Part shown: positions 1 to 64,000 of the stretch, one piece after another | Numbering within the stretch: the first letter of the stretch is position 1 | How the letters are laid out: every line of letters begins with the position of its first letter | Assembly: GCF_003387155.1 (NCBI RefSeq) | Contig: NZ_QUMT01000001.1 | Span: 1,677,858 to 1,741,857, forward strand | Length of the DNA: 64,000 nt | From: Roseateles depolymerans | GTDB taxonomy: Bacteria; Pseudomonadota; Gammaproteobacteria; Burkholderiales; Burkholderiaceae_C | Reading direction: 5' to 3' | Position numbers and translations under genes: made by a program | Notes under the pieces: model-generated | Databases searched by the model: none | The model's input: the letters and a program-made list of their open reading frames with translations, nothing else | What the model was told of the DNA's origin: nothing

Positions 1-271
1 AACGCTGCTTGAACAGTTCCAGACCCACGATGTCCACCGGCACCAGGGTTTCCAGGGCGGCTGCAGCGTCATCACCCACCAGCAGCACCTGGCCCATGTG
101 GGACACGTCGAACAGGCCGGCCGCCGTGCGGGTGTGGCGGTGCTCGGTCATCACCCCGGTGGGGTATTGCACCGGCATGTCGTAACCAGCGAAGGGCACC
201 ATCTTGGCGCCGAGTTCGAGGTGCAGGGCATGCAGCGGGGTCTTGAGCAGGGCAGCAGTGTCAGCGGACAT
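1..271 (-). CDS. gcvT: Aminomethyltransferase (glycine cleavage T-protein), 5' part only
   Basis: This is the N-terminal 90 residues of GcvT, which transfers the aminomethyl group of glycine from lipoylated H-protein to tetrahydrofolate in the cytoplasmic glycine cleavage complex. The translation begins [20 protein letters not shown] and contains the typical early stretches [33 protein letters not shown] and LVPVDIVGL. The ATG at 271 has a GGAG ribosome site 7 bases upstream. The rest of the gene runs off the left edge. A tandem glycine riboswitch lies in its leader, so expression should respond to glycine. Identification is firm. Confidence 0.95.
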
Positions 272-429
272 GAAAGTCTCCGGGGCGATCTGGAAGCCAT
301 TTCGTCCGCAGCGGGCGCCTGGGGGCGTCCGAGGGCGTCTGATCGACCGGGCCCCCGAATCCACTGCCTTGCAGGGGTCGGAATGCCGGTCTTCCAGTCG
401 CCGCCGCTGGCGGGCTGAAATGGGGGATG

Positions 430-716
430 CCCTCGCTGTCCGCTTTACCTGAGAGATTGGCCGCCGGACGCGCAACTGCCTGTCCGTGGCTTGCCCCTTC
501 GGTGGGCGAGCTCAACCCGGGCTTGCGGCCCCGGTCCACCCCGCCTCTCTCCAGTGAGGAACGCCGGTGCGCCGCTGGGGGCGGCACGGCCAACGTCTTG
601 CCAGTCCTTTTGCCTGAGCGTTCGCAGCACGGTCCCGATGGGATTGACCGCTACGGGGGGATGCCACTGCGCCTTCGGCGGCTCCCGGGCTCGCGAGCGC
701 GGGAACTCTCTCCTGA
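430..716 (-). promoter_or_regulatory. Tandem glycine riboswitch controlling gcvT
   Basis: Read on the minus strand, two glycine aptamers follow one another. Aptamer 1 spans about 714-601, opening with GGAGAGAG, with the core GCCGAAGGCGCA and closing with CTCAGGCAAAAGGAC. Aptamer 2 spans about 556-434, with GGAGAGAGGCGG, the core ACCGAAGGGGCAA and closing CTCTCAGGTAAAGCGGAC. These are the conserved core elements of the family. The second aptamer ends about 160 bases before the gcvT start. Two aptamers in front of gcvT normally act as a glycine-activated ON switch; the direction of control is known from the family and not shown here. Confidence 0.93.
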
Positions 717-723
717 CTCGCGC

Positions 724-729
724 ATTGTA
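724..729 (-). promoter_or_regulatory. Possible -10 element of the gcvT riboswitch transcript
   Basis: On the minus strand TACAAT lies about 10 bases before the first riboswitch aptamer, so transcription would begin at about 717, right at the start of aptamer 1. I see no good -35 hexamer at the usual distance. Support comes from position and similarity to TATAAT only. Confidence 0.4.
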
Positions 730-835
730 GTCATGGATTGTTGGGAAGTGGGGCGGGCTTGTCATGCGAACTCCGTCACGACTCACGGGCACCAAGCGGG
801 TCTGAAGTACTGAGAGGCCCCAGGGTCTGATTGCC

Positions 836-3571
836 ATGATGCACGTTCGAATGCCTGAAACGATCGCCGCTGCGCCGGTCGGCGCCGTGACCGCGGATGT
901 CACCGCGGAAATGCCTGCGTCCGCCCCACCGCCGAGCCTCCCCCCGCTGGACTGGAAGGCGCCGTCCTTGTGGGACGACCCCCTGGGCGACACCCGGGTG
1001 CTGAACGACAAGCACTGGAACACCCACCGCCGGGTCCAGTTCACGCCCGAGCGGTTCGTCGTGCTGCCTGAAGCGCTCAAGATGGTTCCAGTTGGCAGGA
1101 GGGACTGGCGCGATCCGCTCGGTTCGAACGTGACGCGGGTCAATGCCACCCTGCTGCCGCTGGCGCCCAAGGACGCAGCATCCGCTTCCAGCCGTACCCC
1201 GACCACCAACTGGAGTCGAATGCTGCGCGAGCCGGCGGTGCTCCAGATGCAGGCCCCCTTGGACAAAACCTCGCACGCCGCGGGCGGTACCGCCTGCGCG
1301 CTGATGCTGGGCAAGGTCACCGATCTCATCGTGGTGGACGGCCTGGCGCCGGTGGCGGACGACGCCCCCACACCGGTTGGCAAGCGGGCTTTGACGAAGT
1401 GGGAAGATCCTGTTTTCGAGGTGGACTGCAGGGTCGTGACGCCAGGCGGCCCCGTGCCGGTGGGCGCAGACGCGGCGTCGAACCAGGAAGACCCGGCCTT
1501 GCCGGGCGCGCAGCAGGTGCCCAGCGCGCCGAGCGCGCAGCAGGTGCCCAGCGCGCCAAGCGCGCTGAGGGGCGCTCCCCGCGTAACCGCTGGCGGCGAG
1601 GGCTTACCGGTTGGCTACGCTCTAGACAATCCGGTCGTTGCGCCGTTGGTGGACAAACTGGAATTTGCGTTCCCACCCGGGTCGCCGTTCACTCACGTGT
1701 CCACGACCTCCGTTGAGCCCACTCCCCCGAGGGTCGGACTGCCGCGGGGCAGTCTCAAGGTCGAATTGAGCGCTGCTGACGGCAGTCACCAGTCGCACGA
1801 CGTACGCACGTTCTTGCTGAACCTGCATGTCCCCGATTGGCCCCGTCAGCTGATGTTCGCCCTTGGCGTGCAATGGCTCCACGACAAGTCACAGCCGCTG
1901 AACCTCGCGGTGATGTGCAAGGACGGGGCCAGCGCGTCAGGCGTGGTCGCCATCGCTTTGCATGGCATGCAGTGTCTCGAAGCCTTCAATCGCGGCGAGA
2001 TTCATCTGACCAACGTCGACGACCTGGCGGAAAGACTGGACGACTTCATGAAGGCGGCCGGGCAGCACCGCAGCCCGTCCTTTGCTCAGCCCGACCGCTA
2101 CGACCTGAACACCCGAGAGTTGGCCTATGCTCTCTGGGACTCGTGGACTCAGGTCTTGTCCAACCCCAACTCCACGGCCGTGAAGCAGTTCCGGCGTGAA
2201 ATCGGGCAGGAGCTGCCGGAAGGAGAAGTGCCCGAGCCCAGCATCGCGGCGGCCAAAGAGGCTGAGCGTGCAGTTCGGGCGCTTGGGAAAGCCGCCGTGG
2301 CGCATTACCGGAACGCAACGACAGTTTCTGTGGACTCGGGGGTGGTGGCCGACGCCTCCCCTATGGGGACCTTATCCAGCCTGCAGCGTCAGACCGACTT
2401 GACGAACACGGCCGACCCGTTCGACGCGTCGGGGGAGTTTGAATCAGCACTGATCCAGGCGGGCCGGTCGACGATGACGTCGCCAACGAGGTCGCCTTCC
2501 TCGCGGCTGGCAGATTCTGGCACCTCCGCTACCTCGTCGCGCCTCATCACCGCGGCGACCCAGTCCACGGTCCTGGATCGTTCGACACGGTCGCAACCGG
2601 ACGCCGAAACCCGCCCGGGATCGAGCCGCGCGCCCGGCGCGGTGAAGCCGCAGGTCCCGCAGGGGAGTGCGCCCCTTCAGATGCCGCCCAATGGCGCCGG
2701 GCGCACGCGCTATCTGCATGCCTACGGCAAAGCCCACGTTGGCGCCGTGCAGGCGAATCTGGCGCGGCTGCAGGCGACCACTCCTCCAGTTACCGAGCGA
2801 TCGGTGAACGGTGCCCCTGAAGCCGCGCGTGCAGACACCCCCGGCGAGCTGATGAGGGCGCTGATCAAAGCCCGTGAAGCCGCCACAGGCGGGGATCGCA
2901 GTGCGCTGGATTCGATTCCGCAGGCGATCGTCGAGCGCTGGTCCAAAGGCGGTGCCTGGATCGACATCCACCGAGATCGTGTGAAGGGCCTGGTGCGGGA
3001 AATGACGGCCTGGACGGGCACGATCGGGAACTTGCGCTCACGCGTGATCAATTCGCAGAATCGATTGCTGGAACCGCACACGCGCTGGGCCCAGGACTTG
3101 ATCAAGGTCGTTCAGGATGATCTGCGAGAACATGCCCAGTCGCAGCGAGGGGCGAGCGACTCGCCGGCCAAGGTCGATGAGGCGCAGGTGGCGCAATTGG
3201 CCCGGCATGCAATCAAGACGCTGCTGGCCGATCATTTCGGACGGCTCAGCGCAAAGGACCAGGAACGGTGGCGTCATCGGGTGACGGGCCACAGCGACCG
3301 CTTCGAGCTGGCGCTGAGCAACAGTCTGTCCAAGGTGAAAGCGCTGCCTGGCCGACTCCATCTGAATGGACCGCAGACCAGCGAGGAGGCGTCCGACCGG
3401 CCACCGCTGTTCCCGTGGCACAAAGCGGACAGGCGGCCGACCGCAGCGCTGGCTGAGTTCCGAAAGCCGGCGTTTTCCGCTGAAGAGATGGTGCGCAAGG
3501 CAGTCGACCATGAGTGGGCGACCCGCTGGGTGCTGGAGCTCACCAAGGAAGTGGCCGGCGTGAAGCCCTGA
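836..3571 (+). CDS. Hypothetical 911-aa protein with a degenerate tyrosine-phosphatase-like region
   Basis: I do not recognise a named family. There is no signal peptide or membrane segment, so it is cytoplasmic or exported by a leaderless route. Residues 1-50 and about 170-305 are rich in Ala, Pro and Gly and probably disordered; the second stretch carries two copies of AQQVPSAPS. Between about 90 and 420 the motif order resembles a protein tyrosine phosphatase: LQMQAPLDKT (like the Q-G-P...T motif), LIVVDG, LHVPDWPRQ (WPD-loop-like), then MCKDGASASG with Cys361 where CX5R would be, and further on QHRSPSFAQ. The invariant Arg of the P-loop is absent. Residues about 560-910 look helical and unrelated. 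This architecture fits a secreted effector or a pseudophosphatase, which is inference. No strong ribosome site precedes the ATG, and a second ATG follows directly. I found no hrp or PIP box upstream. Confidence 0.6.
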   Translation: MMHVRMPETIAAAPVGAVTADVTAEMPASAPPPSLPPLDWKAPSLWDDPLGDTRVLNDKHWNTHRRVQFTPERFVVLPEALKMVPVGRRDWRDPLGSNVTRVNATLLPLAPKDAASASSRTPTTNWSRMLREPAVLQMQAPLDKTSHAAGGTACALMLGKVTDLIVVDGLAPVADDAPTPVGKRALTKWEDPVFEVDCRVVTPGGPVPVGADAASNQEDPALPGAQQVPSAPSAQQVPSAPSALRGAPRVTAGGEGLPVGYALDNPVVAPLVDKLEFAFPPGSPFTHVSTTSVEPTPPRVGLPRGSLKVELSAADGSHQSHDVRTFLLNLHVPDWPRQLMFALGVQWLHDKSQPLNLAVMCKDGASASGVVAIALHGMQCLEAFNRGEIHLTNVDDLAERLDDFMKAAGQHRSPSFAQPDRYDLNTRELAYALWDSWTQVLSNPNSTAVKQFRREIGQELPEGEVPEPSIAAAKEAERAVRALGKAAVAHYRNATTVSVDSGVVADASPMGTLSSLQRQTDLTNTADPFDASGEFESALIQAGRSTMTSPTRSPSSRLADSGTSATSSRLITAATQSTVLDRSTRSQPDAETRPGSSRAPGAVKPQVPQGSAPLQMPPNGAGRTRYLHAYGKAHVGAVQANLARLQATTPPVTERSVNGAPEAARADTPGELMRALIKAREAATGGDRSALDSIPQAIVERWSKGGAWIDIHRDRVKGLVREMTAWTGTIGNLRSRVINSQNRLLEPHTRWAQDLIKVVQDDLREHAQSQRGASDSPAKVDEAQVAQLARHAIKTLLADHFGRLSAKDQERWRHRVTGHSDRFELALSNSLSKVKALPGRLHLNGPQTSEEASDRPPLFPWHKADRRPTAALAEFRKPAFSAEEMVRKAVDHEWATRWVLELTKEVAGVKP
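1508..1561 (+). repeat. 27-bp tandem repeat, two copies, inside the 911-aa gene
   Basis: Two adjacent 27-base units differ at one position near the end and encode AQQVPSAPS twice. The unit is a multiple of three, so copy-number change would keep the frame. It lies in the probable linker of the 911-aa protein. Confidence 0.85.
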
Positions 3572-3624
3572 CACGATGCTCTGGCATGGCCGGCGCGTGA
3601 CGCTGGCCCTTGCCCTGTTCGCCC

Positions 3625-3653
3625 GGGTGAGGGCGGGTGAGGGCGGGTGAGGG
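3625..3653 (+). repeat. 10-bp G-rich tandem repeat with G-quadruplex potential
   Basis: Three copies of GGGTGAGGGC give six runs of GGG separated by loops of 3 and 1 bases, which satisfies the usual four-run quadruplex rule. It lies in the 158-base gap between the 911-aa gene and the response-regulator gene, about 75 bases before the latter's ATG, so it would be in its promoter or leader. Any regulatory effect is inference. Confidence 0.75.
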
Positions 3654-3729
3654 CGCGCCCGTGGGCGAGCTCGTGGGCGGCGCTGGCCGTTGTTCACGCC
3701 CCGGCCCGCGCCCGTGCACAATCGCCACC

Positions 3730-4389
3730 ATGCGACTTTTGCTGGTGGAAGATGACATGATGATCGGCGAGCAGCTCCTGGAGCTGCTGCGCGCCGACGG
3801 CTACGCGGTGGACTGGGTGCGGGACGGCGAAATGGCCGACACCGCGCTCCAGTCCCAGACCTACGACCTGGTCCTGCTGGATCTGGGTCTGCCCAAGCGC
3901 GACGGCATGCAGGTGCTGCAGGGCCTGCGCGGCCGAAAGCAGACCATGCCGGTGCTGATTGCCACCGCCCGCGATGCGCTTGCGCAGCGGGTGGCCGGCC
4001 TGGATGCCGGCGCCGACGACTATGTCCTCAAGCCCTTTGAGCTCGACGAGCTGCTGGCCCGCATCCGCGCGCTGCTGCGCCGCGCCGCCGGCCGGGCCGA
4101 GCCGGTGTACGAGCACATGGGTGTCACCATCAATCCCGCCACGCGGGAGGTCACGGCGCAAGGGCAGCCGGTCACGCTGTCCGCCCGGGAATGGGCGGTG
4201 CTGGAGCCGCTGATTGCCCGGCCCGGCATGGTGCTGTCCCGCCAGCAACTGGAAGAGAAGCTCTATGGCTGGAAGGACGAGATCAGCAGCAATGCGGTGG
4301 AGGTCTACATCCACGGTCTGCGCAAGAAACTCGGTGCCGAGCTGATCCAGAACGTGCGAGGCGTGGGCTACCGCGTGCCCAAGGAATGA
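3730..4389 (+). CDS. OmpR/QseB-type response regulator
   Basis: This 219-aa DNA-binding response regulator has a receiver domain at residues 1-115 and an OmpR winged-helix domain at about 125-218. The acidic pocket (VEDD), the phospho-acceptor Asp51 (LLDLGLP) and the switch Lys101 (VLKPFE) are all present. The effector domain ends in the usual NVRGVGYRVPKE. The start was chosen at MRLLLVEDD, which fits the family exactly. The stop overlaps the kinase start by ATGA, so the two are co-translated. By similarity it belongs to the QseB/PmrA/TctD branch; the signal and targets cannot be read from the sequence. Confidence 0.92.
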   Translation: MRLLLVEDDMMIGEQLLELLRADGYAVDWVRDGEMADTALQSQTYDLVLLDLGLPKRDGMQVLQGLRGRKQTMPVLIATARDALAQRVAGLDAGADDYVLKPFELDELLARIRALLRRAAGRAEPVYEHMGVTINPATREVTAQGQPVTLSAREWAVLEPLIARPGMVLSRQQLEEKLYGWKDEISSNAVEVYIHGLRKKLGAELIQNVRGVGYRVPKE

Positions 4390-5747
4390 GCGTGCTGCCC
4401 CGTTCGCTGCGATATCGGCTGCTGCTGTTCCTGCTGGGCGCCATGTTGCTCAGCGCGCTGGTTCAAGGCGGCAGCGCCTACCGCAATGCCCTGGCGGAGG
4501 CCGACGAGATCTTCGACTACCAGATGCAGCAGGTCGCCCTGTCCCTGCGCGCGGGCATGGGCACCGGCCTGCCCTTGCCGCTGGGGGAGGAGCAGAGCAT
4601 TGACCTGATCGTGCAGGTGTGGAGCCTGGACGGCACCCCGCTGTATCGGTCGGCTGGTCCGGACTGGCTGCCGCAGCGGGCGGTGCTGGGCTTTTCGAAT
4701 GTGGAGCTCAAGGGCAAGCGCTACCGGGTGCTGGCCATCCAGGGGCGCTTCCAGGTGGTGCAGGTGGCGCAGGACCTGTCGGTGCGCCAGCGGATGGCCG
4801 GTCAACTGGCCTGGCGCACCGTGCTGCCGACGGCCATGATGCTGCCGCTGCTGGCCATGGTGGTGTGGTGGGTGGTGAGCTATTCGCTGGATCCGCTGCA
4901 GCGGGTGCGCCAGCAGATCTCCCGCCGCGCGGCGCAGGACCTGTCGCCGGTGGATGCTGCCGACCTGCCCAGCGAGGTCGAACCGCTGGTGACCGAGCTC
5001 AATGCGCTGCTGGAGCGGGTCCGCCAGGCCTTCGAGACCCAGCAGCAGTTCGTGGCCGATGCCGCCCATGAGCTTCGCTCGCCACTGGCGGCCTTGAAGC
5101 TGCAGTTGCAGGCGCTGCGGCGAGCGCCGGACGATCAGGCCCGCGCCCAGGCGACTGAGCGTCTGGCCACCGGCATCGACCGGGCTGGGCGACTGATCGA
5201 GCAACTACTGACGCTGGCCCGCCAGGACAGCGCCAAGGTCCAGGCGCCGCCGCAGGTGATCGCGCTGGATGCGCTGTGCCGCGACGGCGTGGTGGAAGCC
5301 AGCACCCTGGCCCAGGCGCGCGGAGTGGACGTGGGGCTGGGCCGCTGCGATGCGGTCGAGGTCAGCGGCCAGCAGGACGCCTTGCGGATCCTGCTGCGCA
5401 ACCTGCTGGACAACGGCGTCAAGTATGGGCGCAGCCGGGTGGACCTGAGCCTGGAACGCACCGCGCATCAGGCGCTGGTGGTGGTGGAGGACGATGGGCC
5501 CGGTATTCCGGATGCGGAACGCTCCCGGGTCTTCGACCGCTTCTACCGGTCCGAAGCCCAGGCCCAGCAGGCGCCAGGCAGCGGGCTGGGGCTGGCCATC
5601 GCCCGCAGTATCGCCAGTGATCATGGCGCCACCCTGCGGCTGGGTCACAGCACTTCCCTTGGGGGCTTGCGGGTGGAGCTGGCGTTTCCGCTGCGCAGCG
5701 ACGCGGCGCAATCTGCGCTGCCCCGGGCTGCTTTAAGAGAACTCTAA
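4386..5747 (+). CDS. Sensor histidine kinase, QseC type
   Basis: This 453-aa inner-membrane kinase is the partner of the preceding regulator. The first membrane helix is at about 10-30, a short periplasmic sensor region (about 35-145) resembles the two-component sensor N-terminal domain, and a second helix lies at about 148-168. The linker is followed by the dimerisation domain with phospho-acceptor His228 (DAAHELRSPL). The ATPase domain carries the N-box LLDNGVKYG, the G1 box EDDGPGIP and the G2 box GSGLGLAIA. The ATG at 4386 overlaps the regulator stop by four bases. The Do-type protease gene starts 57 bases after its stop, which suggests a periplasmic-stress circuit. Confidence 0.92.
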   Translation: MSVLPRSLRYRLLLFLLGAMLLSALVQGGSAYRNALAEADEIFDYQMQQVALSLRAGMGTGLPLPLGEEQSIDLIVQVWSLDGTPLYRSAGPDWLPQRAVLGFSNVELKGKRYRVLAIQGRFQVVQVAQDLSVRQRMAGQLAWRTVLPTAMMLPLLAMVVWWVVSYSLDPLQRVRQQISRRAAQDLSPVDAADLPSEVEPLVTELNALLERVRQAFETQQQFVADAAHELRSPLAALKLQLQALRRAPDDQARAQATERLATGIDRAGRLIEQLLTLARQDSAKVQAPPQVIALDALCRDGVVEASTLAQARGVDVGLGRCDAVEVSGQQDALRILLRNLLDNGVKYGRSRVDLSLERTAHQALVVVEDDGPGIPDAERSRVFDRFYRSEAQAQQAPGSGLGLAIARSIASDHGATLRLGHSTSLGGLRVELAFPLRSDAAQSALPRAALREL

Positions 5748-5804
5748 GGCAGCGGTCTCACACTTCAGCCATCGACTCTGACTTACCTCCAGGAGGTGAA
5801 TCAA

Positions 5805-7445
5805 ATGGCTCAAGTGGAAAAGATGATCTCGGCGAAAAAACTGGTGTGGGCGCTGGCCGCAGCCGGCGTGCTGGGCGCCACGGGCGGTGCCCTGGCCATG
5901 CGCAATGCCAAGGTGTCCAACGAGGCGGATAGTTCTTCCGTGACCTCGTCCGCCAGCGTGGCCAGCCCCGGTGCTGGCGCTGACAACGGCGCCCCTTCCG
6001 CCACGTCCGGCGGCACCGCCCCCCTGAACGGCGCCCAGGTCGCCGCCGTGATCACGCCGCTGGCCGGCGCCGCCGCACCCACGGCGGTGACCCCGCCACC
6101 GGCCGGCCTGCCCGACTTCGCCCAGATCGCCGCCACCCAGGGGCCGGCGGTGGTGAACATCAGTGTCTCCGGCACCGTCAAGACCCGCAGTTCCCGCATG
6201 CCGCAGATGGATCCGGACGATCCGTTCTACGACTTCTTCCGCCGCTTCGGCTTCCCCGGCGGCCCGGGCGGCCCCGGTCTCGGCGGGGATCAGGACGGCG
6301 GCAGCCGCCAGATCCGCGGCCAGGGCTCCGGTTTCATCGTCAGCAACGACGGCATCATCCTGACCAACGCCCATGTGGTGCAGGATGCCCAGGAAGTGGT
6401 GGTCAAGCTGACCGACCGGCGCGAATTCCGCGCCAAGGTGCTGGGCAGCGACAAGTCCACCGACGTGGCGGTGCTCAAGATCGACGCGAAGAACCTCCCC
6501 ACGGTGCGGTTGGGGTCGACCAAGGACCTGCGCGTGGGTGAATGGGTGCTGGCCATCGGCTCGCCCTTCGGCTTCGAGAACAGTGTCAGCGCCGGTGTGA
6601 TCAGCGCCAAGGGTCGCTCGCTGGGCCCGGAAGAAAGCCGGGTTCCTTTCCTGCAGACCGACGTCGCCATCAACCCCGGTAACTCCGGCGGCCCGCTGTT
6701 CAATGCGCGGGGCGAGGTGGTGGGCATCAACTCGCAGATCTACAGCGCCTCGGGCGGCTACCAAGGCCTGTCCTTCGCCATTCCCGTCGAGGTGGCCAAC
6801 AAAATCCGCCAGCAGATCCAGAACGGCGGCAAGGTGCAGCACGCCCGCCTGGGGGTGATGGTGCAGGAAGTGAACCAGGGCTTTGCCGATTCCTTCAAGC
6901 TGGAGCGTCCGGAAGGCGCGCTGGTGGCCAATGTGGAAGAGGGCAGTCCTGCGGCGAAGTCTGGGCTGCGTCCAGGTGACGTCATCCTGAGCTTCAAGGG
7001 TCAGCCGATCGTGGCCAGCGGCGACCTGCCGGCTCTGGTGGACCAGTCCAGCCCGGGCGACCGCATCGCCATGGAAGTGTGGCGCGGCGGCAAGCGCGAG
7101 CAGCTCAGCGTGGTGCTGGGCGATGCCAAGGACCGTGCTGCTCGTCAGGCCAAGAACGACGACGCGCCGTCCGCGTCGCAGGGCAAGCTGGGTCTGGCGC
7201 TGCGTCCGCTGCAGGCGGAAGAGCGCCGTCAGCTGGGCATCCGTGAGGGGCTGCTGATCGAGGAAGTGTCCGGGCCGGCCGCCCGTGCGCAGGTGCGGCC
7301 TGGGGATGTGCTGCTGGCGGTCAACGGCACGCCGGTGCAGTCGGTGGATCAGGTCAGGAACCTGCTCCAGAACGCTGAAAAGTCGGTGGCCCTGCTGGTG
7401 CAGCGAGGCGGCGACAAGATCTTCGTACCGGTGCGGATCGGCTGA
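5805..7445 (+). CDS. Do-family periplasmic serine endoprotease (DegP/DegQ/MucD-like)
   Basis: This 546-aa protease degrades misfolded periplasmic proteins. One hydrophobic N-terminal segment (about residues 12-30) serves as signal or anchor, followed by an Ala/Pro/Thr-rich linker to about 110. The trypsin-like domain has the catalytic triad His190 (TNAHVVQD), Asp220 (STDVAVLK) and Ser294 (NPGNSGGP). Two PDZ domains follow, at about 350-440 and 460-545. The start at 5805 has a perfect AGGAGGT site 7 bases upstream; an in-frame GTG at 5796 overlaps that site and is rejected. It lies 57 bases after a two-component kinase gene, so may be regulated by or transcribed with it. A strong terminator follows. 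Confidence 0.93.
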   Translation: MAQVEKMISAKKLVWALAAAGVLGATGGALAMRNAKVSNEADSSSVTSSASVASPGAGADNGAPSATSGGTAPLNGAQVAAVITPLAGAAAPTAVTPPPAGLPDFAQIAATQGPAVVNISVSGTVKTRSSRMPQMDPDDPFYDFFRRFGFPGGPGGPGLGGDQDGGSRQIRGQGSGFIVSNDGIILTNAHVVQDAQEVVVKLTDRREFRAKVLGSDKSTDVAVLKIDAKNLPTVRLGSTKDLRVGEWVLAIGSPFGFENSVSAGVISAKGRSLGPEESRVPFLQTDVAINPGNSGGPLFNARGEVVGINSQIYSASGGYQGLSFAIPVEVANKIRQQIQNGGKVQHARLGVMVQEVNQGFADSFKLERPEGALVANVEEGSPAAKSGLRPGDVILSFKGQPIVASGDLPALVDQSSPGDRIAMEVWRGGKREQLSVVLGDAKDRAARQAKNDDAPSASQGKLGLALRPLQAEERRQLGIREGLLIEEVSGPAARAQVRPGDVLLAVNGTPVQSVDQVRNLLQNAEKSVALLVQRGGDKIFVPVRIG

Positions 7446-7493
7446 TCCGTCCGGTAGAGAAGAACGACCGGGGAGGCCTGGTCGTTGCTCCGA

Positions 7494-7528
7494 GGGGGCT
7501 CACGTGTGGTGGCGTGAGCCCCCATTTT
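7494..7528 (+). terminator. Rho-independent terminator after the Do-type protease gene
   Basis: An 11-base stem GGGGGCTCACG pairs perfectly with CGTGAGCCCCC across an 8-base loop, followed by ATTTT. It sits between convergent genes; the T-run is on the plus side, so it mainly ends the protease transcript. Confidence 0.85.
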
Positions 7529-7534
7529 CATGGG

Positions 7535-7846
7535 TCACTTGGTGGTGAGGATCCACTTGACCAGGGTCTCGGCTTCCGCCGGGGTCACCTGCGGGTTGGC
7601 CGGCATCGGCACCGGACCCCAGACGCCCGAGCCGCCCTTGATGACCTTCTCGGACAGCTTCTTCACGGCGTCCTTGTCACCGGCGTACTTGGCAGCGACG
7701 TCCTTGTAGGCGGGGCCGACCAACTTCTTGTCCACCGCATGGCAGGCCATGCAGTTCTTCTTCTGCGCCAGTTCCTGGCTGGCCAGGGCGGGGGTGGCGA
7801 ATGCAGCGGCCAGCAGGGTGGCGGAGGCGATCAGGGCAATTTTCAT
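7535..7846 (-). CDS. Small periplasmic cytochrome c (c-551/c-552 type)
   Basis: This 103-aa class I cytochrome c carries electrons in the periplasm. Residues 1-23 form a clean signal peptide ending ALA-S. The haem site is CMACH (Cys32, Cys35, His36), and the distal ligand is probably Met80 in GPVPMPAN, the arrangement of the c8/c-551 family. The mature protein of about 80 residues is the usual length. The sequence AAAGGA stands 5 bases before the ATG. It is transcribed alone, convergent with the protease gene. Confidence 0.93.
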   Translation of the reverse strand: MKIALIASATLLAAAFATPALASQELAQKKNCMACHAVDKKLVGPAYKDVAAKYAGDKDAVKKLSEKVIKGGSGVWGPVPMPANPQVTPAEAETLVKWILTTK

Positions 7847-8112
7847 GGCATCCTTTCAAATCGTTCCTTGAGGATAACCGGAAGGGAACGCTTGAAAATA
7901 GTTGGAAACGGTTGGAAACGGCGGACCGTTCGTGAGCCCCAATCGACTCCTTTTGGCTACATTTCAGCCCGCCGCTGTGGACGCCCCAAAGGGTGGTTCC
8001 GCAAACCGGCAATATGAAACAGACGCAAGGGCGTGGCTGGGGCTGGCCCGGCTCAAAAGATTGTAGTGTTCGGCCGGCGACGCGGTTGCGCATTGGTCAA
8101 GAGGAGAGTTCC

Positions 8113-8364
8113 ATGTGGTTCATTGTGGTTGGGGTGTTGCTCCTGCTGATGAAGGTGGCGGAGGTGGGCCCAGTGGCTGACCTGAGCTGGTGGTGGGTGC
8201 TGGCACCTTTCGGTTTTGCACTGGTCTGGTGGGAATTTGCGGACAAGACCGGCTACACCCAGCGCAAGGCCATGGACCGGCTGGACGAGCGCAAGGAAGC
8301 GCGGCGCCAGGAGGCCATGTCCAAGATCGGGACCTCGGACAAGCAGCGGCGCCGTCGTCGCTGA
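8113..8364 (+). CDS. Small Trp-rich membrane protein (TIGR04438-like)
   Basis: This 83-aa protein has two N-terminal hydrophobic segments (about 2-15 and 21-38) with an unusual number of tryptophans (MWF, SWWWV, VWWEF). A strongly charged helix follows, ending in a run of arginines. The pattern matches the small Trp-rich family common in Burkholderiales; its function is not known. AGGAGAG lies 5 bases before the ATG. A terminator follows, so it is probably monocistronic. Confidence 0.8.
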   Translation: MWFIVVGVLLLLMKVAEVGPVADLSWWWVLAPFGFALVWWEFADKTGYTQRKAMDRLDERKEARRQEAMSKIGTSDKQRRRRR

Positions 8365-8440
8365 CACACATCACCGTGACGTTCTCGAGACTTCGGCGAG
8401 AAGTCACCGAGACGTCGCCGGCTACGCGTTCGCGCACTTG

Positions 8441-8463
8441 AAGGGACCTGCGGGTCCCTTTTG
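8441..8463 (+). terminator. Rho-independent terminator after the Trp-rich gene
   Basis: AAGGGACC pairs with GGTCCCTT around a 4-base loop and runs into TTTT. It lies 77 bases after the Trp-rich gene stop. Confidence 0.8.
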
Positions 8464-8677
8464 CGTTGGATCCAGTCAGGGCTGTCGTCCGCTGTTCGCC
8501 CCAACGGTCTCCCAATGACGGCCTTTGGGCGCTGGGCAGCCGCGTCGGCCGACCCGGGCTGTCCGCGAGTCGCCGGCGCGTTCCGTTGAAGGAGGGCCGC
8601 AGGCGATAAGCTCAGGCACATCGGATGCTGCTGACCCGCTCGGCAGTTTTCAGATCCACAGAACGCAAGGTGACCTC

Positions 8678-9742
8678 ATGGATGGCAAGACCCGACCCAG
8701 CACGACCCACTGGCCGACCGGCGCACGGGCGCGGCCGCGTCCGGGACGCGGATGGCTGACGGGGCTGCTGCTGGCGCCCGCCCTGCTGATGGGCGGGTCG
8801 TGGGCCCAGGCAGCGGTGTTCAAGGACAGCGCGCTGCAGTCCTTGCTGGACGCCGGTCAGGCCGACCAGATGGAAAAGGTGGCCAGTCAACGTCTCAAAT
8901 CCAACCCGGACGATCCGCAGGCCACCGCCGCGCTGGCCCTGGCCCAGCTGGATCTGGCGGACGGCAACGTGCTGCGCCAGAACATCCAGCGGCTGGAGCA
9001 ATGCGTGCAGAAAACGCCGCAGGAAGCCAGCTGCGCCTATGCCCTGGCACTGTCTCTGGTGATGGAGGTGCGCGGCGGCAGCAAGTTCAAGGCCCTGGGC
9101 GCCCTGGGGCGGGTGAGCGAGCTGATGCAAAAGGCAATGGCGCAACTGCCGGATGCCCCCGAGCCGCGCAGCGCCCTGCAGCAGTACTACCTGGCACTGC
9201 CCAGCTTCATCGGCGGCGGCGAATCCAAGGCCCGGGCGCTGGAGCAGGGCGTGCAGGACGAGGACCAGTTGCGGCTGATGCGAGCCCGGGTCGCCGCGTC
9301 GAAAAAGGACTGGGCGTCGGTGGAGCGGGAGCTGCGGGCCGTGCGCACCCGTCGTCCGGAGCTGCTGCTGGAGCAGCGCGTGATCGGCAGCGACCTGGGT
9401 CGGCAGTGGATGCATGACCGTCAATACGCCAAGGCCAAAGCCTGGCTGGAGGAGCTGTCCCGCCAGCAGCCGCAGCAGGCCATGCCGCTGTACGGCCTGG
9501 GCCGGGTGCTGGATGCGATGGATGACCACGACGCCGCCGTCGCCGCCTACGAAAAGGCCAAGACGCTGCTCGGCGCCGAGCAACTGGCGCTGGATCACCG
9601 CATCGGCATCGCATTGCAGGACAAGGGCGACAAGGCCGGCGCCCGCGCCGCGTTCGAGCGCTACATCGGCAACCGCCGCGCCAGCGCCAGCAATGTCGAG
9701 GATTGCCGCCGCCGTCTGGCGGAACTGGGCGCCGCCACCTGA
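8678..9742 (+). CDS. Exported tetratricopeptide-repeat protein
   Basis: This 354-aa protein has a signal peptide (about residues 20-46, ending SWAQAA) and helical TPR-like pairs from about 50 to 345, for example DAGQADQMEKVASQRLKSNP and the final AYEKAKTLL and AGARAAFERYI units. The start is the ATG with AAGG 7 bases upstream. It probably acts as a periplasmic scaffold, but no partner can be inferred from its neighbours. It lies 78 bases before lgt. Confidence 0.75.
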   Translation: MDGKTRPSTTHWPTGARARPRPGRGWLTGLLLAPALLMGGSWAQAAVFKDSALQSLLDAGQADQMEKVASQRLKSNPDDPQATAALALAQLDLADGNVLRQNIQRLEQCVQKTPQEASCAYALALSLVMEVRGGSKFKALGALGRVSELMQKAMAQLPDAPEPRSALQQYYLALPSFIGGGESKARALEQGVQDEDQLRLMRARVAASKKDWASVERELRAVRTRRPELLLEQRVIGSDLGRQWMHDRQYAKAKAWLEELSRQQPQQAMPLYGLGRVLDAMDDHDAAVAAYEKAKTLLGAEQLALDHRIGIALQDKGDKAGARAAFERYIGNRRASASNVEDCRRRLAELGAAT

Positions 9743-9820
9743 CGCGGGGGCGCAGAGCGCGTGGCGGCCGTCGCCAGCGCACTATGATTCGGCACCTCGC
9801 CGCCGGCAGCCTCCAATCGC

Positions 9821-10657
9821 ATGACTCCTCCGCTGATCCATCCCCAGTTCGACCCGGTCGCCTTCAAGGTGTTTGGCTGGCCCATCCATTGGTATGGCCT
9901 GACCTATCTGGCAGCCTTTGCCCTGTTCCTGTGGCTGGCCAATGTGCAGGCCAAAAGGCCCTGGAACGCCCAGCGCGGCTGGACCCGCCAGGGCGTGGAC
10001 GACCTGCTGTTCTTCGGTGTGCTGGGCGTGGTGCTGGGCGGGCGCATGGGTTATGTGCTGTTCTACAAGCCTGCCGAATTCCTGCAGCATCCGCTGAACA
10101 TCTTTGCGGTGTGGCAGGGCGGCATGTCCTTCCACGGCGGCTTGCTGGGGGTCATCGCGGCGCTGGCGTTTTTTGCGTGGCGCCGGGGCTTTAAATTCTT
10201 CGAGGTGGCCGATCTGGTGGCCCCCTGCGTGCCCACGGGCCTGGCCATGGGCCGGGTGGGCAACTTCATCAATGGAGAACTGTGGGGACGTCCGGCGGAC
10301 CCGTCGCTGCCCTGGGCGATGATCTTCCCGCAGGCGCACGACATGGTGCCGCGCCACCCGTCCCAGGTCTACCAGTTCCTGGGCGAGGGGCTGCTGCTGT
10401 TCATCATCCTGTGGCTGTATGCCCGCAAGCAGCGGCCGATGGCGGCCGTGTCCGGCCTGTTCCTGATTGGCTATGGGGCGTTCCGCTTCATCGCTGAATA
10501 CTTCCGCGAGCCGGATGATTTCCTGGGGCTGCGTGCCTTTGGCTGGAGCCAGGGGCAATGGTTGAGCGCACCGATGGTGGTGGCCGGCATCCTGATGATG
10601 ATCTGGGCCTACCGTCGTGCACGAGGGGCGGGGACGCCGTCGGTGGCGCGGACCTGA
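9821..10657 (+). CDS. lgt: Prolipoprotein diacylglyceryl transferase
   Basis: Lgt (278 aa) adds diacylglycerol to the lipobox cysteine of prolipoproteins in the inner membrane, the first step of lipoprotein maturation. Family signatures are present: [10 protein letters not shown] near the N-terminus, [10 protein letters not shown], the HGGLLG motif, and [14 protein letters not shown], the most conserved block. About seven hydrophobic segments are visible. Length and start match the family. Confidence 0.96.
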
Positions 10658-10672
10658 ACCTGGGGTTGAGAC

Positions 10673-11419
10673 ATGAGACAGATCTTTTTTGATACGGAAA
10701 CCACGGGCCTGAACCCGGAGTCCGGTGACCGCGTGGTGGACATCGGCTGTGTGGAGATGGTGAACCGGCAGCTGACCGGGCGGCATCTGCACTTCTATCT
10801 GAACCCAGAGCGGGACATGCCGGAAGAAGCCTTCCGGGTCCACGGCCTGAGCAGCGAATTCCTGTCCGACAAGCCCAAGTTCGCCGAGGTGGTGGACGAG
10901 CTGCTGGACTTCCTGCGCGGGGCGGACCTGGTGATCCACAACGCGGCCTTCGACGTCGGCTTCATCAACGCGGAACTCAAGCGGGCCAAACGCCAGCTGC
11001 TGCATGAAGTGGTGGCCAGCGTGACCGACACGCTGCTGATGGCGCGGGACATGTTCCCGGGCAAGGCCAACTCGCTGGACGCCTTGTGCCGCCGGCTGGA
11101 GGTGGACAACAGCAACCGTGGCCTGCACGGCGCCGTGAAGGATGCGGAGCTGCTGGCCGAGGTCTATATTCGCCTGACGCGGGGCCAGGACTCGCTGGTC
11201 ATCGACGATTCGGATGCGTCTTCGCAGCGGCAGGGCGGTGAGCTGGAGGTGGCGGCGATTGACCTGAGCAGCTTCCAGCTGCCGGTGATCACCGCGACTG
11301 AGGAAGAGCTGGCCCTGCATGAGAAGGTGCTGGCAGACCTGGACAAGGCGAGCGGCGGCAATCGGATCTGGCAGGTGCCGCAGGCGCCCAGTGATGCGGC
11401 CGCTACCGCAACGGCTTGA
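10673..11419 (+). CDS. dnaQ: DNA polymerase III epsilon subunit (3'-5' proofreading exonuclease)
   Basis: This 248-aa DEDDh exonuclease proofreads for the replicative polymerase. All five catalytic residues are visible: Asp7 and Glu9 (FDTETTG), Asp94 (HNAAFDVGF), His152 and Asp157 (LHGAVKDAELLAEVY). The C-terminal part, after about 185, is variable and would bind the alpha subunit. It starts 15 bases after lgt and is probably co-transcribed with it. Confidence 0.95.
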   Translation: MRQIFFDTETTGLNPESGDRVVDIGCVEMVNRQLTGRHLHFYLNPERDMPEEAFRVHGLSSEFLSDKPKFAEVVDELLDFLRGADLVIHNAAFDVGFINAELKRAKRQLLHEVVASVTDTLLMARDMFPGKANSLDALCRRLEVDNSNRGLHGAVKDAELLAEVYIRLTRGQDSLVIDDSDASSQRQGGELEVAAIDLSSFQLPVITATEEELALHEKVLADLDKASGGNRIWQVPQAPSDAAATATA

Positions 11420-11450
11420 GCGGGAAGGCGCCCAAGCCCAGGACAGGTTG

Positions 11451-11472
11451 GAACGGCTGATTGGAGCCGTTC
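11451..11472 (+). terminator. Hairpin after dnaQ, possible terminator
   Basis: GAACGGCT pairs perfectly with AGCCGTTC over a 6-base loop, 31 bases after the dnaQ stop. Only TGGTT follows, so it is a weak intrinsic terminator at best. Confidence 0.4.
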
Positions 11473-11636
11473 TGGTTGAGCGGGTGAGGGCCGGGGCTGC
11501 CCTTTTGTGTAGCAGTTGGTGCGATTAACAAAAGTCTCGCTCAGCGCCCTCAAAGAAAACCGTTGAACCTCTTGAGTGGCCCTAAATTTCCATGGCATAC
11601 TCTTGGTCTTTCGCGGCGAGCCCGAAGCAACAAATC

Positions 11637-11711
11637 GGGCGGTTAGCTCAGTGGTAGAGCACTGCCTTCACACGGCAGGGGTCGCAGGTTCGAACCCTGC
11701 ACCGCCCACCA
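11637..11711 (+). tRNA. tRNA-Val (anticodon CAC), copy 1
   Basis: A full cloverleaf is visible: acceptor stem GGGCGGT/ACCGCCC, D-arm TAGCTCAGTGGTAGAGC, anticodon stem CTGCC/GGCAG with loop TTCACAC (anticodon CAC, reads GTG) and T-arm GCAGGTTCGAACCCTGC. A CCA end is encoded. Confidence 0.97.
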
Positions 11712-11815
11712 AGTTGGTTTGAGATGTGCGCCATCCAGCGCAGTGATCCCAGGCAACAGGAACGCGTCGCGAAGACATCCCGGATGTCGCCAGCACAGTG
11801 ATGTGCCCAGATACC

Positions 11816-11890
11816 GGGCGGTTAGCTCAGCGGTAGAGCACTGCCTTCACACGGCAGGGGTCGCAGGTTCGAACCCTGCACCGCCCACCA
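11816..11890 (+). tRNA. tRNA-Val (anticodon CAC), copy 2
   Basis: It is the same as copy 1 except for one base in the D-loop (AGCGG instead of AGTGG). It has the same anticodon CAC and an encoded CCA. The two genes are separated by 104 bases and probably share one transcript that ends at the hairpin directly downstream. Confidence 0.97.
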
Positions 11891-11894
11891 AATG

Positions 11895-11930
11895 AAAAAG
11901 CACTTGGCAAAACTGCCAAGTGCTTTTTTA
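11895..11930 (+). terminator. Strong Rho-independent terminator after the tRNA pair
   Basis: GCACTTGGCA pairs with TGCCAAGTGC over an AAAC loop. The stem is flanked by A-runs before and seven Ts after, so it may also serve the minus-strand DUF3037 gene. Confidence 0.92.
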
Positions 11931-12008
11931 TCTTCGGCTGGACGTTCCTGGAGCTGCAAAGGTCACCGTGCGGGACAGGTGCATGGCGCCTCCAGGGTGG
12001 TCATCCTC

Positions 12009-12833
12009 TCAAGCCAGAGCGAATGCAGCGATTCGATCCTCATCCCGCTCGTCCACGAGTTGCACGTCCTCGGCCTGCAGCTCACGCTGAATCTCCGCAA
12101 ATGCTGCATAGCGCTTCGCATCTGCTTCCGGAGGCCGCGATACCGCAAACAGAACGTCTTGCGGCAGCAGGCGATGTCGGCGAAGCAGCTTCACCCGCTG
12201 AAGCCACGTACCGCCATGGTCGTAGATGCCCATTGGCTCCTTCTGGTCCAGATTGAATGGCTTGATGACCTTGGAGGTTCGCTCTCCATGCTGTTGAACC
12301 AGTGGGAATTTGACGTAGACGTCGTCATTGCCCACCCTCGCGGGCCGAAACGGATGAGGCAGCTCCAAGCTGCCCAGCAAGGTCCGAATGCGCCGTTCGA
12401 TGGCTTGCTCCACATATTCTGGGGAGGCGAAAGAACGGTCCACATAGTGGTCAAACTGCTTGGCGAGCTCCAAACCGGGGTCGTCCGTCAGCACGACCTT
12501 CGCTGCGCTGAAGCGAATAATGGCTTCCCGAGGATGGATCAAGCTGTCAAACACGTGCCTGACGTATTCCGCCTGCCCAGCTGCAGGCGCAGCGGCAATC
12601 ACGTCGGCAACCCTCTGAAGCTCGATCTTGATGACTTGCATGGCCCTGAGGTAGACGTCCTTGGGCAACTCATCAAAAAAGCTCGTGATCCGCTTGTACC
12701 GCCGCGTCTGGAGCTGAAATCCAAAGTATTTGGTATGGGGGCAAGTCAGCACCACTCCAACATTCGCAAACTCGCCGGTTTCGCTAAACGGTGTGAACTG
12801 AACCACGGCGTAGCGGCACGCAACTTTTTTCAT
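12009..12833 (-). CDS. DUF3037-family protein
   Basis: This 274-aa protein begins with the pattern of DUF3037 (CRYAVVQFTPFSETGEFANVGVVL), followed by a long helical, charged region. The molecular function of the family is unknown; members often sit beside HipA-like kinases, but no such gene is visible here. The ATG at 12833 has GGAGG 5 bases upstream; an upstream in-frame start would add 21 residues without a ribosome site. It lies alone, directly beyond the tRNA-Val pair on the opposite strand, which is consistent with acquired DNA. Confidence 0.7.
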   Translation of the reverse strand: MKKVACRYAVVQFTPFSETGEFANVGVVLTCPHTKYFGFQLQTRRYKRITSFFDELPKDVYLRAMQVIKIELQRVADVIAAAPAAGQAEYVRHVFDSLIHPREAIIRFSAAKVVLTDDPGLELAKQFDHYVDRSFASPEYVEQAIERRIRTLLGSLELPHPFRPARVGNDDVYVKFPLVQQHGERTSKVIKPFNLDQKEPMGIYDHGGTWLQRVKLLRRHRLLPQDVLFAVSRPPEADAKRYAAFAEIQRELQAEDVQLVDERDEDRIAAFALA

Positions 12834-13601
12834 ACCGTCCTCCAAAGTCCACTCTAGATAGGGGCGGGCAAGCCCTTGTTCACTGGGGCCTAACACCTCG
12901 ACGATTTGAACAATGGGCGCTGGATCGGGAATCAGCAGGGCAGTGGTGGGAAGTTCCCGGCCAGCATGAGGGGGTCATGCAAAGCCTCAGAAGGCAAGTT
13001 AGCTCCGCCATCTTACGGTCGCGAGACGGGCGGCACGCCGCCCAGAGTTGATGTTTCGATCCCGGAAGATTGCGGCTTTGAGTGTCTTGCTGCTGCAGTT
13101 CTGTGAGGTGTCGGTGCTGTGGTTCGTGTGGCTGCGTTGTGCGCCCGGACACAGACATCCGGTGCGCGCAGCGCGGGAAGTCGGCTCCTCCAATGTCCGC
13201 GACCACGGGGCTGTCCGATACTTCAGGCAAAAACATCAAATTTGTCTGATCTATCGGACGTTCACGCTGCTTTGCTTGCTCATTTCGGCGTCCACGGACA
13301 CCAAGTTCGGCAACATGAACGAGGTTCCGTGAACGGCCGTTATGCTGCGGTTACTGACCTTGGCTACGCGGACGCGAGCGCACGCTGACCGCGGCCAAGC
13401 GGTCAGCCGGTCCGATCAGCGTTGGGCGCGTGAATAGCAGCGGTACATTGATACCCGCCGTACGGCACGCGGTGTCAGTAGGTAACCGCCGATAAGTGCT
13501 TCTTTGGGACCCGGACTCACTATGCCGACCCCGTAAGGGCAATCCTTCCCGAGTCCGTATTTCTGCTGCGGCATCAATCACTGCGGCCCATTGGGTGTCC
13601 T
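12834..13601. other. Gene-poor stretch of 768 bases
   Basis: I see no convincing gene. Short open frames on both strands lack ribosome sites and recognisable domains. It should hold the promoter of the DUF3037 gene (near 12834-12900) and the transcription end of the carbamoyltransferase unit. One perfect hairpin is listed separately. Confidence 0.5.
13384..13407. repeat. Perfect 9-bp inverted repeat
   Basis: GCTGACCGC and GCGGTCAGC flank a 6-base loop, about 195 bases beyond the end of the carbamoyltransferase gene. There is no T-run on either side, so it is not a standard terminator; it may be part of a decayed repeat. Confidence 0.6.
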
Positions 13602-15566
13602 TCAATTTCTGTGGCGCCATTCGAGCCACCCTGCCGATGCGAGCGCGTACAATTCATCAGCCAAAGACGACGCAATTTTTCGGGCATGCTCAACCAACGT
13701 CTTTGCATCGATAAAATTTATCGCGTGGTTGGTGAGTAGATAAAAGCACTCCTCGCTGATCCCAATCGAAGTCGACGCCCGATACAAGCGGAATTCCTGT
13801 CCGTTGTGACCAACGACTCGCCCTACTGCGGTGCCGAGTCCCAGTCGGATTTCGGTAGGCGCCCATTTCGCCTCAGCCCATTTTGGGGCCCTTGTAATGA
13901 ATAGATCCTCTAGTACCAATGCGTCGATATCCGCGTTCTCAATAAAAAACCTTAAGGCCTCCTCTGGAGTCTCGACGATTGGGCCGTCTGGACCATTGAG
14001 AGAGGTGTTAGCGAGCACTGCGTATCCCGAGAGCTCCTCAAACTCGAGAAGAAGTTCCCTGAGATCAGGGTCTGTGGATAGGTCCAGCGTTTGAGCACGA
14101 GTCGAGTGATCTGGATGCCAAAGTACTGGCAATACTGACTGCAGCGCGGGCTTGACGCGATGAAGAAAGGTCATGAATGGACTTGGCGACGGTCCATCGA
14201 AGTATTCCGAGAAGCGCTCGGTAAGAACTATCGGTGCGACCGGACGCCAATGCTGCCGGCCCTTGATGGCGTTGAGTCGATCCTTGTTTTTCCCGAATAG
14301 AGGGGATGCAAGAAGGCTCCTGCCACCCAAGGCACGCGGACCGAACTCTGAACGGCCCGACCACCTTGCGACGATGCATCCAGATTGAAGAGCTCGCGCG
14401 ACGCGCGAGGTCGAGCACGGTTCTGCGTCGACAAAGGGGGCAAAAGCCGCTGACGCGCGGTACACGATAGAGCGAGAATAGCGAGGGCCCAACCTGTCAG
14501 TAAGAGTCCTCGCAGCTCTGAGGTCGAAGCCAAGCGAGGCTTGCCCATACATCGCACAGCCCACGGCAATGCCTGCATCACCAGGCGCACTTGGAACCGC
14601 CACATGCTCATACAGGCCAGATTCGGCGAGTCTACTATTGCAGTTGATGTTCAGAAACAGGCCGCCTGCAAGAGCCAACCGACTGGCCCCCGTCAAACGC
14701 TTAGCACGACGAGCATGGGCGAGTACGACCTCTTCAGTGGTGCGCTGAACTACAGCCGCGAATGCTGCAGACGCATCGAAATCGGAGGGCGGCCAGCAGA
14801 CTTTGGATTGCCACCCGTTCAGCCAATCGACGCGCTCGTCGGAGACGCGGCAGATATCCTCAACAGAGAGGCAATCCGACGGCACACCAAACGAAGCTAG
14901 TGCCATCAACTGCCCGTAGCAGTTTGGCTTCTGAAAGACCCACTGGGCAGCGTTGTCGTAGAGACTGGCAGGACTGAAAACGAAGCAGTCGGGCTCATTA
15001 TGCGCCATCACAAACTCACGTTCAACGAGTAGGTGTCGCCCATGCTGCCACTTGTAGATCGACAGACACTCTGTCCGAACGGGCTGAATTGCGCCTGAGC
15101 GCCCAAGCGAGGCAAGCAACTCGAGAAACGGCACGGCGTAGTCGTCGCCGTCGTGCGTCGTCGAACCGGCTAAGTCACAAACCAGGATTGCATAGTCATT
15201 CCCTTCAAGATAGGGGATAACTGAGTAGGCGTGCGCAAGATGATGCGAAATCGCCATATGCCGCGAATCATCCGCAGCAAATGCATCGAAGCCCGGCGAT
15301 ACAAGGTCTTTCCCGAAGCCGATGCCGCCAAGCGAAGCAGATTGGTGACTGCTGACGATTCGATCGACGTCGTCGATCGTCACGCCGGCTGCATTTAGCA
15401 CCTCTCGTATCGGCAAGCGCTCGGAAAGACTGGCCTGTCCGTCGTGTTTTCGGCGTGTGACTCGCTCTTGTTGGAGGGCGGAAACGATACAGCCGTCGAT
15501 TGCCACCGCACACGCAGAGTCGTGTCCTACGTGAATGCCGAGCGAGATGGATCTCTTCTTGCTCAC
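13602..15566 (-). CDS. O-carbamoyltransferase, NodU/CmcH/TobZ family
   Basis: This 654-aa enzyme of the NodU/CmcH family transfers a carbamoyl group from carbamoyl phosphate, via carbamoyl-AMP, to a hydroxyl on a natural product. The N-terminal Kae1-like domain opens with SLGIHVGHDSACAVAIDG and has the metal-binding ISHHLAHAYS motif and LAGGLFLNINCNSRL. The C-terminal domain has RSEFGPRALGGRSLLA, KGRQHWRPVAPIVL and the NTSLNGPDGPIVETPEEAL block. Length is normal for the family. Its ATG overlaps the oxygenase stop by four bases (ATGA), so the two are translationally coupled. The substrate is unknown; no polyketide, NRPS or aminoglycoside gene is nearby, which is unusual for such enzymes. Confidence 0.9.
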   Translation of the reverse strand: MSKKRSISLGIHVGHDSACAVAIDGCIVSALQQERVTRRKHDGQASLSERLPIREVLNAAGVTIDDVDRIVSSHQSASLGGIGFGKDLVSPGFDAFAADDSRHMAISHHLAHAYSVIPYLEGNDYAILVCDLAGSTTHDGDDYAVPFLELLASLGRSGAIQPVRTECLSIYKWQHGRHLLVEREFVMAHNEPDCFVFSPASLYDNAAQWVFQKPNCYGQLMALASFGVPSDCLSVEDICRVSDERVDWLNGWQSKVCWPPSDFDASAAFAAVVQRTTEEVVLAHARRAKRLTGASRLALAGGLFLNINCNSRLAESGLYEHVAVPSAPGDAGIAVGCAMYGQASLGFDLRAARTLTDRLGPRYSRSIVYRASAAFAPFVDAEPCSTSRVARALQSGCIVARWSGRSEFGPRALGGRSLLASPLFGKNKDRLNAIKGRQHWRPVAPIVLTERFSEYFDGPSPSPFMTFLHRVKPALQSVLPVLWHPDHSTRAQTLDLSTDPDLRELLLEFEELSGYAVLANTSLNGPDGPIVETPEEALRFFIENADIDALVLEDLFITRAPKWAEAKWAPTEIRLGLGTAVGRVVGHNGQEFRLYRASTSIGISEECFYLLTNHAINFIDAKTLVEHARKIASSLADELYALASAGWLEWRHRN

Positions 15567-16252
15567 TGCACCTGATTGGAGAAACCAACCGTCAAGATGC
15601 TGACGCGCTCTCCAGGCTTCATATCTTCGCGTGCGTGAACCACGCTTCCGGCATTCAGAACAACAACTTCGCCAGGGGCAAGCAAAATGCGCCTCGGAGA
15701 GACGTCGTCTTCATAGATTAGGAGATGCGACGGCTCAGCATCCACAGGATGCAGATGCTCCAACATTACGATCACATTGATTTCATAAACCTCTGTATCC
15801 ACATGTGGGTCGAGCCCATGTCCTTGGCCGTCGTAGTAGATATAACTCGCTACTCCAGTTGGCTCAACACCAGGATAAAGGTCTTGAACGAACCGCTTGA
15901 GATCGCGGTCCAGTGCAAACTGATCGGCAACCGTGCCACCGCATCCCAGCAAGTATCGATCGGTCGGCTTAGCGATCTCCCGGGTACACCGACTCTCCTC
16001 CTGCAGAGACGCCAGCACGATATCGGTTACGCAAGCCGGCCGACCGCGCCACATTGTGCCCTGCACACGCATGTCGCTGAGGCACTGGAGCACGGTTCTG
16101 AATGCCGCGGCGCTTGCCTCACTATGCGGCCTTGACCCACGCGGCGCGAGACCACCTGCCGCCATGCAAAGCAGTAGCTTGTAGTTTTCGAGCTCTTCTT
16201 GGGTCAGGCTTCTCTTAAGACTAGCGAACCGTTTTGCCAACTGCGCTTGCAT
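15563..16252 (-). CDS. Fe(II)/2-oxoglutarate-dependent oxygenase
   Basis: This 229-aa protein has the facial triad of 2-oxoglutarate dioxygenases in its C-terminal half: His150 and Asp152 (GLDPHVDTE), His206 (SVVHARE), and Arg216 (KPGERVSIL) as the likely 2-oxoglutarate ligand. The tyrosine-rich YIYYDGQ before the triad is also typical. It probably hydroxylates a substrate that the following carbamoyltransferase then carbamoylates, which is inference from coupling. I chose the ATG at 16252, with AAGGA 9 bases upstream; a TTG at 16282 would add 10 residues. Confidence 0.82.
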   Translation of the reverse strand: MQAQLAKRFASLKRSLTQEELENYKLLLCMAAGGLAPRGSRPHSEASAAAFRTVLQCLSDMRVQGTMWRGRPACVTDIVLASLQEESRCTREIAKPTDRYLLGCGGTVADQFALDRDLKRFVQDLYPGVEPTGVASYIYYDGQGHGLDPHVDTEVYEINVIVMLEHLHPVDAEPSHLLIYEDDVSPRRILLAPGEVVVLNAGSVVHAREDMKPGERVSILTVGFSNQVQ

Positions 16253-16357
16253 GCAGTGCCATCCTTGTCGAAGAAAGACCAACAGTTAACGAGAAAGAGG
16301 ACTTTTCGTTCAGACTCACGCAAGCCGCTCAGGCTCTAGCGAGGGCGCTGATGAGGC

Positions 16358-16639
16358 CTATTTCTTTCCAAGCCCCAGCTTCTTGGGGAGGTCGGCATAC
16401 GCCTTCTTCATCTTGATGGTTGAATGAACGGACTTGGGCTTCATAAACACGAGATCGCCATCGCCCTCTTCGTGTGCCTGTACAAGCTTGGTGTGGATGG
16501 CTGCAGACTCCACGATCTCGCTGAGCACCTGCTTCTCTTCCGGAGTCAGCGTCTTACTCATCTCTGCCAGCTTCTTGATGAGCGTAGGCGTCGCTGCTTC
16601 CAGCGCATCAAGGTTTTTGGGTTTCGCCGATGTTGCCAC
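16358..16639 (-). CDS. 93-aa small protein upstream of the oxygenase/carbamoyltransferase pair
   Basis: I do not recognise a family. The protein starts at a GTG with a very strong ribosome site (AAAGGAGG, 6 bases away), which argues for high expression. Residues 8-55 look helical and acidic (LTPEEKQVLSEIVESA), while residues 62-93 are basic and rich in Lys, Ser and Val and end in KKLGLGKK. There is no signal peptide and no cysteine. It is the first gene of a same-strand unit, 105 bases before the oxygenase. A helical leader plus a basic hydroxyl-bearing tail next to two tailoring enzymes could mean a substrate or precursor peptide; it could equally be an accessory protein. Confidence 0.65.
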   Translation of the reverse strand: MATSAKPKNLDALEAATPTLIKKLAEMSKTLTPEEKQVLSEIVESAAIHTKLVQAHEEGDGDLVFMKPKSVHSTIKMKKAYADLPKKLGLGKK

Positions 16640-16802
16640 TTAGTCCTCCTTTGTGTAACGCTCCGCGAAAGGAGCGCGATAAAATGCTAAACCTCGGTTG
16701 ACAGCGGCGCCAGCTGCTCGGTGAGCCATCAGGTAATGTACTGACGCGGTCGCGTGGACGAGCAGGTGGTAGAGCCAGCCCTATGATTGCATTGAGAATT
16801 TC

Positions 16803-17336
16803 ATGACAACGGACGCCAAGACCCCCGACGACTACGTGACGCTCGAATCGCAGACCCGTGCGCACGCTGGCGAGCTCTTCGAAGTGCTGCAGGACCTGGA
16901 GATTTACAAGCACATCTCCGACACCCCTCCTTTAACTTTGGAATCGTTTTCGAAGCGGCTCCAAGCGCTGGAAGTCGGAGGCTCACCTGACGGCACGGAG
17001 AAATGGCTAAACTGGGTCGTGCGCCACCGTGAAGGTCAGCTGCTCGGTTATGTCCAAGCCACGATTTACGAGCCCGCCTATGCGGATGTTGCGTACGTTC
17101 TCGCCAGCAAATTTTGGGGGCAGGACTTTGCGTACAAGGCAACCTTGCAGATGCTTTATTTGCTCCATGTTCAACATGCCGTGCAGACTGCCTACGCTGT
17201 CACCTGCTTGGATAACAACCGGTCGATGAGGCTGCTGGCTCGTCTAGGCTTCCAACGAATCGGACACGAGGACTATCCGGGCGAGGCACCGACTTCGGCT
17301 GAAGCAGTGTGGCGCAAATCCCTGACCACCAGATAG
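16803..17336 (+). CDS. GNAT-family N-acetyltransferase (RimJ/RimL-like)
   Basis: This 177-aa acyl-CoA-dependent acetyltransferase has a RimL-like fold order: an N-terminal arm (TLESQTRAHAGELFEVL), the strand GQLLGYVQATIY, AYVLASKFWGQDFAYKA in place of the acetyl-CoA loop region, and the late NNRSMRLLARLGFQRIG block typical of the family. It is divergent from the 93-aa protein gene, with 163 bases between for both promoters. It may belong to the same locus (possible self-resistance or tailoring), but this is inference. Confidence 0.8.
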   Translation: MTTDAKTPDDYVTLESQTRAHAGELFEVLQDLEIYKHISDTPPLTLESFSKRLQALEVGGSPDGTEKWLNWVVRHREGQLLGYVQATIYEPAYADVAYVLASKFWGQDFAYKATLQMLYLLHVQHAVQTAYAVTCLDNNRSMRLLARLGFQRIGHEDYPGEAPTSAEAVWRKSLTTR

Positions 17337-18181
17337 CCGAACGTGCGCCGGAGCCAGTGTTTGAGCGCTGCCTTATTCATTCGCACGCAGCGGAAGGCCG
17401 GCTCGATCGGTTGATGTTTATTCCTTGAAACAATAGACCATCGGTCCGCATTCCGCTTCCCCAAAATTGAGGACGTACGTGCGGCCTCGGAGTCGTTGTT
17501 TCGGCGACCGGCAGGTCTATCGCAGATTCCTCACGTCGAGCCTTCCTAGGTGCACCAATGATCGTGACCAGCAGGTACTTGAGCAAGCGGCCAAGTGCGG
17601 TGACTTCAAGATCGGGGTGCCGGGTCGCCCCTAATGCGCTGGAGAGCCGACCGAGGCAGATATCTCAATGTCGGTTTAGCATCTCAGTGCTCGATGCCGC
17701 GTACGACTGGCTACCCGGTGCTGTGAGCCCTCCCACGGGCCGTTCCGACCAGTCGGTCTGTGACGATGCGCGGGCGGAACCGGGCGTTGCTGAGAGCGTC
17801 GACAGCATGCTGTCGTCAACAAGGACAGCGGTCGCGGCGCCTGCGATCGCATTCGTCTGATTGGTCAGCACGCATGACAGTGCGGGCGACGGGATGCAAA
17901 GACCTGCTAGCAACCCTCACCGCAGCCGAAAGTCCGCTTCCAGCGGCCGCCGACGTTGGCCGTCTGAATGCGACCGACAGCAGTCAGCCTGAAACGTGCG
18001 GTGGGCTTCCAAGTCTGCGCTCGTTGCCGAAATGCCAGAACAACGCAGGCCGAAGGACCTGCTCAAGACCGACTGAAAAACGCACTTTGCTCCTCCAGCA
18101 ACCCAGGCTGGAAGCCCTTTGCGGGAGCGGCGAAGGTCGGCGCAGCACAATGCTCAAAGCGCCGCTGCATTGCCGTCTTCC
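17337..18181. other. Gene-poor stretch of 845 bases
   Basis: No credible coding region is visible on either strand. The part around 17890-18010 has recurring GGCCG and GACCG elements (for example CCGAAAGTCCGCTTCCAGCG, then GGCCGTCTGAATGCGACCG) that remind me of dispersed intergenic repeats in Burkholderiales. It may mark the right edge of the accessory segment that begins at the tRNA-Val pair. Confidence 0.4.
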
Positions 18182-19066
18182 GTGACACCCGCCCACTCGC
18201 CCTCTGCATCCTCACGAGCCCTCCACGGCCTGCCGCCGACCTTGTCCGCCTTGCTGCCGCGCCAGCTGTCTCGCGCCCTGCAGCCAGTGCCGCAGGGGCT
18301 GTTGCGCTTCACGCTTGGCGATGTCGCGATCGGATGGATTCACCCCATGCGGGTGCCTGCGCTGCAAGCGTGCTGGCCGGAATTGCAGCTCTCGGCCGGC
18401 CTGGCGCGCTGGGATGCGCCCGACATGGACATGGCGCAGCGCAGTGCACGGATCGCCGCCGTCGCTTTGGCCCTGCGGGAGCGGCAGGCCATCCCCGGCT
18501 GGCGGGATGAGGCTTTCGCCTGTGAGCATCCGGTCGCGGACCCATGCGCCGAGCGGGGGGAGCCGTTGTTTGCGCTCGAACGCGCCGCCTTCCGCTTCTT
18601 CGGCCTGATGAGCCGCGCCGTGCACATCAACGGCTTCCTCCCAGGCGCCCGTCTGCTGTGCGGACGACGCGCCCTCTCCAAGGCCACCGACCCCGGCCGA
18701 CTCGACAACCTGGCAGCCGGCGGTGTTCCCGTGGGCGAAGACTTCCTGGCCTGCGCGCAGCGGGAGCTGTGGGAAGAGGCCGGTGTCCCGATGGCCTTGA
18801 GCGCCTCGCTGAAGCCCCGTGGGCAACTCCGCAGCACGCGCATGACCCCGGAGGGTCTGCATGACGAGGTGCTGCATGTCTACAGCCTGGTGCTGCCGCC
18901 GGGCTTCGTCGCCAGCAACCGGGACGGAGAGGTGAGTGAGTTCCTGTCCCTGGACCTGGAAACACTGGCCCAGCGCCTCGCGCAGGACGAATTCAGCGTG
19001 GATGCCGCCGCCGTCACCGCATGGGGCTTGATGCACGACGAAAGGCGGGACGATCTCCTCGCCTGA
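18182..19066 (+). CDS. Nudix hydrolase with DUF4743-type N-terminal domain
   Basis: About 294 aa. The C-terminal half is a Nudix domain; the Nudix box appears as GGVPVGEDFLACAQRELWEEAGVP, matching GX5EX7REUXEEXG. The N-terminal 110 residues resemble the DUF4743 domain found in Nudix proteins related to thiamine pyrophosphokinase-like enzymes. It would cleave a nucleoside-diphosphate-linked substrate, not known here. The start is uncertain: I prefer GTG at 18182, though a TTG at 18119 is in frame and neither has a clear ribosome site. Confidence 0.82.
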   Translation: MTPAHSPSASSRALHGLPPTLSALLPRQLSRALQPVPQGLLRFTLGDVAIGWIHPMRVPALQACWPELQLSAGLARWDAPDMDMAQRSARIAAVALALRERQAIPGWRDEAFACEHPVADPCAERGEPLFALERAAFRFFGLMSRAVHINGFLPGARLLCGRRALSKATDPGRLDNLAAGGVPVGEDFLACAQRELWEEAGVPMALSASLKPRGQLRSTRMTPEGLHDEVLHVYSLVLPPGFVASNRDGEVSEFLSLDLETLAQRLAQDEFSVDAAAVTAWGLMHDERRDDLLA

Positions 19067-19130
19067 GCGAGGCTCCTGATCCGCCTCAGCCTCCTCCGCC
19101 GCTACCTCCGCCGCGACCTCAGCCGCTACA

Positions 19131-19865
19131 TCAGCCCTGCGCGTTCTCCACCCGCTGCCACTTGCCGTCCCGCAGCAGCTCATGCGGCAGGAAGCGAGCC
19201 TTGTAGGCCATCTTGTCGCTCTGCGCGATCCAATACCCCAGGTAGAGATGCGGCAAGCCCAGCTCGCGGGTCTGCCGCAGCTGCCACAGCACGTTGTAGG
19301 TGCCGTAGCTGACCTTGGCTTCCGGCTCATAGAAGGTGTAGACCGCGGACAGCCCGTCGCTGAGGATGTCCAGGATGGACACCATCTTCAGCGCCCCGTC
19401 CGGCGTGCGGAACTCCACCAGGCGCGAGTTCACCCGACTCTGCAGCAGGAACTGTGTGTACTGATCCACGCTGTCGTGGTCCATGCCGCCGCCGCTGTGC
19501 CGGCCGGCCTGGTAGCGCAGGTAGAGCTGGTAGTGTTCGTCGCTGTAGCCCAGCCGCATCACCCGCGCCTGCAGGTCCGCGTGCTGCGCCCATGCCCGGC
19601 GCTGGCTGCGGTTGGGCTGGAATTCCCCCACCGGGATGCGCATCGGAACACAGGCCTTGCAGCCATCGCAGTAAGGCCGATAGGTAAACATGCCACTGCG
19701 CCGGAACCCTGCCGCCACCAGCGTGGAATAGGCATCCGCATGGATCAGATGGCTGGGCGTGGCCACTTGCGACCGCGCCTGCCGGTCCGACAGATAACTG
19801 CACGGATAAGGCGCGGTGGCATAGAACTGCAGCTCCGACAGCGGAAGTTCCTGGGGATGGGTCAC
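19131..19865 (-). CDS. bpt: Aspartate/glutamate leucyltransferase (N-degron pathway)
   Basis: Bpt (244 aa) transfers leucine from Leu-tRNA to N-terminal Asp or Glu, marking proteins for ClpS/ClpAP. The signature block [20 protein letters not shown], the [20 protein letters not shown] cysteine motif, and [18 protein letters not shown] are all present. The start is GTG at 19865, which gives the family length; a longer frame upstream runs towards aat without a family match. It follows aat on the same strand after 88 bases. Confidence 0.9.
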
Positions 19866-19953
19866 GGCGGTGCGACGCGGTTGGTTTGCGGTGAAAACGG
19901 CAAGCAGTTGAGCGGCTGGCTCGTGCGCCCGAACCCGGTCACCGGCAAGCCGC

Positions 19954-20739
19954 TCACCCGATCGGGGCGGCGGGCCCGTCTTCCGGCGCGGAGTCAGCCT
20001 CCTCACCGGCCTCCAGATGGGCCCACAGGCGAGGATGATAGGTCCAATCCTGGGGCGCTGGCTGTCCCACGTGCTCGGCCAGATGGGCTTCGAAAGCGGC
20101 CCGCGTGACCGGCGCGGCGCCCAGCGAGGCCAGATGCCCGGTCTGCTGCTGGCAGTCGATCCAGGGAATGTGGTGTTCCCGGCACAGGCACACCAGCGCG
20201 GCCAGGGCGATCTTGGACGCGTCGGTCCTGCGCATGAACATGGATTCCCCGTAGAACATCCGTCCCAGGTTCACGCCATAGAGCCCGCCGACCAGTTCCC
20301 CGTCCATCCAGGTCTCGACGCTGTGCACGGTACCCTCCCGGGCCAGCTGCAGATAGGCCTGCTGCATCTCGGGCAGGATCCAGGTGCCGTCCTGACCGTC
20401 GCGCGGGGTGCTGGCGCAGGCCTTGAGGACGGTCTCGGTGGCGCTGTCCACCCGGATGTCGCAGCCGGGCGTGCGCCGGAAGCGGGCGATGGTCTTGCGC
20501 AGCGACCGCGACAGCTTGAAGTGGGCCGTCTGCAGCACCATGCGCGGCTCGGTGGACCACCACAGGATGGGCTGTCCCTCGCCGTACCAGGGAAAGATGC
20601 CCCGGGCATAGGCGGCGCGCAAGCGGTCGGGGCGCAGATCGCCGCCGGCGGCCAGCAGGCCGGGAGCGTCGCTGCGCGGGCCGAGGGCGCGGCGGGTGGG
20701 CGGGAACTCCAGAGAATCGTCGTCGAGCCAGGGGATCAT
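19954..20739 (-). CDS. aat: Leucyl/phenylalanyl-tRNA--protein transferase (N-degron pathway)
   Basis: Aat (261 aa) adds Leu or Phe to N-terminal Arg or Lys. The motifs [63 protein letters not shown] and [17 protein letters not shown] are the conserved order. The ATG at 20739 ([14 protein letters not shown]) matches the family start; a longer frame adds a non-homologous tail. It probably forms an operon with bpt, so both N-degron branches are made together. Confidence 0.95.
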
Positions 20740-20823
20740 GGCTTCATGGTAGCGTGACGGCCTTTGTTTCTGCATGCCAGCCGGGTCCATCCCGCTGCGT
20801 GCATCGCTGGTTCACGTTTCATC

Positions 20824-21171
20824 ATGATCATCGTCTACGGCATTCCCAATTGCGACACCGTCAAGAAAGCCCGTACCTGGCTGGATGACCAGGGCCTGGC
20901 CTACCAGTTCCACGACTACAAAAAGCAGGGCGTGCCGGCCGACAAGCTGCCGCACTGGCTGCAGACCCTGGGCTGGGAGAAGGTGCTCAACCGTGCTGGC
21001 ACCACCTGGCGCAAGCTGGACGACGCCACCAAGGCGGGAGTGACGGACGCAGCCAGCGCGGCGGCCCTGATGCAGGCGCAGCCCAGTGTGATCAAGCGGC
21101 CGCTGGTGGAATGGGCGGACGGTCGCCTGAGTGTCGGCTTTTCGGCCGAGCTGTTTGCTTCCCATCGTTGA
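20824..21171 (+). CDS. ArsC/Spx-family thioredoxin-fold protein (YffB-like)
   Basis: This 115-aa protein starts IIVYGIPNCDTVKKARTWL. A single N-terminal Cys10 and the late KRPLVEWADGRLSVGF block are typical of the Spx/YffB branch of the arsenate reductase family. There is no CXXC pair and no nearby ars genes, so it is probably a glutathione-linked thiol oxidoreductase, not a true arsenate reductase. It starts 13 bases before the ribE start region and is probably co-transcribed with it. Confidence 0.85.
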   Translation: MIIVYGIPNCDTVKKARTWLDDQGLAYQFHDYKKQGVPADKLPHWLQTLGWEKVLNRAGTTWRKLDDATKAGVTDAASAAALMQAQPSVIKRPLVEWADGRLSVGFSAELFASHR

Positions 21172-21184
21172 TCGAGGAATTTGT

Positions 21185-21871
21185 ATGTTTACCGGCATCG
21201 TGCAGGGCATTGCGTCCGTTCACCGCATCACCGACAAGGAGGGGCTGCGCAGCTTCACCCTGGAGTTCCCGAAGGGCTTTTGCGAGGGCCTGGAGATCGG
21301 CGCCAGCGTGGCCTGTGATGGCGTCTGCCTGACGGTCACCGAGCTGCGGGGTGAGACCCAGGCGGACTTTGATGTCATGCAGCAGAGCCTGAACCTGACC
21401 ACGCTCGGGCAATTGGGGGAGGGCGGCCACCTGAACGTGGAGCGCGCGGCCAAGGAAGGCGCCGAAATTGGCGGCCACCCGTTGTCCGGTCATGTGGACT
21501 TCATGGCCAGCATTGCGCAGATCCGGCAGCCTGCCAACAACCATGTGCTGCGCATTGCGGTGCCTGCACCCTGGATGCGCTATATCTTCGCCAAGGGCTA
21601 TGTGGCGGTGAACGGCGCGAGCCTGACGGTGGCGGAGGCGCACCGCGAGGCGGACGGTTCAGGCTGGTTCGAGGTCTGGCTGATCCCCGAGACCCTGCGC
21701 ATGACCACGTTTGGTGAAAAGGGCGTCGGCGCGCCGGTGCACATCGAGATCGAACGCCAGACCCAAGTCCTGGTCGACACCATCCGCGACGCGGTCGCCG
21801 AAAAGGTCGGAGCGCTCCTGCCCGCCCTCCAGGCATTCGCCCAGGAAAAGGGCCTCCCCCTCGACCTCTGA
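21185..21871 (+). CDS. ribE: Riboflavin synthase, alpha subunit
   Basis: This 228-aa enzyme converts two molecules of 6,7-dimethyl-8-ribityllumazine to riboflavin. It shows the usual duplicated lumazine-binding domains: MFTGIVQGIASVHRI with SVACDGVCLTV in the first, and GHPLSGHVDFMASI with VNGASLTV in the second. GAGGAA precedes the ATG by 5 bases. No other rib genes are in the window. Confidence 0.93.
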   Translation: MFTGIVQGIASVHRITDKEGLRSFTLEFPKGFCEGLEIGASVACDGVCLTVTELRGETQADFDVMQQSLNLTTLGQLGEGGHLNVERAAKEGAEIGGHPLSGHVDFMASIAQIRQPANNHVLRIAVPAPWMRYIFAKGYVAVNGASLTVAEAHREADGSGWFEVWLIPETLRMTTFGEKGVGAPVHIEIERQTQVLVDTIRDAVAEKVGALLPALQAFAQEKGLPLDL

Positions 21872-21881
21872 CCGGTCAGAG
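21866..21881. other. Palindrome spanning two convergent stop codons
   Basis: CTCTGACCGGTCAGAG is a perfect 16-base palindrome. It contains the TGA of ribE (21869-21871) and the TGA of the converging asparagine-synthetase-like gene (21876-21878 on minus). It could form a small hairpin at both mRNA ends; there is no T-run. Confidence 0.6.
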
Positions 21882-23609
21882 TCTGTAGTTTGGGCGGTGG
21901 CCCCTCAGCCACTGCTCCAGCATGATCAGGATCCAGACCATCTCGCCGTAGTAGCCGGGGTGTTCCCGCAGCCGCTGCGTCAGCAGGCTCTGGATGAAGT
22001 CCGCCCGCACGATGCCGCGCCCCGCCAGACTCCCCAGCGAATCGGCGGCCAGTGCCCCCAGCCCAGCATCCTTGATCGCCCAGACGCCAAACGGCAGGCC
22101 AAAGCCCTGCTTCTTCTTGGTGATGATCTCATCCGGCAAAAAGCCCTTGAGCGCCTCCTTGAAGAACCAGCGCAGCTGCAGGCCCTTGAGCTTGAACGAC
22201 GGCGGCAGCCGCTGCGAAAAGGCCAGCAGCCCGTCATCCAGCATCGGGAACCCGACCTGCATGCCGGCCAGGCCAGTGGTGCCCACCACCTTGGGCAGGT
22301 CGGTATCCGCCAGCGTGTAGCGCCAGTCGAAGGCCAGCATCCGGTCCACCAGATGCGCCCCCTGGGTGGTGCCCCACACCTGCCGCTGCTGCTTCTGCGG
22401 CGCCAGCGTGTCCACCCGGCGCAGGAAGTCCTGCTCCAGCACCTGGGCCTGGCCGAGGCGAGTCAGCAGGTTGTAGCTCTGCAGGCGGTCGGGCATGGGC
22501 ACCCGGGCCTGCTCGATGTAGCTCGCACCCTTCTTCAGCAGCGGCAGACGGCCCAGCGGCGAGCCGAGCACCGGCTCCAGCAGGCCGCCGCGCAGCGGTC
22601 CCGGCACCCGGTCCCACCAGCTGAAGACGGTCTGCTTGGCGTAGCGGGTGTTGCCGCCGAAGAGCTCGTCGCCGCCGTCCCCGGCCAGCAGACGCCGCAC
22701 GCCGTCTTCATGCGCCACCCGGGCGCAGTAGTAGGCGGGCAGGGCGGAGCTGTTGCCAAACGGCTGGTCGTAATGGGTGGCCACCTTGGCGATGCCATCC
22801 ACCAGGTCCCGCGGGGTCACGTAGTACTCGTGATGGCGGCATCCGAAATGCTGCGCGGCGATCCGGGCGAAGGCCATCTCGTCGTAGCCTTCGGCCTCGA
22901 AGCCGATGGAATAGGTGTCCGCCGGGCGACCTGCTACACGGCTGATCATGCCGGCCACGGTGGAACTGTCGGTGCCGCCGCTCAGGAAGCAGGCGGCATC
23001 GGTGCCATCGAGCTGCCGGCGCACGGCGTTTTCCAGCAGGCCCAGGAATTCCTGCTTGAGGTGATCCAGGTCGCGCACCGGCTCGGGATGGAAGCTGGGC
23101 ACCCAGTAGGGCTGCACCCGCAGCTGCCCGCGCTCGAAGATCGCCACATGGCCGGGCGGCAGGCGATAGACATCCCGGAAGATGGTGCGCGGGGCCGGAA
23201 TGACATGGAAATACAGGTAATCGAACAGCGCCTGCGGATCGAGCTCCGCAACCGCCTTGCCGCCGTGTTCATCCGTCACCTCGGCCAGCGCATCGGCCCG
23301 CGTCGCGAAGTGCAGGTGCTGCCCCACGATGCGATAGCACAGCGGCTCGATGCCAAAGCGGTCGGTGGCCAGCACGGTACGGCCATCGGCCTGTCGCCAG
23401 CCCACCGAAAAGCGTCCGCCCACCTGGGCCAGTGCATGGACGGGGTCGGACTGCATCAGCAGCGCCTGCCACGGACGGGCCAGCGCGGCCGACCGGTCCG
23501 CCGCGCCCGGACCGTCCAGTCCCGGCACTGCCATGCCATCCACGGCGCCGGTCACCGACGCCGGAAAACGCGGCTGACCGGTGCAGAAAAACGTGTCGCG
23601 AACTGACAT
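21876..23609 (-). CDS. Asparagine-synthetase-like amidotransferase lacking the glutaminase cysteine
   Basis: This 577-aa protein has a class II glutaminase-like N-terminal domain (residues about 1-190) and an ATP-binding synthetase domain (about 200-550) with the pyrophosphatase loop FLSGGTDSSTVAGM, GDGGDELFGG and the late KKKQGFGLPFGVW block. Active family members begin Met-Cys-Gly so that Cys is the N-terminal nucleophile. Here the start is MSVRDTFFCTG, so the glutaminase should be inactive and the enzyme would use free ammonia or another nucleophile. It borders polysaccharide genes, where such proteins are common. A longer frame upstream has no family match. Confidence 0.82.
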   Translation of the reverse strand: MSVRDTFFCTGQPRFPASVTGAVDGMAVPGLDGPGAADRSAALARPWQALLMQSDPVHALAQVGGRFSVGWRQADGRTVLATDRFGIEPLCYRIVGQHLHFATRADALAEVTDEHGGKAVAELDPQALFDYLYFHVIPAPRTIFRDVYRLPPGHVAIFERGQLRVQPYWVPSFHPEPVRDLDHLKQEFLGLLENAVRRQLDGTDAACFLSGGTDSSTVAGMISRVAGRPADTYSIGFEAEGYDEMAFARIAAQHFGCRHHEYYVTPRDLVDGIAKVATHYDQPFGNSSALPAYYCARVAHEDGVRRLLAGDGGDELFGGNTRYAKQTVFSWWDRVPGPLRGGLLEPVLGSPLGRLPLLKKGASYIEQARVPMPDRLQSYNLLTRLGQAQVLEQDFLRRVDTLAPQKQQRQVWGTTQGAHLVDRMLAFDWRYTLADTDLPKVVGTTGLAGMQVGFPMLDDGLLAFSQRLPPSFKLKGLQLRWFFKEALKGFLPDEIITKKKQGFGLPFGVWAIKDAGLGALAADSLGSLAGRGIVRADFIQSLLTQRLREHPGYYGEMVWILIMLEQWLRGHRPNYRL

Positions 23610-23779
23610 GGGCCTCCCGAAGTGCGCGGCGATTATCAGCGTCCCCTGGCCGCGGCGTCCCGTAAACCGGTCGATTCCACCCATCTTGGGGGCGTTCCAG
23701 CCGGGGCGTTCCCCCGAATCAGGGCGGGGTCGGCCCCACAATCCCGGCTTTCGCGCCGCAGTCTGGCGCGCGGAGTGTT

Positions 23780-24871
23780 GTGTTGCGGGTCCATTGGTTG
23801 CCTCATGCCTGGAACCCGGCCTATGCCGGGGTGCGTCTGCGCTGCCTGATTCCTCAAGGTGAACTGGCCCGGCAGGGTGTGCGCTCCCGTCTGGTGAAGG
23901 ACGGGCAGCCGGTGCCCCGCGAGGGGACGGTGGTGGTGCAGGCGAAGTGGCTGCTGGACGCTGGCAGCCCGGATGCACTGCGGCAACGCAGCCAGCAACT
24001 GCAGCAAGCCCGCGACGCCGGCGCCGTGCTGGTGCTGGACAGCTTCGACAACTATTTCCTCAATGAATCCGGCGATGCGGCCCGGGCGCTGCTGCTGCAG
24101 GCCTATCGGGAAGCGCTGCCGCTGTTCAAGGCCTTCACCGTGTCCTCGCCCGGCTTGCAACCGCTGCTGCAGGCGGAACTGCCGCCCGGCACCCCGGTGC
24201 ATGTGGTGGGGGATCCGGTGGAGACGCCGGAGGCGCTTCATGCCTATGAATCGTGGTGGCGCCGGCATCATCCGGGTCGCTGGTCCGGCCACCGGCAGGC
24301 CCGCCAGGAACTGCGCGAGCATCGCCGGGCCCGTCAGCAGGCGCGTCAGCTGCTGTGGTTCGGCAACCATGGCAGTGCCTACGCGGCGGGCGGCATGGCT
24401 GAACTCGACCGCATCATTCCGCTGCTCAACAAGGTGGCCGTGGACCAGCCGCTTCGCCTCACGGTCGTCAGCAATTCCGAGCAGCGTTACCGCGAGGTGC
24501 TTGCGCCCGCCACTTTCGATCACCGCTATCGGCCCTGGGACCGGCTGCATTTCCTGCGACTGCTGGGCGAGCATGACCTGGTGCTGCTGCCGGCCCGTCT
24601 CACCGCTTTCACCATCGCGAAAAGCAACAACCGTATGCTGCTGGCGCTGGCGCAGGGCGTGCCGGTGATGACCGACCCGTTGCCGGACTACCTGCCCTGG
24701 CAGGCGTTCTGTGCCATGGACGATTGGGACCACCTGGCACGGCATGTGCGTGACCCCGGCCCACTGGCCACGCTGGCCAGACAGGCCATGCCCGCCATTG
24801 CGCGGGACTATTCGACCGCAGCCATTGCCCGGCAATGGCGCGACACCTTGACCGGAATTTCCTCCCGATGA
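23780..24871 (+). CDS. Putative glycosyltransferase (GT4-like)
   Basis: This 363-aa protein has a two-domain look typical of GT-B enzymes: an N-terminal half starting LRVHWLPHAWNPAYAG, and a C-terminal half with LLWFGNHGSAYAAGGM, RLTVVSNS and KSNNRMLLALAQGVPVM, the last being like the nucleotide-sugar-binding region. Sequence similarity to known GT4 enzymes is weak. Start is GTG at 23780 with GGAG just upstream. It overlaps the WbsX gene by ATGA, so they form an operon. Confidence 0.65.
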   Translation: MLRVHWLPHAWNPAYAGVRLRCLIPQGELARQGVRSRLVKDGQPVPREGTVVVQAKWLLDAGSPDALRQRSQQLQQARDAGAVLVLDSFDNYFLNESGDAARALLLQAYREALPLFKAFTVSSPGLQPLLQAELPPGTPVHVVGDPVETPEALHAYESWWRRHHPGRWSGHRQARQELREHRRARQQARQLLWFGNHGSAYAAGGMAELDRIIPLLNKVAVDQPLRLTVVSNSEQRYREVLAPATFDHRYRPWDRLHFLRLLGEHDLVLLPARLTAFTIAKSNNRMLLALAQGVPVMTDPLPDYLPWQAFCAMDDWDHLARHVRDPGPLATLARQAMPAIARDYSTAAIARQWRDTLTGISSR

Positions 24872-25992
24872 ATGCGAACCCGGATCCGCACGAGCCCCTG
24901 CTGATCTCGATCGTCCTGCCGCAATTCCATCCGATTCCGGAGAACGACGCCTGGTGGGGCACCGGCTTCACCGAATGGCGCAACGTGGCCAAGGCGCGCC
25001 CGCTCTTCAAGGGCCATCATCAGCCGCAGTTGCCGGCCGACCTGGGCTTCTACGACCTGCGCCTGCCCCAGGCCCGCGCCGCGCAGGCCGCGCTGGCCCG
25101 GCAATACGGCATTGGCGGCTTCTGCTACTACCACTACTGGTTCAACGGCCGCCGTCTGCTGGAGCAGCCAGTGGAGGCCGTGCGCAGCAGTGGCGAGCCG
25201 GACTTCCCCTACTGCCTGGCCTGGGCCAACGAGAACTGGACGCGCGCCTGGAATGGCCGGGACCGGGAAGTGCTGATGGCCCAGCAGTACAGCGCCGAGG
25301 ACGACGAGGCCCATCTGCGCACGCTGCTGCCGCATTTCCGGGACCCGCGCTACATCCGCATCGACGGCAAACCGCTCTTCATCGTCTACAAGGCCGACCA
25401 GCTCCCGGACCCGCAGGCCACCTTCGGCCGTTGGCGCGAGATCGCCCGGCGCGAGGGCGTGGGCGAGTTGACGCTGGCGCAGTTCGAATGGAGCGGCGCC
25501 GGCTCAGGTACTCACATCCGGGACGTGGGCCTGGACCTGTCGATCGAATTCGCGCCGGACTGGCGGCAACTGGGGGGGCGGCATTTCACCGGCTGGAAGT
25601 CGAAGCTGGCGATGCAACTGGGGCTGCTGCCCAAGGCCTATGGCCAGCATCACTTCTACGACTACCAGCGCATGGTGGACCGGGTGCTGGCCAAGCCGGT
25701 GCCGGACTATCCGCTGCTGCGCTGCGTCAGCCCGGGCTTTGACAACAGCGCCCGCCGTCCGCAGGGGGCGACCATCCTGATGAACAACACGCCGCAGGCC
25801 TACCAGCGCTGGCTGGAAGCGGCATTGGACTGGACCCGGCAGCACCAGCCGGCGCAGCGCCAGGTGGTGTTCATCAATGCCTGGAATGAATGGGCCGAAG
25901 GCAACCACCTGGAGCCGGACCTGCGCGATGGGCATGCCTATTTGCAGGCCACCTTGAACGCTCTGGAGCGGGCTCGCAGCGCCATTGGCTGA
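24868..25992 (+). CDS. WbsX-family protein (GH99-like), surface polysaccharide
   Basis: This 374-aa protein matches the WbsX family found in O-antigen and capsule loci: IVLPQFHPIPENDAWWGTGFTEW, the YGIGGFCYYHYWFNGRRLLE block, CLAWANENWTRAWNG and FINAWNEWAEGNHLEPD. The family is related to GH99 endo-mannosidases, but its members in polysaccharide loci are usually regarded as glycan-assembly proteins. It has no signal peptide. Its ATG overlaps the stop of the preceding glycosyltransferase gene. Confidence 0.87.
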   Translation: MNANPDPHEPLLISIVLPQFHPIPENDAWWGTGFTEWRNVAKARPLFKGHHQPQLPADLGFYDLRLPQARAAQAALARQYGIGGFCYYHYWFNGRRLLEQPVEAVRSSGEPDFPYCLAWANENWTRAWNGRDREVLMAQQYSAEDDEAHLRTLLPHFRDPRYIRIDGKPLFIVYKADQLPDPQATFGRWREIARREGVGELTLAQFEWSGAGSGTHIRDVGLDLSIEFAPDWRQLGGRHFTGWKSKLAMQLGLLPKAYGQHHFYDYQRMVDRVLAKPVPDYPLLRCVSPGFDNSARRPQGATILMNNTPQAYQRWLEAALDWTRQHQPAQRQVVFINAWNEWAEGNHLEPDLRDGHAYLQATLNALERARSAIG

Positions 25993-26093
25993 TCGCGAAG
26001 AGGCGCGGCACCGCGCCGGCGGGGGCGACGCCCTCAACGTCCCTCATCGCCCCTCAGCGTCCGTCCGTGTTCCTCAGTGGCTCTCAGCGTCTT

Positions 26094-27449
26094 TCAGCGC
26101 GCCACCCACGGCAGGCAAGCCTGCTGATGACGAGCCACCGAGCCTCGCAGCGCTGACAACACCTCCTCGGTCCGCCGCAGATCGTCCTGCACGGACGCCG
26201 CGCCTTCAATCGCTGCTCGCCAGTAGGCATGCAGGGCCGCTTCATCCGCACAGCTGTGCAGCACGCCCTGGTCCCGCAGCAGCCGGTAGACCGGATAGGA
26301 CGGATAGGTGGTGTTCCAGCCTTCCTGGATGGTCAGCGGCTTGCCCAGCCCCAGCGGTTCCAGCACGTTGTGGTCCACGCCGACATGGGCGACGCTGGCG
26401 GCGGCATAGAAGTCGCGCAGCTCACCCACGGTGTCCAGCACCAGGCAGTTGACCGACTCGGGCAGTGCGGCATCGGGGACAGCGGAGCGACGCACCCAGC
26501 GCAGGTCCTGCGCCTCCACCTGGGCCAGCAGCGCCTGCATGCGTTCCCGGTTCTCGGGGTGGCGGGGCGCCAGGATCAGCAAGGCCTGCGGATGCTGCTG
26601 CCGCAGCCGCTGGAACGCCCCCAGCACCGCCTGCTGTTCGGCCAGCTCGGTCACACAGCCGCCCACGACCGTCGGCCGGCCGGCCTCGATCAGCGCACCC
26701 AGCAGGCCTGGGCTGCGCGCCTGCGACACCTGCCAATGCGGACGCTGCATCGCATCGAACTTCATGTTGCCGGTGACCACCAGCCGGTCCTCGGCGGCGC
26801 CGCGCCCGGCCAGGATCTGCGCCGTGGCCGCATCCTGGACGCACAGCACATCCAGCGCCCGCAGGAAGTCGGCCTCCAGCAACTGACGCTCGACCTGGTC
26901 CAGCCGTGCAGGGGGCGCATAGTGGTAGAGCCAGCCATTGAGCAGCAGGGTGGACGCGCCGCAGCGCCGCGCCTCGCGCAGGAAGGCATAGGAAAAGCGG
27001 CAGGGCGCGTCCGACGGCAGGCAGGGAATTTCCGCCAGCGCCAGCACCTGCGGCGGCAGTTGCGCCGCGAGCTTGCGCGCATCCAGGCTGTGGCCGCGCG
27101 TCAGGCACACGACGGCGCCGGGCAGTCGCGCGAGGTAAGCCTCCTGATAGTGGGCATGTTCGGTGATCAGCACCGGCCGCAGATCGGGCCGCTGGGCGAC
27201 CAGCCATTCCAGCATCGGCGCCACGGCATTGAGTTCACCGATGGTGGTGACGTACAGCCACAGGGCAGGCCCCCGCGCCTGGGGATCGGACAAGGCAAAC
27301 ACCCCCTGGGTGTTGTTGCCGCGCCAGTCGCTGAGCCGCTCCAGCATCCGGAAGGCGGTCCAGCGCAGCGCCTCGCCCAGTCCGGCGCTGCGGCGCGCCG
27401 GCGTGCGAGGAGGGGACACAGGGGCCAGGTCGGTCAGGGCGTCAGGCAT
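26094..27449 (-). CDS. Glycosyltransferase of the Kdo-transferase (WaaA) family
   Basis: This 451-aa protein follows the WaaA plan: N-terminal LWLYVTTIGELNAVAPMLEWL, central VTGNMKFDAMQRP, then LLILAPRHPENRERMQALL, and near the C-terminus the AAASVAHVGVDHNVLEPLGLGKP region. The true WaaA motif there is GGS-x-x-x-x-GGHN-x-LEP, here altered to HVGVDHNVLEP. It therefore probably moves a different sugar or a Kdo-like acid onto a surface glycan, not onto lipid A. It overlaps the flippase gene by eight bases. Confidence 0.78.
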   Translation of the reverse strand: MPDALTDLAPVSPPRTPARRSAGLGEALRWTAFRMLERLSDWRGNNTQGVFALSDPQARGPALWLYVTTIGELNAVAPMLEWLVAQRPDLRPVLITEHAHYQEAYLARLPGAVVCLTRGHSLDARKLAAQLPPQVLALAEIPCLPSDAPCRFSYAFLREARRCGASTLLLNGWLYHYAPPARLDQVERQLLEADFLRALDVLCVQDAATAQILAGRGAAEDRLVVTGNMKFDAMQRPHWQVSQARSPGLLGALIEAGRPTVVGGCVTELAEQQAVLGAFQRLRQQHPQALLILAPRHPENRERMQALLAQVEAQDLRWVRRSAVPDAALPESVNCLVLDTVGELRDFYAAASVAHVGVDHNVLEPLGLGKPLTIQEGWNTTYPSYPVYRLLRDQGVLHSCADEAALHAYWRAAIEGAASVQDDLRRTEEVLSALRGSVARHQQACLPWVAR

Positions 27450-28896
27450 GGCGACTCCGCAAGTGACTCAGCGCACGGCGCACTTCCCCCATCACCGGAT
27501 GCTGCAGCCAGAGCGCGCAGGCCATCCAGGCGGTGGTGCCGGCCAGGATGCAGACCAACAGGCGCGGCAGTAGCGGCAGGCTCCATTGCGCGCAGGCCAG
27601 TTCCGCCAGCGCCAGGCCCGCACAGCAGCCCAGCGCCAGCTTGGCGCTGGCCCAGCTGGGCCCGAAGAGCTCACGCGGCCGGGCTTGCAGCACGGTGGTG
27701 AGGTGATGGGTGTAGAGCCCCGTCTGCACCAGATTGCCGATCAGGAACACGGCGGCCACCGCCTTGAGGCTCCAGAACGACGCCACCAGCACGCAGGCCA
27801 GGTGCAGCGGTCCATACCAGAGCGCCACGGTGAGCCGCCGCCGGACGTTGCCGGTGGCCGCCAGGGCGTTGGGGGCCAGCACGGTCAGGGCATAGGGCAT
27901 GGCGGAGATCGCCAGCAAGGTGGCCAGCGGGGCGGCGTCCACCCATTGCGGGCCAAAGAGCAGGGCCAGCACGTCGCGCGACAGCAGCGCCACGCCCCCG
28001 AAGAACGGCCAGGCCACGCCGCTGTAGATGGCGGTGCCCTTGGCATAGGGGGCGATCAGGCTGTGTCCGGCGCGATGGTCTGCCGCAAAGGCCGGTGTGG
28101 CCACCCGCAGCACGGCGGAGCTGACGGTGGTGGCCAGCAGGTCGATCAGGCCGGTGGCCCGGCTGAACAGACCCAGCGAGGTGAAGCCGAACTGCTTGCC
28201 GATGATCAGCTCATGCCCGTTGCGCGAGCCCGATTCCACCAGCCGCGACGCGGTGAACATCGCGCCGAAGCGCAGTTGCCGTCCGGCGCCGCGCAGCCTC
28301 GGCCACATCAGCGCTTCGCGCGGTCGCAGCCACACGAGGATCAGCACCTGCATCGCAATGCCGGCCACCGGGCCCCAGGCCAGGCTGAGGGCGCCGTAGC
28401 CGTGCCAGGCCAGGCCAATGCTGGTGGCCGCATTGGCCAGGTTGGCACTGACCTGCACCACGCAGACGGTGTGGAAGGCCATCTCCCGGTTCAGCAGCGC
28501 AAAGGACGGCGAGGCCAGCGGCAGCATCACGAAGTTCAGGCACAGCACCAGCAGCAGGTCGGCCAGCAGCGGCTCGTGGTAGTAGGCCGCCAGCAGATGC
28601 CGGCCGAGGAATATCGTCAGCGCCAGGCCCCAGGCCATCATCAGCGTGATGGTGAAGGCGCTGCGCAGCTTGTCGCGGTCCAGCTCCCGTTCCTGGATCA
28701 GGTATTCCGAGACGCCGAAGTCCCGCAGGATGGACGCCAGGTTGGTCACCACGGCGCACAGCGAATAGACCCCCACCTGCGTGGGCGTCAGCAGGCGGGC
28801 CAGGATCATCGTGGTGGGCACGGTGATCAGCAGGCTCAGGTAGCGCTCGGCAAAGGACCAGGCCAGGGCGCCGCGGACGGACTTGGCCTGTGTCAT
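27442..28896 (-). CDS. Oligosaccharide flippase, MOP superfamily (Wzx-like)
   Basis: This 484-aa integral membrane protein with about 12-14 hydrophobic segments should translocate lipid-linked polysaccharide repeat units across the inner membrane. Characteristic family stretches are RGALAWSFAERYLSLLI at the start, LLTPTQVGVYSLCAVV, and the FTSLGLFSRATGLIDL region in the middle. The gene overlaps both neighbours by 4-8 bases and so belongs to the same transcript. Confidence 0.87.
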   Translation of the reverse strand: MTQAKSVRGALAWSFAERYLSLLITVPTTMILARLLTPTQVGVYSLCAVVTNLASILRDFGVSEYLIQERELDRDKLRSAFTITLMMAWGLALTIFLGRHLLAAYYHEPLLADLLLVLCLNFVMLPLASPSFALLNREMAFHTVCVVQVSANLANAATSIGLAWHGYGALSLAWGPVAGIAMQVLILVWLRPREALMWPRLRGAGRQLRFGAMFTASRLVESGSRNGHELIIGKQFGFTSLGLFSRATGLIDLLATTVSSAVLRVATPAFAADHRAGHSLIAPYAKGTAIYSGVAWPFFGGVALLSRDVLALLFGPQWVDAAPLATLLAISAMPYALTVLAPNALAATGNVRRRLTVALWYGPLHLACVLVASFWSLKAVAAVFLIGNLVQTGLYTHHLTTVLQARPRELFGPSWASAKLALGCCAGLALAELACAQWSLPLLPRLLVCILAGTTAWMACALWLQHPVMGEVRRALSHLRSRHA

Positions 28897-30074
28897 GAAG
28901 TCGAGGCCTGCGTAGTGGGGGCGGCGGTGGCCGGCGAGGCTGCGGCGGTCGTGGCGGTCGGGGCCGTTGGGCCGGCCGTGCCCGCGTTCGTGCCCACGTC
29001 CGTACTCGAATCCGTGGCCGGCTGGCCGGTCGCCCCGGCTTCACCGCGCCGGGCCAGCGCCCGATGCAGCGACTGGACCCAGCCCCAGCGATAACAGGTG
29101 CCGTGGTAGACCGGCCGGGCGGTGCTGGTCCAGCGGGTGTGCCACTCCATCACCTTGCCGTAGAACTCGATGCGGCGCACCGGTCCGCCGGCGGCGGCGT
29201 CCTTGAACAGGTCCTCGAACTGCTGCTGGCGCATCAGGGTGGAGGGAGAGACGGCCTTGTGGGCTTCGTCGTACGCGGTCTTGAGGATGACGATGCGGTC
29301 GCCGGAGAGGATGCACAGATCCATCGCCACCACCTCGTCGTTGAAGCGGTACTGGTACAGACGCGCCCGGCCCAGCCGGCAGAAGTTCTGCAGCATGCTC
29401 AGGTAGAACGCATATTGCGGGTGACCGGGCGCGATGGCCGTGCCCTCGTTGCCTTTCCATCCGCTGGCTTCGAGCCGGCCGTAGTGGGCCAGCGCTGGGG
29501 CCACGTCCTCGGGGAGGGTGAGGCAATCCAGCCGGGTCTGAATGCCGGAGGTCTCCAGCTTCTTCTGCTGCTTGCGGATGTTCTGGCGCAGGTTCTTGCC
29601 GCGGGCCTCCCAGTAGGCGTCGAAGGAGCCTTCGATGTCGACCCACGCGGTGTCGATGTAGTCCTGGCCGCGCCAGTGCGGCGTGTCGGCAGGGCGCGGG
29701 TGGAAGAGGCTGTCGATCTGCGTGAGGCCCACGGCCAGCGTCAGGCCGGGCAGGGCGCGGGTCAGCTCGCCCGCCAGCGGTGCCAGCGGAGCGCCCGCTT
29801 CACTGAGCCATGCGCCGAGCGGCAGTTGGGAAGGCTGGAAGGTGGTCCACTGACCGCGACGGCCCGGCGTCAGGATCGCCGCCGCCGTCGGGGCCTGGAC
29901 CGGTCCGCGCAGGGCCACCAGCTCCCGGCCGGTGCCGAAGGCGGACAGCAAGGGCTGCACAAAGGCGCTCTCCAGAAACGGCAGCCCGGCCACGCGGGCC
30001 TGCAAGGCATCCCAGGCGGCGGCATGGGCGGCAAATGCGTCGGCGGTGGGCAGGGGGTGAATCGTCCAGGTCAT
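28893..30074 (-). CDS. FemAB/CelD-type GNAT acyltransferase
   Basis: This 393-aa protein has the BioF2-like GNAT domain common in exopolysaccharide loci (core about 150-310: RGKNLRQNIRKQQKKLETSG, YRFNDEVVAMDLCILSGDRIVILKTAYDE and FYGKVMEWHTRW). It probably adds an acyl or aminoacyl group to a polysaccharide precursor. The last 50 residues are a low-complexity Ala/Thr/Pro tail. It overlaps both neighbouring genes by four bases. Confidence 0.8.
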   Translation of the reverse strand: MTWTIHPLPTADAFAAHAAAWDALQARVAGLPFLESAFVQPLLSAFGTGRELVALRGPVQAPTAAAILTPGRRGQWTTFQPSQLPLGAWLSEAGAPLAPLAGELTRALPGLTLAVGLTQIDSLFHPRPADTPHWRGQDYIDTAWVDIEGSFDAYWEARGKNLRQNIRKQQKKLETSGIQTRLDCLTLPEDVAPALAHYGRLEASGWKGNEGTAIAPGHPQYAFYLSMLQNFCRLGRARLYQYRFNDEVVAMDLCILSGDRIVILKTAYDEAHKAVSPSTLMRQQQFEDLFKDAAAGGPVRRIEFYGKVMEWHTRWTSTARPVYHGTCYRWGWVQSLHRALARRGEAGATGQPATDSSTDVGTNAGTAGPTAPTATTAAASPATAAPTTQASTS

Positions 30075-31381
30075 GGGCGGGCTCGCTCAGGGGTGTCAGG
30101 CAGCGGCTGGCGCTGCCCTCGAGGGTTCGGGGCCGAGGCGACCGCCTCGTCCAGCACACGGGCCAGCTCGGTCGTGCGGGCGCGGCGGGAACAGCTGCGC
30201 ACCAGGGCCGCGTCCGGGCGGAGCGGGCTGGGCTGCAGCCAGTCCTCCAGGAATCGGTGCAAGGCGGTGTCGATGGCGGCAGCGTCCTCCAGCGGCGCCT
30301 GATGCGGCAAGCCGGCGCGACGCATCAGCTGCGCGGTGTCGCCGGCCGGGTCGGCCAGCGTCAGGATGGGACGGCCGGCGCGCAGGTATTCATAAGCCTT
30401 GGCGGGGATCTGGTCGTTGCAGTCCCGCGATTGCAGCAGCAGCAGGCCGTCGGCGCTGAGCATCTCGGACAGCGCGTCCACATAGGGCAGGGCAGGCTGC
30501 ACCTGCACCAGGTCGGCGACGCCGTGCTGCGCTGCCAACTGGCGGACGAAGTCGTCATGCGCGGTGGCGCGCAGGCGCAGCTGGAAGCTGGCCGGTGACA
30601 GCCGGCCTGCGGCGCGGGCCGATGCAATGGCCTGGAACAGGCCGGCCGGACTGCGCCAGTCGGGGTAGACGACGCCGCTATGCAGCAAGACGCGAGGGCC
30701 GCTTGGTGCCGCGCTGGGTGCAGTGCCTTGTACGGGGCTTTGGGCCGCGGCGAAGGCCTCTTCGCTGTAGCCGTTCTCGATCACCCGCACACGGTCTGCC
30801 GCCTGTGGATACCGCTGCGCATACAGCCGTGCCGCGCCGGGCGTGGTGAAGGTCATGCGACGCGCCCGGCGGAAGACGCGACGCTCCACCGCCTCGAAGC
30901 TGCGCCACAGCACCGGGTCGGCGGGATAACCGTCGTGCGCCATCGGGTCGCGGAAGTCCGCCACCCAGGGCAGGCCCGACAAGCGGGCCAGCGTGTCGGC
31001 AATGCAGTGGGCGGTGGGAATGGGATAGGTGCTCCAGATCACGTCCGGACGCTCGCGGCGGATCATCGCCAGGCCCGCAGGCACGGCACCCAGCCACCAG
31101 CTCGTCCAGCGGTCAGGGCGGGCCAGCACGCCGGGATAGCGTCCTGCCAGGGACAACTGACGCGCCGCATCCAGGCCGAAGGCGCGGCGCACGGTCAGGC
31201 CCTGAGGCACCTCGTCCAGCAGATCGGGGGCGGTCTGCTCGTAGGCCCGCGGATGCACCGTCAGCACGCTGGGCGTCCAGCCTTCCTCCGGCAGCTGCTG
31301 GGCAAAGCGCAAGGCCCGCTGCACGCCGCTGGTGCCCGCCATCGGCGGGAACTGGAAGCTGATCATCAGCACGCGTTTCAT
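30071..31381 (-). CDS. Glycosyltransferase family 4
   Basis: This 436-aa GT-B enzyme has an N-terminal acceptor domain (MISFQFPPMAGTSGVQRA, WVADFRDPMAHDGY) and a C-terminal donor domain (VLLHSGVVYPDWRSP, LLLLQSRDCNDQIPAKAYEYLRAGRPIL) with the E-x7-E-like sugar-nucleotide region. The start is the ATG at 31381 (MKRVLMISFQFPP), which matches the family; 19 further residues upstream in the frame do not. Confidence 0.88.
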   Translation of the reverse strand: MKRVLMISFQFPPMAGTSGVQRALRFAQQLPEEGWTPSVLTVHPRAYEQTAPDLLDEVPQGLTVRRAFGLDAARQLSLAGRYPGVLARPDRWTSWWLGAVPAGLAMIRRERPDVIWSTYPIPTAHCIADTLARLSGLPWVADFRDPMAHDGYPADPVLWRSFEAVERRVFRRARRMTFTTPGAARLYAQRYPQAADRVRVIENGYSEEAFAAAQSPVQGTAPSAAPSGPRVLLHSGVVYPDWRSPAGLFQAIASARAAGRLSPASFQLRLRATAHDDFVRQLAAQHGVADLVQVQPALPYVDALSEMLSADGLLLLQSRDCNDQIPAKAYEYLRAGRPILTLADPAGDTAQLMRRAGLPHQAPLEDAAAIDTALHRFLEDWLQPSPLRPDAALVRSCSRRARTTELARVLDEAVASAPNPRGQRQPLPDTPERARP

Positions 31382-31397
31382 GAGCGGGTCCCTGGCG

Positions 31398-32639
31398 TCA
31401 TGGCCCGTAGAGGCGACGCACCTGGGCCACGATGGCATCCAGTTCCTGATCGCTCAGGTCCTGATGGCAGGCCAGTTGCAGCACATGGTGCGACCAGGAC
31501 ACACCCGCATCGCCGTCCAGCGTCGGTACGCCCGGCCAGAGCCGGTCCCAGCGCGACACCGGCACGCCAAGGCGGCGCATCTCCAGATAGCCGGGATCGG
31601 GCGTGCGGACCCAGAGCGGGAAGACGTAAGGGGCACTGTCGGCAGGGAGCTGCGGCATCAGCGGGCGGAAGCCCTCGCTGCCGCGCAGGGCCTGCAGCAG
31701 GTACTCGTAGTGACGGCGGCGGGCCTGGACGATGCGATGGCGCGGCACCTCTGTCGAGACCCAGGCGCTGGCACGGGTCAGCGCGCGGTGGGACAGAGGC
31801 AGGTCGATGAGGGACATGTTGGCGTCGACGGCATCGTCGGCGTCGAAGCCGGCGTTGCTGCTGCCAGTGCCGGCGGTAGTGCTGGTGCTGGTGCCCGCAT
31901 CCGCTCCGCTGTCGAAGGCATTGCTCTTGGCCCCTTGCGGCCGACGCAGCAGACCGCGCAAGGCAAACACACCGCGGATCAGCCCGTTCAGTCCCGTCAG
32001 CCGGTCATGACTGGCGCCCATGTGCAGGATGTCGGCGGCGGCTTTGACTTGCTGAATCAGCGGGACTGGCGTGAGCGAAGGCAACTGCAGTTCAGCTCGG
32101 TTCAGCGCCAGGATGCCGCCTTCCGGCGCGGGGAAGAACTTGGTCAGACTGGCGATGGCCACATCGCCCCAGGCGCCCACGGCCCGTGTGCCGCTACGGC
32201 CGAACATGGCGTGGGCGCAGTCCTCGATCAGTGCGATGCCGTGACGGTCGCACCAGCTGCGGTTGGCCTCCATCGGCTGCGGCAGCCCGAAGTAGTGCGT
32301 GGCCAGCATGGCCTTGGCCTGGTGCGGCGCATGGGCCTCCAGCCAGTCCAGGCGGGGCGCACCGGCTTCATCGATCGGATAGAACACGGCCCGGGCGCCC
32401 AGGGTGAGCACCGGCGCAACCATGGTGGGGCAGTGATAGGTGGGCACCAGCACCACGTCGTCCGGCCCGACACCGACACACTCCAGCGCCAGCAGGATGG
32501 CTGCACGGCCGCTGGTGGTGAGCTGGTGGCGCGGGTGATCGAGCAGGCTGGGCAGCCGGGCTTCCCGCGCCCCACGGAAGGTCTGCCAGCCCATGACGGG
32601 CAGGCGAGGGGCCAGGGGTGAGGCAGAACTGGACATCAC
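31398..32639 (-). CDS. DegT/DnrJ/EryC1-type PLP aminotransferase
   Basis: This 413-aa enzyme resembles sugar aminotransferases. TSGRAAILLALECVG begins the PLP domain, LVPTYHCPTMVAPVLTLGA follows, ALIEDCAHAM provides the Asp that contacts the pyridine nitrogen, and the PLP lysine is in SLTKFFPAPEGG. It probably makes an amino sugar for the polysaccharide. A Ser/Thr/Gly/Ala insert of about 35 residues near 245-280 is unlike the family and may be a disordered loop. A second Met directly follows the first. Confidence 0.85.
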   Translation of the reverse strand: MMSSSASPLAPRLPVMGWQTFRGAREARLPSLLDHPRHQLTTSGRAAILLALECVGVGPDDVVLVPTYHCPTMVAPVLTLGARAVFYPIDEAGAPRLDWLEAHAPHQAKAMLATHYFGLPQPMEANRSWCDRHGIALIEDCAHAMFGRSGTRAVGAWGDVAIASLTKFFPAPEGGILALNRAELQLPSLTPVPLIQQVKAAADILHMGASHDRLTGLNGLIRGVFALRGLLRRPQGAKSNAFDSGADAGTSTSTTAGTGSSNAGFDADDAVDANMSLIDLPLSHRALTRASAWVSTEVPRHRIVQARRRHYEYLLQALRGSEGFRPLMPQLPADSAPYVFPLWVRTPDPGYLEMRRLGVPVSRWDRLWPGVPTLDGDAGVSWSHHVLQLACHQDLSDQELDAIVAQVRRLYGP

Positions 32640-32649
32640 ACGGTGCGGG

Positions 32650-33564
32650 TCAGGCCGCAGGGGCCGATGGGGCGGCGGGTGCGTGGGAGGCGCGGGCCGG
32701 GGCCGGATGCACGACGGATGCAGGTGCAGCGTCGCTGGGCACAGGTGCGGGCATGTAGGCAGCCCCGGAAGGTGACGCGGCCGACGCAGCCCCGCCAGGC
32801 CGCGTGTCTGAAGCAGCGCTCGCAGGCGGCGCTGCTGAAGCGGCGCCAGCGGCAGACGGCGCGGACGCCGCCTCCTCGCCCGGCAACACCAGATCGGACG
32901 GCCAGCGGTTCATCGCCTGCAGGCGCTGCCGCAGTGCCGTGTGCTTCATGCCGGCGCCATAGCTGCGGCGGGCTGCGTCCACGGCCATGTCCACGTCATT
33001 CAGGTCCAGCGCCACCATGCCCAGGTTGTAGACGGTGAACGCGTTGTCCCCCGCATGCTTGGCGGCTTCCTTCAGTTGCACCTTGGCGTCCGCCACCCGC
33101 TTGTTCTCGTTGAGGTAGGTCGCATACAGCAGCCGTGCGATGGCGTCTTCCGGGCGCCACACCAGGGCGCGGCGGAAATAGCAGTCCACGGTGAAGCGGG
33201 CGTCGGGCGGCTGCGGCCGGCGGGTCATCTCCCCGTAGCGCATCATGGCCACCAGCGCGCGGTGGTGGTTGGGAAAAGCGCGCAGCGTGTAGTCCAGGTC
33301 GGCGCCGATGCTGCCGCGCTTGCACTTGATCAGCGCCTCGCAGGTGTCGATGAAGTGGGCCCCTTCGACCAGTTGCAGGGGCGACATTTCCTTGGTCACC
33401 GGGTCGATCTCGGGCAGGTCCTTCCAGTCCCGGTAATCGTGCGGGCCGTAGTTGTTGGCCAGGCTGCCGCAGCCGGCCAGCGTTTGCGCGCTGGCGTGGG
33501 CCAGCAGCATCACGCCGGAAACGGCGACGAGCAGTTGGCGCATGGTGCGGGACAGTCCAGACAT
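32650..33564 (-). CDS. Exported TPR protein of the polysaccharide locus
   Basis: This 304-aa protein has a signal peptide (about residues 7-27, ending ASAQT) and a conserved-looking CGSLANNYGPHDYRDW stretch right after it. TPR-like helices span about 65-205 (YFRRALVWRPEDAIARLLYA, NAFTVYNLGMVALDL). The last 85 residues are nearly all Ala, Pro and Ser. It is probably a periplasmic or outer-membrane-associated assembly factor. The ATG at 33564 has GGAGA 6 bases upstream; the upstream ATG at 33576 would destroy that spacing. Confidence 0.75.
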   Translation of the reverse strand: MSGLSRTMRQLLVAVSGVMLLAHASAQTLAGCGSLANNYGPHDYRDWKDLPEIDPVTKEMSPLQLVEGAHFIDTCEALIKCKRGSIGADLDYTLRAFPNHHRALVAMMRYGEMTRRPQPPDARFTVDCYFRRALVWRPEDAIARLLYATYLNENKRVADAKVQLKEAAKHAGDNAFTVYNLGMVALDLNDVDMAVDAARRSYGAGMKHTALRQRLQAMNRWPSDLVLPGEEAASAPSAAGAASAAPPASAASDTRPGGAASAASPSGAAYMPAPVPSDAAPASVVHPAPARASHAPAAPSAPAA

Positions 33565-33576
33565 GCAGGTCTCCAT

Positions 33577-34542
33577 TCAATTCGCGGCCAGTGCCGGCAC
33601 AGCGCTGGTTGCCGCAGGTGAGGGCAGCGGGTCTCCGTGGCCCCCCCGGGCGACGGACGTGGCAAAGGACAGCGTCCAGGCTTCCACCTGGGCCCGCCAG
33701 GCGGCGCTGGCAAAAGTGTGGTCGGCGTCGGGGAGGTCTTCGCGGCGCAGTTGGGGCCGGTCCAGCAACCCTTGCCAGGCGCTGCCGCCGGTGCGGCACA
33801 GGTCCAGGAATTCCTTGGCCACCAGATCGTCGCCTGAGAGCATCAGCAGCACCGGGCCTGGGAAACGGCGCAGGCCGTCTGCCATGCGGGCGGTGTAATG
33901 CATGGCGCGGGCATCGCCGGAGGCGCCGCGCGCCTGGCCGATCTTGCTCAGCAGCTCCCGCACGGCCGACATCGCCACCCGTCCGCTCAGCAGCTTGCGC
34001 CAGAACGAGGCCTGCCGCAGCCGGTCCCAGTAGTAGTGGCGAACCTGGGCCCGGGCCAGGCTCTCTTGCGTGCGCACCCAGGGGTTGGCCAGGCACAGGC
34101 CGGCCACGCGCGGGTCGGCGCGGCCTTGCACGTACATCAGCGCCGCGGAGGCTGCATCGCACAGGCCCCAGATCACGAAGCGGCGCAGGGCTGGCCGCTG
34201 CTGCTGCCAGTGGTCGAGGGCGGCGGCGATGTCGTCGTCGATCTGTTCAAAGTCCCGGGCCTCGCCGGTGGCATCGCCCATGCCGCGGTAGTCGATGCGC
34301 AGGCAGGGAATGCCGCCTGCCGCCAGCGCCCGTCCGAGCAGGGTGAACTGGCGGTGGCAGCCCACGCGGTACTGCGGGCCGCCGACGATGAGCAGCACGC
34401 CCAGATCCCCGGCAGCCGGGAGCGTGCCAGCCGGCTCCGACAAATTGCCGGTCGCCGCAGCCATGCCAACGGGCTCCGACAGGATGCCGGGCATAACCTC
34501 GCCCTGGCAGGGAATGGTCAGCACATCGTCGCGGTAGTTCAT
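33577..34542 (-). CDS. Exosortase-A-system-associated hydrolase 1
   Basis: This 321-aa alpha/beta hydrolase matches the hydrolase-1 family of PEP-CTERM/exosortase loci (TIGR03100): VGGPQYRVGCHRQFTLLGRAL, CLRIDYRGMGDATG, WGLCDAASAALMY (the nucleophile elbow carries Cys, GLCDA, in place of the usual Ser) and PVLLMLSGDDLVAKEF. It overlaps hydrolase 2 by four bases. Its substrate is unknown; such pairs are thought to act in lipid- or carrier-linked steps of exopolysaccharide production. Confidence 0.85.
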   Translation of the reverse strand: MNYRDDVLTIPCQGEVMPGILSEPVGMAAATGNLSEPAGTLPAAGDLGVLLIVGGPQYRVGCHRQFTLLGRALAAGGIPCLRIDYRGMGDATGEARDFEQIDDDIAAALDHWQQQRPALRRFVIWGLCDAASAALMYVQGRADPRVAGLCLANPWVRTQESLARAQVRHYYWDRLRQASFWRKLLSGRVAMSAVRELLSKIGQARGASGDARAMHYTARMADGLRRFPGPVLLMLSGDDLVAKEFLDLCRTGGSAWQGLLDRPQLRREDLPDADHTFASAAWRAQVEAWTLSFATSVARGGHGDPLPSPAATSAVPALAAN

Positions 34543-35492
34543 GCGCCGGCTCCTTCCGTGCGCGAGGCTTCATCGGGGCTGCGGGACGTCGAGGACGGCT
34601 TGCCAGGAGACTCTGACACTGAACCTGAGCCGGTCACGGCTTGCAGCAACGCTGCAACGCTGGCTTCGATCAATTGCGGCGCAACTTCAATCTCCGACGC
34701 CGCCCAGAAAGATGGACCCTGGACCGCCTGTGCCATCACCTCGCAGCCCGCGTCCGTCCAGGCCTTCGCTGCTGACGCGCCAGCGGGCGACAGGACGGGT
34801 GCTTCCCGCGCCTGCGTTTCCAGCCAGACGACATCGCCGAAAGGTTGTCGACCGTCCTCGCGCTCCGGCTTCAGTTGCGCCTGCTCCAGCCCCAGCGCCA
34901 GCGACGGCGACAGCTGATACCCGGCAATCTCCACCGGCTGGCCTTGATCGAGCTGCGTCCGCAGGGCTTGCATCGCGCCTTTGGCCTGGCCGCCGACCAG
35001 ATCGGCCGCCACTTTCAGCCGCAGGAACTGCTGGAGCTGCAGCTTGCCGGCCGTCACCGGCTGCCACAGCAGCAGATGCATCGGACGGGCCACCCGTTGC
35101 GCCACCGCAGGCGCCAGCAGCGCGCCCGCCCGGACGCCCCACAGCCACAGGGGCAGGTCCGCACGGCCTGCCGCCCGGAGTGCGCGTTGCGTCAACCACT
35201 CGGCGCCCAGCACCGCATCGTCCTGCCAGTCGTCCCAACTGGCGTCGCCGAAGTCCCCGCTGCTGTCACCGCAGCCCAGCAGGTCCATCCTCAGCACCTC
35301 AAAACCCTCCGCGGCGAATGCCCGGCTGGCCAGGGCCAGCATGCGGCGGGACTTGTTGAGTTCTTCGGCGAAGGGTGGCAGCAGCAATACCTGACCGACC
35401 GGCGTGGCAACGCCCTGCGCGGCCTCAAAGACGCACAGGCGCTGGCCGCGTGGGCCGGCATCCAGGAAGAAGCTGCGGCACGCGGCGGTCAT
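34539..35492 (-). CDS. Exosortase-A-system-associated hydrolase 2
   Basis: This 317-aa alpha/beta hydrolase matches the hydrolase-2 family of exosortase loci (TIGR03101): RLCVFEAAQG, LLPPFAEELNKSRRMLALASRAFA, LRMDLLGCGDSSGDFGDASW and LWLWGVRAGALLA. It precedes hydrolase 1 with a four-base overlap. The C-terminal 30 residues are low-complexity Ser/Gly. The elbow motif is GVRAG, with Arg at the usual nucleophile position, so activity is uncertain. Confidence 0.85.
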   Translation of the reverse strand: MTAACRSFFLDAGPRGQRLCVFEAAQGVATPVGQVLLLPPFAEELNKSRRMLALASRAFAAEGFEVLRMDLLGCGDSSGDFGDASWDDWQDDAVLGAEWLTQRALRAAGRADLPLWLWGVRAGALLAPAVAQRVARPMHLLLWQPVTAGKLQLQQFLRLKVAADLVGGQAKGAMQALRTQLDQGQPVEIAGYQLSPSLALGLEQAQLKPEREDGRQPFGDVVWLETQAREAPVLSPAGASAAKAWTDAGCEVMAQAVQGPSFWAASEIEVAPQLIEASVAALLQAVTGSGSVSESPGKPSSTSRSPDEASRTEGAGA

Positions 35493-35509
35493 GGCCGGTC
35501 AGTCGCCGA

Positions 35510-35761
35510 TCAGGCGGACAGCTTGCCGTTCAGGAAATCCGTCAGCGCACCCACCGTGGCGAAGGTGGAACCGTCGATCTCGTCATCGTCCACGACGATG
35601 CCGAACTGTTCCTCCAGGGCGGTGATCAGGCTGACGACGGCCATGGAATCGAGCTCCGGCAATGCGCCCAGCAGCGCCGTGTCCGGCGTGAAGGCCTTGG
35701 CACGCCCCTCCAGGCTCAGGACGTCGTCCAGGATGTCCAGCAGATGTTCTTGTGTGTTCAT
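35510..35761 (-). CDS. Acyl carrier protein, exosortase-associated
   Basis: This 83-aa acidic helical protein has the phosphopantetheine attachment Ser in ELDSMAVVSLI. It opens the minus-strand unit that continues with the two hydrolases and is divergent from the acyl-CoA ligase gene, its likely loading enzyme. The start at 35761 (MNTQEHLLDIL) gives the normal length. Confidence 0.9.
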   Translation of the reverse strand: MNTQEHLLDILDDVLSLEGRAKAFTPDTALLGALPELDSMAVVSLITALEEQFGIVVDDDEIDGSTFATVGALTDFLNGKLSA

Positions 35762-35882
35762 GTCGGGCGGAATCTTACCCGTCGGCCCCCGGGCGCACGC
35801 CCGCCCAGCGCCCCCCCATCCCAAGGGGAGGCCCCCAGGGAGGTGAAATCTTTCCGGGGGGCTGCATGAGATACTTTTTTCC
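35762..35882. promoter_or_regulatory. Divergent promoter region between ACP and acyl-CoA ligase genes
   Basis: These 121 bases separate two divergent units of the same pathway, so both promoters must lie here. GATACT just before the ligase ATG resembles a -10 element but is too close to allow much leader. Runs of C and G (for example at 35810-35840) could pair. No operator can be named. Confidence 0.35.
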
Positions 35883-37592
35883 ATGCCCGCCCTCGACAGC
35901 CACCTGCTCCCGCACCTCATCCAGTGCAGCGCCGACCGTGACCCGGCCGCCCCCGCTCTGAGGGACGGCGCTCGGCTGCTGAACTATGGCGAACTGGCAG
36001 GCCAGGTGCAGGCGCTGGCCCACGGGCTGCTGGCGCTGGGCCTGGGCCGCGCCGAGCGGGTGGGCATCTATCTGGACAAGCGGATGGAGACGGTCGTGGC
36101 CAGCTTTGCCGCGCCGGCGGCGGGTGGGGTCTTTGTGCCCATCAATCCCATCCTGAAGGCCGAGCAGGTTGGCTTCATCGTGCGGGATTGCGAGGTGCGG
36201 GTGCTAATCACCTCGCGTGACCGCCTGGCCACGCTGCAGCCGGTGCTGGCGCAGTGCCCGTCGCTGCGTCATGTGGTGCTGGTGGATTCGCCGGTGAGTG
36301 CGGCGACCCCCACAGCAGCACTCGGGGCTGCGGGTGTGCCTTCGGCGTTGGCGACGGGGGCAGCCCTTGGTGCGGTCCCTGGTGCGCTGGCAGGTGGCGG
36401 AACAGACTCCAGCTGGGTCCGGTATGCCGATCTTCTGGACGCTCCGCCCCGTCCCGGCCACCGCGTGATCGACACCGACATGGTGTCCATCCTCTACACC
36501 TCCGGCTCCACCGGCCGGCCCAAGGGCGTGGTGCTGTCCCACCGCAACATGGTGGCGGGCGCCAAGAGCGTGGCCAGCTACCTGGGCAACCATGCGCAGG
36601 ACCGGCTGCTGGCCGCGCTGCCGCTGTCCTTCGACGCCGGCTTCAGCCAGCTGACAACGGCCTTCCACAGCGGGGCCTCGGTCACGCTGCTGAACTACCT
36701 GATGCCGCGGGACGTGCTCAAGGCCCTGGAGCGAGACCGCATCACCGGCCTGACTGCCGTGCCGCCGCTCTACATCCAGCTCACCCAGCTCGAATGGCCC
36801 CAGGCCATCGATGAACACCTGCGCTACTTCGCCAACACGGGCGGACGGATGCCGCGCGAGACGCTGGGCCTGCTGCGCCAGCGTGTGCCGTCGGCGAAGC
36901 CGTTCCTGATGTACGGCCTGACCGAGGCCTTCCGCTCGACCTACCTGCCGCCGGACGAGGTGGACCGCCGGCCGGACTCCATTGGCAAGGCCATTCCCAA
37001 TGCCGAGATCCTGGTGCTGCGGGAAGACGGCACGCCCTGTGCGCCGGATGAGCCGGGCGAGCTGGTCCACCGGGGTGCGCTGGTGGGCATGGGCTACTGG
37101 AACGATGCCGAGAAAACCGCCGAGCGCTACAAGCTGCTGCCGACGGGCACCGCCGGCCGCGAAGCAGGCCTTCAGCTGCCGGAATATGCGGTGTTCTCCG
37201 GCGACACGGTGCGCATGGATGCCGAAGGCTTCCTCTATTTCATCGGCCGCCGTGACGAGATGATCAAGACCTCGGGCTACCGGGTGAGCCCGACCGAGGT
37301 GGAGGAAATCCTCTACGCGACGCAACTGCTGGGCGAGTGCGCGGCCTTTGGTGTGGCTCATCCGACCCTCGGGCAGGCCATCCAGGTCATTGCCACGCCC
37401 CCGGCGGGGAGTGACACGCTGGACACCCAGGCCCTGCTGACCGCCTGCCGCGCCCGCATGCCGGCCTACATGATCCCGGCGGGCGTCCAGGTGCGCAGCG
37501 GGCCGCTCCCCCGCAACCCCAACGGCAAGATCGATCGCAAGCTGCTCAGCACCGAGTGGATCGCGGCACAGGAATCCGATGCAAAGTCCTGA
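35883..37592 (+). CDS. Acyl-CoA ligase (AMP-forming), exosortase-A-system-associated
   Basis: This 569-aa adenylate-forming enzyme activates a carboxylic acid and probably loads it on the divergent acyl carrier protein. The phosphate-binding loop is YTSGSTGRPKGVVLSH. Further motifs are MYGLTEAFRSTYLP, the hinge FSGDTVRMDAEGFLYFIGRRDEMIKTSGYRVSP, and the catalytic Lys near the end in NPNGKIDRK. It fits the ligase-1 family of exosortase loci (TIGR03098). The stop lies 14 bases inside the decarboxylase gene. Confidence 0.88.
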   Translation: MPALDSHLLPHLIQCSADRDPAAPALRDGARLLNYGELAGQVQALAHGLLALGLGRAERVGIYLDKRMETVVASFAAPAAGGVFVPINPILKAEQVGFIVRDCEVRVLITSRDRLATLQPVLAQCPSLRHVVLVDSPVSAATPTAALGAAGVPSALATGAALGAVPGALAGGGTDSSWVRYADLLDAPPRPGHRVIDTDMVSILYTSGSTGRPKGVVLSHRNMVAGAKSVASYLGNHAQDRLLAALPLSFDAGFSQLTTAFHSGASVTLLNYLMPRDVLKALERDRITGLTAVPPLYIQLTQLEWPQAIDEHLRYFANTGGRMPRETLGLLRQRVPSAKPFLMYGLTEAFRSTYLPPDEVDRRPDSIGKAIPNAEILVLREDGTPCAPDEPGELVHRGALVGMGYWNDAEKTAERYKLLPTGTAGREAGLQLPEYAVFSGDTVRMDAEGFLYFIGRRDEMIKTSGYRVSPTEVEEILYATQLLGECAAFGVAHPTLGQAIQVIATPPAGSDTLDTQALLTACRARMPAYMIPAGVQVRSGPLPRNPNGKIDRKLLSTEWIAAQESDAKS

Positions 37593-38835
37593 GAAAGAAG
37601 CGGGCCGACAGCCGCCGCAGCATGCACCGCTGGTGCAGTTTCCGGTGGTGGATGGGCAGTTGCAGATCGGCGGTCAGCCGCTGACGCGCCTGGCGGACCG
37701 CATTGGCCGCACACCGTTCTACGCCTATGGCCGCGAGCAGTTGACCGCGCGGGTGCAGTCGCTGCGCAGTGCGCTGCCAGCGGGCATCGAGCTGCATTTC
37801 GCGATGAAGGCCAATCCGATGCCAGCCGTGGTGGCCCACATGGCCCGGCTGGTGGATGGCATCGACGTGGCTTCCGGCGGTGAGCTGCAGGTGGCGCTGG
37901 ATGCCGGTGCCGACCCGCGGGAGATCAGCTTCGCCGGGCCGGGCAAGACCGAGCTTGAACTGCGCCAGGCGCTGGCGGCCGGCATCCTGGTCAACATCGA
38001 ATCCTTCCGCGAAGTGACGCTGCTGGCGCGACTGAGCGCGGAGACGGGCTATGCGGCGCGTGTGGCGGTGCGCGTGAATCCGGACTTCGAGCTGAAGTCC
38101 TCCGGCATGAAGATGGGCGGTGGCCCCAAGCAGTTCGGCGTGGATGCGGAGCAGGTGCCGGCGCTGCTGCAGCAGATCGGGCAGGCGGGCCTGGGCTTCG
38201 AGGGCTTCCATCTTTTTGCCGGCTCCCAGAACCTCAAACCCGAGGCCATCATCGAGGCCCAGCAAAAGAGCTTTGAGCTGGCCCTGCGGCTGGCGGAATC
38301 CGCCCCGGCGCCGGTGCGCACGCTCAACCTGGGGGGCGGTTTCGGTATTCCGTATTTCCCCGGCGAGCAGCGGCTGGATCTGGCGCCCATCGGCCAGAAC
38401 CTGGCGACGCTGCAAACGCGTGCGGCGCAGGAAATGGGCGGCACGCGACTGGTGATCGAGCTGGGCCGGTACCTGGTGGGCGAGGCCGGGGTGTATGTCT
38501 GCCGCGTGCTGGACCGCAAGGTGTCCCGCGGACAGGTCTATCTGGTGACCGACGGCGGCCTGCATCACCATCTGGCGGCGTCGGGCAACTTCGGCCAGGT
38601 CATCCGCAAGAACTATCCGGTGGCCATCGGCAACCGCATGGACGGGGAGCTGGAGCCCGGGGTGTCGGTGGTGGGGCCGCTGTGCACGCCGCTGGACCTG
38701 CTGGGCGAGCGCATGGCGCTGCCGCATGCGGAGCCGGGGGATCTGGTGGTGGTGTTCCAGTCCGGCGCTTATGGCGTCAGCGCGAGTCCGCAGCAGTTCT
38801 TGAGCCACCCGCCGGCTGCCGAGGTGCTGGTGTGA
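37579..38835 (+). CDS. PLP-dependent decarboxylase, exosortase-A-system-associated
   Basis: This 418-aa protein belongs to the alanine-racemase-fold decarboxylases (like LysA): the PLP lysine is in HFAMKANPMPAVV, the glycine-rich phosphate loop in LNLGGGFGIPYF, and the C-terminal catalytic Cys in GPLCTPLDLLGERM. It fits the decarboxylase family of exosortase loci (TIGR03099). It probably produces an amine from an amino acid for attachment or activation. It overlaps the ligase gene by 14 bases. Confidence 0.88.
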   Translation: MQSPEKEAGRQPPQHAPLVQFPVVDGQLQIGGQPLTRLADRIGRTPFYAYGREQLTARVQSLRSALPAGIELHFAMKANPMPAVVAHMARLVDGIDVASGGELQVALDAGADPREISFAGPGKTELELRQALAAGILVNIESFREVTLLARLSAETGYAARVAVRVNPDFELKSSGMKMGGGPKQFGVDAEQVPALLQQIGQAGLGFEGFHLFAGSQNLKPEAIIEAQQKSFELALRLAESAPAPVRTLNLGGGFGIPYFPGEQRLDLAPIGQNLATLQTRAAQEMGGTRLVIELGRYLVGEAGVYVCRVLDRKVSRGQVYLVTDGGLHHHLAASGNFGQVIRKNYPVAIGNRMDGELEPGVSVVGPLCTPLDLLGERMALPHAEPGDLVVVFQSGAYGVSASPQQFLSHPPAAEVLV

Positions 38836-38848
38836 GGCTGACGCAGCC

Positions 38849-39910
38849 ATGAGCGGCTCCGCACGGCGGCTGGCTCAGCTGGATGCGCTGCGGGGGCTGG
38901 CCGCGCTGCTGGTGGTGGGCTTTCACTACACCACGCGCTATCAGGACCTGTATGGTCACACCAGTGCACCGCTGCTGTCGCTGCCCTGGGGGCATTACGG
39001 CGTCAACCTGTTCTTCATGATCAGCGGCTTCGTCATCTTCATGACGCTGGAGCGCACCCGGCGGCCGATGGATTTCGTGGTGTCGCGTTTCAGCCGGTTG
39101 TATCCGGCGTATTGGGGCGCGCTGCTGCTGACCTTTGCACTGACGCATCTGCTGGGCCTGCCCGGCAAGGAAGTCGGATGGCCGACGCTGCTGGCCAATG
39201 TGACGATGCTGCAGGAGCTGGCCGGCGTGGCCCATGTCGACGGGGTGTATTGGACGCTCACCGTGGAGCTGCTGTTTTACGCCTGGGCGCTGCTGAGCTG
39301 GCTGCAGGGCGGCGGGAAGCGGTTGTGTCAGGTGCTGTGGGTCTTCCTCGCCATCCGGGCCGTGTACGTGCTGGCCGCGCAGTGGGGCGGGGTGGACCTG
39401 CCGTGGGTGCTGCAGCGATGGATGCTGCTGCCCTACATCGCCTGGTTTGCGCTGGGGGTTGCGGTCTATCGAGGCTCTTTGACCAGCCGTGCCGCGTCGA
39501 TGGACCCGGGTGAGGCGCGATCCTCCGGCACGGCGGGCGCCTGGCGGATGGCTGCAGCGGCTGTCCTGGTCATCGGTCTGGGGCAGGGGCCCTGGGTCGC
39601 ACTGCTCGCCTGCGGCTGCCTCGTCCTGCTCTACGGAGCGGCCCTTGGGCGCTGGACCTGGCTGGAGCATCGCCTGTGGCTGTGGCTGGGCAGCATCTCC
39701 TACACGATGTATCTGCTGCACGAGAACATCGGCTGGGCGCTGCTGCGTCGGCTGGAAGGCATGGGGCTGCCGGCCACGCTGGCGATTGTGCTGGTGCTGG
39801 CGGTGTCGCTGGGTCTGGCGCATGCCCTCACGCATGCGGTGGAGCAACCGGCCATGCGCTGGATCCGCCGGCGGTATCAACAGCGTCAGCTGCGGGAGGC
39901 CGCGGCATGA
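38849..39910 (+). CDS. Membrane acyltransferase, family 3 (OafA/YrhL type)
   Basis: This 353-aa inner-membrane protein with about ten hydrophobic segments acylates surface sugars. It begins RLAQLDALRGLAALLVVGFHY with the catalytic-type His, then has NLFFMISGFVIFMTLERT and FVVSRFSRLYPAYW, all typical of acyltransferase 3. It starts 13 bases after the decarboxylase gene. Confidence 0.9.
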   Translation: MSGSARRLAQLDALRGLAALLVVGFHYTTRYQDLYGHTSAPLLSLPWGHYGVNLFFMISGFVIFMTLERTRRPMDFVVSRFSRLYPAYWGALLLTFALTHLLGLPGKEVGWPTLLANVTMLQELAGVAHVDGVYWTLTVELLFYAWALLSWLQGGGKRLCQVLWVFLAIRAVYVLAAQWGGVDLPWVLQRWMLLPYIAWFALGVAVYRGSLTSRAASMDPGEARSSGTAGAWRMAAAAVLVIGLGQGPWVALLACGCLVLLYGAALGRWTWLEHRLWLWLGSISYTMYLLHENIGWALLRRLEGMGLPATLAIVLVLAVSLGLAHALTHAVEQPAMRWIRRRYQQRQLREAAA

Positions 39911-39955
39911 AGGACGGTCTGATGGCTGTCTGCGCGCCCGGTGGTTGAGCGACCC

Positions 39956-40822
39956 ATGCGATCACGCCAATGGGGCTGGGCCGTCCTGAGCGGCACTGTG
40001 CTGATGACCGCTGCCGCCGCCGGACTCAAACTCTGGGCGGACGAGCGGCGGGCGGATCAGTCGCTGGAAGCCCGGGTGAAAGCGATCCGGCCCGTTCCCA
40101 CCGGAAGCGCCAGTTGCGACGCCTGGTTGGCGGGCCGCATGCCCCTGGTGCTGGTGGCCATGGGCCAATCCAACGCCGGCAACCACGGAGATCCGCCCGC
40201 GTCCACGGCACCCCGTCCGCCCATCCCGGTGCTGCATCAGGGCCGGTGTGTGATGGTGCAGGACCCGCTGCCCGGGGCCACCGGCTCGGGCGCGAGCCTG
40301 TGGTCGTCGGTGCATCAACAGTTGGGTGGACAGTGGGCAGGGCGTCCGGTCGTCTGGATGGTGATGGCGGTCGAGTCCACCTCGCTGCAGGACTGGATCG
40401 AGGACGGCAGTCCGCTGCGGCAGGCATGGGAGCGCGAGATCGATGCCACGGTAGCCACCGGCTGGCCGATTGCGGGAGTGCTGTGGCAGCAGGGCGAGGC
40501 CGATGCCCTGAGCGGCACCAGCACCGAGGACTACATGCGCGGCATGCGGCGCCTGCGGGCGCTGACCGAGGCGCGAGGGCTGCCGGGGCCGTGGTGGCTG
40601 GCGCGATCGACCTATTGCCCGCGTGCCGACGAGCGCCTGCGCCAGGACGTGCGGGCGGCCGTCGCGGACCTGGTCGATGAGCCGGGGAACGGTTTCCGGG
40701 CGGGGCCCGACACCGACAGCTTGACCGGCGCCATGAGAAACGGCTGCCACTTCAGCGCCGAGGGCGTGAAAGCAGCAGCCGTGTTGTGGCGCCAGGCGTT
40801 GGCGATGAAGCCGCCGCAGTAA
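39956..40822 (+). CDS. SGNH/GDSL-type esterase (SASA-like), membrane-anchored or exported
   Basis: About 288 aa. One N-terminal hydrophobic segment (residues about 6-23) is followed by an SGNH hydrolase domain: block I MGQSNAGNHG (Ser nucleophile), block III-like VLWQQGEADA, and the C-terminal His in NGCHFSAEGVKAAA. The family includes carbohydrate O-acetylesterases, and following an acyltransferase gene it may trim or transfer O-acyl groups. The ATG at 39956 (MRSRQWGWAVLSG) is preferred; an in-frame GTG at 39941 would add five residues. Confidence 0.8.
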   Translation: MRSRQWGWAVLSGTVLMTAAAAGLKLWADERRADQSLEARVKAIRPVPTGSASCDAWLAGRMPLVLVAMGQSNAGNHGDPPASTAPRPPIPVLHQGRCVMVQDPLPGATGSGASLWSSVHQQLGGQWAGRPVVWMVMAVESTSLQDWIEDGSPLRQAWEREIDATVATGWPIAGVLWQQGEADALSGTSTEDYMRGMRRLRALTEARGLPGPWWLARSTYCPRADERLRQDVRAAVADLVDEPGNGFRAGPDTDSLTGAMRNGCHFSAEGVKAAAVLWRQALAMKPPQ

Positions 40823-40841
40823 TGCGAGCGGCTCCCAGGCA

Positions 40842-42854
40842 TCAACCCTCGATCTTGATGCTCAGCGCCGTGCCGCTGTAGCTCACGCTGATCTTGGTGA
40901 AGCCGTCCACGGTCACCGTGCTGTAGCGACCGGCCAGCGAGGCGCCGCTGAGCACCTGTACCGTGTCACCCGCCTTGACGACGGTGCCCTTGGCAAACTT
41001 CACATTCAGCGTGGCACCGTCTTCGACGTTCACCGCGCCCGCAGCGACCAGGCGGCCCGCGCCGCTGCCGCCCAGCACCACCTGCAGCGTGGAGCCGGCG
41101 CGCTGGCTGAACTTGCCACCCACGGCCACTTGCGGTGCTGCGGCATTGCTGACCAGCGTGCCGCCGGCCAGATAGACGTCGCCCTTGCCCAGGGCCGAGC
41201 TGCTGTCGGCGGAGATCACACCGGCCTTGAGCACCAGGCCACCGCTGAAGGTGTTGGCGCCGCTCAGGTGCAGCGTGCCGCTGCCGGACTTGGTCAGCTT
41301 ACCGGCGCCGCCGATGTCATTGCGCCAGCTGTCTTCGGCGTAGAAGCCGCCCAGGGTGCCGTCCATCGTCAGGTCCACGTCGCCGTTGAAGGCGCCGTAG
41401 CCGTCGGCCGCCGCCACGTAGTTCAGGCGGCCCCAACCTTCGGCGTCGTCCATCACCAGCCAGCCGGAGGGCAGGGCGGTGGTCTTGAGCACCACGCGGC
41501 GCTGGTCGGCGCTCAGGTAGGGCAGGCGGGTTTCGAGCAGCACTTCAGCGCCCTTGGGGACAACCGCGGCCTTGGTCTTGTCGCCGGTCTGCGGCAGGCC
41601 GAAGGTCATGCGGCGCTGGGCGTTGGTGCGCAGCGAGACCCAGTCGTTGAAGCGGTCGTCGGCGGCGGCGGCCGAGTGGGCGTAGGTCTGCAGCGCGGCG
41701 AAGGAGCTCGCGCCCGCAGCCGATTGCATCGCGGCTTGCGCCTGCTGATAGGCGGTGGTCTTGATGGCGACGTTCGACCCGTTGGCGATGGCGGCAGCGG
41801 CCGAGGCCTGGCCCAGGATGCGTCCACCGATCACGTCCATCGGCGAATGCATGCCGGCCAGGATGCGGTTTTCGCCGAGCTCCAGCGAGCGGGCCATCAT
41901 TTCCTGGAAGCGCTGCGGCACCAGATAGGCCATGGCCAGCGCCTTGCGCACGCCTTCAGCCGTGTGGCCGCTGATGTAGCCGCCGTCGGTGGTGGGCGTG
42001 CTGCTCTTGGCCGGGACCAGTTGCGGCACGACGATGACGTTGCTGCTCCAGCGCCACGGACGCGCGTACTTGTAGAAGCGCTTGGCGGGTTCGGTGGAGG
42101 CGTTGTCGCCGACGTTGTTGATGAAGTCCACGGCCAGGCCGAGGGTCTTGTTGCCTGCGGCCGTGCTCACGCCGACATCGGCGCCGGTGTCGTTGTAGAG
42201 CACCGTGGTGGCGTCGGCCGGCATGCTGGTGATGCTGGTGGTCTGGCCCGCGGCGGTGCGCCAGGCGCTGGTCAGCGGGCCCATGCCGTCGCTGATGCTG
42301 TAGCCCTTGCCGCGGCGGTCGTCGAGGTAGGCGGCCAGGGCTTGTGCGTCCGTGCGGGCGGCGGTGGCGGTGACCACGTACTGGATGTTGGCGCTGTGCG
42401 CGGCGGTGTCGAGCACCTTGCCGTCGGTGGCGTCACCCGGGATGCCGGACCAGGTGGAGGCGGTCACGGCCGGGAAGCTGCCGTTGGCGGCGGCGGTGAC
42501 ACCGGCGTCCACGATCTGCGTGCTGGGCTGCCAGACGCTGAGGAAGCCGGAGACGGCGCGCACGCCGGCGTTGGTCTGCAGCGTGGCGTAGCGGGCATCG
42601 CCGCGCTGGTTGGTGGCAGCGTTGTCGACGAAGGGCGGGACGGCGGTGGCGTCCTGTACCGGCGCGGTGTCGGTGGTGCCCAGGCCGGTGGGAGCTGCGG
42701 GCAGGGTAGCGACGCTGGTATCGTCGCCGCCATCACCGCCGCAGCCGGTCATCAGGAAGCCGGTCAGCAGGGCCAGGGCGACTGGGCGCAGGGGGAAGCG
42801 GTGCAGGGGCGTGCCGGGGGACACAAGGGCGGCGGGGAGGAGCGAAGCGCGCAT
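40842..42854 (-). CDS. PAP2-family phosphatase lipoprotein with autotransporter-type beta-strand repeats
   Basis: This 670-aa protein carries a lipoprotein signal peptide (FLMTGCGGDG, lipobox Cys at about residue 38). A PAP2 acid-phosphatase core spans about 240-370: KRFYKYARPW (KX6RP), GGYISGHTAEG (the usual PSGH is ISGH), and ENRILAGMHSPMDVIGG for the third motif. Residues about 510-590 form a beta-strand repeat of the autotransporter-associated type (LTKSGSGTLHLSGANTFSGG), but there is no barrel domain. It should be a surface or periplasmic phosphatase. It is convergent with the esterase gene. Confidence 0.85.
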   Translation of the reverse strand: MRASLLPAALVSPGTPLHRFPLRPVALALLTGFLMTGCGGDGGDDTSVATLPAAPTGLGTTDTAPVQDATAVPPFVDNAATNQRGDARYATLQTNAGVRAVSGFLSVWQPSTQIVDAGVTAAANGSFPAVTASTWSGIPGDATDGKVLDTAAHSANIQYVVTATAARTDAQALAAYLDDRRGKGYSISDGMGPLTSAWRTAAGQTTSITSMPADATTVLYNDTGADVGVSTAAGNKTLGLAVDFINNVGDNASTEPAKRFYKYARPWRWSSNVIVVPQLVPAKSSTPTTDGGYISGHTAEGVRKALAMAYLVPQRFQEMMARSLELGENRILAGMHSPMDVIGGRILGQASAAAAIANGSNVAIKTTAYQQAQAAMQSAAGASSFAALQTYAHSAAAADDRFNDWVSLRTNAQRRMTFGLPQTGDKTKAAVVPKGAEVLLETRLPYLSADQRRVVLKTTALPSGWLVMDDAEGWGRLNYVAAADGYGAFNGDVDLTMDGTLGGFYAEDSWRNDIGGAGKLTKSGSGTLHLSGANTFSGGLVLKAGVISADSSSALGKGDVYLAGGTLVSNAAAPQVAVGGKFSQRAGSTLQVVLGGSGAGRLVAAGAVNVEDGATLNVKFAKGTVVKAGDTVQVLSGASLAGRYSTVTVDGFTKISVSYSGTALSIKIEG

Positions 42855-42981
42855 GGGGTGGACCGGGAGACCGGGGAGGGTGGTGAAAAACCGCCGGACT
42901 CTAGGGAGGCAACATGTCGGCTGCGTGAAAAGTCAGATTTGTTGGTAAATCGATTAATTCGGGGTGGGAGGGGTGTACGAC

Positions 42982-43530
42982 ATGGAACTGATGGAAGCCC
43001 GTCGGCCGGCGAGCGGACATGCGGACCGGATCCTGAAGGTCAATCACGCGGGGGAGCATGGCGCCGTGAACATCTATGCGGGGCAGCGCTTGGTGGCTCG
43101 ATTCACGGCGCGGAGGATGCTCGGCGAATTGGCGGAGTTTCACGCGCATGAGCGGAAGCATCGAGGCATCTTCCAGGCGGAGCTTGAGCGGCGAGGGGTG
43201 CGGCGTTGTCGCAGCTATCTGCTGTGTGGGGTCGGGGGGTATGCGCTGGGCGTTATTACTGCGCTTCTGGGCAGTCGCGCCATTGCCGCGACGACGGTGG
43301 CCGTTGAGCAGGTGGTGCTCCGGCATCTGGAGCAGCAACTGGAGGAACTGGGCGGCAGCGATCCTGCGGCTTGCGATGCGATCCGGTCAATCGTTGAGGA
43401 GGAGCGACTGCACCATGATCGGTCTGTGGGGCATCTTCAAGGGCGGGAGATGGGGATGGGGTTGCGTGTGCTGGCTTTGGGGGTGGAGGGGTGTACTGAA
43501 GGGGTGATTGCGCTGGGAATGCGGTTGTAG
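42982..43530 (+). CDS. Coq7-type demethoxyubiquinone hydroxylase family protein
   Basis: This 182-aa carboxylate-bridged di-iron protein shows the Coq7 ligand motifs: RILKVNHAGEHGAVNIYAGQ, ELAEFHAHERKHRGIF (E-x-x-H), TVAVEQVVLRHLEQQ, and EEERLHHD. Family members hydroxylate demethoxyubiquinone in ubiquinone synthesis. The ATG at 42982 has GGAGGGG 8 bases upstream; a GTG at 42964 is in frame. It stands alone. Confidence 0.85.
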   Translation: MELMEARRPASGHADRILKVNHAGEHGAVNIYAGQRLVARFTARRMLGELAEFHAHERKHRGIFQAELERRGVRRCRSYLLCGVGGYALGVITALLGSRAIAATTVAVEQVVLRHLEQQLEELGGSDPAACDAIRSIVEEERLHHDRSVGHLQGREMGMGLRVLALGVEGCTEGVIALGMRL

Positions 43531-43616
43531 GGCGGGACCGTTTTTGGGAGTAGCTGAGTTGAGCGGGTTGTTAACCCGTGCGGATGCTGTGTACAAATAA
43601 AACTTGTTTGTCAAAA

Positions 43617-43898
43617 ATGCCTTTCGATAGCACGCTGAATAAAGTATTGAAGTGGGGGGTGGCATTTGGCCACTCGCCGGAAGCAATCTCATTTTTCGTG
43701 CTTGGGGTTGCATTTGGTGCCCTCGGACTCGTTGCCTTCAGAGTGCGGACCCAAGGGGTTGGCCCAAAGCGTATTGCATCGGTGTTCGCAAGCATTTTCT
43801 TCGGTGTACTGGCAGTCGCTTGCATCGCGGGTGCCTGTCAAAACATAAAGGTTCAGGCATTCATGGATATCGTGAGGTCCAAACGAGATAGCAGCTAG
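43617..43898 (+). CDS. Small hypothetical membrane protein
   Basis: About 93 aa with two hydrophobic segments (about 18-40 and 53-75). No family is recognised. The base composition is lower in GC than the flanking core genes and the start is uncertain (GTG at 43578 also possible). It marks the beginning of the AT-richer accessory stretch. A short CGGGTT/AACCCG hairpin lies just upstream. Confidence 0.5.
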   Translation: MPFDSTLNKVLKWGVAFGHSPEAISFFVLGVAFGALGLVAFRVRTQGVGPKRIASVFASIFFGVLAVACIAGACQNIKVQAFMDIVRSKRDSS

Positions 43899-43986
43899 CA
43901 AGATTTGCTAGCTTGCGGGCCCTTTCACGAACTGCGCTGGTGAGTTACCAAAGCGCATTGCGCATCAATAAGTTTCAGCGATCAAA

Positions 43987-44469
43987 ATGATGGAAAATAA
44001 AATTAAATGGCGAGATTTTGAGCAGAAATTTAGCGAAAAAGACATCATTGATATCGAAAAGAGACTGGATTTCCTACGGGATGCAGTGCATGACGCTTTG
44101 CTGAACTTCAACTCAGAAGATGTGGCTAGCGACTTGGACTTGAACCTAGGTATCTATTTAAATTACTTCGCTATCTCAGGTAATCAAGAATTGAGCGCAT
44201 GGCAAATCCACGATGCATGGTTTTACTACCATGCAGATGGAAATGGATTGTCGTCGGATATAGCGGCTGCGCTTAAGGAAATCTTATTCAAGGATGCAGA
44301 GAACGTTCAATCGCTATTGAATGAGATGCGCGAATGTCTTGATCTGAAAGGGCTTGTCTGTAGCGAAGCCGATGTGGTGATTTGGCTATCTTCCCTTGAT
44401 CATCTGGCTGTTTCCGCGTTGCAGTTGTTGAGCCTGAATAGGATGAAAAATGTCCTGCGTCATTTGTAG
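43987..44469 (+). CDS. Hypothetical protein, possible immunity protein
   Basis: This 160-aa acidic, mostly helical cytoplasmic protein (FNSEDVASDLDLNLGIYL, WQIHDAWFYYHADGNG) has no recognised domain. Size, acidity and AT-rich composition resemble immunity proteins found beside Rhs toxins, and broken rhs sequence lies about 5 kb downstream. The functional idea is inference only. Confidence 0.55.
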   Translation: MMENKIKWRDFEQKFSEKDIIDIEKRLDFLRDAVHDALLNFNSEDVASDLDLNLGIYLNYFAISGNQELSAWQIHDAWFYYHADGNGLSSDIAAALKEILFKDAENVQSLLNEMRECLDLKGLVCSEADVVIWLSSLDHLAVSALQLLSLNRMKNVLRHL

Positions 44470-44646
44470 AGATTGACGGAATTTATTGCGCGCATCATTT
44501 GCAATGGTCCCAGTTTTTTCGAATTAACCCAGCTGCTAAAAGTCCACGTGTCCCAGGTCAGTCGCAATACCATTCAATGGATTAGAGACTCATTTCCAGC
44601 TATTCCTTGCGGTAGACATTTCTGGCAAGTTGTGACTTGGAATTTT

Positions 44647-45228
44647 ATGAGAGGCCTGAAAAGTAGCCAAGAATTGAAGCAGCAGAAATATTGTGCTCCA
44701 GATTCTTCAAAAACCAAGATTCGTCAAATTGTTCTACTGATGTTTCTTGCGGCATTTTCTTCGATCGCATGTGCTGCGACCTATAAAGATTTCAGGGAGA
44801 TCGAGAGGCAACTGAATAGGTCTAGCGTCGAAGCCGCTAATAGGTTTTTGACAGACCACTGGGAAACCAAAATGGCTGCTCTTCTCAGGGAAGTCGAAGC
44901 ATGCAATCTTAGAGCCATCAGATTGAGTGTCCGATTGCTGGACACAACCAACTTGGAAGCGTTGGCTGCACACCGCTATTCGCTGGAAATTGCGATGGGA
45001 GAATGTCCGAGCAAGGTTCTGCCTGCTGTGCCCATCTCCCACATCAGTGAGGTCTGTGCTGTCGATGCATACTTGGAAAAGTTTCCAGAGGTTGAGCCGC
45101 GTCAGACGATCGATCAACGGATCTCAATCCTCCAAAAAATTCCAACCCTGGCTTCCGTGCCAAAGATTCACGCTTGTATTGCGGCATATCAGCGAGAACG
45201 AGAAAGATATTCAATGGGCGGTAAATAG
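44647..45228 (+). CDS. Hypothetical exported protein
   Basis: About 193 aa. A hydrophobic segment at about residues 24-42 (IVLLMFLAAFSSIACAA) reads as a signal peptide with a long N-region. The mature part is helical with several cysteines. No family is recognised. The start is uncertain: a TTG at 44473 opens a longer frame, but the ATG at 44647 has GGA upstream and gives a sensible signal peptide. Confidence 0.5.
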   Translation: MRGLKSSQELKQQKYCAPDSSKTKIRQIVLLMFLAAFSSIACAATYKDFREIERQLNRSSVEAANRFLTDHWETKMAALLREVEACNLRAIRLSVRLLDTTNLEALAAHRYSLEIAMGECPSKVLPAVPISHISEVCAVDAYLEKFPEVEPRQTIDQRISILQKIPTLASVPKIHACIAAYQRERERYSMGGK

Positions 45229-45339
45229 TGGGCTCGGCGGTATTTCCGTGACGCACATGGAATCAAAGATCGCCTGGGGACATGACGTCATGAATTTGGC
45301 TGATGTGCCGTGTCAGCACCTCGAAATTGAGCGGGGCAA

Positions 45340-45765
45340 ATGAAAAATTTCAGTTACTCAGATATCCATGACGCTTTAATTCATGGAATATCTTTCAAGG
45401 TGGAGGACTGGGTCTCTGAGCTGCACCTTGACATTGACGTTCCTATTTCAACTATAGAGTCCGCGCATAGATGCAGGTTCTTGGTCGCCAAAGCTAATCT
45501 GCGATTTGAAAACGTCACTGATTTGGTCGTTCATGTCGATTGGGGTGGTAGCGGCTATAGCCAAGCAGTCTCAGGGCCATTTGTCGTAGAGATATCTAGA
45601 GAGCCTGTTGAATCCATGATCCGTACGCCGCAGTACTACAAATGGATGCTCCGAATGGCAGATCAAAAATCTTTCATTTCACTGGGTGCGAGTCAGGCAA
45701 ATTTAGTGGTTGGAGAGCCGGTTGAGGTTGACAGGCAGTATTTGTTTGCGAACGAGCGGATATGA
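45340..45765 (+). CDS. Hypothetical protein, possible immunity protein
   Basis: This 141-aa protein appears beta-rich (CRFLVAKANLRFENVTDLVV, then YYKWMLRMADQKSFISLGAS). No named family is recognised, but the pattern of a beta sandwich ending in a QYLFANER-like tail is familiar from small proteins near polymorphic toxins. It overlaps the next gene by ATGA, so the two form a pair. Confidence 0.6.
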   Translation: MKNFSYSDIHDALIHGISFKVEDWVSELHLDIDVPISTIESAHRCRFLVAKANLRFENVTDLVVHVDWGGSGYSQAVSGPFVVEISREPVESMIRTPQYYKWMLRMADQKSFISLGASQANLVVGEPVEVDRQYLFANERI

Positions 45766-46313
45766 CGAAATCGACCTTGCGATATCTTCGCAACCCTCAA
45801 AGGTGTTCGCAAATGAAGGCCAATGATCTTTTTGATTGTATATCCGCACGATCATCGATTACTAAAGCAGAAGCTGAGACCTGGCTATCAAGTCCGGATT
45901 TGAGGCTGCGTGCAGTCGCAGTGGGTTGCTTCGAAAAGGTCCGTAATTTCTCCAAGATTCAACCGCCTCTGACTCAAAGAGAATGGGAAAGTTATTATCT
46001 CAATTATCTGTTTGAATGTGTGGATGCTAAGATCTCCGGAGATGATTGGATTCATAGTGCTTACGAAGCCTGTTGGGATCTCGCTTCGTTGTTCAATCTA
46101 TATGTCTGCGAAAATAGGAGTGCAGTCACGCTGAAAGATATAGCGGATCGTTTCGGCCGCCTCTTGATTTCGGATGACAGTAAGAAGACCATTGTCATCA
46201 ATGGGTTCCTCGAACACATAGATAGAGCTGCAAGGAGAAGAGTTATGAAAGACTGGCACTCAGACCCTAGTCTTCGTGCAGCCTACATTGCTGTAGAGAG
46301 CTGGCTTTATTGA
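45762..46313 (+). CDS. Hypothetical helical protein, coupled to the previous gene
   Basis: This 183-aa protein is helical (SSPDLRLRAVAVGCFEKV, AAYIAVESWLY), with a HEAT-like feel but no clear repeat. The ATG at 45762 overlaps the preceding stop by four bases; a second Met at 45813 is an alternative start. Function is unknown; an immunity role is possible from context. Confidence 0.55.
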   Translation: MTKSTLRYLRNPQRCSQMKANDLFDCISARSSITKAEAETWLSSPDLRLRAVAVGCFEKVRNFSKIQPPLTQREWESYYLNYLFECVDAKISGDDWIHSAYEACWDLASLFNLYVCENRSAVTLKDIADRFGRLLISDDSKKTIVINGFLEHIDRAARRRVMKDWHSDPSLRAAYIAVESWLY

Positions 46314-46425
46314 GAGTTTGCTGTCAGCTGCACTTAGTAATGCCGGTGCAACGCGCTGAACAATGTAGCCGGGCCTCGGAGATAGCGGTGAGGCTGCCTA
46401 TGGCAGCAGCAAATAGGTATTTGAA

Positions 46426-46830
46426 ATGAAGCGAATTTTCCTAGCCTTTTGGTTGTGGTTCCATGCACTTTCAGCAATGGCAGCGAAGTCTCCTTGCGAT
46501 GACGTTGATAGGTCGCTGAGTGCTGTTGATGCCCGGCGACTTAGTCTTTCCGTTTCAACGCAATTGGCGATGGACGGTTCGGACGTCCAAGAGTCTTTTC
46601 AATTCAGAGGGTGGTGGATCTTGTACACTGAAACTCATCAGTCAGATGAGGTCTATTTGTTCTACAAGAATGACCCGTCCGCTTCGAGGTATGTTGGTTT
46701 GTGGAGCGGTATTGCCCGTCCAGAGGAAACGCTTCAAATCGAAAAATGGACGAAAAAAAATGTTATTGGTATCCCAAGCGTGTTGGCTAAATGCTTTGCA
46801 TGGCATATGACAAAACACAAGAATTCGTAA
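46426..46830 (+). CDS. Hypothetical exported protein
   Basis: This 134-aa protein has a clear signal peptide (MKRIFLAFWLWFHALSAMAA) and a short mature part with two cysteines and several aromatic strands (FRGWWILYTETHQSDEVYLF). No family is recognised. A periplasmic immunity or inhibitor protein is one possibility. Confidence 0.55.
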   Translation: MKRIFLAFWLWFHALSAMAAKSPCDDVDRSLSAVDARRLSLSVSTQLAMDGSDVQESFQFRGWWILYTETHQSDEVYLFYKNDPSASRYVGLWSGIARPEETLQIEKWTKKNVIGIPSVLAKCFAWHMTKHKNS

Positions 46831-46969
46831 TACGCTTTGTACTGGAAAATGTAGGTTGTTCATGTGAGCGGCCACAATGAAGGCACAGCTCGAAGTAGGT
46901 TTCGCAAAAGATGCTGGTAAGCCAGAAGCTTGAATGAGACCTGCCCATGATTCAAATTAAAGAGAGAAG

Positions 46970-47230
46970 ATGAGCGAGTTCCTTGGTGGTTATGGATTCC
47001 TTTTGCTGGTTTTGATCATTGTGATTGCAGGTGGTGCGCTGACCTTGTATTCGCTTCGAGCTAGCAAGCAGGGAGAGGCTCCATCCTTGCTGGATGTCCT
47101 CTTGGTGTGGCCCTTGATCTTTCGCATCGAAAGAATCAGTTCAAAGAAGACGTCTGGACGTTTCGTGATTGGTGGGATCGCAATCGCGTTGCTCCTGATC
47201 TTCATTGGTGGACCGATCAATAAGCGTTAA
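46970..47230 (+). CDS. Small hypothetical membrane protein
   Basis: This 86-aa protein has two clear membrane helices (about 7-27 and 64-82) joined by a basic loop. AGAGAGAAG lies just before the ATG. No family is recognised. Confidence 0.55.
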   Translation: MSEFLGGYGFLLLVLIIVIAGGALTLYSLRASKQGEAPSLLDVLLVWPLIFRIERISSKKTSGRFVIGGIAIALLLIFIGGPINKR

Positions 47231-47350
47231 AGCGATCCAGGCGCTTGGTCCTTCAATTCGACCGGTTTGAGCTGTGAGTTAAGAGCTTGTTTGATGCTGA
47301 CCTTTTGTTTGGCCAGAAAGTCAGTTGGCTTAGTAGTTCCCTTGGGCTAG

Positions 47351-47767
47351 GTGAAAGTTAAACTTTCATTTTATCCGTTAATGTCAATTAATAATTTTCG
47401 GATCACGCTTTGCGCTTCCTCCCTTTCGCACGACGTCGAGGAGTTGGCAATTCGAGTGTCAATGTCCCCCTCGAAAACCGCGCCTGCGATACCCAGCCGG
47501 GATGATCACAGGGTATTTTGGGAGTTCGAAAAATATCATGGGGAGCAGTTTGATGAAGCGCTTGCCAGAGCCTCAGGCTGGGCTTGCCTACATGCCAAAG
47601 CCTTGCTTTATATCCAAGATATAAATCTAAGCCTTTGGTGTGAGTTGCACTCAAATTCGGAGTTTGCTGGTTTTTCACTGCAAGGTGCGCACATGGAACA
47701 GTTAGGGCAATCTGAAATTGAGTTGGTCATAAGCGTTTATGCTGAGCGCTGCAAAGAAAATCAATGA
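47351..47767 (+). CDS. Hypothetical protein, weakly like DUF4279
   Basis: This 138-aa alpha/beta protein has the sequence feel of DUF4279 (FRITLCASSLSHDVEELAIR at the start, ASGWACLHAKALLYIQDINL in the second half), a family common near toxins. The resemblance is weak. The start is GTG at 47351 or ATG at 47381; neither has a good ribosome site. Confidence 0.5.
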   Translation: MKVKLSFYPLMSINNFRITLCASSLSHDVEELAIRVSMSPSKTAPAIPSRDDHRVFWEFEKYHGEQFDEALARASGWACLHAKALLYIQDINLSLWCELHSNSEFAGFSLQGAHMEQLGQSEIELVISVYAERCKENQ

Positions 47768-48114
47768 ATGGTTGAGTACTAGAAAATCGTCGATCCCCGC
47801 ATGAGTATGCGCAGTGGCGACTGAATGCCGATCTGAGCCTTTTCTCGGTGATCGTCGCGATAGCGCTCTCGATCAATCACCCGACGTTGCATGTTCCACT
47901 TGAGGTGCGCTTCGCGAGCTGCGGCATTGGTGCAGCAGGCGCCCTCTTCGTGATGACTTGGCAGAACCGCAGAGCTGCGACCCACGGGTAGAAGAGGCTC
48001 AAGCTCGCGTGCGCTCAAGGTCAAGTCTCGCCAATCGCCTGAAAACCGTTGGGACTTGGGGATATTATCTGGCAGCGGCAAATTGAGTACGGATGCGGTT
48101 AACGAGCTTTGAAA
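47768..48114. other. Intergenic stretch of about 350 bases with no supported gene
   Basis: A minus-strand open frame of 100 codons (48081-47779) is higher in GC than its neighbours and could be a relic of an earlier gene, but I recognise no domain and see no ribosome site. Confidence 0.4.
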
Positions 48115-48591
48115 ATGGATAGCCTGTTCTTCTGGATGATAGTGATTGGGGTAGTAGAGGGAGTGATTCAGTATTTTTGGATTGCCCCTTATTTCAAGGT
48201 TGGGATCCCAATTCTGATGGTTCGAGTTCCTGAAAATTTAGGTGGATCAAAAGATGGCATTGAGCTGCTTAAATTTTTCTCAAACAACGGGGGTGATATT
48301 CTTGTGCGGCAAAAGAAATATGGAGCTGCGCGGTTTGCATATTTTCACGGCGTGCTGAAATGCCCCGATATTGGGCGCGGTTTGTCGAAGAAATGTGTCT
48401 TGTTTGCGAATTGGAATATTCCGCTGTTCGGTATGTTCTTCGCGTCCGTGCTTTTTAGGGATAGTGCTGTTGCTTCAGCTTTGGGTACGGCCTTCGCCAT
48501 CGTGCTTTGCGTTTATTTTGCCAACTCCAATAGGGATCAAATTCTGAGGGAATGTGTAAACGCGGTTCGCGAAGTCGGATGCCGGTCATGA
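48115..48591 (+). CDS. Hypothetical membrane protein
   Basis: This 158-aa protein has an N-terminal membrane helix (FFWMIVIGVVEGVIQYFWIA) and two more hydrophobic segments at about 100-135. No family is recognised. The ATG at 48115 follows an in-frame TTG two codons earlier. Confidence 0.55.
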   Translation: MDSLFFWMIVIGVVEGVIQYFWIAPYFKVGIPILMVRVPENLGGSKDGIELLKFFSNNGGDILVRQKKYGAARFAYFHGVLKCPDIGRGLSKKCVLFANWNIPLFGMFFASVLFRDSAVASALGTAFAIVLCVYFANSNRDQILRECVNAVREVGCRS

Positions 48592-48594
48592 ACC

Positions 48595-48744
48595 TGAAAC
48601 TCCAAGGCGGGCGATGGCCGGACGACCATGGCCCTGGTCATCGACTGCCACAGCGGTGAAATGCTGGGACGGTAGGAGTCGCGCAGCGGCATGTCGAAGA
48701 CTGTGAAGTCGGCTCTGGAGCAGGCGTTGAAAAATGGCAAATGA
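48595..48744 (+). pseudogene. IS3-type transposase remnant
   Basis: The translation reads TMALVIDCHSGEMLGR, then a stop codon (TAG, probably a mutated TGG), then ESRSGMSKTVKSALEQAL. This matches a segment of the integrase core of IS3-type transposases, around the second catalytic Asp. Only about 45 codons survive. It directly precedes, and overlaps by 11 bases, the next gene. Confidence 0.7.
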
Positions 48745-49219
48745 AATCGAACAGGCGTTTCCATTCGTGGATATGCCGTCGTTTGCGGAAATCCCAAATC
48801 ATGACCAGGGATGTCATGAGTGCTCGCAGCTAGCAGAGGATGTTGACGCTATCAGAGGCCGGCCAATTGGCGGGGAAGAGATTCGTCAACTCCACCAAGA
48901 ACTGTCTCATCTTTCTGCCAAGTCATGGCAATGGCTGCTTCCTCACTATTTGAGATACTGCGCGACACCTGAGGCAGAGTACAACAAATTTGAAACCGAG
49001 TTTTTGTTATACAGTCTGTCGCCACTGGAGCGTTTTGAGGGTGATGCCAATAATCGTCTAAAGTTCATTACGGATAGTCAGATTCAAACCCTACTGAATC
49101 TATTGCGATGTTTTTCGACAGACGAGTACTGGGGTAAGTATTGCTCTGCTGAATTGCAGCGAGGAATTTCATTTTTGAAAAAGGTTCTTGTCGGACGGCG
49201 CGTGCCGCGTTCCGAGTAG
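48734..49219 (+). CDS. DUF6714-like protein
   Basis: This 161-aa cytoplasmic protein has the pattern IPNHDQGCHECSQLAEDV, then LSAKSWQWLLPHYLRYCATPEAEYN and FLLYSL, which I associate with DUF6714-like proteins. The function is unknown; members are often next to Rhs or other toxin loci. It starts inside the tail of an IS3 remnant. Confidence 0.6.
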   Translation: MANEIEQAFPFVDMPSFAEIPNHDQGCHECSQLAEDVDAIRGRPIGGEEIRQLHQELSHLSAKSWQWLLPHYLRYCATPEAEYNKFETEFLLYSLSPLERFEGDANNRLKFITDSQIQTLLNLLRCFSTDEYWGKYCSAELQRGISFLKKVLVGRRVPRSE

Positions 49220-49565
49220 GCGTCGATTGCTGGCAACATCCGAACCCCGCGTCACGCCTCAGGGAAAGGCCTCCAACTGCGGCGGATGGGTGCCTGGGCG
49301 GAGCTACGTTCAAAGTGACCCCATCTGGCCAGACGGCGGCATCAACACGTATTCCTACGTGGAGCACCCACCGACGAAGTTCACTGAACGCCAGTGGGCT
49401 AATCAAGTGGTCGGGGAGGGATGTGGCACCAGCTAGCTGCTCGCAGGTTGGTTTGCTCATGACGTGTTCGCGTGAGTGTCGCCACAATGGTGTGAACAAC
49501 TCGCCCCACACATTGCGTGGGCAAACGCGATTCTTGAAAGGGGATAGGTATCCGACGACAGTTCA
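49220..49565 (+). pseudogene. Decayed Rhs core fragment
   Basis: At 49300-49370 the translation GRSYVQSDPIWPDGGINTYSYVE is a damaged copy of the Rhs core end motif (GRYVQSDPIG...GGINTYSYV). The intact version occurs 1 kb downstream at 50337-50410. The frame before and after is broken. The rest of the 346 bases contains nothing else I can name. Confidence 0.75.
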
Positions 49566-50681
49566 GTGCTGGAGCCGTACGCCAGCATTGGCGAGGCGAC
49601 GGCCGCCACGCAGGCGCTGGAGCAGACCTTCGGGTATGACGAGCTGGGGCGACTGACCACCATCAGCACGCCTGCTCAGAGCTGGACCATTGGCTATGAC
49701 GCCAATGGCAACCGCACGCAGGTGACGCTCAACGGCACCAGCCGCGCGTACACCACGTCCGCCACCAGCAACCGGCTGGAGCAGATCAGCAACCCGGTGC
49801 GCAGCATGAGCTATGACGCGGCGGGCAACACGCTGACGGACACGGCGATGTACAGCAGCGCGGTGTACAGCACGGACAACCGGCTCACCGCCATCACCAA
49901 GGCGGGGCAGACGACGAGCTACAGCTACGACGCCGGCGGGCAGCGGGTGAGCAAGTCCAATGCGGCCGCGCCTGCACAGGCAAGGCTGTTTGTGTATGGC
50001 TCCAGTCCTGAACTGCTGGAGGAGTACGCTCAGGACGGTTCCGCCATTCAGGAAGTGGTGTGGCTCGACGGACAGCCGCTGATCGTGCTGGGTAAGGCCA
50101 ACAGCAACGAGGTGTTCTTCAGCTACTCAGACCACCTGGGGGCGCCTAGGATCCTGGTGGACAGGTCAGGGGCGGAGCACTGGCGGTGGATCGCAGAGCC
50201 GTTTGGGTCCACGGCGGCAGAACCTGCGCCGTCCGGCTTGGCGGCAGTGGCATTCCCCTTGCGCTTTCCAGGCCAGTACTTTGACGGAGAGACCGGCCTC
50301 AACTACAACTACTTCCGCGATTACGATTCGACAAGTGGAAGATACGTCCAAAGTGATCCCATTGGGTCGGAAGGCGGTATCAACCCCTACTCATACGTTG
50401 GGGGGAACCCGTTTAGCTACATCGATCCGACCGGTGAGGTCGGTATTCCCGGAGCGATCTATGGCGGGATTGCTGGCGGAATCGGCGGGTACATTTCCGG
50501 TGGATGGAAAGGGGCAATCTATGGTGCAGGCGCGGGAGCGCTCGTGGGTGCGGTGAATCCTTGGGCATCTCACTGGGCTGGTGGTGCTGCTGGCGCGGCT
50601 GCCGCGAGCTTGCTCGGCCAAGGCGCAGGTAACTATGCGACGGGAAAGAGCTTGAGTGATCGGGAGCCAATCTGTGAGTAG
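49566..50681 (+). CDS. RHS-repeat protein, 5'-truncated, with C-terminal core domain
   Basis: This 371-codon frame encodes only the last YD repeats of an Rhs protein (FGYDELGRLTTIS, IGYDANGNRTQV, MSYDAAGNTL, YSYDAGGQRV), then SYSDHLGAPRILVD, FPGQYFDGETGLNYNYFRDYD and SGRYVQSDPIGSEGGINPYSYV, the self-cleavage region that separates shell and toxin tip. Full-length Rhs proteins exceed 1000 residues, so most of the shell is gone: a stop codon lies 19 bases before the GTG. The tip after the core is a Gly/Ala-rich hydrophobic stretch of about 80 residues, and an out-of-frame continuation at 50690-50770 suggests a frameshift. Confidence 0.82.
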   Translation: MLEPYASIGEATAATQALEQTFGYDELGRLTTISTPAQSWTIGYDANGNRTQVTLNGTSRAYTTSATSNRLEQISNPVRSMSYDAAGNTLTDTAMYSSAVYSTDNRLTAITKAGQTTSYSYDAGGQRVSKSNAAAPAQARLFVYGSSPELLEEYAQDGSAIQEVVWLDGQPLIVLGKANSNEVFFSYSDHLGAPRILVDRSGAEHWRWIAEPFGSTAAEPAPSGLAAVAFPLRFPGQYFDGETGLNYNYFRDYDSTSGRYVQSDPIGSEGGINPYSYVGGNPFSYIDPTGEVGIPGAIYGGIAGGIGGYISGGWKGAIYGAGAGALVGAVNPWASHWAGGAAGAAAASLLGQGAGNYATGKSLSDREPICE

Positions 50682-50793
50682 GTCGCCAGCATTGACGTTG
50701 GGGGCGGCCGCCGAAGGCGCTGTAGTCGGCAGTGGGGAACTTGCCGGCACTGGCCGGTGCAGTTGCAGTCGATAAATAACCAAGGACCTGCAC

Positions 50794-51138
50794 ATGATCT
50801 GGCTCCAGCTATTGGCCTACTTTGCGGCTTGGACCATTGCCCTGATGGCGGTCCTGGAAGTCTTCGCTTGGCTTCTGCGCCGGGTGGCTCGCCTGCCTCG
50901 CCCGCTTCCACTGGTCCTGGGGCTTTTGCTGTATGGCGTTGTTGCGTGTACGTTTGCTTTACCCCTCTTCGGGCTCGAACTCGTTCAAGGGCCGCGCGCG
51001 GCTTCCAGCGAGGAAATGCGGTCGGTGGCGCTGATGGGGTATCTGGTGTGTCTGTTGCTTGCGGTTTTGTTCTTCAGGCGCAGGCACCTTGTGGCTTTGA
51101 GGGCCCTCGGTTACTTCCAGTCAAGGTTGCGCCACTGA
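50794..51138 (+). CDS. Hypothetical membrane protein after the rhs fragment, possible immunity
   Basis: This 114-aa protein has three or four hydrophobic segments (about 4-25, 38-62, 78-95). No family is recognised. Being the gene directly after the truncated rhs and its hydrophobic tip, it is positioned like a cognate membrane immunity protein, which is inference. Confidence 0.6.
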   Translation: MIWLQLLAYFAAWTIALMAVLEVFAWLLRRVARLPRPLPLVLGLLLYGVVACTFALPLFGLELVQGPRAASSEEMRSVALMGYLVCLLLAVLFFRRRHLVALRALGYFQSRLRH

Positions 51139-51228
51139 TGTGAAGCCAGGTATGTTGGGCTGAGCTTGCGAAGCTGACCCTGTCAGGATTTTTGTGTGCG
51201 AGGCATAGCCTGACCACCAAGAGCATCT

Positions 51229-51626
51229 ATGCCAAGCAAGAAGAAGCCGGCTGGGGCCGGTATGACGGCGCTGCCGTCCATCCCCAAGAAACTCATTGAG
51301 CAACTGACTTGCGGCGCTACGCCGATGACGGCCGAGCGGATCAATGCTGCGACCATGGCGTTGAAGAAGGCGTTGATCGAGCGCGCGATGGGTGCCGAGT
51401 TGTCGCACCACCTGGGCTATCCGCCCGGCACGGCCAAGCCTAAGAAGCTACCAGTAAGCGCAACGGCAAGTCTGCCGAGACGGTGCTGAAGGAGGACGGA
51501 CCGCTGCGCATTGAAGTGCCACGGGACCGCGCCGGTTCCTTTGAACCGATCCAGATGCCCAAGCATGAGCGCCGCTTCACAGGGTTTTACGACAAGAAGG
51601 TGGCCATGTACGCCCGCGGCCAACGC
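51229..51626 (+). pseudogene. IS256-family transposase, truncated and frameshifted
   Basis: The start MPSKKKPAGAG, then LIERAMGAELSHHLGYPPG, is the N-terminus of an IS256 (Mutator) transposase. At about 51435-51490 the frame shifts, and the match continues in another frame as EDGPLRIEVPRDRAGSFEP and PKHERRFTGFYDKKVAMYARG. The remaining two thirds, including the DDE residues, are missing. CTGTCAGGATTTTTGTGTG at about 51179-51197 may be the left terminal repeat. The match ends within a few bases of the truncated-haemoglobin stop codon. Confidence 0.85.
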
Positions 51627-51630
51627 GCGA

Positions 51631-52083
51631 TCAACCCGCCAGCCCATCCCAAGACCAGCGCGGCATCACCAAGTCCCCCGGCACGTCTGCCTTGCTTGCG
51701 GGATATGCCACGATCGTGTTCGTGGTCGTCCACACGAAGTAGTCGTGCAGCACGCGCCGCAATTCCATATCCGCAAGGCCAATGTCGTCCATGGCCTGAT
51801 CGAAACAGGCGATCGCCCGCTGATCCATTTCTTCATGCACGCCATTACCGCTGTGCATCTTCACGACTGAGGACTCCGTCCCCAGCCGGCCACTGTAAAG
51901 CGCAGGCCCGCCCCATGCTTCGCACCAATAGGCGGCCAACCGCTCAGTGTGACGAGGATGAAACCCATGACTGAAGGCGTGAGACACCACCTCGTCCGCC
52001 AGCGCCCTTGCGTGCCATGCCTGAGCCAGGCGCAGAACGCCGTCCTCGCCACCGAGGGCCGCAAACAAAGTGGGCTGGGTCAT
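51631..52083 (-). CDS. Group 2 truncated haemoglobin
   Basis: This 150-aa haem protein starts MTQPTLFAALGGEDGVLRLA. Helix motifs include FHPRHTERLAAYWCEAWGGP and VKMHSGNGVHEEMD, where His supplies haem contacts. Such proteins bind or detoxify O2, NO or peroxide; the physiological role is not shown. The last bases of its gene border the IS256 remnant, so the original downstream context has been replaced. Confidence 0.83.
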   Translation of the reverse strand: MTQPTLFAALGGEDGVLRLAQAWHARALADEVVSHAFSHGFHPRHTERLAAYWCEAWGGPALYSGRLGTESSVVKMHSGNGVHEEMDQRAIACFDQAMDDIGLADMELRRVLHDYFVWTTTNTIVAYPASKADVPGDLVMPRWSWDGLAG

Positions 52084-52120
52084 GGTCGGTATCCAATGAA
52101 GAGGCTGGCGATGAGCGCGC

Positions 52121-53842
52121 CTATGCAAACAGCAACCGATCCTTGATCTTGATCGGATCGTGATAGTCATCAAACCACCACGGCTTCTCATGCCGGGTCC
52201 GGGGCGGCGTCTGCAGCACCAGTTCTCTCTGCGCCGTGGCCGCATCGTCCTGCGCAATACGGAAGCGGTAGTGGTCGAACAGCCGAAGCGCCTCCACCAT
52301 GTAGGCGGTCGCCACGCGCCGATCCTTGATCATCAGCAGGTTCTCCCCATTCTGCAAATCCGCCGGCCCGGAGAAGTTGTACGAGCCCAAATACACCCGT
52401 GCCGTCGGCTTGTCGAAGTCGATGACCACAAACTTGTGATGCATGCGGATGCCGCCACCGCCGGTGGGCTCGGCCGAGAAGGGCGGGGGCGCGTCTTTTC
52501 CCAGCGCGTCGGGAAACACCGGCCTGCGGTTGCCGCCTGGAATGTCCAGTTCCAAGCCGCCCACCTTGCGGTCGGACATGCCATAGATGAACACGTCCTT
52601 GGCCATCAGCGTCTTGATGGCGTCCCGCACCGGCCCGCTGGTCTGATAGAGAAACGCCAGCGAATACAGCAGGCTCGACTGGGTGGTGGCCATGTCGTCG
52701 GCAATGCCCTGCAGGCGTGCATTGGCCTTGGCATGCGGTGAAAACGTCACCTGCGGCTTGATGTCGCCCAGCGCCAGCGCCGTCCAGTTCGCGGCCGAGG
52801 CCGACTGGCCGAACTGATTGGCAGGTTGAAGCCAATACTGGTCAAAGGCATCGCCAAAGACCTTCACTGGCGTATCGCCCTTCAGGATGACGGCATTGTT
52901 GGCTTGCACATAGAAGCCCCGCCAGCTGAAATTGGTGGACCCGCAGGACACGAGCTTCGCCTTCTTCCCGGCGACGACGATCATCTTGTTGTGCTGCAGG
53001 TTCAGCACATGCTGACGCTGCACGTGATCCGCACCCGCCGTCTTGGCCAGACGAGCCGCCGCGGCGTTCTCCGCAGACCCATCCTCTCCGTGATCACCGC
53101 TGTCGTCGATGATGATCTGCAGGCGCGGGCCGAGCTTTTCGAGTCGGCCCACCACCTCGGGCAGGTTGAGGTCGTAGGCGATGACCTTCACCTCCGCCTT
53201 GGGGTCCGCGATCGCCTGGTCCAGCACGTCCAGAATGGCGGCGCGCGCCTCGAAACCCATCCAGCTCAGGGCTTCATCGGCTTTTGGATGGGTGGGCTTG
53301 AAGTCCAGTCCCTCCGCCGCGTTGGCCGGCAGGATCTCCGAGACCGGCCCGAACTTCTGATACCGGTCCACAAACGCCTGCGACGACACAAAGCCTCGGG
53401 TGAAACTCACGTTGAGCTGCCCCGGCACCGTTTCGCGCTGCAGATGAATATCGGCTTCCTGCACCTCTCCGTAGCTGAGGCTGCCGCCTGTGTCCATGAA
53501 GACCGGCATGACGCGGTAGGTGAAGGGCAGGGTGGTTCCCGTGTTGCCACCGTCGCGCGGGAAATGGACCCAGCGGAACTTCTGGATGGGCGACAGCCGT
53601 GTCGACAACGCATTCGGATTGAGCTTGCCGTCCACTCCTCGGAAGGCCAGGCGGTTCTTCACCGGGAAGAACCGGTCCCCGCCGGGTACGCGGTACTCGA
53701 TGGCAAACCCCACCAGGTCGGCCGGCGGCTCGCCTTTGCGCCAGTTCATGGCCAGCAGCGTCATGCCTTCGCCGCGGTGCAGGGTCAGCGTGAACGGAGC
53801 CTTGTTGTTGCTGCCTGAGACTTTGAAGTCGGTCGTAGCCAA
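52121..53842 (-). CDS. Phospholipase-D-like protein with two HKD motifs
   Basis: This 573-aa protein has an N-terminal beta domain (about 1-150) without a recognised name and two PLD half-sites: QHNKMIVV...GSTNFSWRG at about 285-315, and MHHKFVVIDF...GSYNFSGPADLQNGEN at about 485-525. Both contain His, Lys and a following Gly-Ser, but the HxKxxxxD form is relaxed in the first (no Asp at the usual spacing). There is no signal peptide. It could cleave phosphodiesters in lipid or nucleic acid; substrate unknown. Confidence 0.82.
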   Translation of the reverse strand: MATTDFKVSGSNNKAPFTLTLHRGEGMTLLAMNWRKGEPPADLVGFAIEYRVPGGDRFFPVKNRLAFRGVDGKLNPNALSTRLSPIQKFRWVHFPRDGGNTGTTLPFTYRVMPVFMDTGGSLSYGEVQEADIHLQRETVPGQLNVSFTRGFVSSQAFVDRYQKFGPVSEILPANAAEGLDFKPTHPKADEALSWMGFEARAAILDVLDQAIADPKAEVKVIAYDLNLPEVVGRLEKLGPRLQIIIDDSGDHGEDGSAENAAAARLAKTAGADHVQRQHVLNLQHNKMIVVAGKKAKLVSCGSTNFSWRGFYVQANNAVILKGDTPVKVFGDAFDQYWLQPANQFGQSASAANWTALALGDIKPQVTFSPHAKANARLQGIADDMATTQSSLLYSLAFLYQTSGPVRDAIKTLMAKDVFIYGMSDRKVGGLELDIPGGNRRPVFPDALGKDAPPPFSAEPTGGGGIRMHHKFVVIDFDKPTARVYLGSYNFSGPADLQNGENLLMIKDRRVATAYMVEALRLFDHYRFRIAQDDAATAQRELVLQTPPRTRHEKPWWFDDYHDPIKIKDRLLFA

Positions 53843-54066
53843 GATGCGCCTCCCCGCGGTCTGTCCGCAGGGTTATAGGCCGGCCGTGTGTCGTCTACAA
53901 GACGCAAGACGGGGGATTCGCCCTTCCTATGAGGTGTCCGTCATGCATCCTGGGGAGATGGTCCGGGGGCTTACCATTGCGCGCGTATGAGTGCTGCCAG
54001 AAACGCGCCATGGACCATGGATGTTTGTGGGTCCACTCTGGTGACTCTTCAGAAAATGAGGTGCTG

Positions 54067-54468
54067 ATGAATGCCAACTCCCTTGAAGTCGGGGTGACGT
54101 ATTTCAGAATCGCGTATGCAGATGTCGACGAAACCATGCCAAGCGTAGAGCCAATGGTTTACGTGGGCATGGACATCTTCGGGTCACCCAAGGATGGCGT
54201 GAGCAGGTATTACTTCCAAGATACGAGCTCGATCATTCGCTTCGGTTTGGGCCGGATGACGGAAGAACCGAGGGTGGCCGATGCTTCGGATGCAGACCAT
54301 CGCTTAGACGATGATGTGGAACGCATCTTCTTCGGTCACCAAGAGCATGAGATCGGCCAGGTGGTTGTGGACCTATGCGCTCTCGGCGAGGAAATCCAGA
54401 TAGCCATTCAGCGAGCCCAAAGCCTCGGCGTCCCCAGACTCCAACAAGCACAGGGAAAGTGGCGTTGA
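54067..54468 (+). CDS. Hypothetical 133-aa protein
   Basis: A small acidic cytoplasmic protein (LEVGVTYFRIAYADVDETMP, YVGMDIFGSPKDGVSRYYFQ). The start at 54067 has GAGGT 5 bases upstream. It has an alpha/beta look with no recognised family and stands alone between the PLD gene and ndvB, in AT-richer sequence. Confidence 0.6.
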   Translation: MNANSLEVGVTYFRIAYADVDETMPSVEPMVYVGMDIFGSPKDGVSRYYFQDTSSIIRFGLGRMTEEPRVADASDADHRLDDDVERIFFGHQEHEIGQVVVDLCALGEEIQIAIQRAQSLGVPRLQQAQGKWR

Positions 54469-54568
54469 GGAGGCGCCGGACGGCTGGCGACATCCTCCAA
54501 TCCAGCACAGGGCGGGGCAGGTGGATTCCATCCCACGCACGTCCCGCCCTGCATCCTAACGATGACGC

Positions 54569-57500
54569 TCAAGGCGCCGCCTTCGCATCCGTCGCCACAT
54601 CCTCCGGCATCGCCACCCGCTCCACCTGACTGACGACGACCAGCGGTGCATCGCTGGCCAGGCCGTTCAGGTCGATCAGATCGGCGCTCTGCACCCGCAC
54701 CGCTCCGGGCTCCTGCGTCATCACCGCGCGCGCCGCCGTGTCATGCGCGCAGACGATCACGCGGTGCCAACGGCCGTCATGCCGCAGTCGCACCTCGGCC
54801 CAGTCCCAATGCACCGGCAGGCAGGCCCTCACGCGCAGGCGGCCCTGTTCCACCACCACGCCGCAGATGGACTCCAGCGACGCGCGCAGCAGCCAGCCGG
54901 CGGAGCCGCTGTACCAGCTCCAACCGCCGCGGCCCACCCAGGGCGCATGGGAGTAGATGTCCCCCGCCATCACATAGGGCTCGATCGCGTAGGTCGGCCC
55001 GATTCGCGGGTCTGCCCAGCGGTGGGCAGGGCTCAGGCCGGTGTAGACCTGCCACATCGTCTCCCGTTGCCCCAGTTGGGCCAACGCCATCAGCGCCCAA
55101 ACGGCGGCGTGGTTGTACTGCCCGCCGTTCTCCCGCACGCCCGGCGCATAGGACTGGATGTAGCCCGCGCTCGGCTCGGCCACCGCCAGCGGCGGATGCA
55201 GCAGTCGCGCCAGCCGCGCCACCGGGTCCAACAAGTGCGTGCGGGCGCTGGCCATGGCCTGCACCGCATGCGCCGGATCGGCCGCCTGCGTCAGCACGGC
55301 CCAGCTCTGCGCGATCAGGTCGATCTTGCACTCCGGATTGGCCGCAGACCCTAGCGGCGACCCATCGTCGAAGAAGCCGCGCCGGTACCACTGGCCGTCC
55401 CAGCCGGGGCCGTCCAATGCCCGCACCCAGCCGTCCCGGGCCGTCGTCCAGCGCTGCGCACGTTCGTTGTCGCCCCGGGCGATCGCCAGCGGTGCGAAGT
55501 CCTCGATCACCTGACACAGGAACCAGGCCATCCACACCGATTCACCGCGGCCCTCATGGCCCACGCGGTTCATGCCGTCGTTCCAGTCGCCGGTCCCGAA
55601 CAGCGGCAGGCCATGCTGGCCGCTTTCCAGGCTCCGGTCGATCGCCCGGGCAGCATGCTCATAAAGCGTTGCCATCGGTCCGTCGGTGCGCGGCGTTTCG
55701 TAGATGTCTTCTGCGCCTTCGGGCACCTGCTGACCGATCAGGAAGGGCACCTGCTCGTCCATCAACGCCAGATCCCCGGTACGGGCGGCGTAATGCGCCA
55801 GGCCATACGGCAGCCACAGCCTGTCGTCCGAGAAATGCGTGCGCACGCCCGCGCCACCGGGCTCATGCCACCAGTGCTGCACGTCGCCTTCCGGAAACTG
55901 ACGGGCAGCGCTGCGGCGGAGCTGATGGGCCAGCAGCTGCGGCGCCACATCGGTCAGCGCCATCGCATCCTGCAACTGGTCGCGGTAGCCGAAGGCCCCA
56001 CCGGCCTGGTAGAAGCCGGCCCGCGCCCACATGCGGCACACCAGCGTCTGGTAGGGCAACCAGAAGTTGGTCAACGCATCGAAGCGCGGATCCGGCGTGC
56101 GCACCTGGCGGCCGCCGAGCAGCTCGGGCCACTGCCGGCGCTGGGTCGCCAGACGCTGGGCCGGGTCGACCTGCCAGGCGGCTTCCATGAGCTCGTGCGC
56201 CGCCTGCGGCGAGGCCGCATGGCCCAGCAGCACGCTGAACGTGCCGGTCTGACCCGGATCCACCTCCAGCCGCGCGGCAATGCCCGCGCAGGCATCGAGG
56301 CCCCCGCCGCAGCGTCTGCCCAGGGCCGTGGGGACGACCAGGCGTCCGGACGCATCGAAGAATTCCCGTCGGTCGCAGGTCCAGTCCTGCGTGTCCAACC
56401 GCATGCGGGCGGTGGCTTCGGGCGGGACGCCTTCATCCGAGGGCTGCCGCGGGCGCAGGCTGAGCGCGGCGGTCGACTGGCCGAATCCGCCGGTTTCATC
56501 GAGCTGCGTCGCGCACAGCGACAGGGCACGGTCCGGCTGCGGCAGGCCGGCGCCCAGAGGCCCGACCGTCAGCCAGTCGTTTCGGGTGGTGACGGACAGG
56601 CGCTCGCTGCGCGCGCTGCCCATCTGCCATTCGGCCATGGCCACCAATCGCAGATGACGGCGCTCCGCCGCGGTGCTGCGGATCTCCACCTGCAGCTGCT
56701 TCACCGGCGCATCGCGATCCACGCACCAGCACAGCCGGATCTCCAGATCGTCCAGCTGCTGATGGATGCGGCTGTAGCCGATGCCGTGCTCCACGCGCAG
56801 CGGCGCCTGGTCCAGCACATGACGGCCCAGGCACCAGACGCGCTGATGGTCCAGGTCGTGCAGCAGCAGCCATTCGCCGGGCGGGTCCAGCAGGGGGTCG
56901 TTGGACCAGGGCGTGACCTGGTGCATGCGGCTGTTGCCCGCCCAGGTGTAGCCGGCGGCGACGTCCGTCACCTGGCAGCCTAAGTCCGGATTGGCCAACA
57001 CGTTGACCCAGGGCCGCGACGGATGGCGCGAGGCGGACACGTCGAAGCGGAAGCCGCCGTGCTCCGGATCGAACTGGCCGTCCGGTGTGCGCGGGGGCAG
57101 GGCGGGATCGGGCTTGATCGGCAGTGTCTGCGGCACCACCAGGCGGGCGGCAGCGTCGGCCGGGCGCAGGTCCTCCAGCCAGCGATCCACCTGCTGGGCC
57201 AGGCTCCGTCCATCGGCCTGCAGACGGATGCGGGTGAGCGAATTCAGGGTGAATCGCTCGTCCGTGCTGAGGTCGTTCTCGCGCAGCACATGCATGGCGG
57301 AACGCAGATTCGCCGGACGGCCCTGATGCTGGCTGTCCAGCCGCGCCTGCAAGGCCGCCAGCGCCTGCTGCACCGGCGCGAGGTAGGACGCGGGCTCTTC
57401 GTTCAGCACCACCAGGTCCACGCCGACGGCATGGGAGCTCCACATGCGCAGCGCTTTTTTCAGCGCGCGGAGCAGGTCCAGGCCTTCTTCGCCGCTGATC

Positions 57501-60500
57501 TGCACCGCAATCAGCGGCCGGTCGCCGGAGATGCCGAAGCGCCACAGCAGGCGACGGTCGCAGCGGCCCAGCGATTCGCGGGCATGCAGCGGCTCACGGG
57601 CCGCCTGGCCGGTGATCAGCGTGTTGAGCTGCAGCAGCGAGCCCCAGGTGGCGGTGTCGAACTGCAGCTCGCGCAGACGGATGCCGCCCATGGTGTGCGA
57701 CATCGCGGCGCTGCGTTCCAGGTGCGCGGCCTGGCGGTACTTGTCCACCAAGGCGGACAGCTGGTCCAGGTCGCGGGAGGCCGCCGTGCAGAAGGTCATG
57801 CGCAGTGTCGTGCCGGGTGGCAGATCCACCTGCAGGCGGATGCCGGCCAGCGGGTCCAGGCCGGTGTCCAGCAGTCGCCCCGGTTCGCCGGCGGACGCGA
57901 CATCCGCTTCGTTGTCCACCACGGTCACGCCCGCATCGCCCGCCGGACGGGTGGTGCTGCCGTAGCGGCCCAGCCAGCGGGCACGGTCGGCGATGGGCGT
58001 CACTTCGCGGATGCGGGCCTGCGGGCCAGTGGGCGCGGTGGCACGCAGGGGATGGCCGGGCAGGCTCGCGGGGTTCTCTTCCGGGACCATGAAGAACACG
58101 GCGCGGGTGGCCGCTTCATCAAACAGGCGCGGACGGCGGCGCAGGTGCAGCGCATGTTCCCCTTCCACCCACCGTGCCTGGATGAACAGGTTGGAGAAGG
58201 CCGGATGGGCCTCGTCCGAGCGCTCCGGCGCCAGCGTGGCTTCGAAGCAGGACGCCAGCTCCAGCTGGATCGGCTCATGGCCGGTGTTGCACAGCTCCAC
58301 CTGACGCAGCTCGCAGTCGTCCTCCGGACTGACCCAGACCGTGGTGCAACTGCGCAGGTCCGGCCAGCGGGCTTCGAACAGCACACGCTCGGCCTGCATG
58401 CGGCAGTGATAGCTGGCGCGTGGGTCTGGGGCAGGGCGGGCGGCGGCGCTGAACCATTCACTCTCGCCCTCGCGGCGCAGGAAGAGGAACTGGCCGTGTT
58501 GGTCGCGCAGCAGGTCGTCGCGCCAGCGGCTCACGCCCGTGCCTTGCCAGCTGCTGTAGCCGCCGCCATGGCTGCGCAGCACCACGGCGTAGCGGCCGTT
58601 GGTCAGCATGTGAGTCAGCGGCAGGACGTCACCCAGTGGCTCGGTCTCGCGCACCATGCGGGCCTTGCGCAGCTCACGGCGGCGCGGCAGCACTTCCGGC
58701 GGCGGCACGGCCAGCGGCGTCACCTCGCGCGGCGCGCGCTCATGCAGCAGCGTGGCAACGGCCTTGATGTGCGGGTCGCTCATCAGCCAGCGGCGCGGGG
58801 CCTCGTCGGCCAGCACATTGGTCAGCGCGACAAAGCCCATGGCCTGGTGGTGGGCCATGTAGGTCTGCACCAGGGTGAAAGGCGTGCCGGCGGTCTGGCG
58901 CTGCGGCGTGTAGTCGACCGATTCGATGAAGCCGAAACTGCCACGGGCCCCCAGACGCTCGAAAGCCTGCAGGTTGCGCACGACGGTGGACGGCGCCACC
59001 ACGCTGGCCATGATGGCCGCATAAGGCGCCAGCACCCGTTCCTCGTTGGACAGGCGCGCCAGCGCCAGGGTCTGGATGCCCTGCGGTCCGTACTGGTAGG
59101 CCAGGGTGTGGTCCTGGCCGGCAATGGCGGATTCGGAGATGCCCCATGGCGTCTGACGTCCCAGGGCTTCGGACTGCTGTTCGGCCACTGCCGTGCGGAT
59201 GGCCCGGCCCAGCGCACTGGCGGCCGGTTCGCGCAGTACCAGCGAAGGCATGAGGTACTCGAACATCGAACCCGACCAGGACTTCAGCCCCAGCGAGGCA
59301 TCCGGCGTGTTGCGCGCAAAGAAGGGGCGGCCCAGGGAGCGCCAATGCTCCGGCGGCAGGTCGCCCTTGGCGATGGCCACCAGGCTGGTGAGGCGGGCCT
59401 CGCTGGCCAGCAGGTCGTAGTGGTTGTCGTCCAGTTGCTGGGCGTCGGCGCGCCAGCCGATGCGAAGCAGGCGACGTTCCGGATCGAACAGCGGGCGATA
59501 GTCCGCTTCCAGCGCGAAGCGGCGGGCACGGTCGGCCAGCGCGCGAAGCTGCGCTCTCGCCTGGGCCAGCGCGCCGCCCTGGTCTTGCCAGTAGGACTCC
59601 AGCTGCGCCACGAGATCCCGCACCAGCCAGTGCAGCGGCGTGTCCGGACCGGTGGGGGCGACCGTCTGGTCGGCGGGCGGGGGCAGGTCATCCGGCACGG
59701 CCAGCGGCTTGCCGTCAGCATCCAGTCCGGCCGGCGAGGCTTCGCCAACTTCGGCGCGCGCCGCTTGCACCTTCGCGGCCAGCAGGGCCTGCTGTTCTTC
59801 GACGTTGGCGTCCAGCACGTCCAGCGCGGACAGCGCTTCCACCAGCGCCGTGCTGGCTGGCATCAGCCCCCCCGACGCGAGCGGCGGCTGGTGGATGCGC
59901 AGCCGGTGCAGCGTCTGCTTGAGGGCCTGGCGCGTATTGCGGGCGATCGACTCGGACGGCGTGTCGATCAGCATTTCGCAGGCCCGGGCCACGGCCAGCA
60001 AGTGACCGGAGCAATTGCCGCTGTCCACCGCCGACACATAGCCCGGCGGCAGCACCGCCAGCGTCTGGGTGTCGTACCAGTTGTAGAAATGCCCTTGCCA
60101 GCGGTCCAGGCGGTCCAGCGTGTCCAGGGTGGCGCCCAGGCGTTTGGTCATGCTCACCAGGCCAATGAAGCCCAGCTCGCGGGCGCAGGCCACGGTCAGC
60201 AGGTAGATGCCGATGTTGGTCGGGGAGGTGCGGTGCGCCACCAGCAGGTGCGGCGTGAGCTGCACGTTGTCCGGCGGCAGGTGATGGTCCTGCGGGCCGA
60301 CATGGCGGTCGTAGAAGCGCCAGGTGTCGCGGGCCAGTTGCCAGAGGTAGTCGCGGCCTTGCGGGTCCAGCATCGGCTCCGCGTCCTGGATGGCCGGCCG
60401 AGGGCGGCTTGCCCACCAGATCCACATCGGCGACAGGCCCCAGATCAGCAGCAGCGTCACCGAGGCCGTGCCGTTCACCGGCGCGCCCAGCAGGTGGGCG

Positions 60501-63394
60501 CAGATCATCAGCGCCCCCAGCACAGCGGCCGAGACCGGCACGCGCAGATGCTGGGCAAACAGCGCCGGCAGTTCATGCTTGGCGGCGGCCTGCGCGGCGG
60601 CCGCCGTGGTCCATTCCAGCAGATGGCGGCGGCTGACCGTCTGGCGCCACAGCGCCCGTCCGATGGCGTCCAGGTACAGCAGGCCCAGGTGCAGCAGCAG
60701 GGCCATGTGCCAGGCCGCCAGCGCCACGGCGCGACCGAGGTCGGCGCCGGTCTCGCGATAGAAGTGGCGAAGCGCGAGGCCTTCGCGGCTGGGCACCAGG
60801 CCCGCCAGTGCACCGACCATCGGGCCGATGCTGAAGGCGGCGGCGACCAGGGCCAGCGTGAGGCCCAGCGGCAGGGCCCCCGTCACCAGCACCACCACGA
60901 CCAGCGCAAGCGACAGCGGCGCCACCAGCGAGCGGCGCAGGTTGTCCAGCAGCTTCCAGCGGTTGATGCCCCCCAGGCGATAGCGGCGGAAGTTGAAGAG
61001 GAAAGGCAGCAGTTGCCAATCCCCGCGGGTCCATCGGTGCAGTCGCGCATGGGCCGCGTCTGCATGCATGGGCGAGTCTTCCACGACGGTGATGTCGGAG
61101 ACCCCTGCGCAGCGCGCGATGCTGCCTTCCAGCAGGTCGTGGCTGAGCACCTGGCCTTCGGGCAGGCGGCCCGTCAGCACCGCATGGGCGGCCTGCACGT
61201 CGATCAGGCCCTTGCCGGTGAAGCTGCCTTCCCCGAACAGATCCTGGAAGATTTCCGAGCTGACGGCGCTGTAGGGATCGATGCCGAACTGTCCGCCGAA
61301 GAGACGGTGGTAGGGCGTGCCCTGGTGGTCTTCCGGCATCGGCGCCAGCACGCGGGGCTGGAGGATGGCGTAGCCCTCGATGATGCGCAGCCCGTGCGTG
61401 GACAGGCGCGGCCGGTTCATCGGATGGGCGGCCGTGCCCACGAGCGCGCGCAGGCGGCCCGGGGGCATGTCGGTGTCGCTGTCCAGGGTGACGAGATGGC
61501 GCACGTTGCCGCCTGTGACCGACATCGGTCCCAGGTCCAGGAAGGGCGAGGCGGCTTCCGGCGTATTGAGCCCTTGCAGCAACTGCTCCAGCTTGCCGCG
61601 CTTGCGCTCCCAGCCGATCCACTTGCCCTCGGTGCGGGACCAGGTGCGCGGACGGTGCAGCAGCAGGAACCGCAGGCGACCGTCCGGCAGCGGGCCATGG
61701 CGCGCGTTCAAGGCGTTGACGGCCTGCACCGCCGCCGAGACGATGGCATCGTCGTTGTCGCGGTGTTCCGACACCGCGTCGGCAAAGTCACTCAGCAGGG
61801 CGAATCGCGCATGGGGTTCGCGGTTGGCCAGGTAGTGCTGCTCCAGCTGCGCGCATAGCGGCGCCGCCGACGCCGGGCTGGGGAACATCACCGGCATCAC
61901 CACCAGGGTGCCTTCGCCGGCGGGGATGCCCTCCGAGAAGTCCAGCCGCGGCAGGCGCACCGGACGGGCCAGTTCACTGATCCAGCGGTTGGTCAGGGCC
62001 ACGACGGCTTCGCTGATCGGCCCGGCCGCGAGCACGGCCACCAGGATCTGCCAGCCGAGGTCCAGGTCCGGCCGCATGCGGCCGACCAGCCAGAACAGCA
62101 CCAGCGCGCTGAGCACCATCAAGCCGGTGAGATAGGCCGCGGCGGCCCAGCGTTCCCGCTGCGCGGGATCCACCGGCCAGCCCAGGCGGGCGCGGATGCC
62201 CAGCACCGCCATCAACTGCGGACGGCCGGCGCCGCGCCACCAGTAGATCGGCGCACTGCGGCGGTCGGCATCGATGGAGGTGCTGGCGGTGCGGGTGAGC
62301 GTCAGCAGCTCCTTCGCAACGTCCAGTTCGCTGCGCCCGGACTTGCGGGCGAGCTGCTCGATTTCGTGCAGGGTCAGGTCCTGCGTTTCAGTGGCTTCTG
62401 CGGCGTAGACCGGCGATTCCGCCAGGGTCTGCATCACCGGGCTGACGGCTTGCACGAGGCGGCGCCAGTCGGTCTGGTCGATGCGGCGCAATGCGGTGAT
62501 GGCGTTGCGAATGCTCTGCAGGTCGCGGATGGATTCGTCCTGCTGGCGGGCCAGTGCCTGCGAGGCAGAGGGCAGCCGGGTGCTCAGCCACGCACGCAGC
62601 TCACCGCCAAGCGCGGTGGGCAACTCTTCCAGGCGATGATCCAGCTGCAACCAGAAGGCTTCCAGCACGCCGCGTTCGCGCATGCGGGGTTCGAGGTCGG
62701 TGACGGCTTCCAGGCCGGTCTTGGCGGGATTGCCGTCGTACCAGTGATGCACGACGTCGCGCGCGGCCTGCAGGGTCGCGAAGCGTTCGGCCAGGCGGCG
62801 CAGGTTTTCCACCAGCACCACCCGCAAGGTGGTGGGCAGCGCCCACAGCTCCGCCAGCGACAGCGGACGCTCTTCCTGGTAGGCCTTGAGATAGCGGGTG
62901 AGCAGCTCGATGTCGAAGCCGCCGTCGGTGTGGGCCACCCAGGCCCAGGTGATGCCGTAGATGCGGGGCAGGCCGGCCAGCGGCTCGTCGCGCAGGCGCG
63001 GCAGCAGGCGGAAGAAGCCGCGCGGCAGGCCGCGGCGGACCTGGTCGGTCTGCTCGTCGATCAGCGTGGCATTGTCCAGCAGCCATTTCCCGGCCGCACC
63101 GAGATGACGGTAGTCCCGCGAGCGTTTTTCGATGATGGACCGGGCCTGCTGCAGCATGGCCAGGTTGTCGTCCAGACGCGGAAAGAACTGGCTGGCGCCG
63201 GCCGTGCCCTGCACCGCCTGTGCGCGTGCCAGGCTGCGACCGTGCTGCTCGAATCGCGCCGCGCCGAACAGCACCGAGCGCACCGGAGGTTCCAGTGCAC
63301 CGAGGGCGGGGTCCAGCAGGGCCAGTTCTTCTTTGATCTCCGGGGTTGTGGGCGTTGGCGCCCGATCCGACGCCGACACCTCTTCTGCTCTCAC
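54569..63394 (-). CDS. ndvB: Cyclic beta-1,2-glucan synthase (NdvB-type, 2941 aa)
   Basis: This giant inner-membrane enzyme makes cyclic beta-1,2-glucan, a periplasmic osmoregulated glucan. Order of parts: N-terminal region (about 1-400), membrane helices at about 410-450, GT84 glycosyltransferase domain with TLDSDTDMPPGRLRALVG (about residue 635), LSHDLLEGSIARC and HRWTRGDWQLLPFLF, more membrane helices (about 810-990), then a glucoamylase-like region and the C-terminal GH94 phosphorylase domain with LFGTGDWNDGMNRVGHEG (about 2600). The family is about 2830 aa in Rhizobium. I place the start at GTG 63394, which overlaps the stop of the 69-aa gene by four bases (GTGA). The open frame continues further upstream, but there it is antisense to or out of register with that small gene. 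Confidence 0.93.
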   Translation of the reverse strand: MRAEEVSASDRAPTPTTPEIKEELALLDPALGALEPPVRSVLFGAARFEQHGRSLARAQAVQGTAGASQFFPRLDDNLAMLQQARSIIEKRSRDYRHLGAAGKWLLDNATLIDEQTDQVRRGLPRGFFRLLPRLRDEPLAGLPRIYGITWAWVAHTDGGFDIELLTRYLKAYQEERPLSLAELWALPTTLRVVLVENLRRLAERFATLQAARDVVHHWYDGNPAKTGLEAVTDLEPRMRERGVLEAFWLQLDHRLEELPTALGGELRAWLSTRLPSASQALARQQDESIRDLQSIRNAITALRRIDQTDWRRLVQAVSPVMQTLAESPVYAAEATETQDLTLHEIEQLARKSGRSELDVAKELLTLTRTASTSIDADRRSAPIYWWRGAGRPQLMAVLGIRARLGWPVDPAQRERWAAAAYLTGLMVLSALVLFWLVGRMRPDLDLGWQILVAVLAAGPISEAVVALTNRWISELARPVRLPRLDFSEGIPAGEGTLVVMPVMFPSPASAAPLCAQLEQHYLANREPHARFALLSDFADAVSEHRDNDDAIVSAAVQAVNALNARHGPLPDGRLRFLLLHRPRTWSRTEGKWIGWERKRGKLEQLLQGLNTPEAASPFLDLGPMSVTGGNVRHLVTLDSDTDMPPGRLRALVGTAAHPMNRPRLSTHGLRIIEGYAILQPRVLAPMPEDHQGTPYHRLFGGQFGIDPYSAVSSEIFQDLFGEGSFTGKGLIDVQAAHAVLTGRLPEGQVLSHDLLEGSIARCAGVSDITVVEDSPMHADAAHARLHRWTRGDWQLLPFLFNFRRYRLGGINRWKLLDNLRRSLVAPLSLALVVVVLVTGALPLGLTLALVAAAFSIGPMVGALAGLVPSREGLALRHFYRETGADLGRAVALAAWHMALLLHLGLLYLDAIGRALWRQTVSRRHLLEWTTAAAAQAAAKHELPALFAQHLRVPVSAAVLGALMICAHLLGAPVNGTASVTLLLIWGLSPMWIWWASRPRPAIQDAEPMLDPQGRDYLWQLARDTWRFYDRHVGPQDHHLPPDNVQLTPHLLVAHRTSPTNIGIYLLTVACARELGFIGLVSMTKRLGATLDTLDRLDRWQGHFYNWYDTQTLAVLPPGYVSAVDSGNCSGHLLAVARACEMLIDTPSESIARNTRQALKQTLHRLRIHQPPLASGGLMPASTALVEALSALDVLDANVEEQQALLAAKVQAARAEVGEASPAGLDADGKPLAVPDDLPPPADQTVAPTGPDTPLHWLVRDLVAQLESYWQDQGGALAQARAQLRALADRARRFALEADYRPLFDPERRLLRIGWRADAQQLDDNHYDLLASEARLTSLVAIAKGDLPPEHWRSLGRPFFARNTPDASLGLKSWSGSMFEYLMPSLVLREPAASALGRAIRTAVAEQQSEALGRQTPWGISESAIAGQDHTLAYQYGPQGIQTLALARLSNEERVLAPYAAIMASVVAPSTVVRNLQAFERLGARGSFGFIESVDYTPQRQTAGTPFTLVQTYMAHHQAMGFVALTNVLADEAPRRWLMSDPHIKAVATLLHERAPREVTPLAVPPPEVLPRRRELRKARMVRETEPLGDVLPLTHMLTNGRYAVVLRSHGGGYSSWQGTGVSRWRDDLLRDQHGQFLFLRREGESEWFSAAARPAPDPRASYHCRMQAERVLFEARWPDLRSCTTVWVSPEDDCELRQVELCNTGHEPIQLELASCFEATLAPERSDEAHPAFSNLFIQARWVEGEHALHLRRRPRLFDEAATRAVFFMVPEENPASLPGHPLRATAPTGPQARIREVTPIADRARWLGRYGSTTRPAGDAGVTVVDNEADVASAGEPGRLLDTGLDPLAGIRLQVDLPPGTTLRMTFCTAASRDLDQLSALVDKYRQAAHLERSAAMSHTMGGIRLRELQFDTATWGSLLQLNTLITGQAAREPLHARESLGRCDRRLLWRFGISGDRPLIAVQISGEEGLDLLRALKKALRMWSSHAVGVDLVVLNEEPASYLAPVQQALAALQARLDSQHQGRPANLRSAMHVLRENDLSTDERFTLNSLTRIRLQADGRSLAQQVDRWLEDLRPADAAARLVVPQTLPIKPDPALPPRTPDGQFDPEHGGFRFDVSASRHPSRPWVNVLANPDLGCQVTDVAAGYTWAGNSRMHQVTPWSNDPLLDPPGEWLLLHDLDHQRVWCLGRHVLDQAPLRVEHGIGYSRIHQQLDDLEIRLCWCVDRDAPVKQLQVEIRSTAAERRHLRLVAMAEWQMGSARSERLSVTTRNDWLTVGPLGAGLPQPDRALSLCATQLDETGGFGQSTAALSLRPRQPSDEGVPPEATARMRLDTQDWTCDRREFFDASGRLVVPTALGRRCGGGLDACAGIAARLEVDPGQTGTFSVLLGHAASPQAAHELMEAAWQVDPAQRLATQRRQWPELLGGRQVRTPDPRFDALTNFWLPYQTLVCRMWARAGFYQAGGAFGYRDQLQDAMALTDVAPQLLAHQLRRSAARQFPEGDVQHWWHEPGGAGVRTHFSDDRLWLPYGLAHYAARTGDLALMDEQVPFLIGQQVPEGAEDIYETPRTDGPMATLYEHAARAIDRSLESGQHGLPLFGTGDWNDGMNRVGHEGRGESVWMAWFLCQVIEDFAPLAIARGDNERAQRWTTARDGWVRALDGPGWDGQWYRRGFFDDGSPLGSAANPECKIDLIAQSWAVLTQAADPAHAVQAMASARTHLLDPVARLARLLHPPLAVAEPSAGYIQSYAPGVRENGGQYNHAAVWALMALAQLGQRETMWQVYTGLSPAHRWADPRIGPTYAIEPYVMAGDIYSHAPWVGRGGWSWYSGSAGWLLRASLESICGVVVEQGRLRVRACLPVHWDWAEVRLRHDGRWHRVIVCAHDTAARAVMTQEPGAVRVQSADLIDLNGLASDAPLVVVSQVERVAMPEDVATDAKAAP

Positions 63395-63600
63395 AGCCAA
63401 TGGGCCACCGCAGCCAGCGTGAGTCCGCCCACAGCGGCCGTGGTGGCCAGGCGAGGCAGGATCATTCCGTGCAAGCGCTCCGCCCAGACGGAGACGCCAA
63501 ACCAACGGCCTCGAGCCTTCGCACACTGCATCAGGTGACGCTGCAGCGCCTTGGCCTGGTCGTTGACCGGCAAGGTGACGGAGGCGGCAGGGTGGCTCAT
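63391..63600 (-). CDS. 69-aa membrane protein translationally coupled to ndvB
   Basis: This small protein has a basic N-terminal part and a C-terminal hydrophobic helix (about 48-68, LATTAAVGGLTLAAVAHWL). Its stop overlaps the GTG of ndvB by four bases, so ndvB translation should depend on it. AAGGA lies before the ATG. No family is recognised; it may be a leader gene or a small partner subunit of the synthase. Confidence 0.65.
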   Translation of the reverse strand: MSHPAASVTLPVNDQAKALQRHLMQCAKARGRWFGVSVWAERLHGMILPRLATTAAVGGLTLAAVAHWL

Positions 63601-63660
63601 GATGTGTCCTTTGTTCAAGTTTGAAACTGCGCGTTTCAATGGCAAGCAGCGTGCCCAGTG

Positions 63661-63688
63661 AGACAAAGAAAAAGCCCCCGAAGGGGCT
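63661..63688 (-). terminator. Rho-independent terminator after sodC
   Basis: On the minus strand AGCCCC and GGGGCT enclose a TTCG tetraloop and are followed by TTTTTCTTT. It lies 53 bases after the sodC stop and separates it from the ndvB unit. Confidence 0.85.
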
Positions 63689-63740
63689 GTACACATCACG
63701 GTGAGGGCAGTGGCCCCAAAAGGGCCGGTGTATGCCGTTT

Positions 63741-64000
63741 TTATTCGATGACGCCGCAGGCGATGCGGGGGCCGCCACCGCCCAGCGGGGCCGGGTGATC
63801 GGCATGGTTGTCGCCGCCGGCATGGACCATCAGGGCGTGTTTGCGCACATCCAGCAGGCGCATCAGGCGCGGGGCCAGGACCGGGTTGGTGGCGTTGCCT
63901 TGCGGGTCCACATACAGGGCCGGCAGGTCGCCGAGATGGCCTTCGCCCCAGGGTTCGCCGTGGCGGCCGCTTTTGTCCGGGTCCATGTGACCGCCGGCGC
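63741..64000 (-). CDS. sodC: Cu-Zn superoxide dismutase, C-terminal part
   Basis: The last 86 residues of a periplasmic Cu,Zn-SOD are visible. Metal-site residues are present in [11 protein letters not shown] and [14 protein letters not shown], followed by [31 protein letters not shown], the conserved C-terminal block with the disulfide Cys. The protein converts superoxide to peroxide and oxygen. The 5' part lies beyond the right edge. Confidence 0.93.

Follow-up and report, generated by a model that had tools for sequence, protein, structure and literature searches.

A conserved small protein encoded with an oxygenase and a carbamoyltransferase in a horizontal insert of Roseateles depolymerans, and its possible role in a RiPP-like pathway

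A stretch of 64,000 nucleotides from Roseateles depolymerans (the window) encodes a small protein, an oxygenase and a carbamoyltransferase (CT) side by side, and the question raised by this locus is what the two enzymes modify. An original prediction read the three genes as one unit and proposed that the small protein is itself the substrate. Here, we compared the unit with its relatives and weighed this proposal against other explanations.

The gene unit and its insert

The unit was confirmed from the open reading frames and the sequence, with all three genes on the minus strand in the order small protein, oxygenase, CT. The 93-aa small protein, a probable substrate or precursor, starts with GTG (16358..16639), and the expected ribosome-binding site, AAAGGAGG, is located 5 nt upstream of that codon (16645..16652, minus strand). 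The 2OG-Fe(II)-type oxygenase occupies 15563..16282 (239 aa from TTG), and an ATG at 16252 (229 aa) seems to be its likelier start. Its stop overlaps the start of the 654-aa NodU/CmcH-type CT (13602..15566) by four bases (GTGA), as predicted. Divergent from the unit, a plus-strand gene (16803..17336; PF13302, E 2.3e-15) encodes a GNAT acetyltransferase, a candidate for self-protection or tailoring.

These genes lie within a low-GC insert of ~6.3 kb (11893..18209), delimited by GC windows and by comparison with sister genomes. The insert is located behind a tRNA-Val (cac; 11816..11890, plus strand) and is bordered on its other side by a NUDIX gene. Sliding windows gave a GC content of 0.53-0.62 in the insert vs. 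0.63-0.70 in the flanks, and the same site held no match to the insert in any of the four sister genomes opened. Beyond short chance matches, the tRNA end is not repeated within the insert or at its far side. The unit arrived by horizontal insertion. Since other inserts occupy the tRNA-Val site in two of the four sister genomes, this hot spot could conceivably have gathered unrelated genes into a tRNA island by chance. We give that explanation hardly any weight, because homologues of all four proteins occur together on the Metabacillus plasmid pB218, with the gene order of the window kept for three of them.

The absence of PKS and NRPS genes nearby also held: the window has 20 ORFs of at least 450 aa, and none was detected when 12 of these were scanned with Pfam, the other eight overlapping the scanned 12 on the opposite strand. 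A polysaccharide-type region that includes an AMP-binding enzyme (35883-37592) lies outside the insert. The 15 insert ORFs scanned include no recognisable RiPP class-defining enzyme, protease or exporter, which counts against a RiPP-like reading. Ten of these ORFs lacked any Pfam match at E 0.01, and DUF3037 is the only large unassigned protein in the insert.

A related unit in Metabacillus and the small protein

Co-occurrence of the genes elsewhere and conservation of the small protein's tail were checks proposed with the original prediction, and both were found on pB218. There, the small protein, oxygenase and CT genes are followed by MFS and GNAT genes. The MFS gene is annotated as two overlapping pieces and is perhaps non-intact, and the GNAT gene lies further downstream, on the same strand as the unit and not divergent. 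The two GNAT proteins share 35% identity over 147 residues (E 2e-31), in agreement with the suggestion that the divergent gene belongs to the unit. In Metabacillus, a strong hairpin separates the small gene from the oxygenase (z -5.5, 0/200 shuffles), as would be expected if the small protein were made in excess of the enzymes. The corresponding gap of the window has no hairpin that exceeds shuffles (z -0.94, 35/200), a point against a RiPP-like reading, as is the fact that the unit is known from these two loci only. The case would have been weakened by related enzymes lacking the small gene; wherever a full-length close oxygenase was found (2/2 loci), it is accompanied by both the small gene and the CT. 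The small protein is therefore encoded beside modifying enzymes and conserved with them, as the precursor of a RiPP pathway would be, and from this we infer a precursor role.

The distribution is otherwise sparse. In three genome samples that partly overlap, only its own genome yielded the oxygenase (1/300 for the order, 1/398 for the phylum and 1/399 for the family). The small protein was detected in 1/16 genomes of the genus sample, in 1/243 of the class sample when searched with alignment A2, and in 2/300 of the order sample at E 0.01. The latter two are its own genome and one other (G154), whose match (E 0.0059, inside a 305-aa frame) was taken as chance. The oxygenase and alignment A1 found no relative among genome contigs, but these are poor negatives, as the search patterns were few or weak.

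The window and Metabacillus small proteins are 26% identical (blastp E 8e-10 as a single pair), and 0/5000 shuffles reach their score. Residues 67-84 of the window protein read K-P-K-S-V-H-S-T-I-K-M-K-K-A-Y-A-D-L, and the pattern K-P-x-S-x-H-x3-K-x-K-x4-D-L is common to both proteins. The tail stretch (residues 53-86, 12/33 identical) is somewhat better conserved than residues 13-52 (11/40), and the two ends share 1/12 and 0/8 residues. Of the predicted acidic front and basic Lys/Ser-rich tail, the charges are evident in the window (7+/11- and 9+/1-) and the split is weaker in Metabacillus (10+/9- and 5+/3-), whereas the window tail contains two Ser only. Neither an evident core nor a cleavage site was seen in the protein, and it lacks the SNK motif and Trp. 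Its homology is visible pairwise only, which again argues against a RiPP-like reading. No family scored above the cut-off (best match SieB, E 0.066). At E 0.1, the window protein did not retrieve its Metabacillus homologue when searched against all plasmids of the collection, and the Metabacillus protein matched only itself there. A possible homology between the small protein and the oxygenase N-terminus was dropped after comparison.

Some proteins, such as EF-P, work intact and modified inside the cell, and the small protein might similarly be the target of a dedicated intracellular modification system rather than a natural product precursor. Its length of 93-94 aa and its conserved front and basic tail would suit such a role, as would the lack of a recognised protease or exporter in the window insert. 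In contrast, a mobile and very rare distribution would be unusual for a housekeeping modification, as would the MFS and GNAT genes that follow the Metabacillus unit, and we regard this explanation as improbable.

The two enzymes and their relatives

Assignment of the CT to the NodU/CmcH type was borne out by PF16861 (E 1.9e-50), PF02543 (E 8.4e-22) and HHxxH and FGPR regions that align with GdmN. Its solved relatives include GdmN, the novobiocin CT and TobZ, which share its two-domain architecture and act on polyketide, aminocoumarin or aminoglycoside scaffolds. By this precedent, the small protein could be an accessory or carrier, with the oxygenase and CT acting on a bound or delivered small molecule (amino acid, sugar) to give an O-carbamoyl hydroxy compound for the GNAT to detoxify. 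The GNAT relatives also fit: of ten plasmid records with other such relatives, two were opened (one adjoins DUF1990 genes, the other an MFS gene), and neither carries the small-protein/oxygenase/CT set. However, nothing that would synthesise or activate a small substrate was recognised among the 15 insert ORFs scanned, and the conserved tail of the small protein covers several polar, modifiable residues that are not grouped round one attachment site. A carrier role is thus unlikely, albeit the foremost of the alternatives.

A C-terminal extension of the CT (about 94 residues; 13602..13886, minus strand) is possibly PqqD/RRE-like, and RREs fused to PF02543 carbamoyltransferases are described in the available part of PMC12710340. 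Foldseek returned no match to the extension under E 1, and the window and Metabacillus tails are no more alike than shuffles (428/1000 and 2172/5000 reach their similarity). By eye, such tails are alike in CTs of other contexts, including GdmN-type CTs, a further point for a carrier, and the R. etli CT tail matches GdmN (E 0.0014). The putative PqqD-looking tail is not specific to peptide pathways, and it was dropped as proof of peptide binding.

The window CT is 35% identical to that of Metabacillus, and its next-best plasmid match is a Piscinibacter CT (32.6%), which also ranks first among the other matches of the Metabacillus CT (40%, E 4e-120). These three grouped together (99/99) in a first tree of 17 rows. 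With two more CTs added, the window CT paired weakly (82/80) with a CT from another genome, G269, and the idea of a RiPP-only clade, which dissolved upon this addition, was dropped. The three-member grouping is not rejected in the enlarged tree (p-AU 0.146), yet it is not shown, and a four-row set including the G269 CT has support of 99/98. Both Nonomuraea CTs were left out of these trees, since neither yielded an ORF under the filter used. By eye, the G269 CT locus is of glycosyltransferase type, and the pairing with it counts against a RiPP-like reading.

The oxygenase call rests on an HxD...H iron triad (H160-V-D162 and H216) and on a Metabacillus homologue annotated as a 2OG-Fe(II) oxygenase (41% identity over 85%, E 2e-39; 38% overall), whereas the match to PF13640 is sub-threshold (E 0.045). 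PHROG matches labelled ferrochelatase (window E 0.026, Metabacillus E 2.8e-4) count against a RiPP-like reading. An AF2 model built without relatives was too poor for use (pLDDT 36.7). Comparison with distant relatives from Streptomyces (two) and Glutamicibacter showed that all ten pairs among the five sequences score beyond 500 shuffles and that HxD and HxR are kept in 5/5. At the candidate position of the 2OG-binding basic residue, ten past the distal His, the window and one Streptomyces sequence have R and Metabacillus has K, but E occurs in Glutamicibacter and S in the remaining Streptomyces sequence. The relative adjoins a 40-aa peptide in Glutamicibacter (L009) and a 52-aa peptide with a tandem repeat in one Streptomyces (L005). 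The second Streptomyces locus (L006) has a 42-aa ORF without a repeat, which argues against a RiPP-like reading. A neighbour with a sub-threshold match to TIGR04267, the aKG-HExxH-type peptide beta-hydroxylase, occurs at 3/3 of these loci (E 0.0035, 2.6e-5, 3.3e-5) and, with the two short peptides, speaks for a RiPP-like reading; a third Streptomyces match (H4) is outside the set opened.

As a CT acting on 5-hydroxymethylcytosine in DNA and RNA is described in the accessible text of PMC8670742, the oxygenase could alternatively make a hydroxymethyl base that the CT carbamoylates, with the basic small protein as a possible nucleic acid binder. This is very unlikely, given that the distant oxygenase relatives opened adjoin short peptides or HExxH-type proteins, that no base methyltransferase was recognised among the 15 insert ORFs scanned, and that the oxygenase had no match in phage records; four queries, among them the oxygenase searched by pattern, found no relative in viral contigs.

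A proposed pathway and the systems it resembles

A modified-peptide role, as originally proposed, is the best reading of a conserved unit with a conserved small-protein tail, and we think it probable, with some reserve, that the unit's enzymes hydroxylate and carbamoylate the small protein in a RiPP-like pathway. The unit would then be a small, mobile biosynthetic cassette with the 93-aa protein as its genetically encoded substrate. The N-terminal part of that protein, probably helical, may serve as the recognition region, and the modification site would fall within the conserved basic tail. Hydroxylation would come first and a leader may be released. The GNAT may acetylate the product or the released fragment, most simply for self-protection, and export could proceed through the MFS protein in Metabacillus, the window insert having none.

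The predicted O-carbamoylation of a new hydroxyl is one of two candidate chemistries. By analogy, N-carbamoylation of lysine is no less likely, because the RiPP carbamoyltransferase StdF carbamoylates a lysine amine, according to the available part of PMC13174530. That part also calls carbamoyltransferases exceedingly rare in RiPP biosynthesis, with crocagin and std as the two cases it counts. As far as described there, the std system of Streptomyces thermodiastaticus resembles the present unit in its ribosomal precursor (StdA), NodU-like CT (StdF) and iron oxygenase (StdDE), the latter two acting on one conserved short motif. A lysine in the precursor motif is common to both, and an MFS gene is present in std and, here, in Metabacillus only. 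Unlike the 2OG enzyme here, StdDE is an MNIO (DUF692), and std has YcaO-TfuA, a CT fused to an S8/S53 peptidase and the precursor motif SNKEWQE; no YcaO-TfuA, MNIO or SNKEWQE-like motif was recognised among the 15 insert ORFs scanned. A Piscinibacter gummiphilus plasmid cluster (L032) shares with our unit the next-nearest plasmid CT, a short peptide (57 aa, containing SNK) and a GNAT gene. Its CT is fused to YcaO and accompanied by a DUF692 enzyme, TfuA and DUF6445, and its GNAT and DUF6445 proteins show no close similarity to the window GNAT and oxygenase. This RiPP-like cluster resembles std as published in the portion of PMC13174530 at hand. Crocagin biosynthesis in Chondromyces likewise combines a short precursor (CgnA), a 2-oxoglutarate-dependent oxygenase (CgnC) and a carbamoyltransferase (CgnI), as given in the available text of PMC10070186. 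Of the other components named there, the peptide-binding proteins CgnB/CgnE, the hydrolase CgnD and the methyltransferase CgnL were not recognised in the insert, as judged from the Pfam matches of its ORFs, and the Ile-Tyr-Trp core is absent from the small protein.

An association of precursor, iron oxygenase and CT is already present in crocagin and std, in so far as those texts describe them; the claim of a new type of modified peptide was thus too strong, and the unit is better seen as a variant. A more specific proposal, which we advance tentatively and at slightly less than an even chance, is a new ribosomal peptide class defined by a 2OG hydroxylase and a CT alone. The KPxSxHx3KxK tail of a ~93-aa protein would be hydroxylated and carbamoylated, to an O-carbamoyl hydroxy residue or a hydroxylated homocitrulline, with self-protection by the GNAT, and a probable proteobacterium and a Bacillus relative would share the system through spread on mobile DNA. 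The window host is placed as a probable proteobacterium by its DnaQ, which passes TIGR01406 (dnaQ_proteo). If the RiPP-like pathway is real, it would be a third case of a CT in RiPP biosynthesis, with a very small enzyme set, and it would tie to peptide modification an oxygenase family that no Pfam or NCBIfam model matches over the cut-off. It would also offer a direct test system for peptide recognition by a NodU-type CT and for its preference between a hydroxyl and a lysine amine.

A three-gene unit in a gained insert

On the minus strand of the window, a gene for a 93-aa small protein (16358-16639) is followed by an oxygenase gene (15563-16282; 229 aa if the ATG at 16252 is taken as the start) and a carbamoyltransferase (CT) gene (13602-15566; 654 aa) whose start overlaps the oxygenase stop. 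A GNAT gene (16803-17336, PF13302 by Pfam) diverges from the unit. The small protein starts with GTG, preceded by AAAGGAGG at a spacing of five bases, and had no family match over cut-off in Pfam and other family searches. Pfam assigned the CT (PF16861 and PF02543), whose relatives of known structure include GdmN, the novobiocin CT and TobZ, while the sole match of the oxygenase, PF13640, was sub-threshold.

The unit sits in a low-GC stretch (11893-18209) bounded by a tRNA-Val (11816-11890) and a NUDIX gene. Four sister genomes were opened, and in them the flanking sequence aligns as far as the tRNA and resumes near the NUDIX gene. Since the site is a short gap in two of these (about 0.55 and 0.17 kb) and the other two carry different DNA of about 2.5 and 7.7 kb, the alignments indicate that the stretch is an insert gained at a hot spot. 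ORFs read by eye at the hot spot suggest an IrrE/PIN-type insert in one sister genome (L028) and a type VI secretion-like insert in another (L030). Five genes were recognized in the insert: the unit, the GNAT gene and a DUF3037 gene (12009-12896), which adjoins the tRNA and showed no link to the unit; ten further ORFs had no Pfam match. The oxygenase matched only the window's own genome in three overlapping samples (1/300, 1/398 and 1/399), and the small protein was found in one of 16 genomes of the genus and, by profile search, in one of 243 of the class.

In line with the original prediction, Pfam revealed no PKS or NRPS among the large window ORFs scanned. Outside the insert, positions 21876-37592 hold an asparagine-synthase-like protein of the XrtA/PEP-CTERM type, a polysaccharide export/biosynthesis protein, glycosyltransferases and an AMP-binding enzyme, and 54569-63823 a GH94-type protein of 3084 aa.

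The Metabacillus counterpart

A tblastn search of 72,556 plasmid records with the window oxygenase gave four matches, the closest on pB218 of Metabacillus sp. B2-18 (Bacillota; 41% over 85%, E 2e-39) and the remaining three in Streptomyces (31%). On pB218, a 94-aa protein is encoded 62 bases upstream of the oxygenase, the CT (653 aa, spanning the record's start) begins two bases after it, and MFS and then GNAT genes lie downstream. The annotation splits the MFS gene (pB218 locus L007:253-1507) into two pieces that overlap and lie in different frames. Identity to the window proteins is 38% for the oxygenase, 35% for the CT, 35% over 147 residues for the GNAT protein and 26% over the alignment for the small protein. 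BLASTP of the small proteins as a single pair gave 32% over 73 residues (E 8e-10), a score reached by none of 5000 shuffles. The collection-wide plasmid search with the window small protein did not find the Metabacillus homologue, and the homology claim therefore rests on position and pairwise score.

Co-occurrence of the three genes elsewhere and conservation of the 93-aa protein's tail, both raised in the original prediction, were borne out: the small gene accompanies both enzymes in 2/2 close loci (window and Metabacillus), and 12/33 residues of the tail stretch are kept in Metabacillus (K67, P68, S70, H72, K76, K78, D83 and L84 among others) vs. 11/40 in the front. A strong 14-pair hairpin (pB218 locus L004:7849-7910, z -5.5) separates the Metabacillus small-protein and oxygenase genes, which is consistent with a surplus of small protein over enzymes; the corresponding window gap has no such hairpin (z -0.94).

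Distant oxygenases and other carbamoyltransferase clusters

All 10 pairs among five oxygenase sequences, distant relatives included, scored beyond 500 shuffles, and HxD and HxR are present in all five. HExxH-type proteins, assigned from matches under the curated cut-off, adjoin the distant oxygenases in 3/3 opened loci (Glutamicibacter L009, Streptomyces L005 and L006). On Glutamicibacter nicotianae pGnpA106 (L009:5473-9496), a 40-aa peptide, a short 2OG oxygenase, the HExxH-type protein, a methyltransferase and MFS form a row that is possibly a small RiPP cluster. On the Streptomyces sp. NBC_01244 plasmid (L005:3912-6420), a 52-aa peptide with the tandem repeat LTRRLDHSVPDG looks like a two-core precursor and neighbors the HExxH-type protein and a TPR-2OG oxygenase fusion.

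Apart from Metabacillus, the plasmid protein that best matches the window CT is a CT-YcaO fusion of Piscinibacter, and the Metabacillus CT has its best other match at the same locus. This 1112-aa fusion (L032:4044-12120, Piscinibacter gummiphilus NZ_CP136338.1) is accompanied by TfuA, a DUF692 enzyme, DUF6445, GNAT and a 57-aa peptide ending in GLSNKARQKPW; by eye, a PqqD-looking stretch lies between CT and YcaO. In its composition, the locus resembles the std RiPP cluster of Streptomyces thermodiastaticus. Tails of about 110 residues with a PqqD-like look were also seen on the CTs of loci L040 and L035, of which the R. etli tail matches the GdmN C-terminus (E 0.0014). On Deinococcus radiodurans pCP1 (L043:1-2617), a radical SAM protein, a CT with a long C-terminal extension and a TldD/PmbA protein lie side by side, possibly another peptide-modifying set.

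A candidate modified peptide

We consider it moderately probable that the small protein is the substrate of both oxygenase and CT, because its gene is co-inherited with both enzymes, the Metabacillus hairpin lies between it and them, distant oxygenases adjoin HExxH-type proteins and, in L009 and L005, short peptides, and the next-best plasmid CT match sits in a std-like cluster. Likewise, the crocagin pathway of Chondromyces includes a 2-oxoglutarate oxygenase and a CT alongside its precursor (PMC10070186), a combination that the unit would share if the small protein is the precursor, as proposed. Both enzymes would act on the small protein, with O-carbamoylation of a new hydroxyl or N-carbamoylation of a conserved lysine. 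By analogy, the lysine is slightly, not decisively, ahead, because the small protein has three conserved lysines and the NodU-like CT StdF carbamoylates a lysine of its precursor, which an MNIO hydroxylates afterwards (PMC13174530). The GNAT protein would serve self-protection, by analogy with resistance acetyltransferases to which its matches are weak.

Literature on CTs in RiPPs and more widely, mostly outside subscription journals, yielded no description of the three-gene unit. The original prediction of a new type of modified peptide goes too far, given the crocagin and std precedents; we rate the unit as a variation on known RiPP pathways rather than a wholly new kind.
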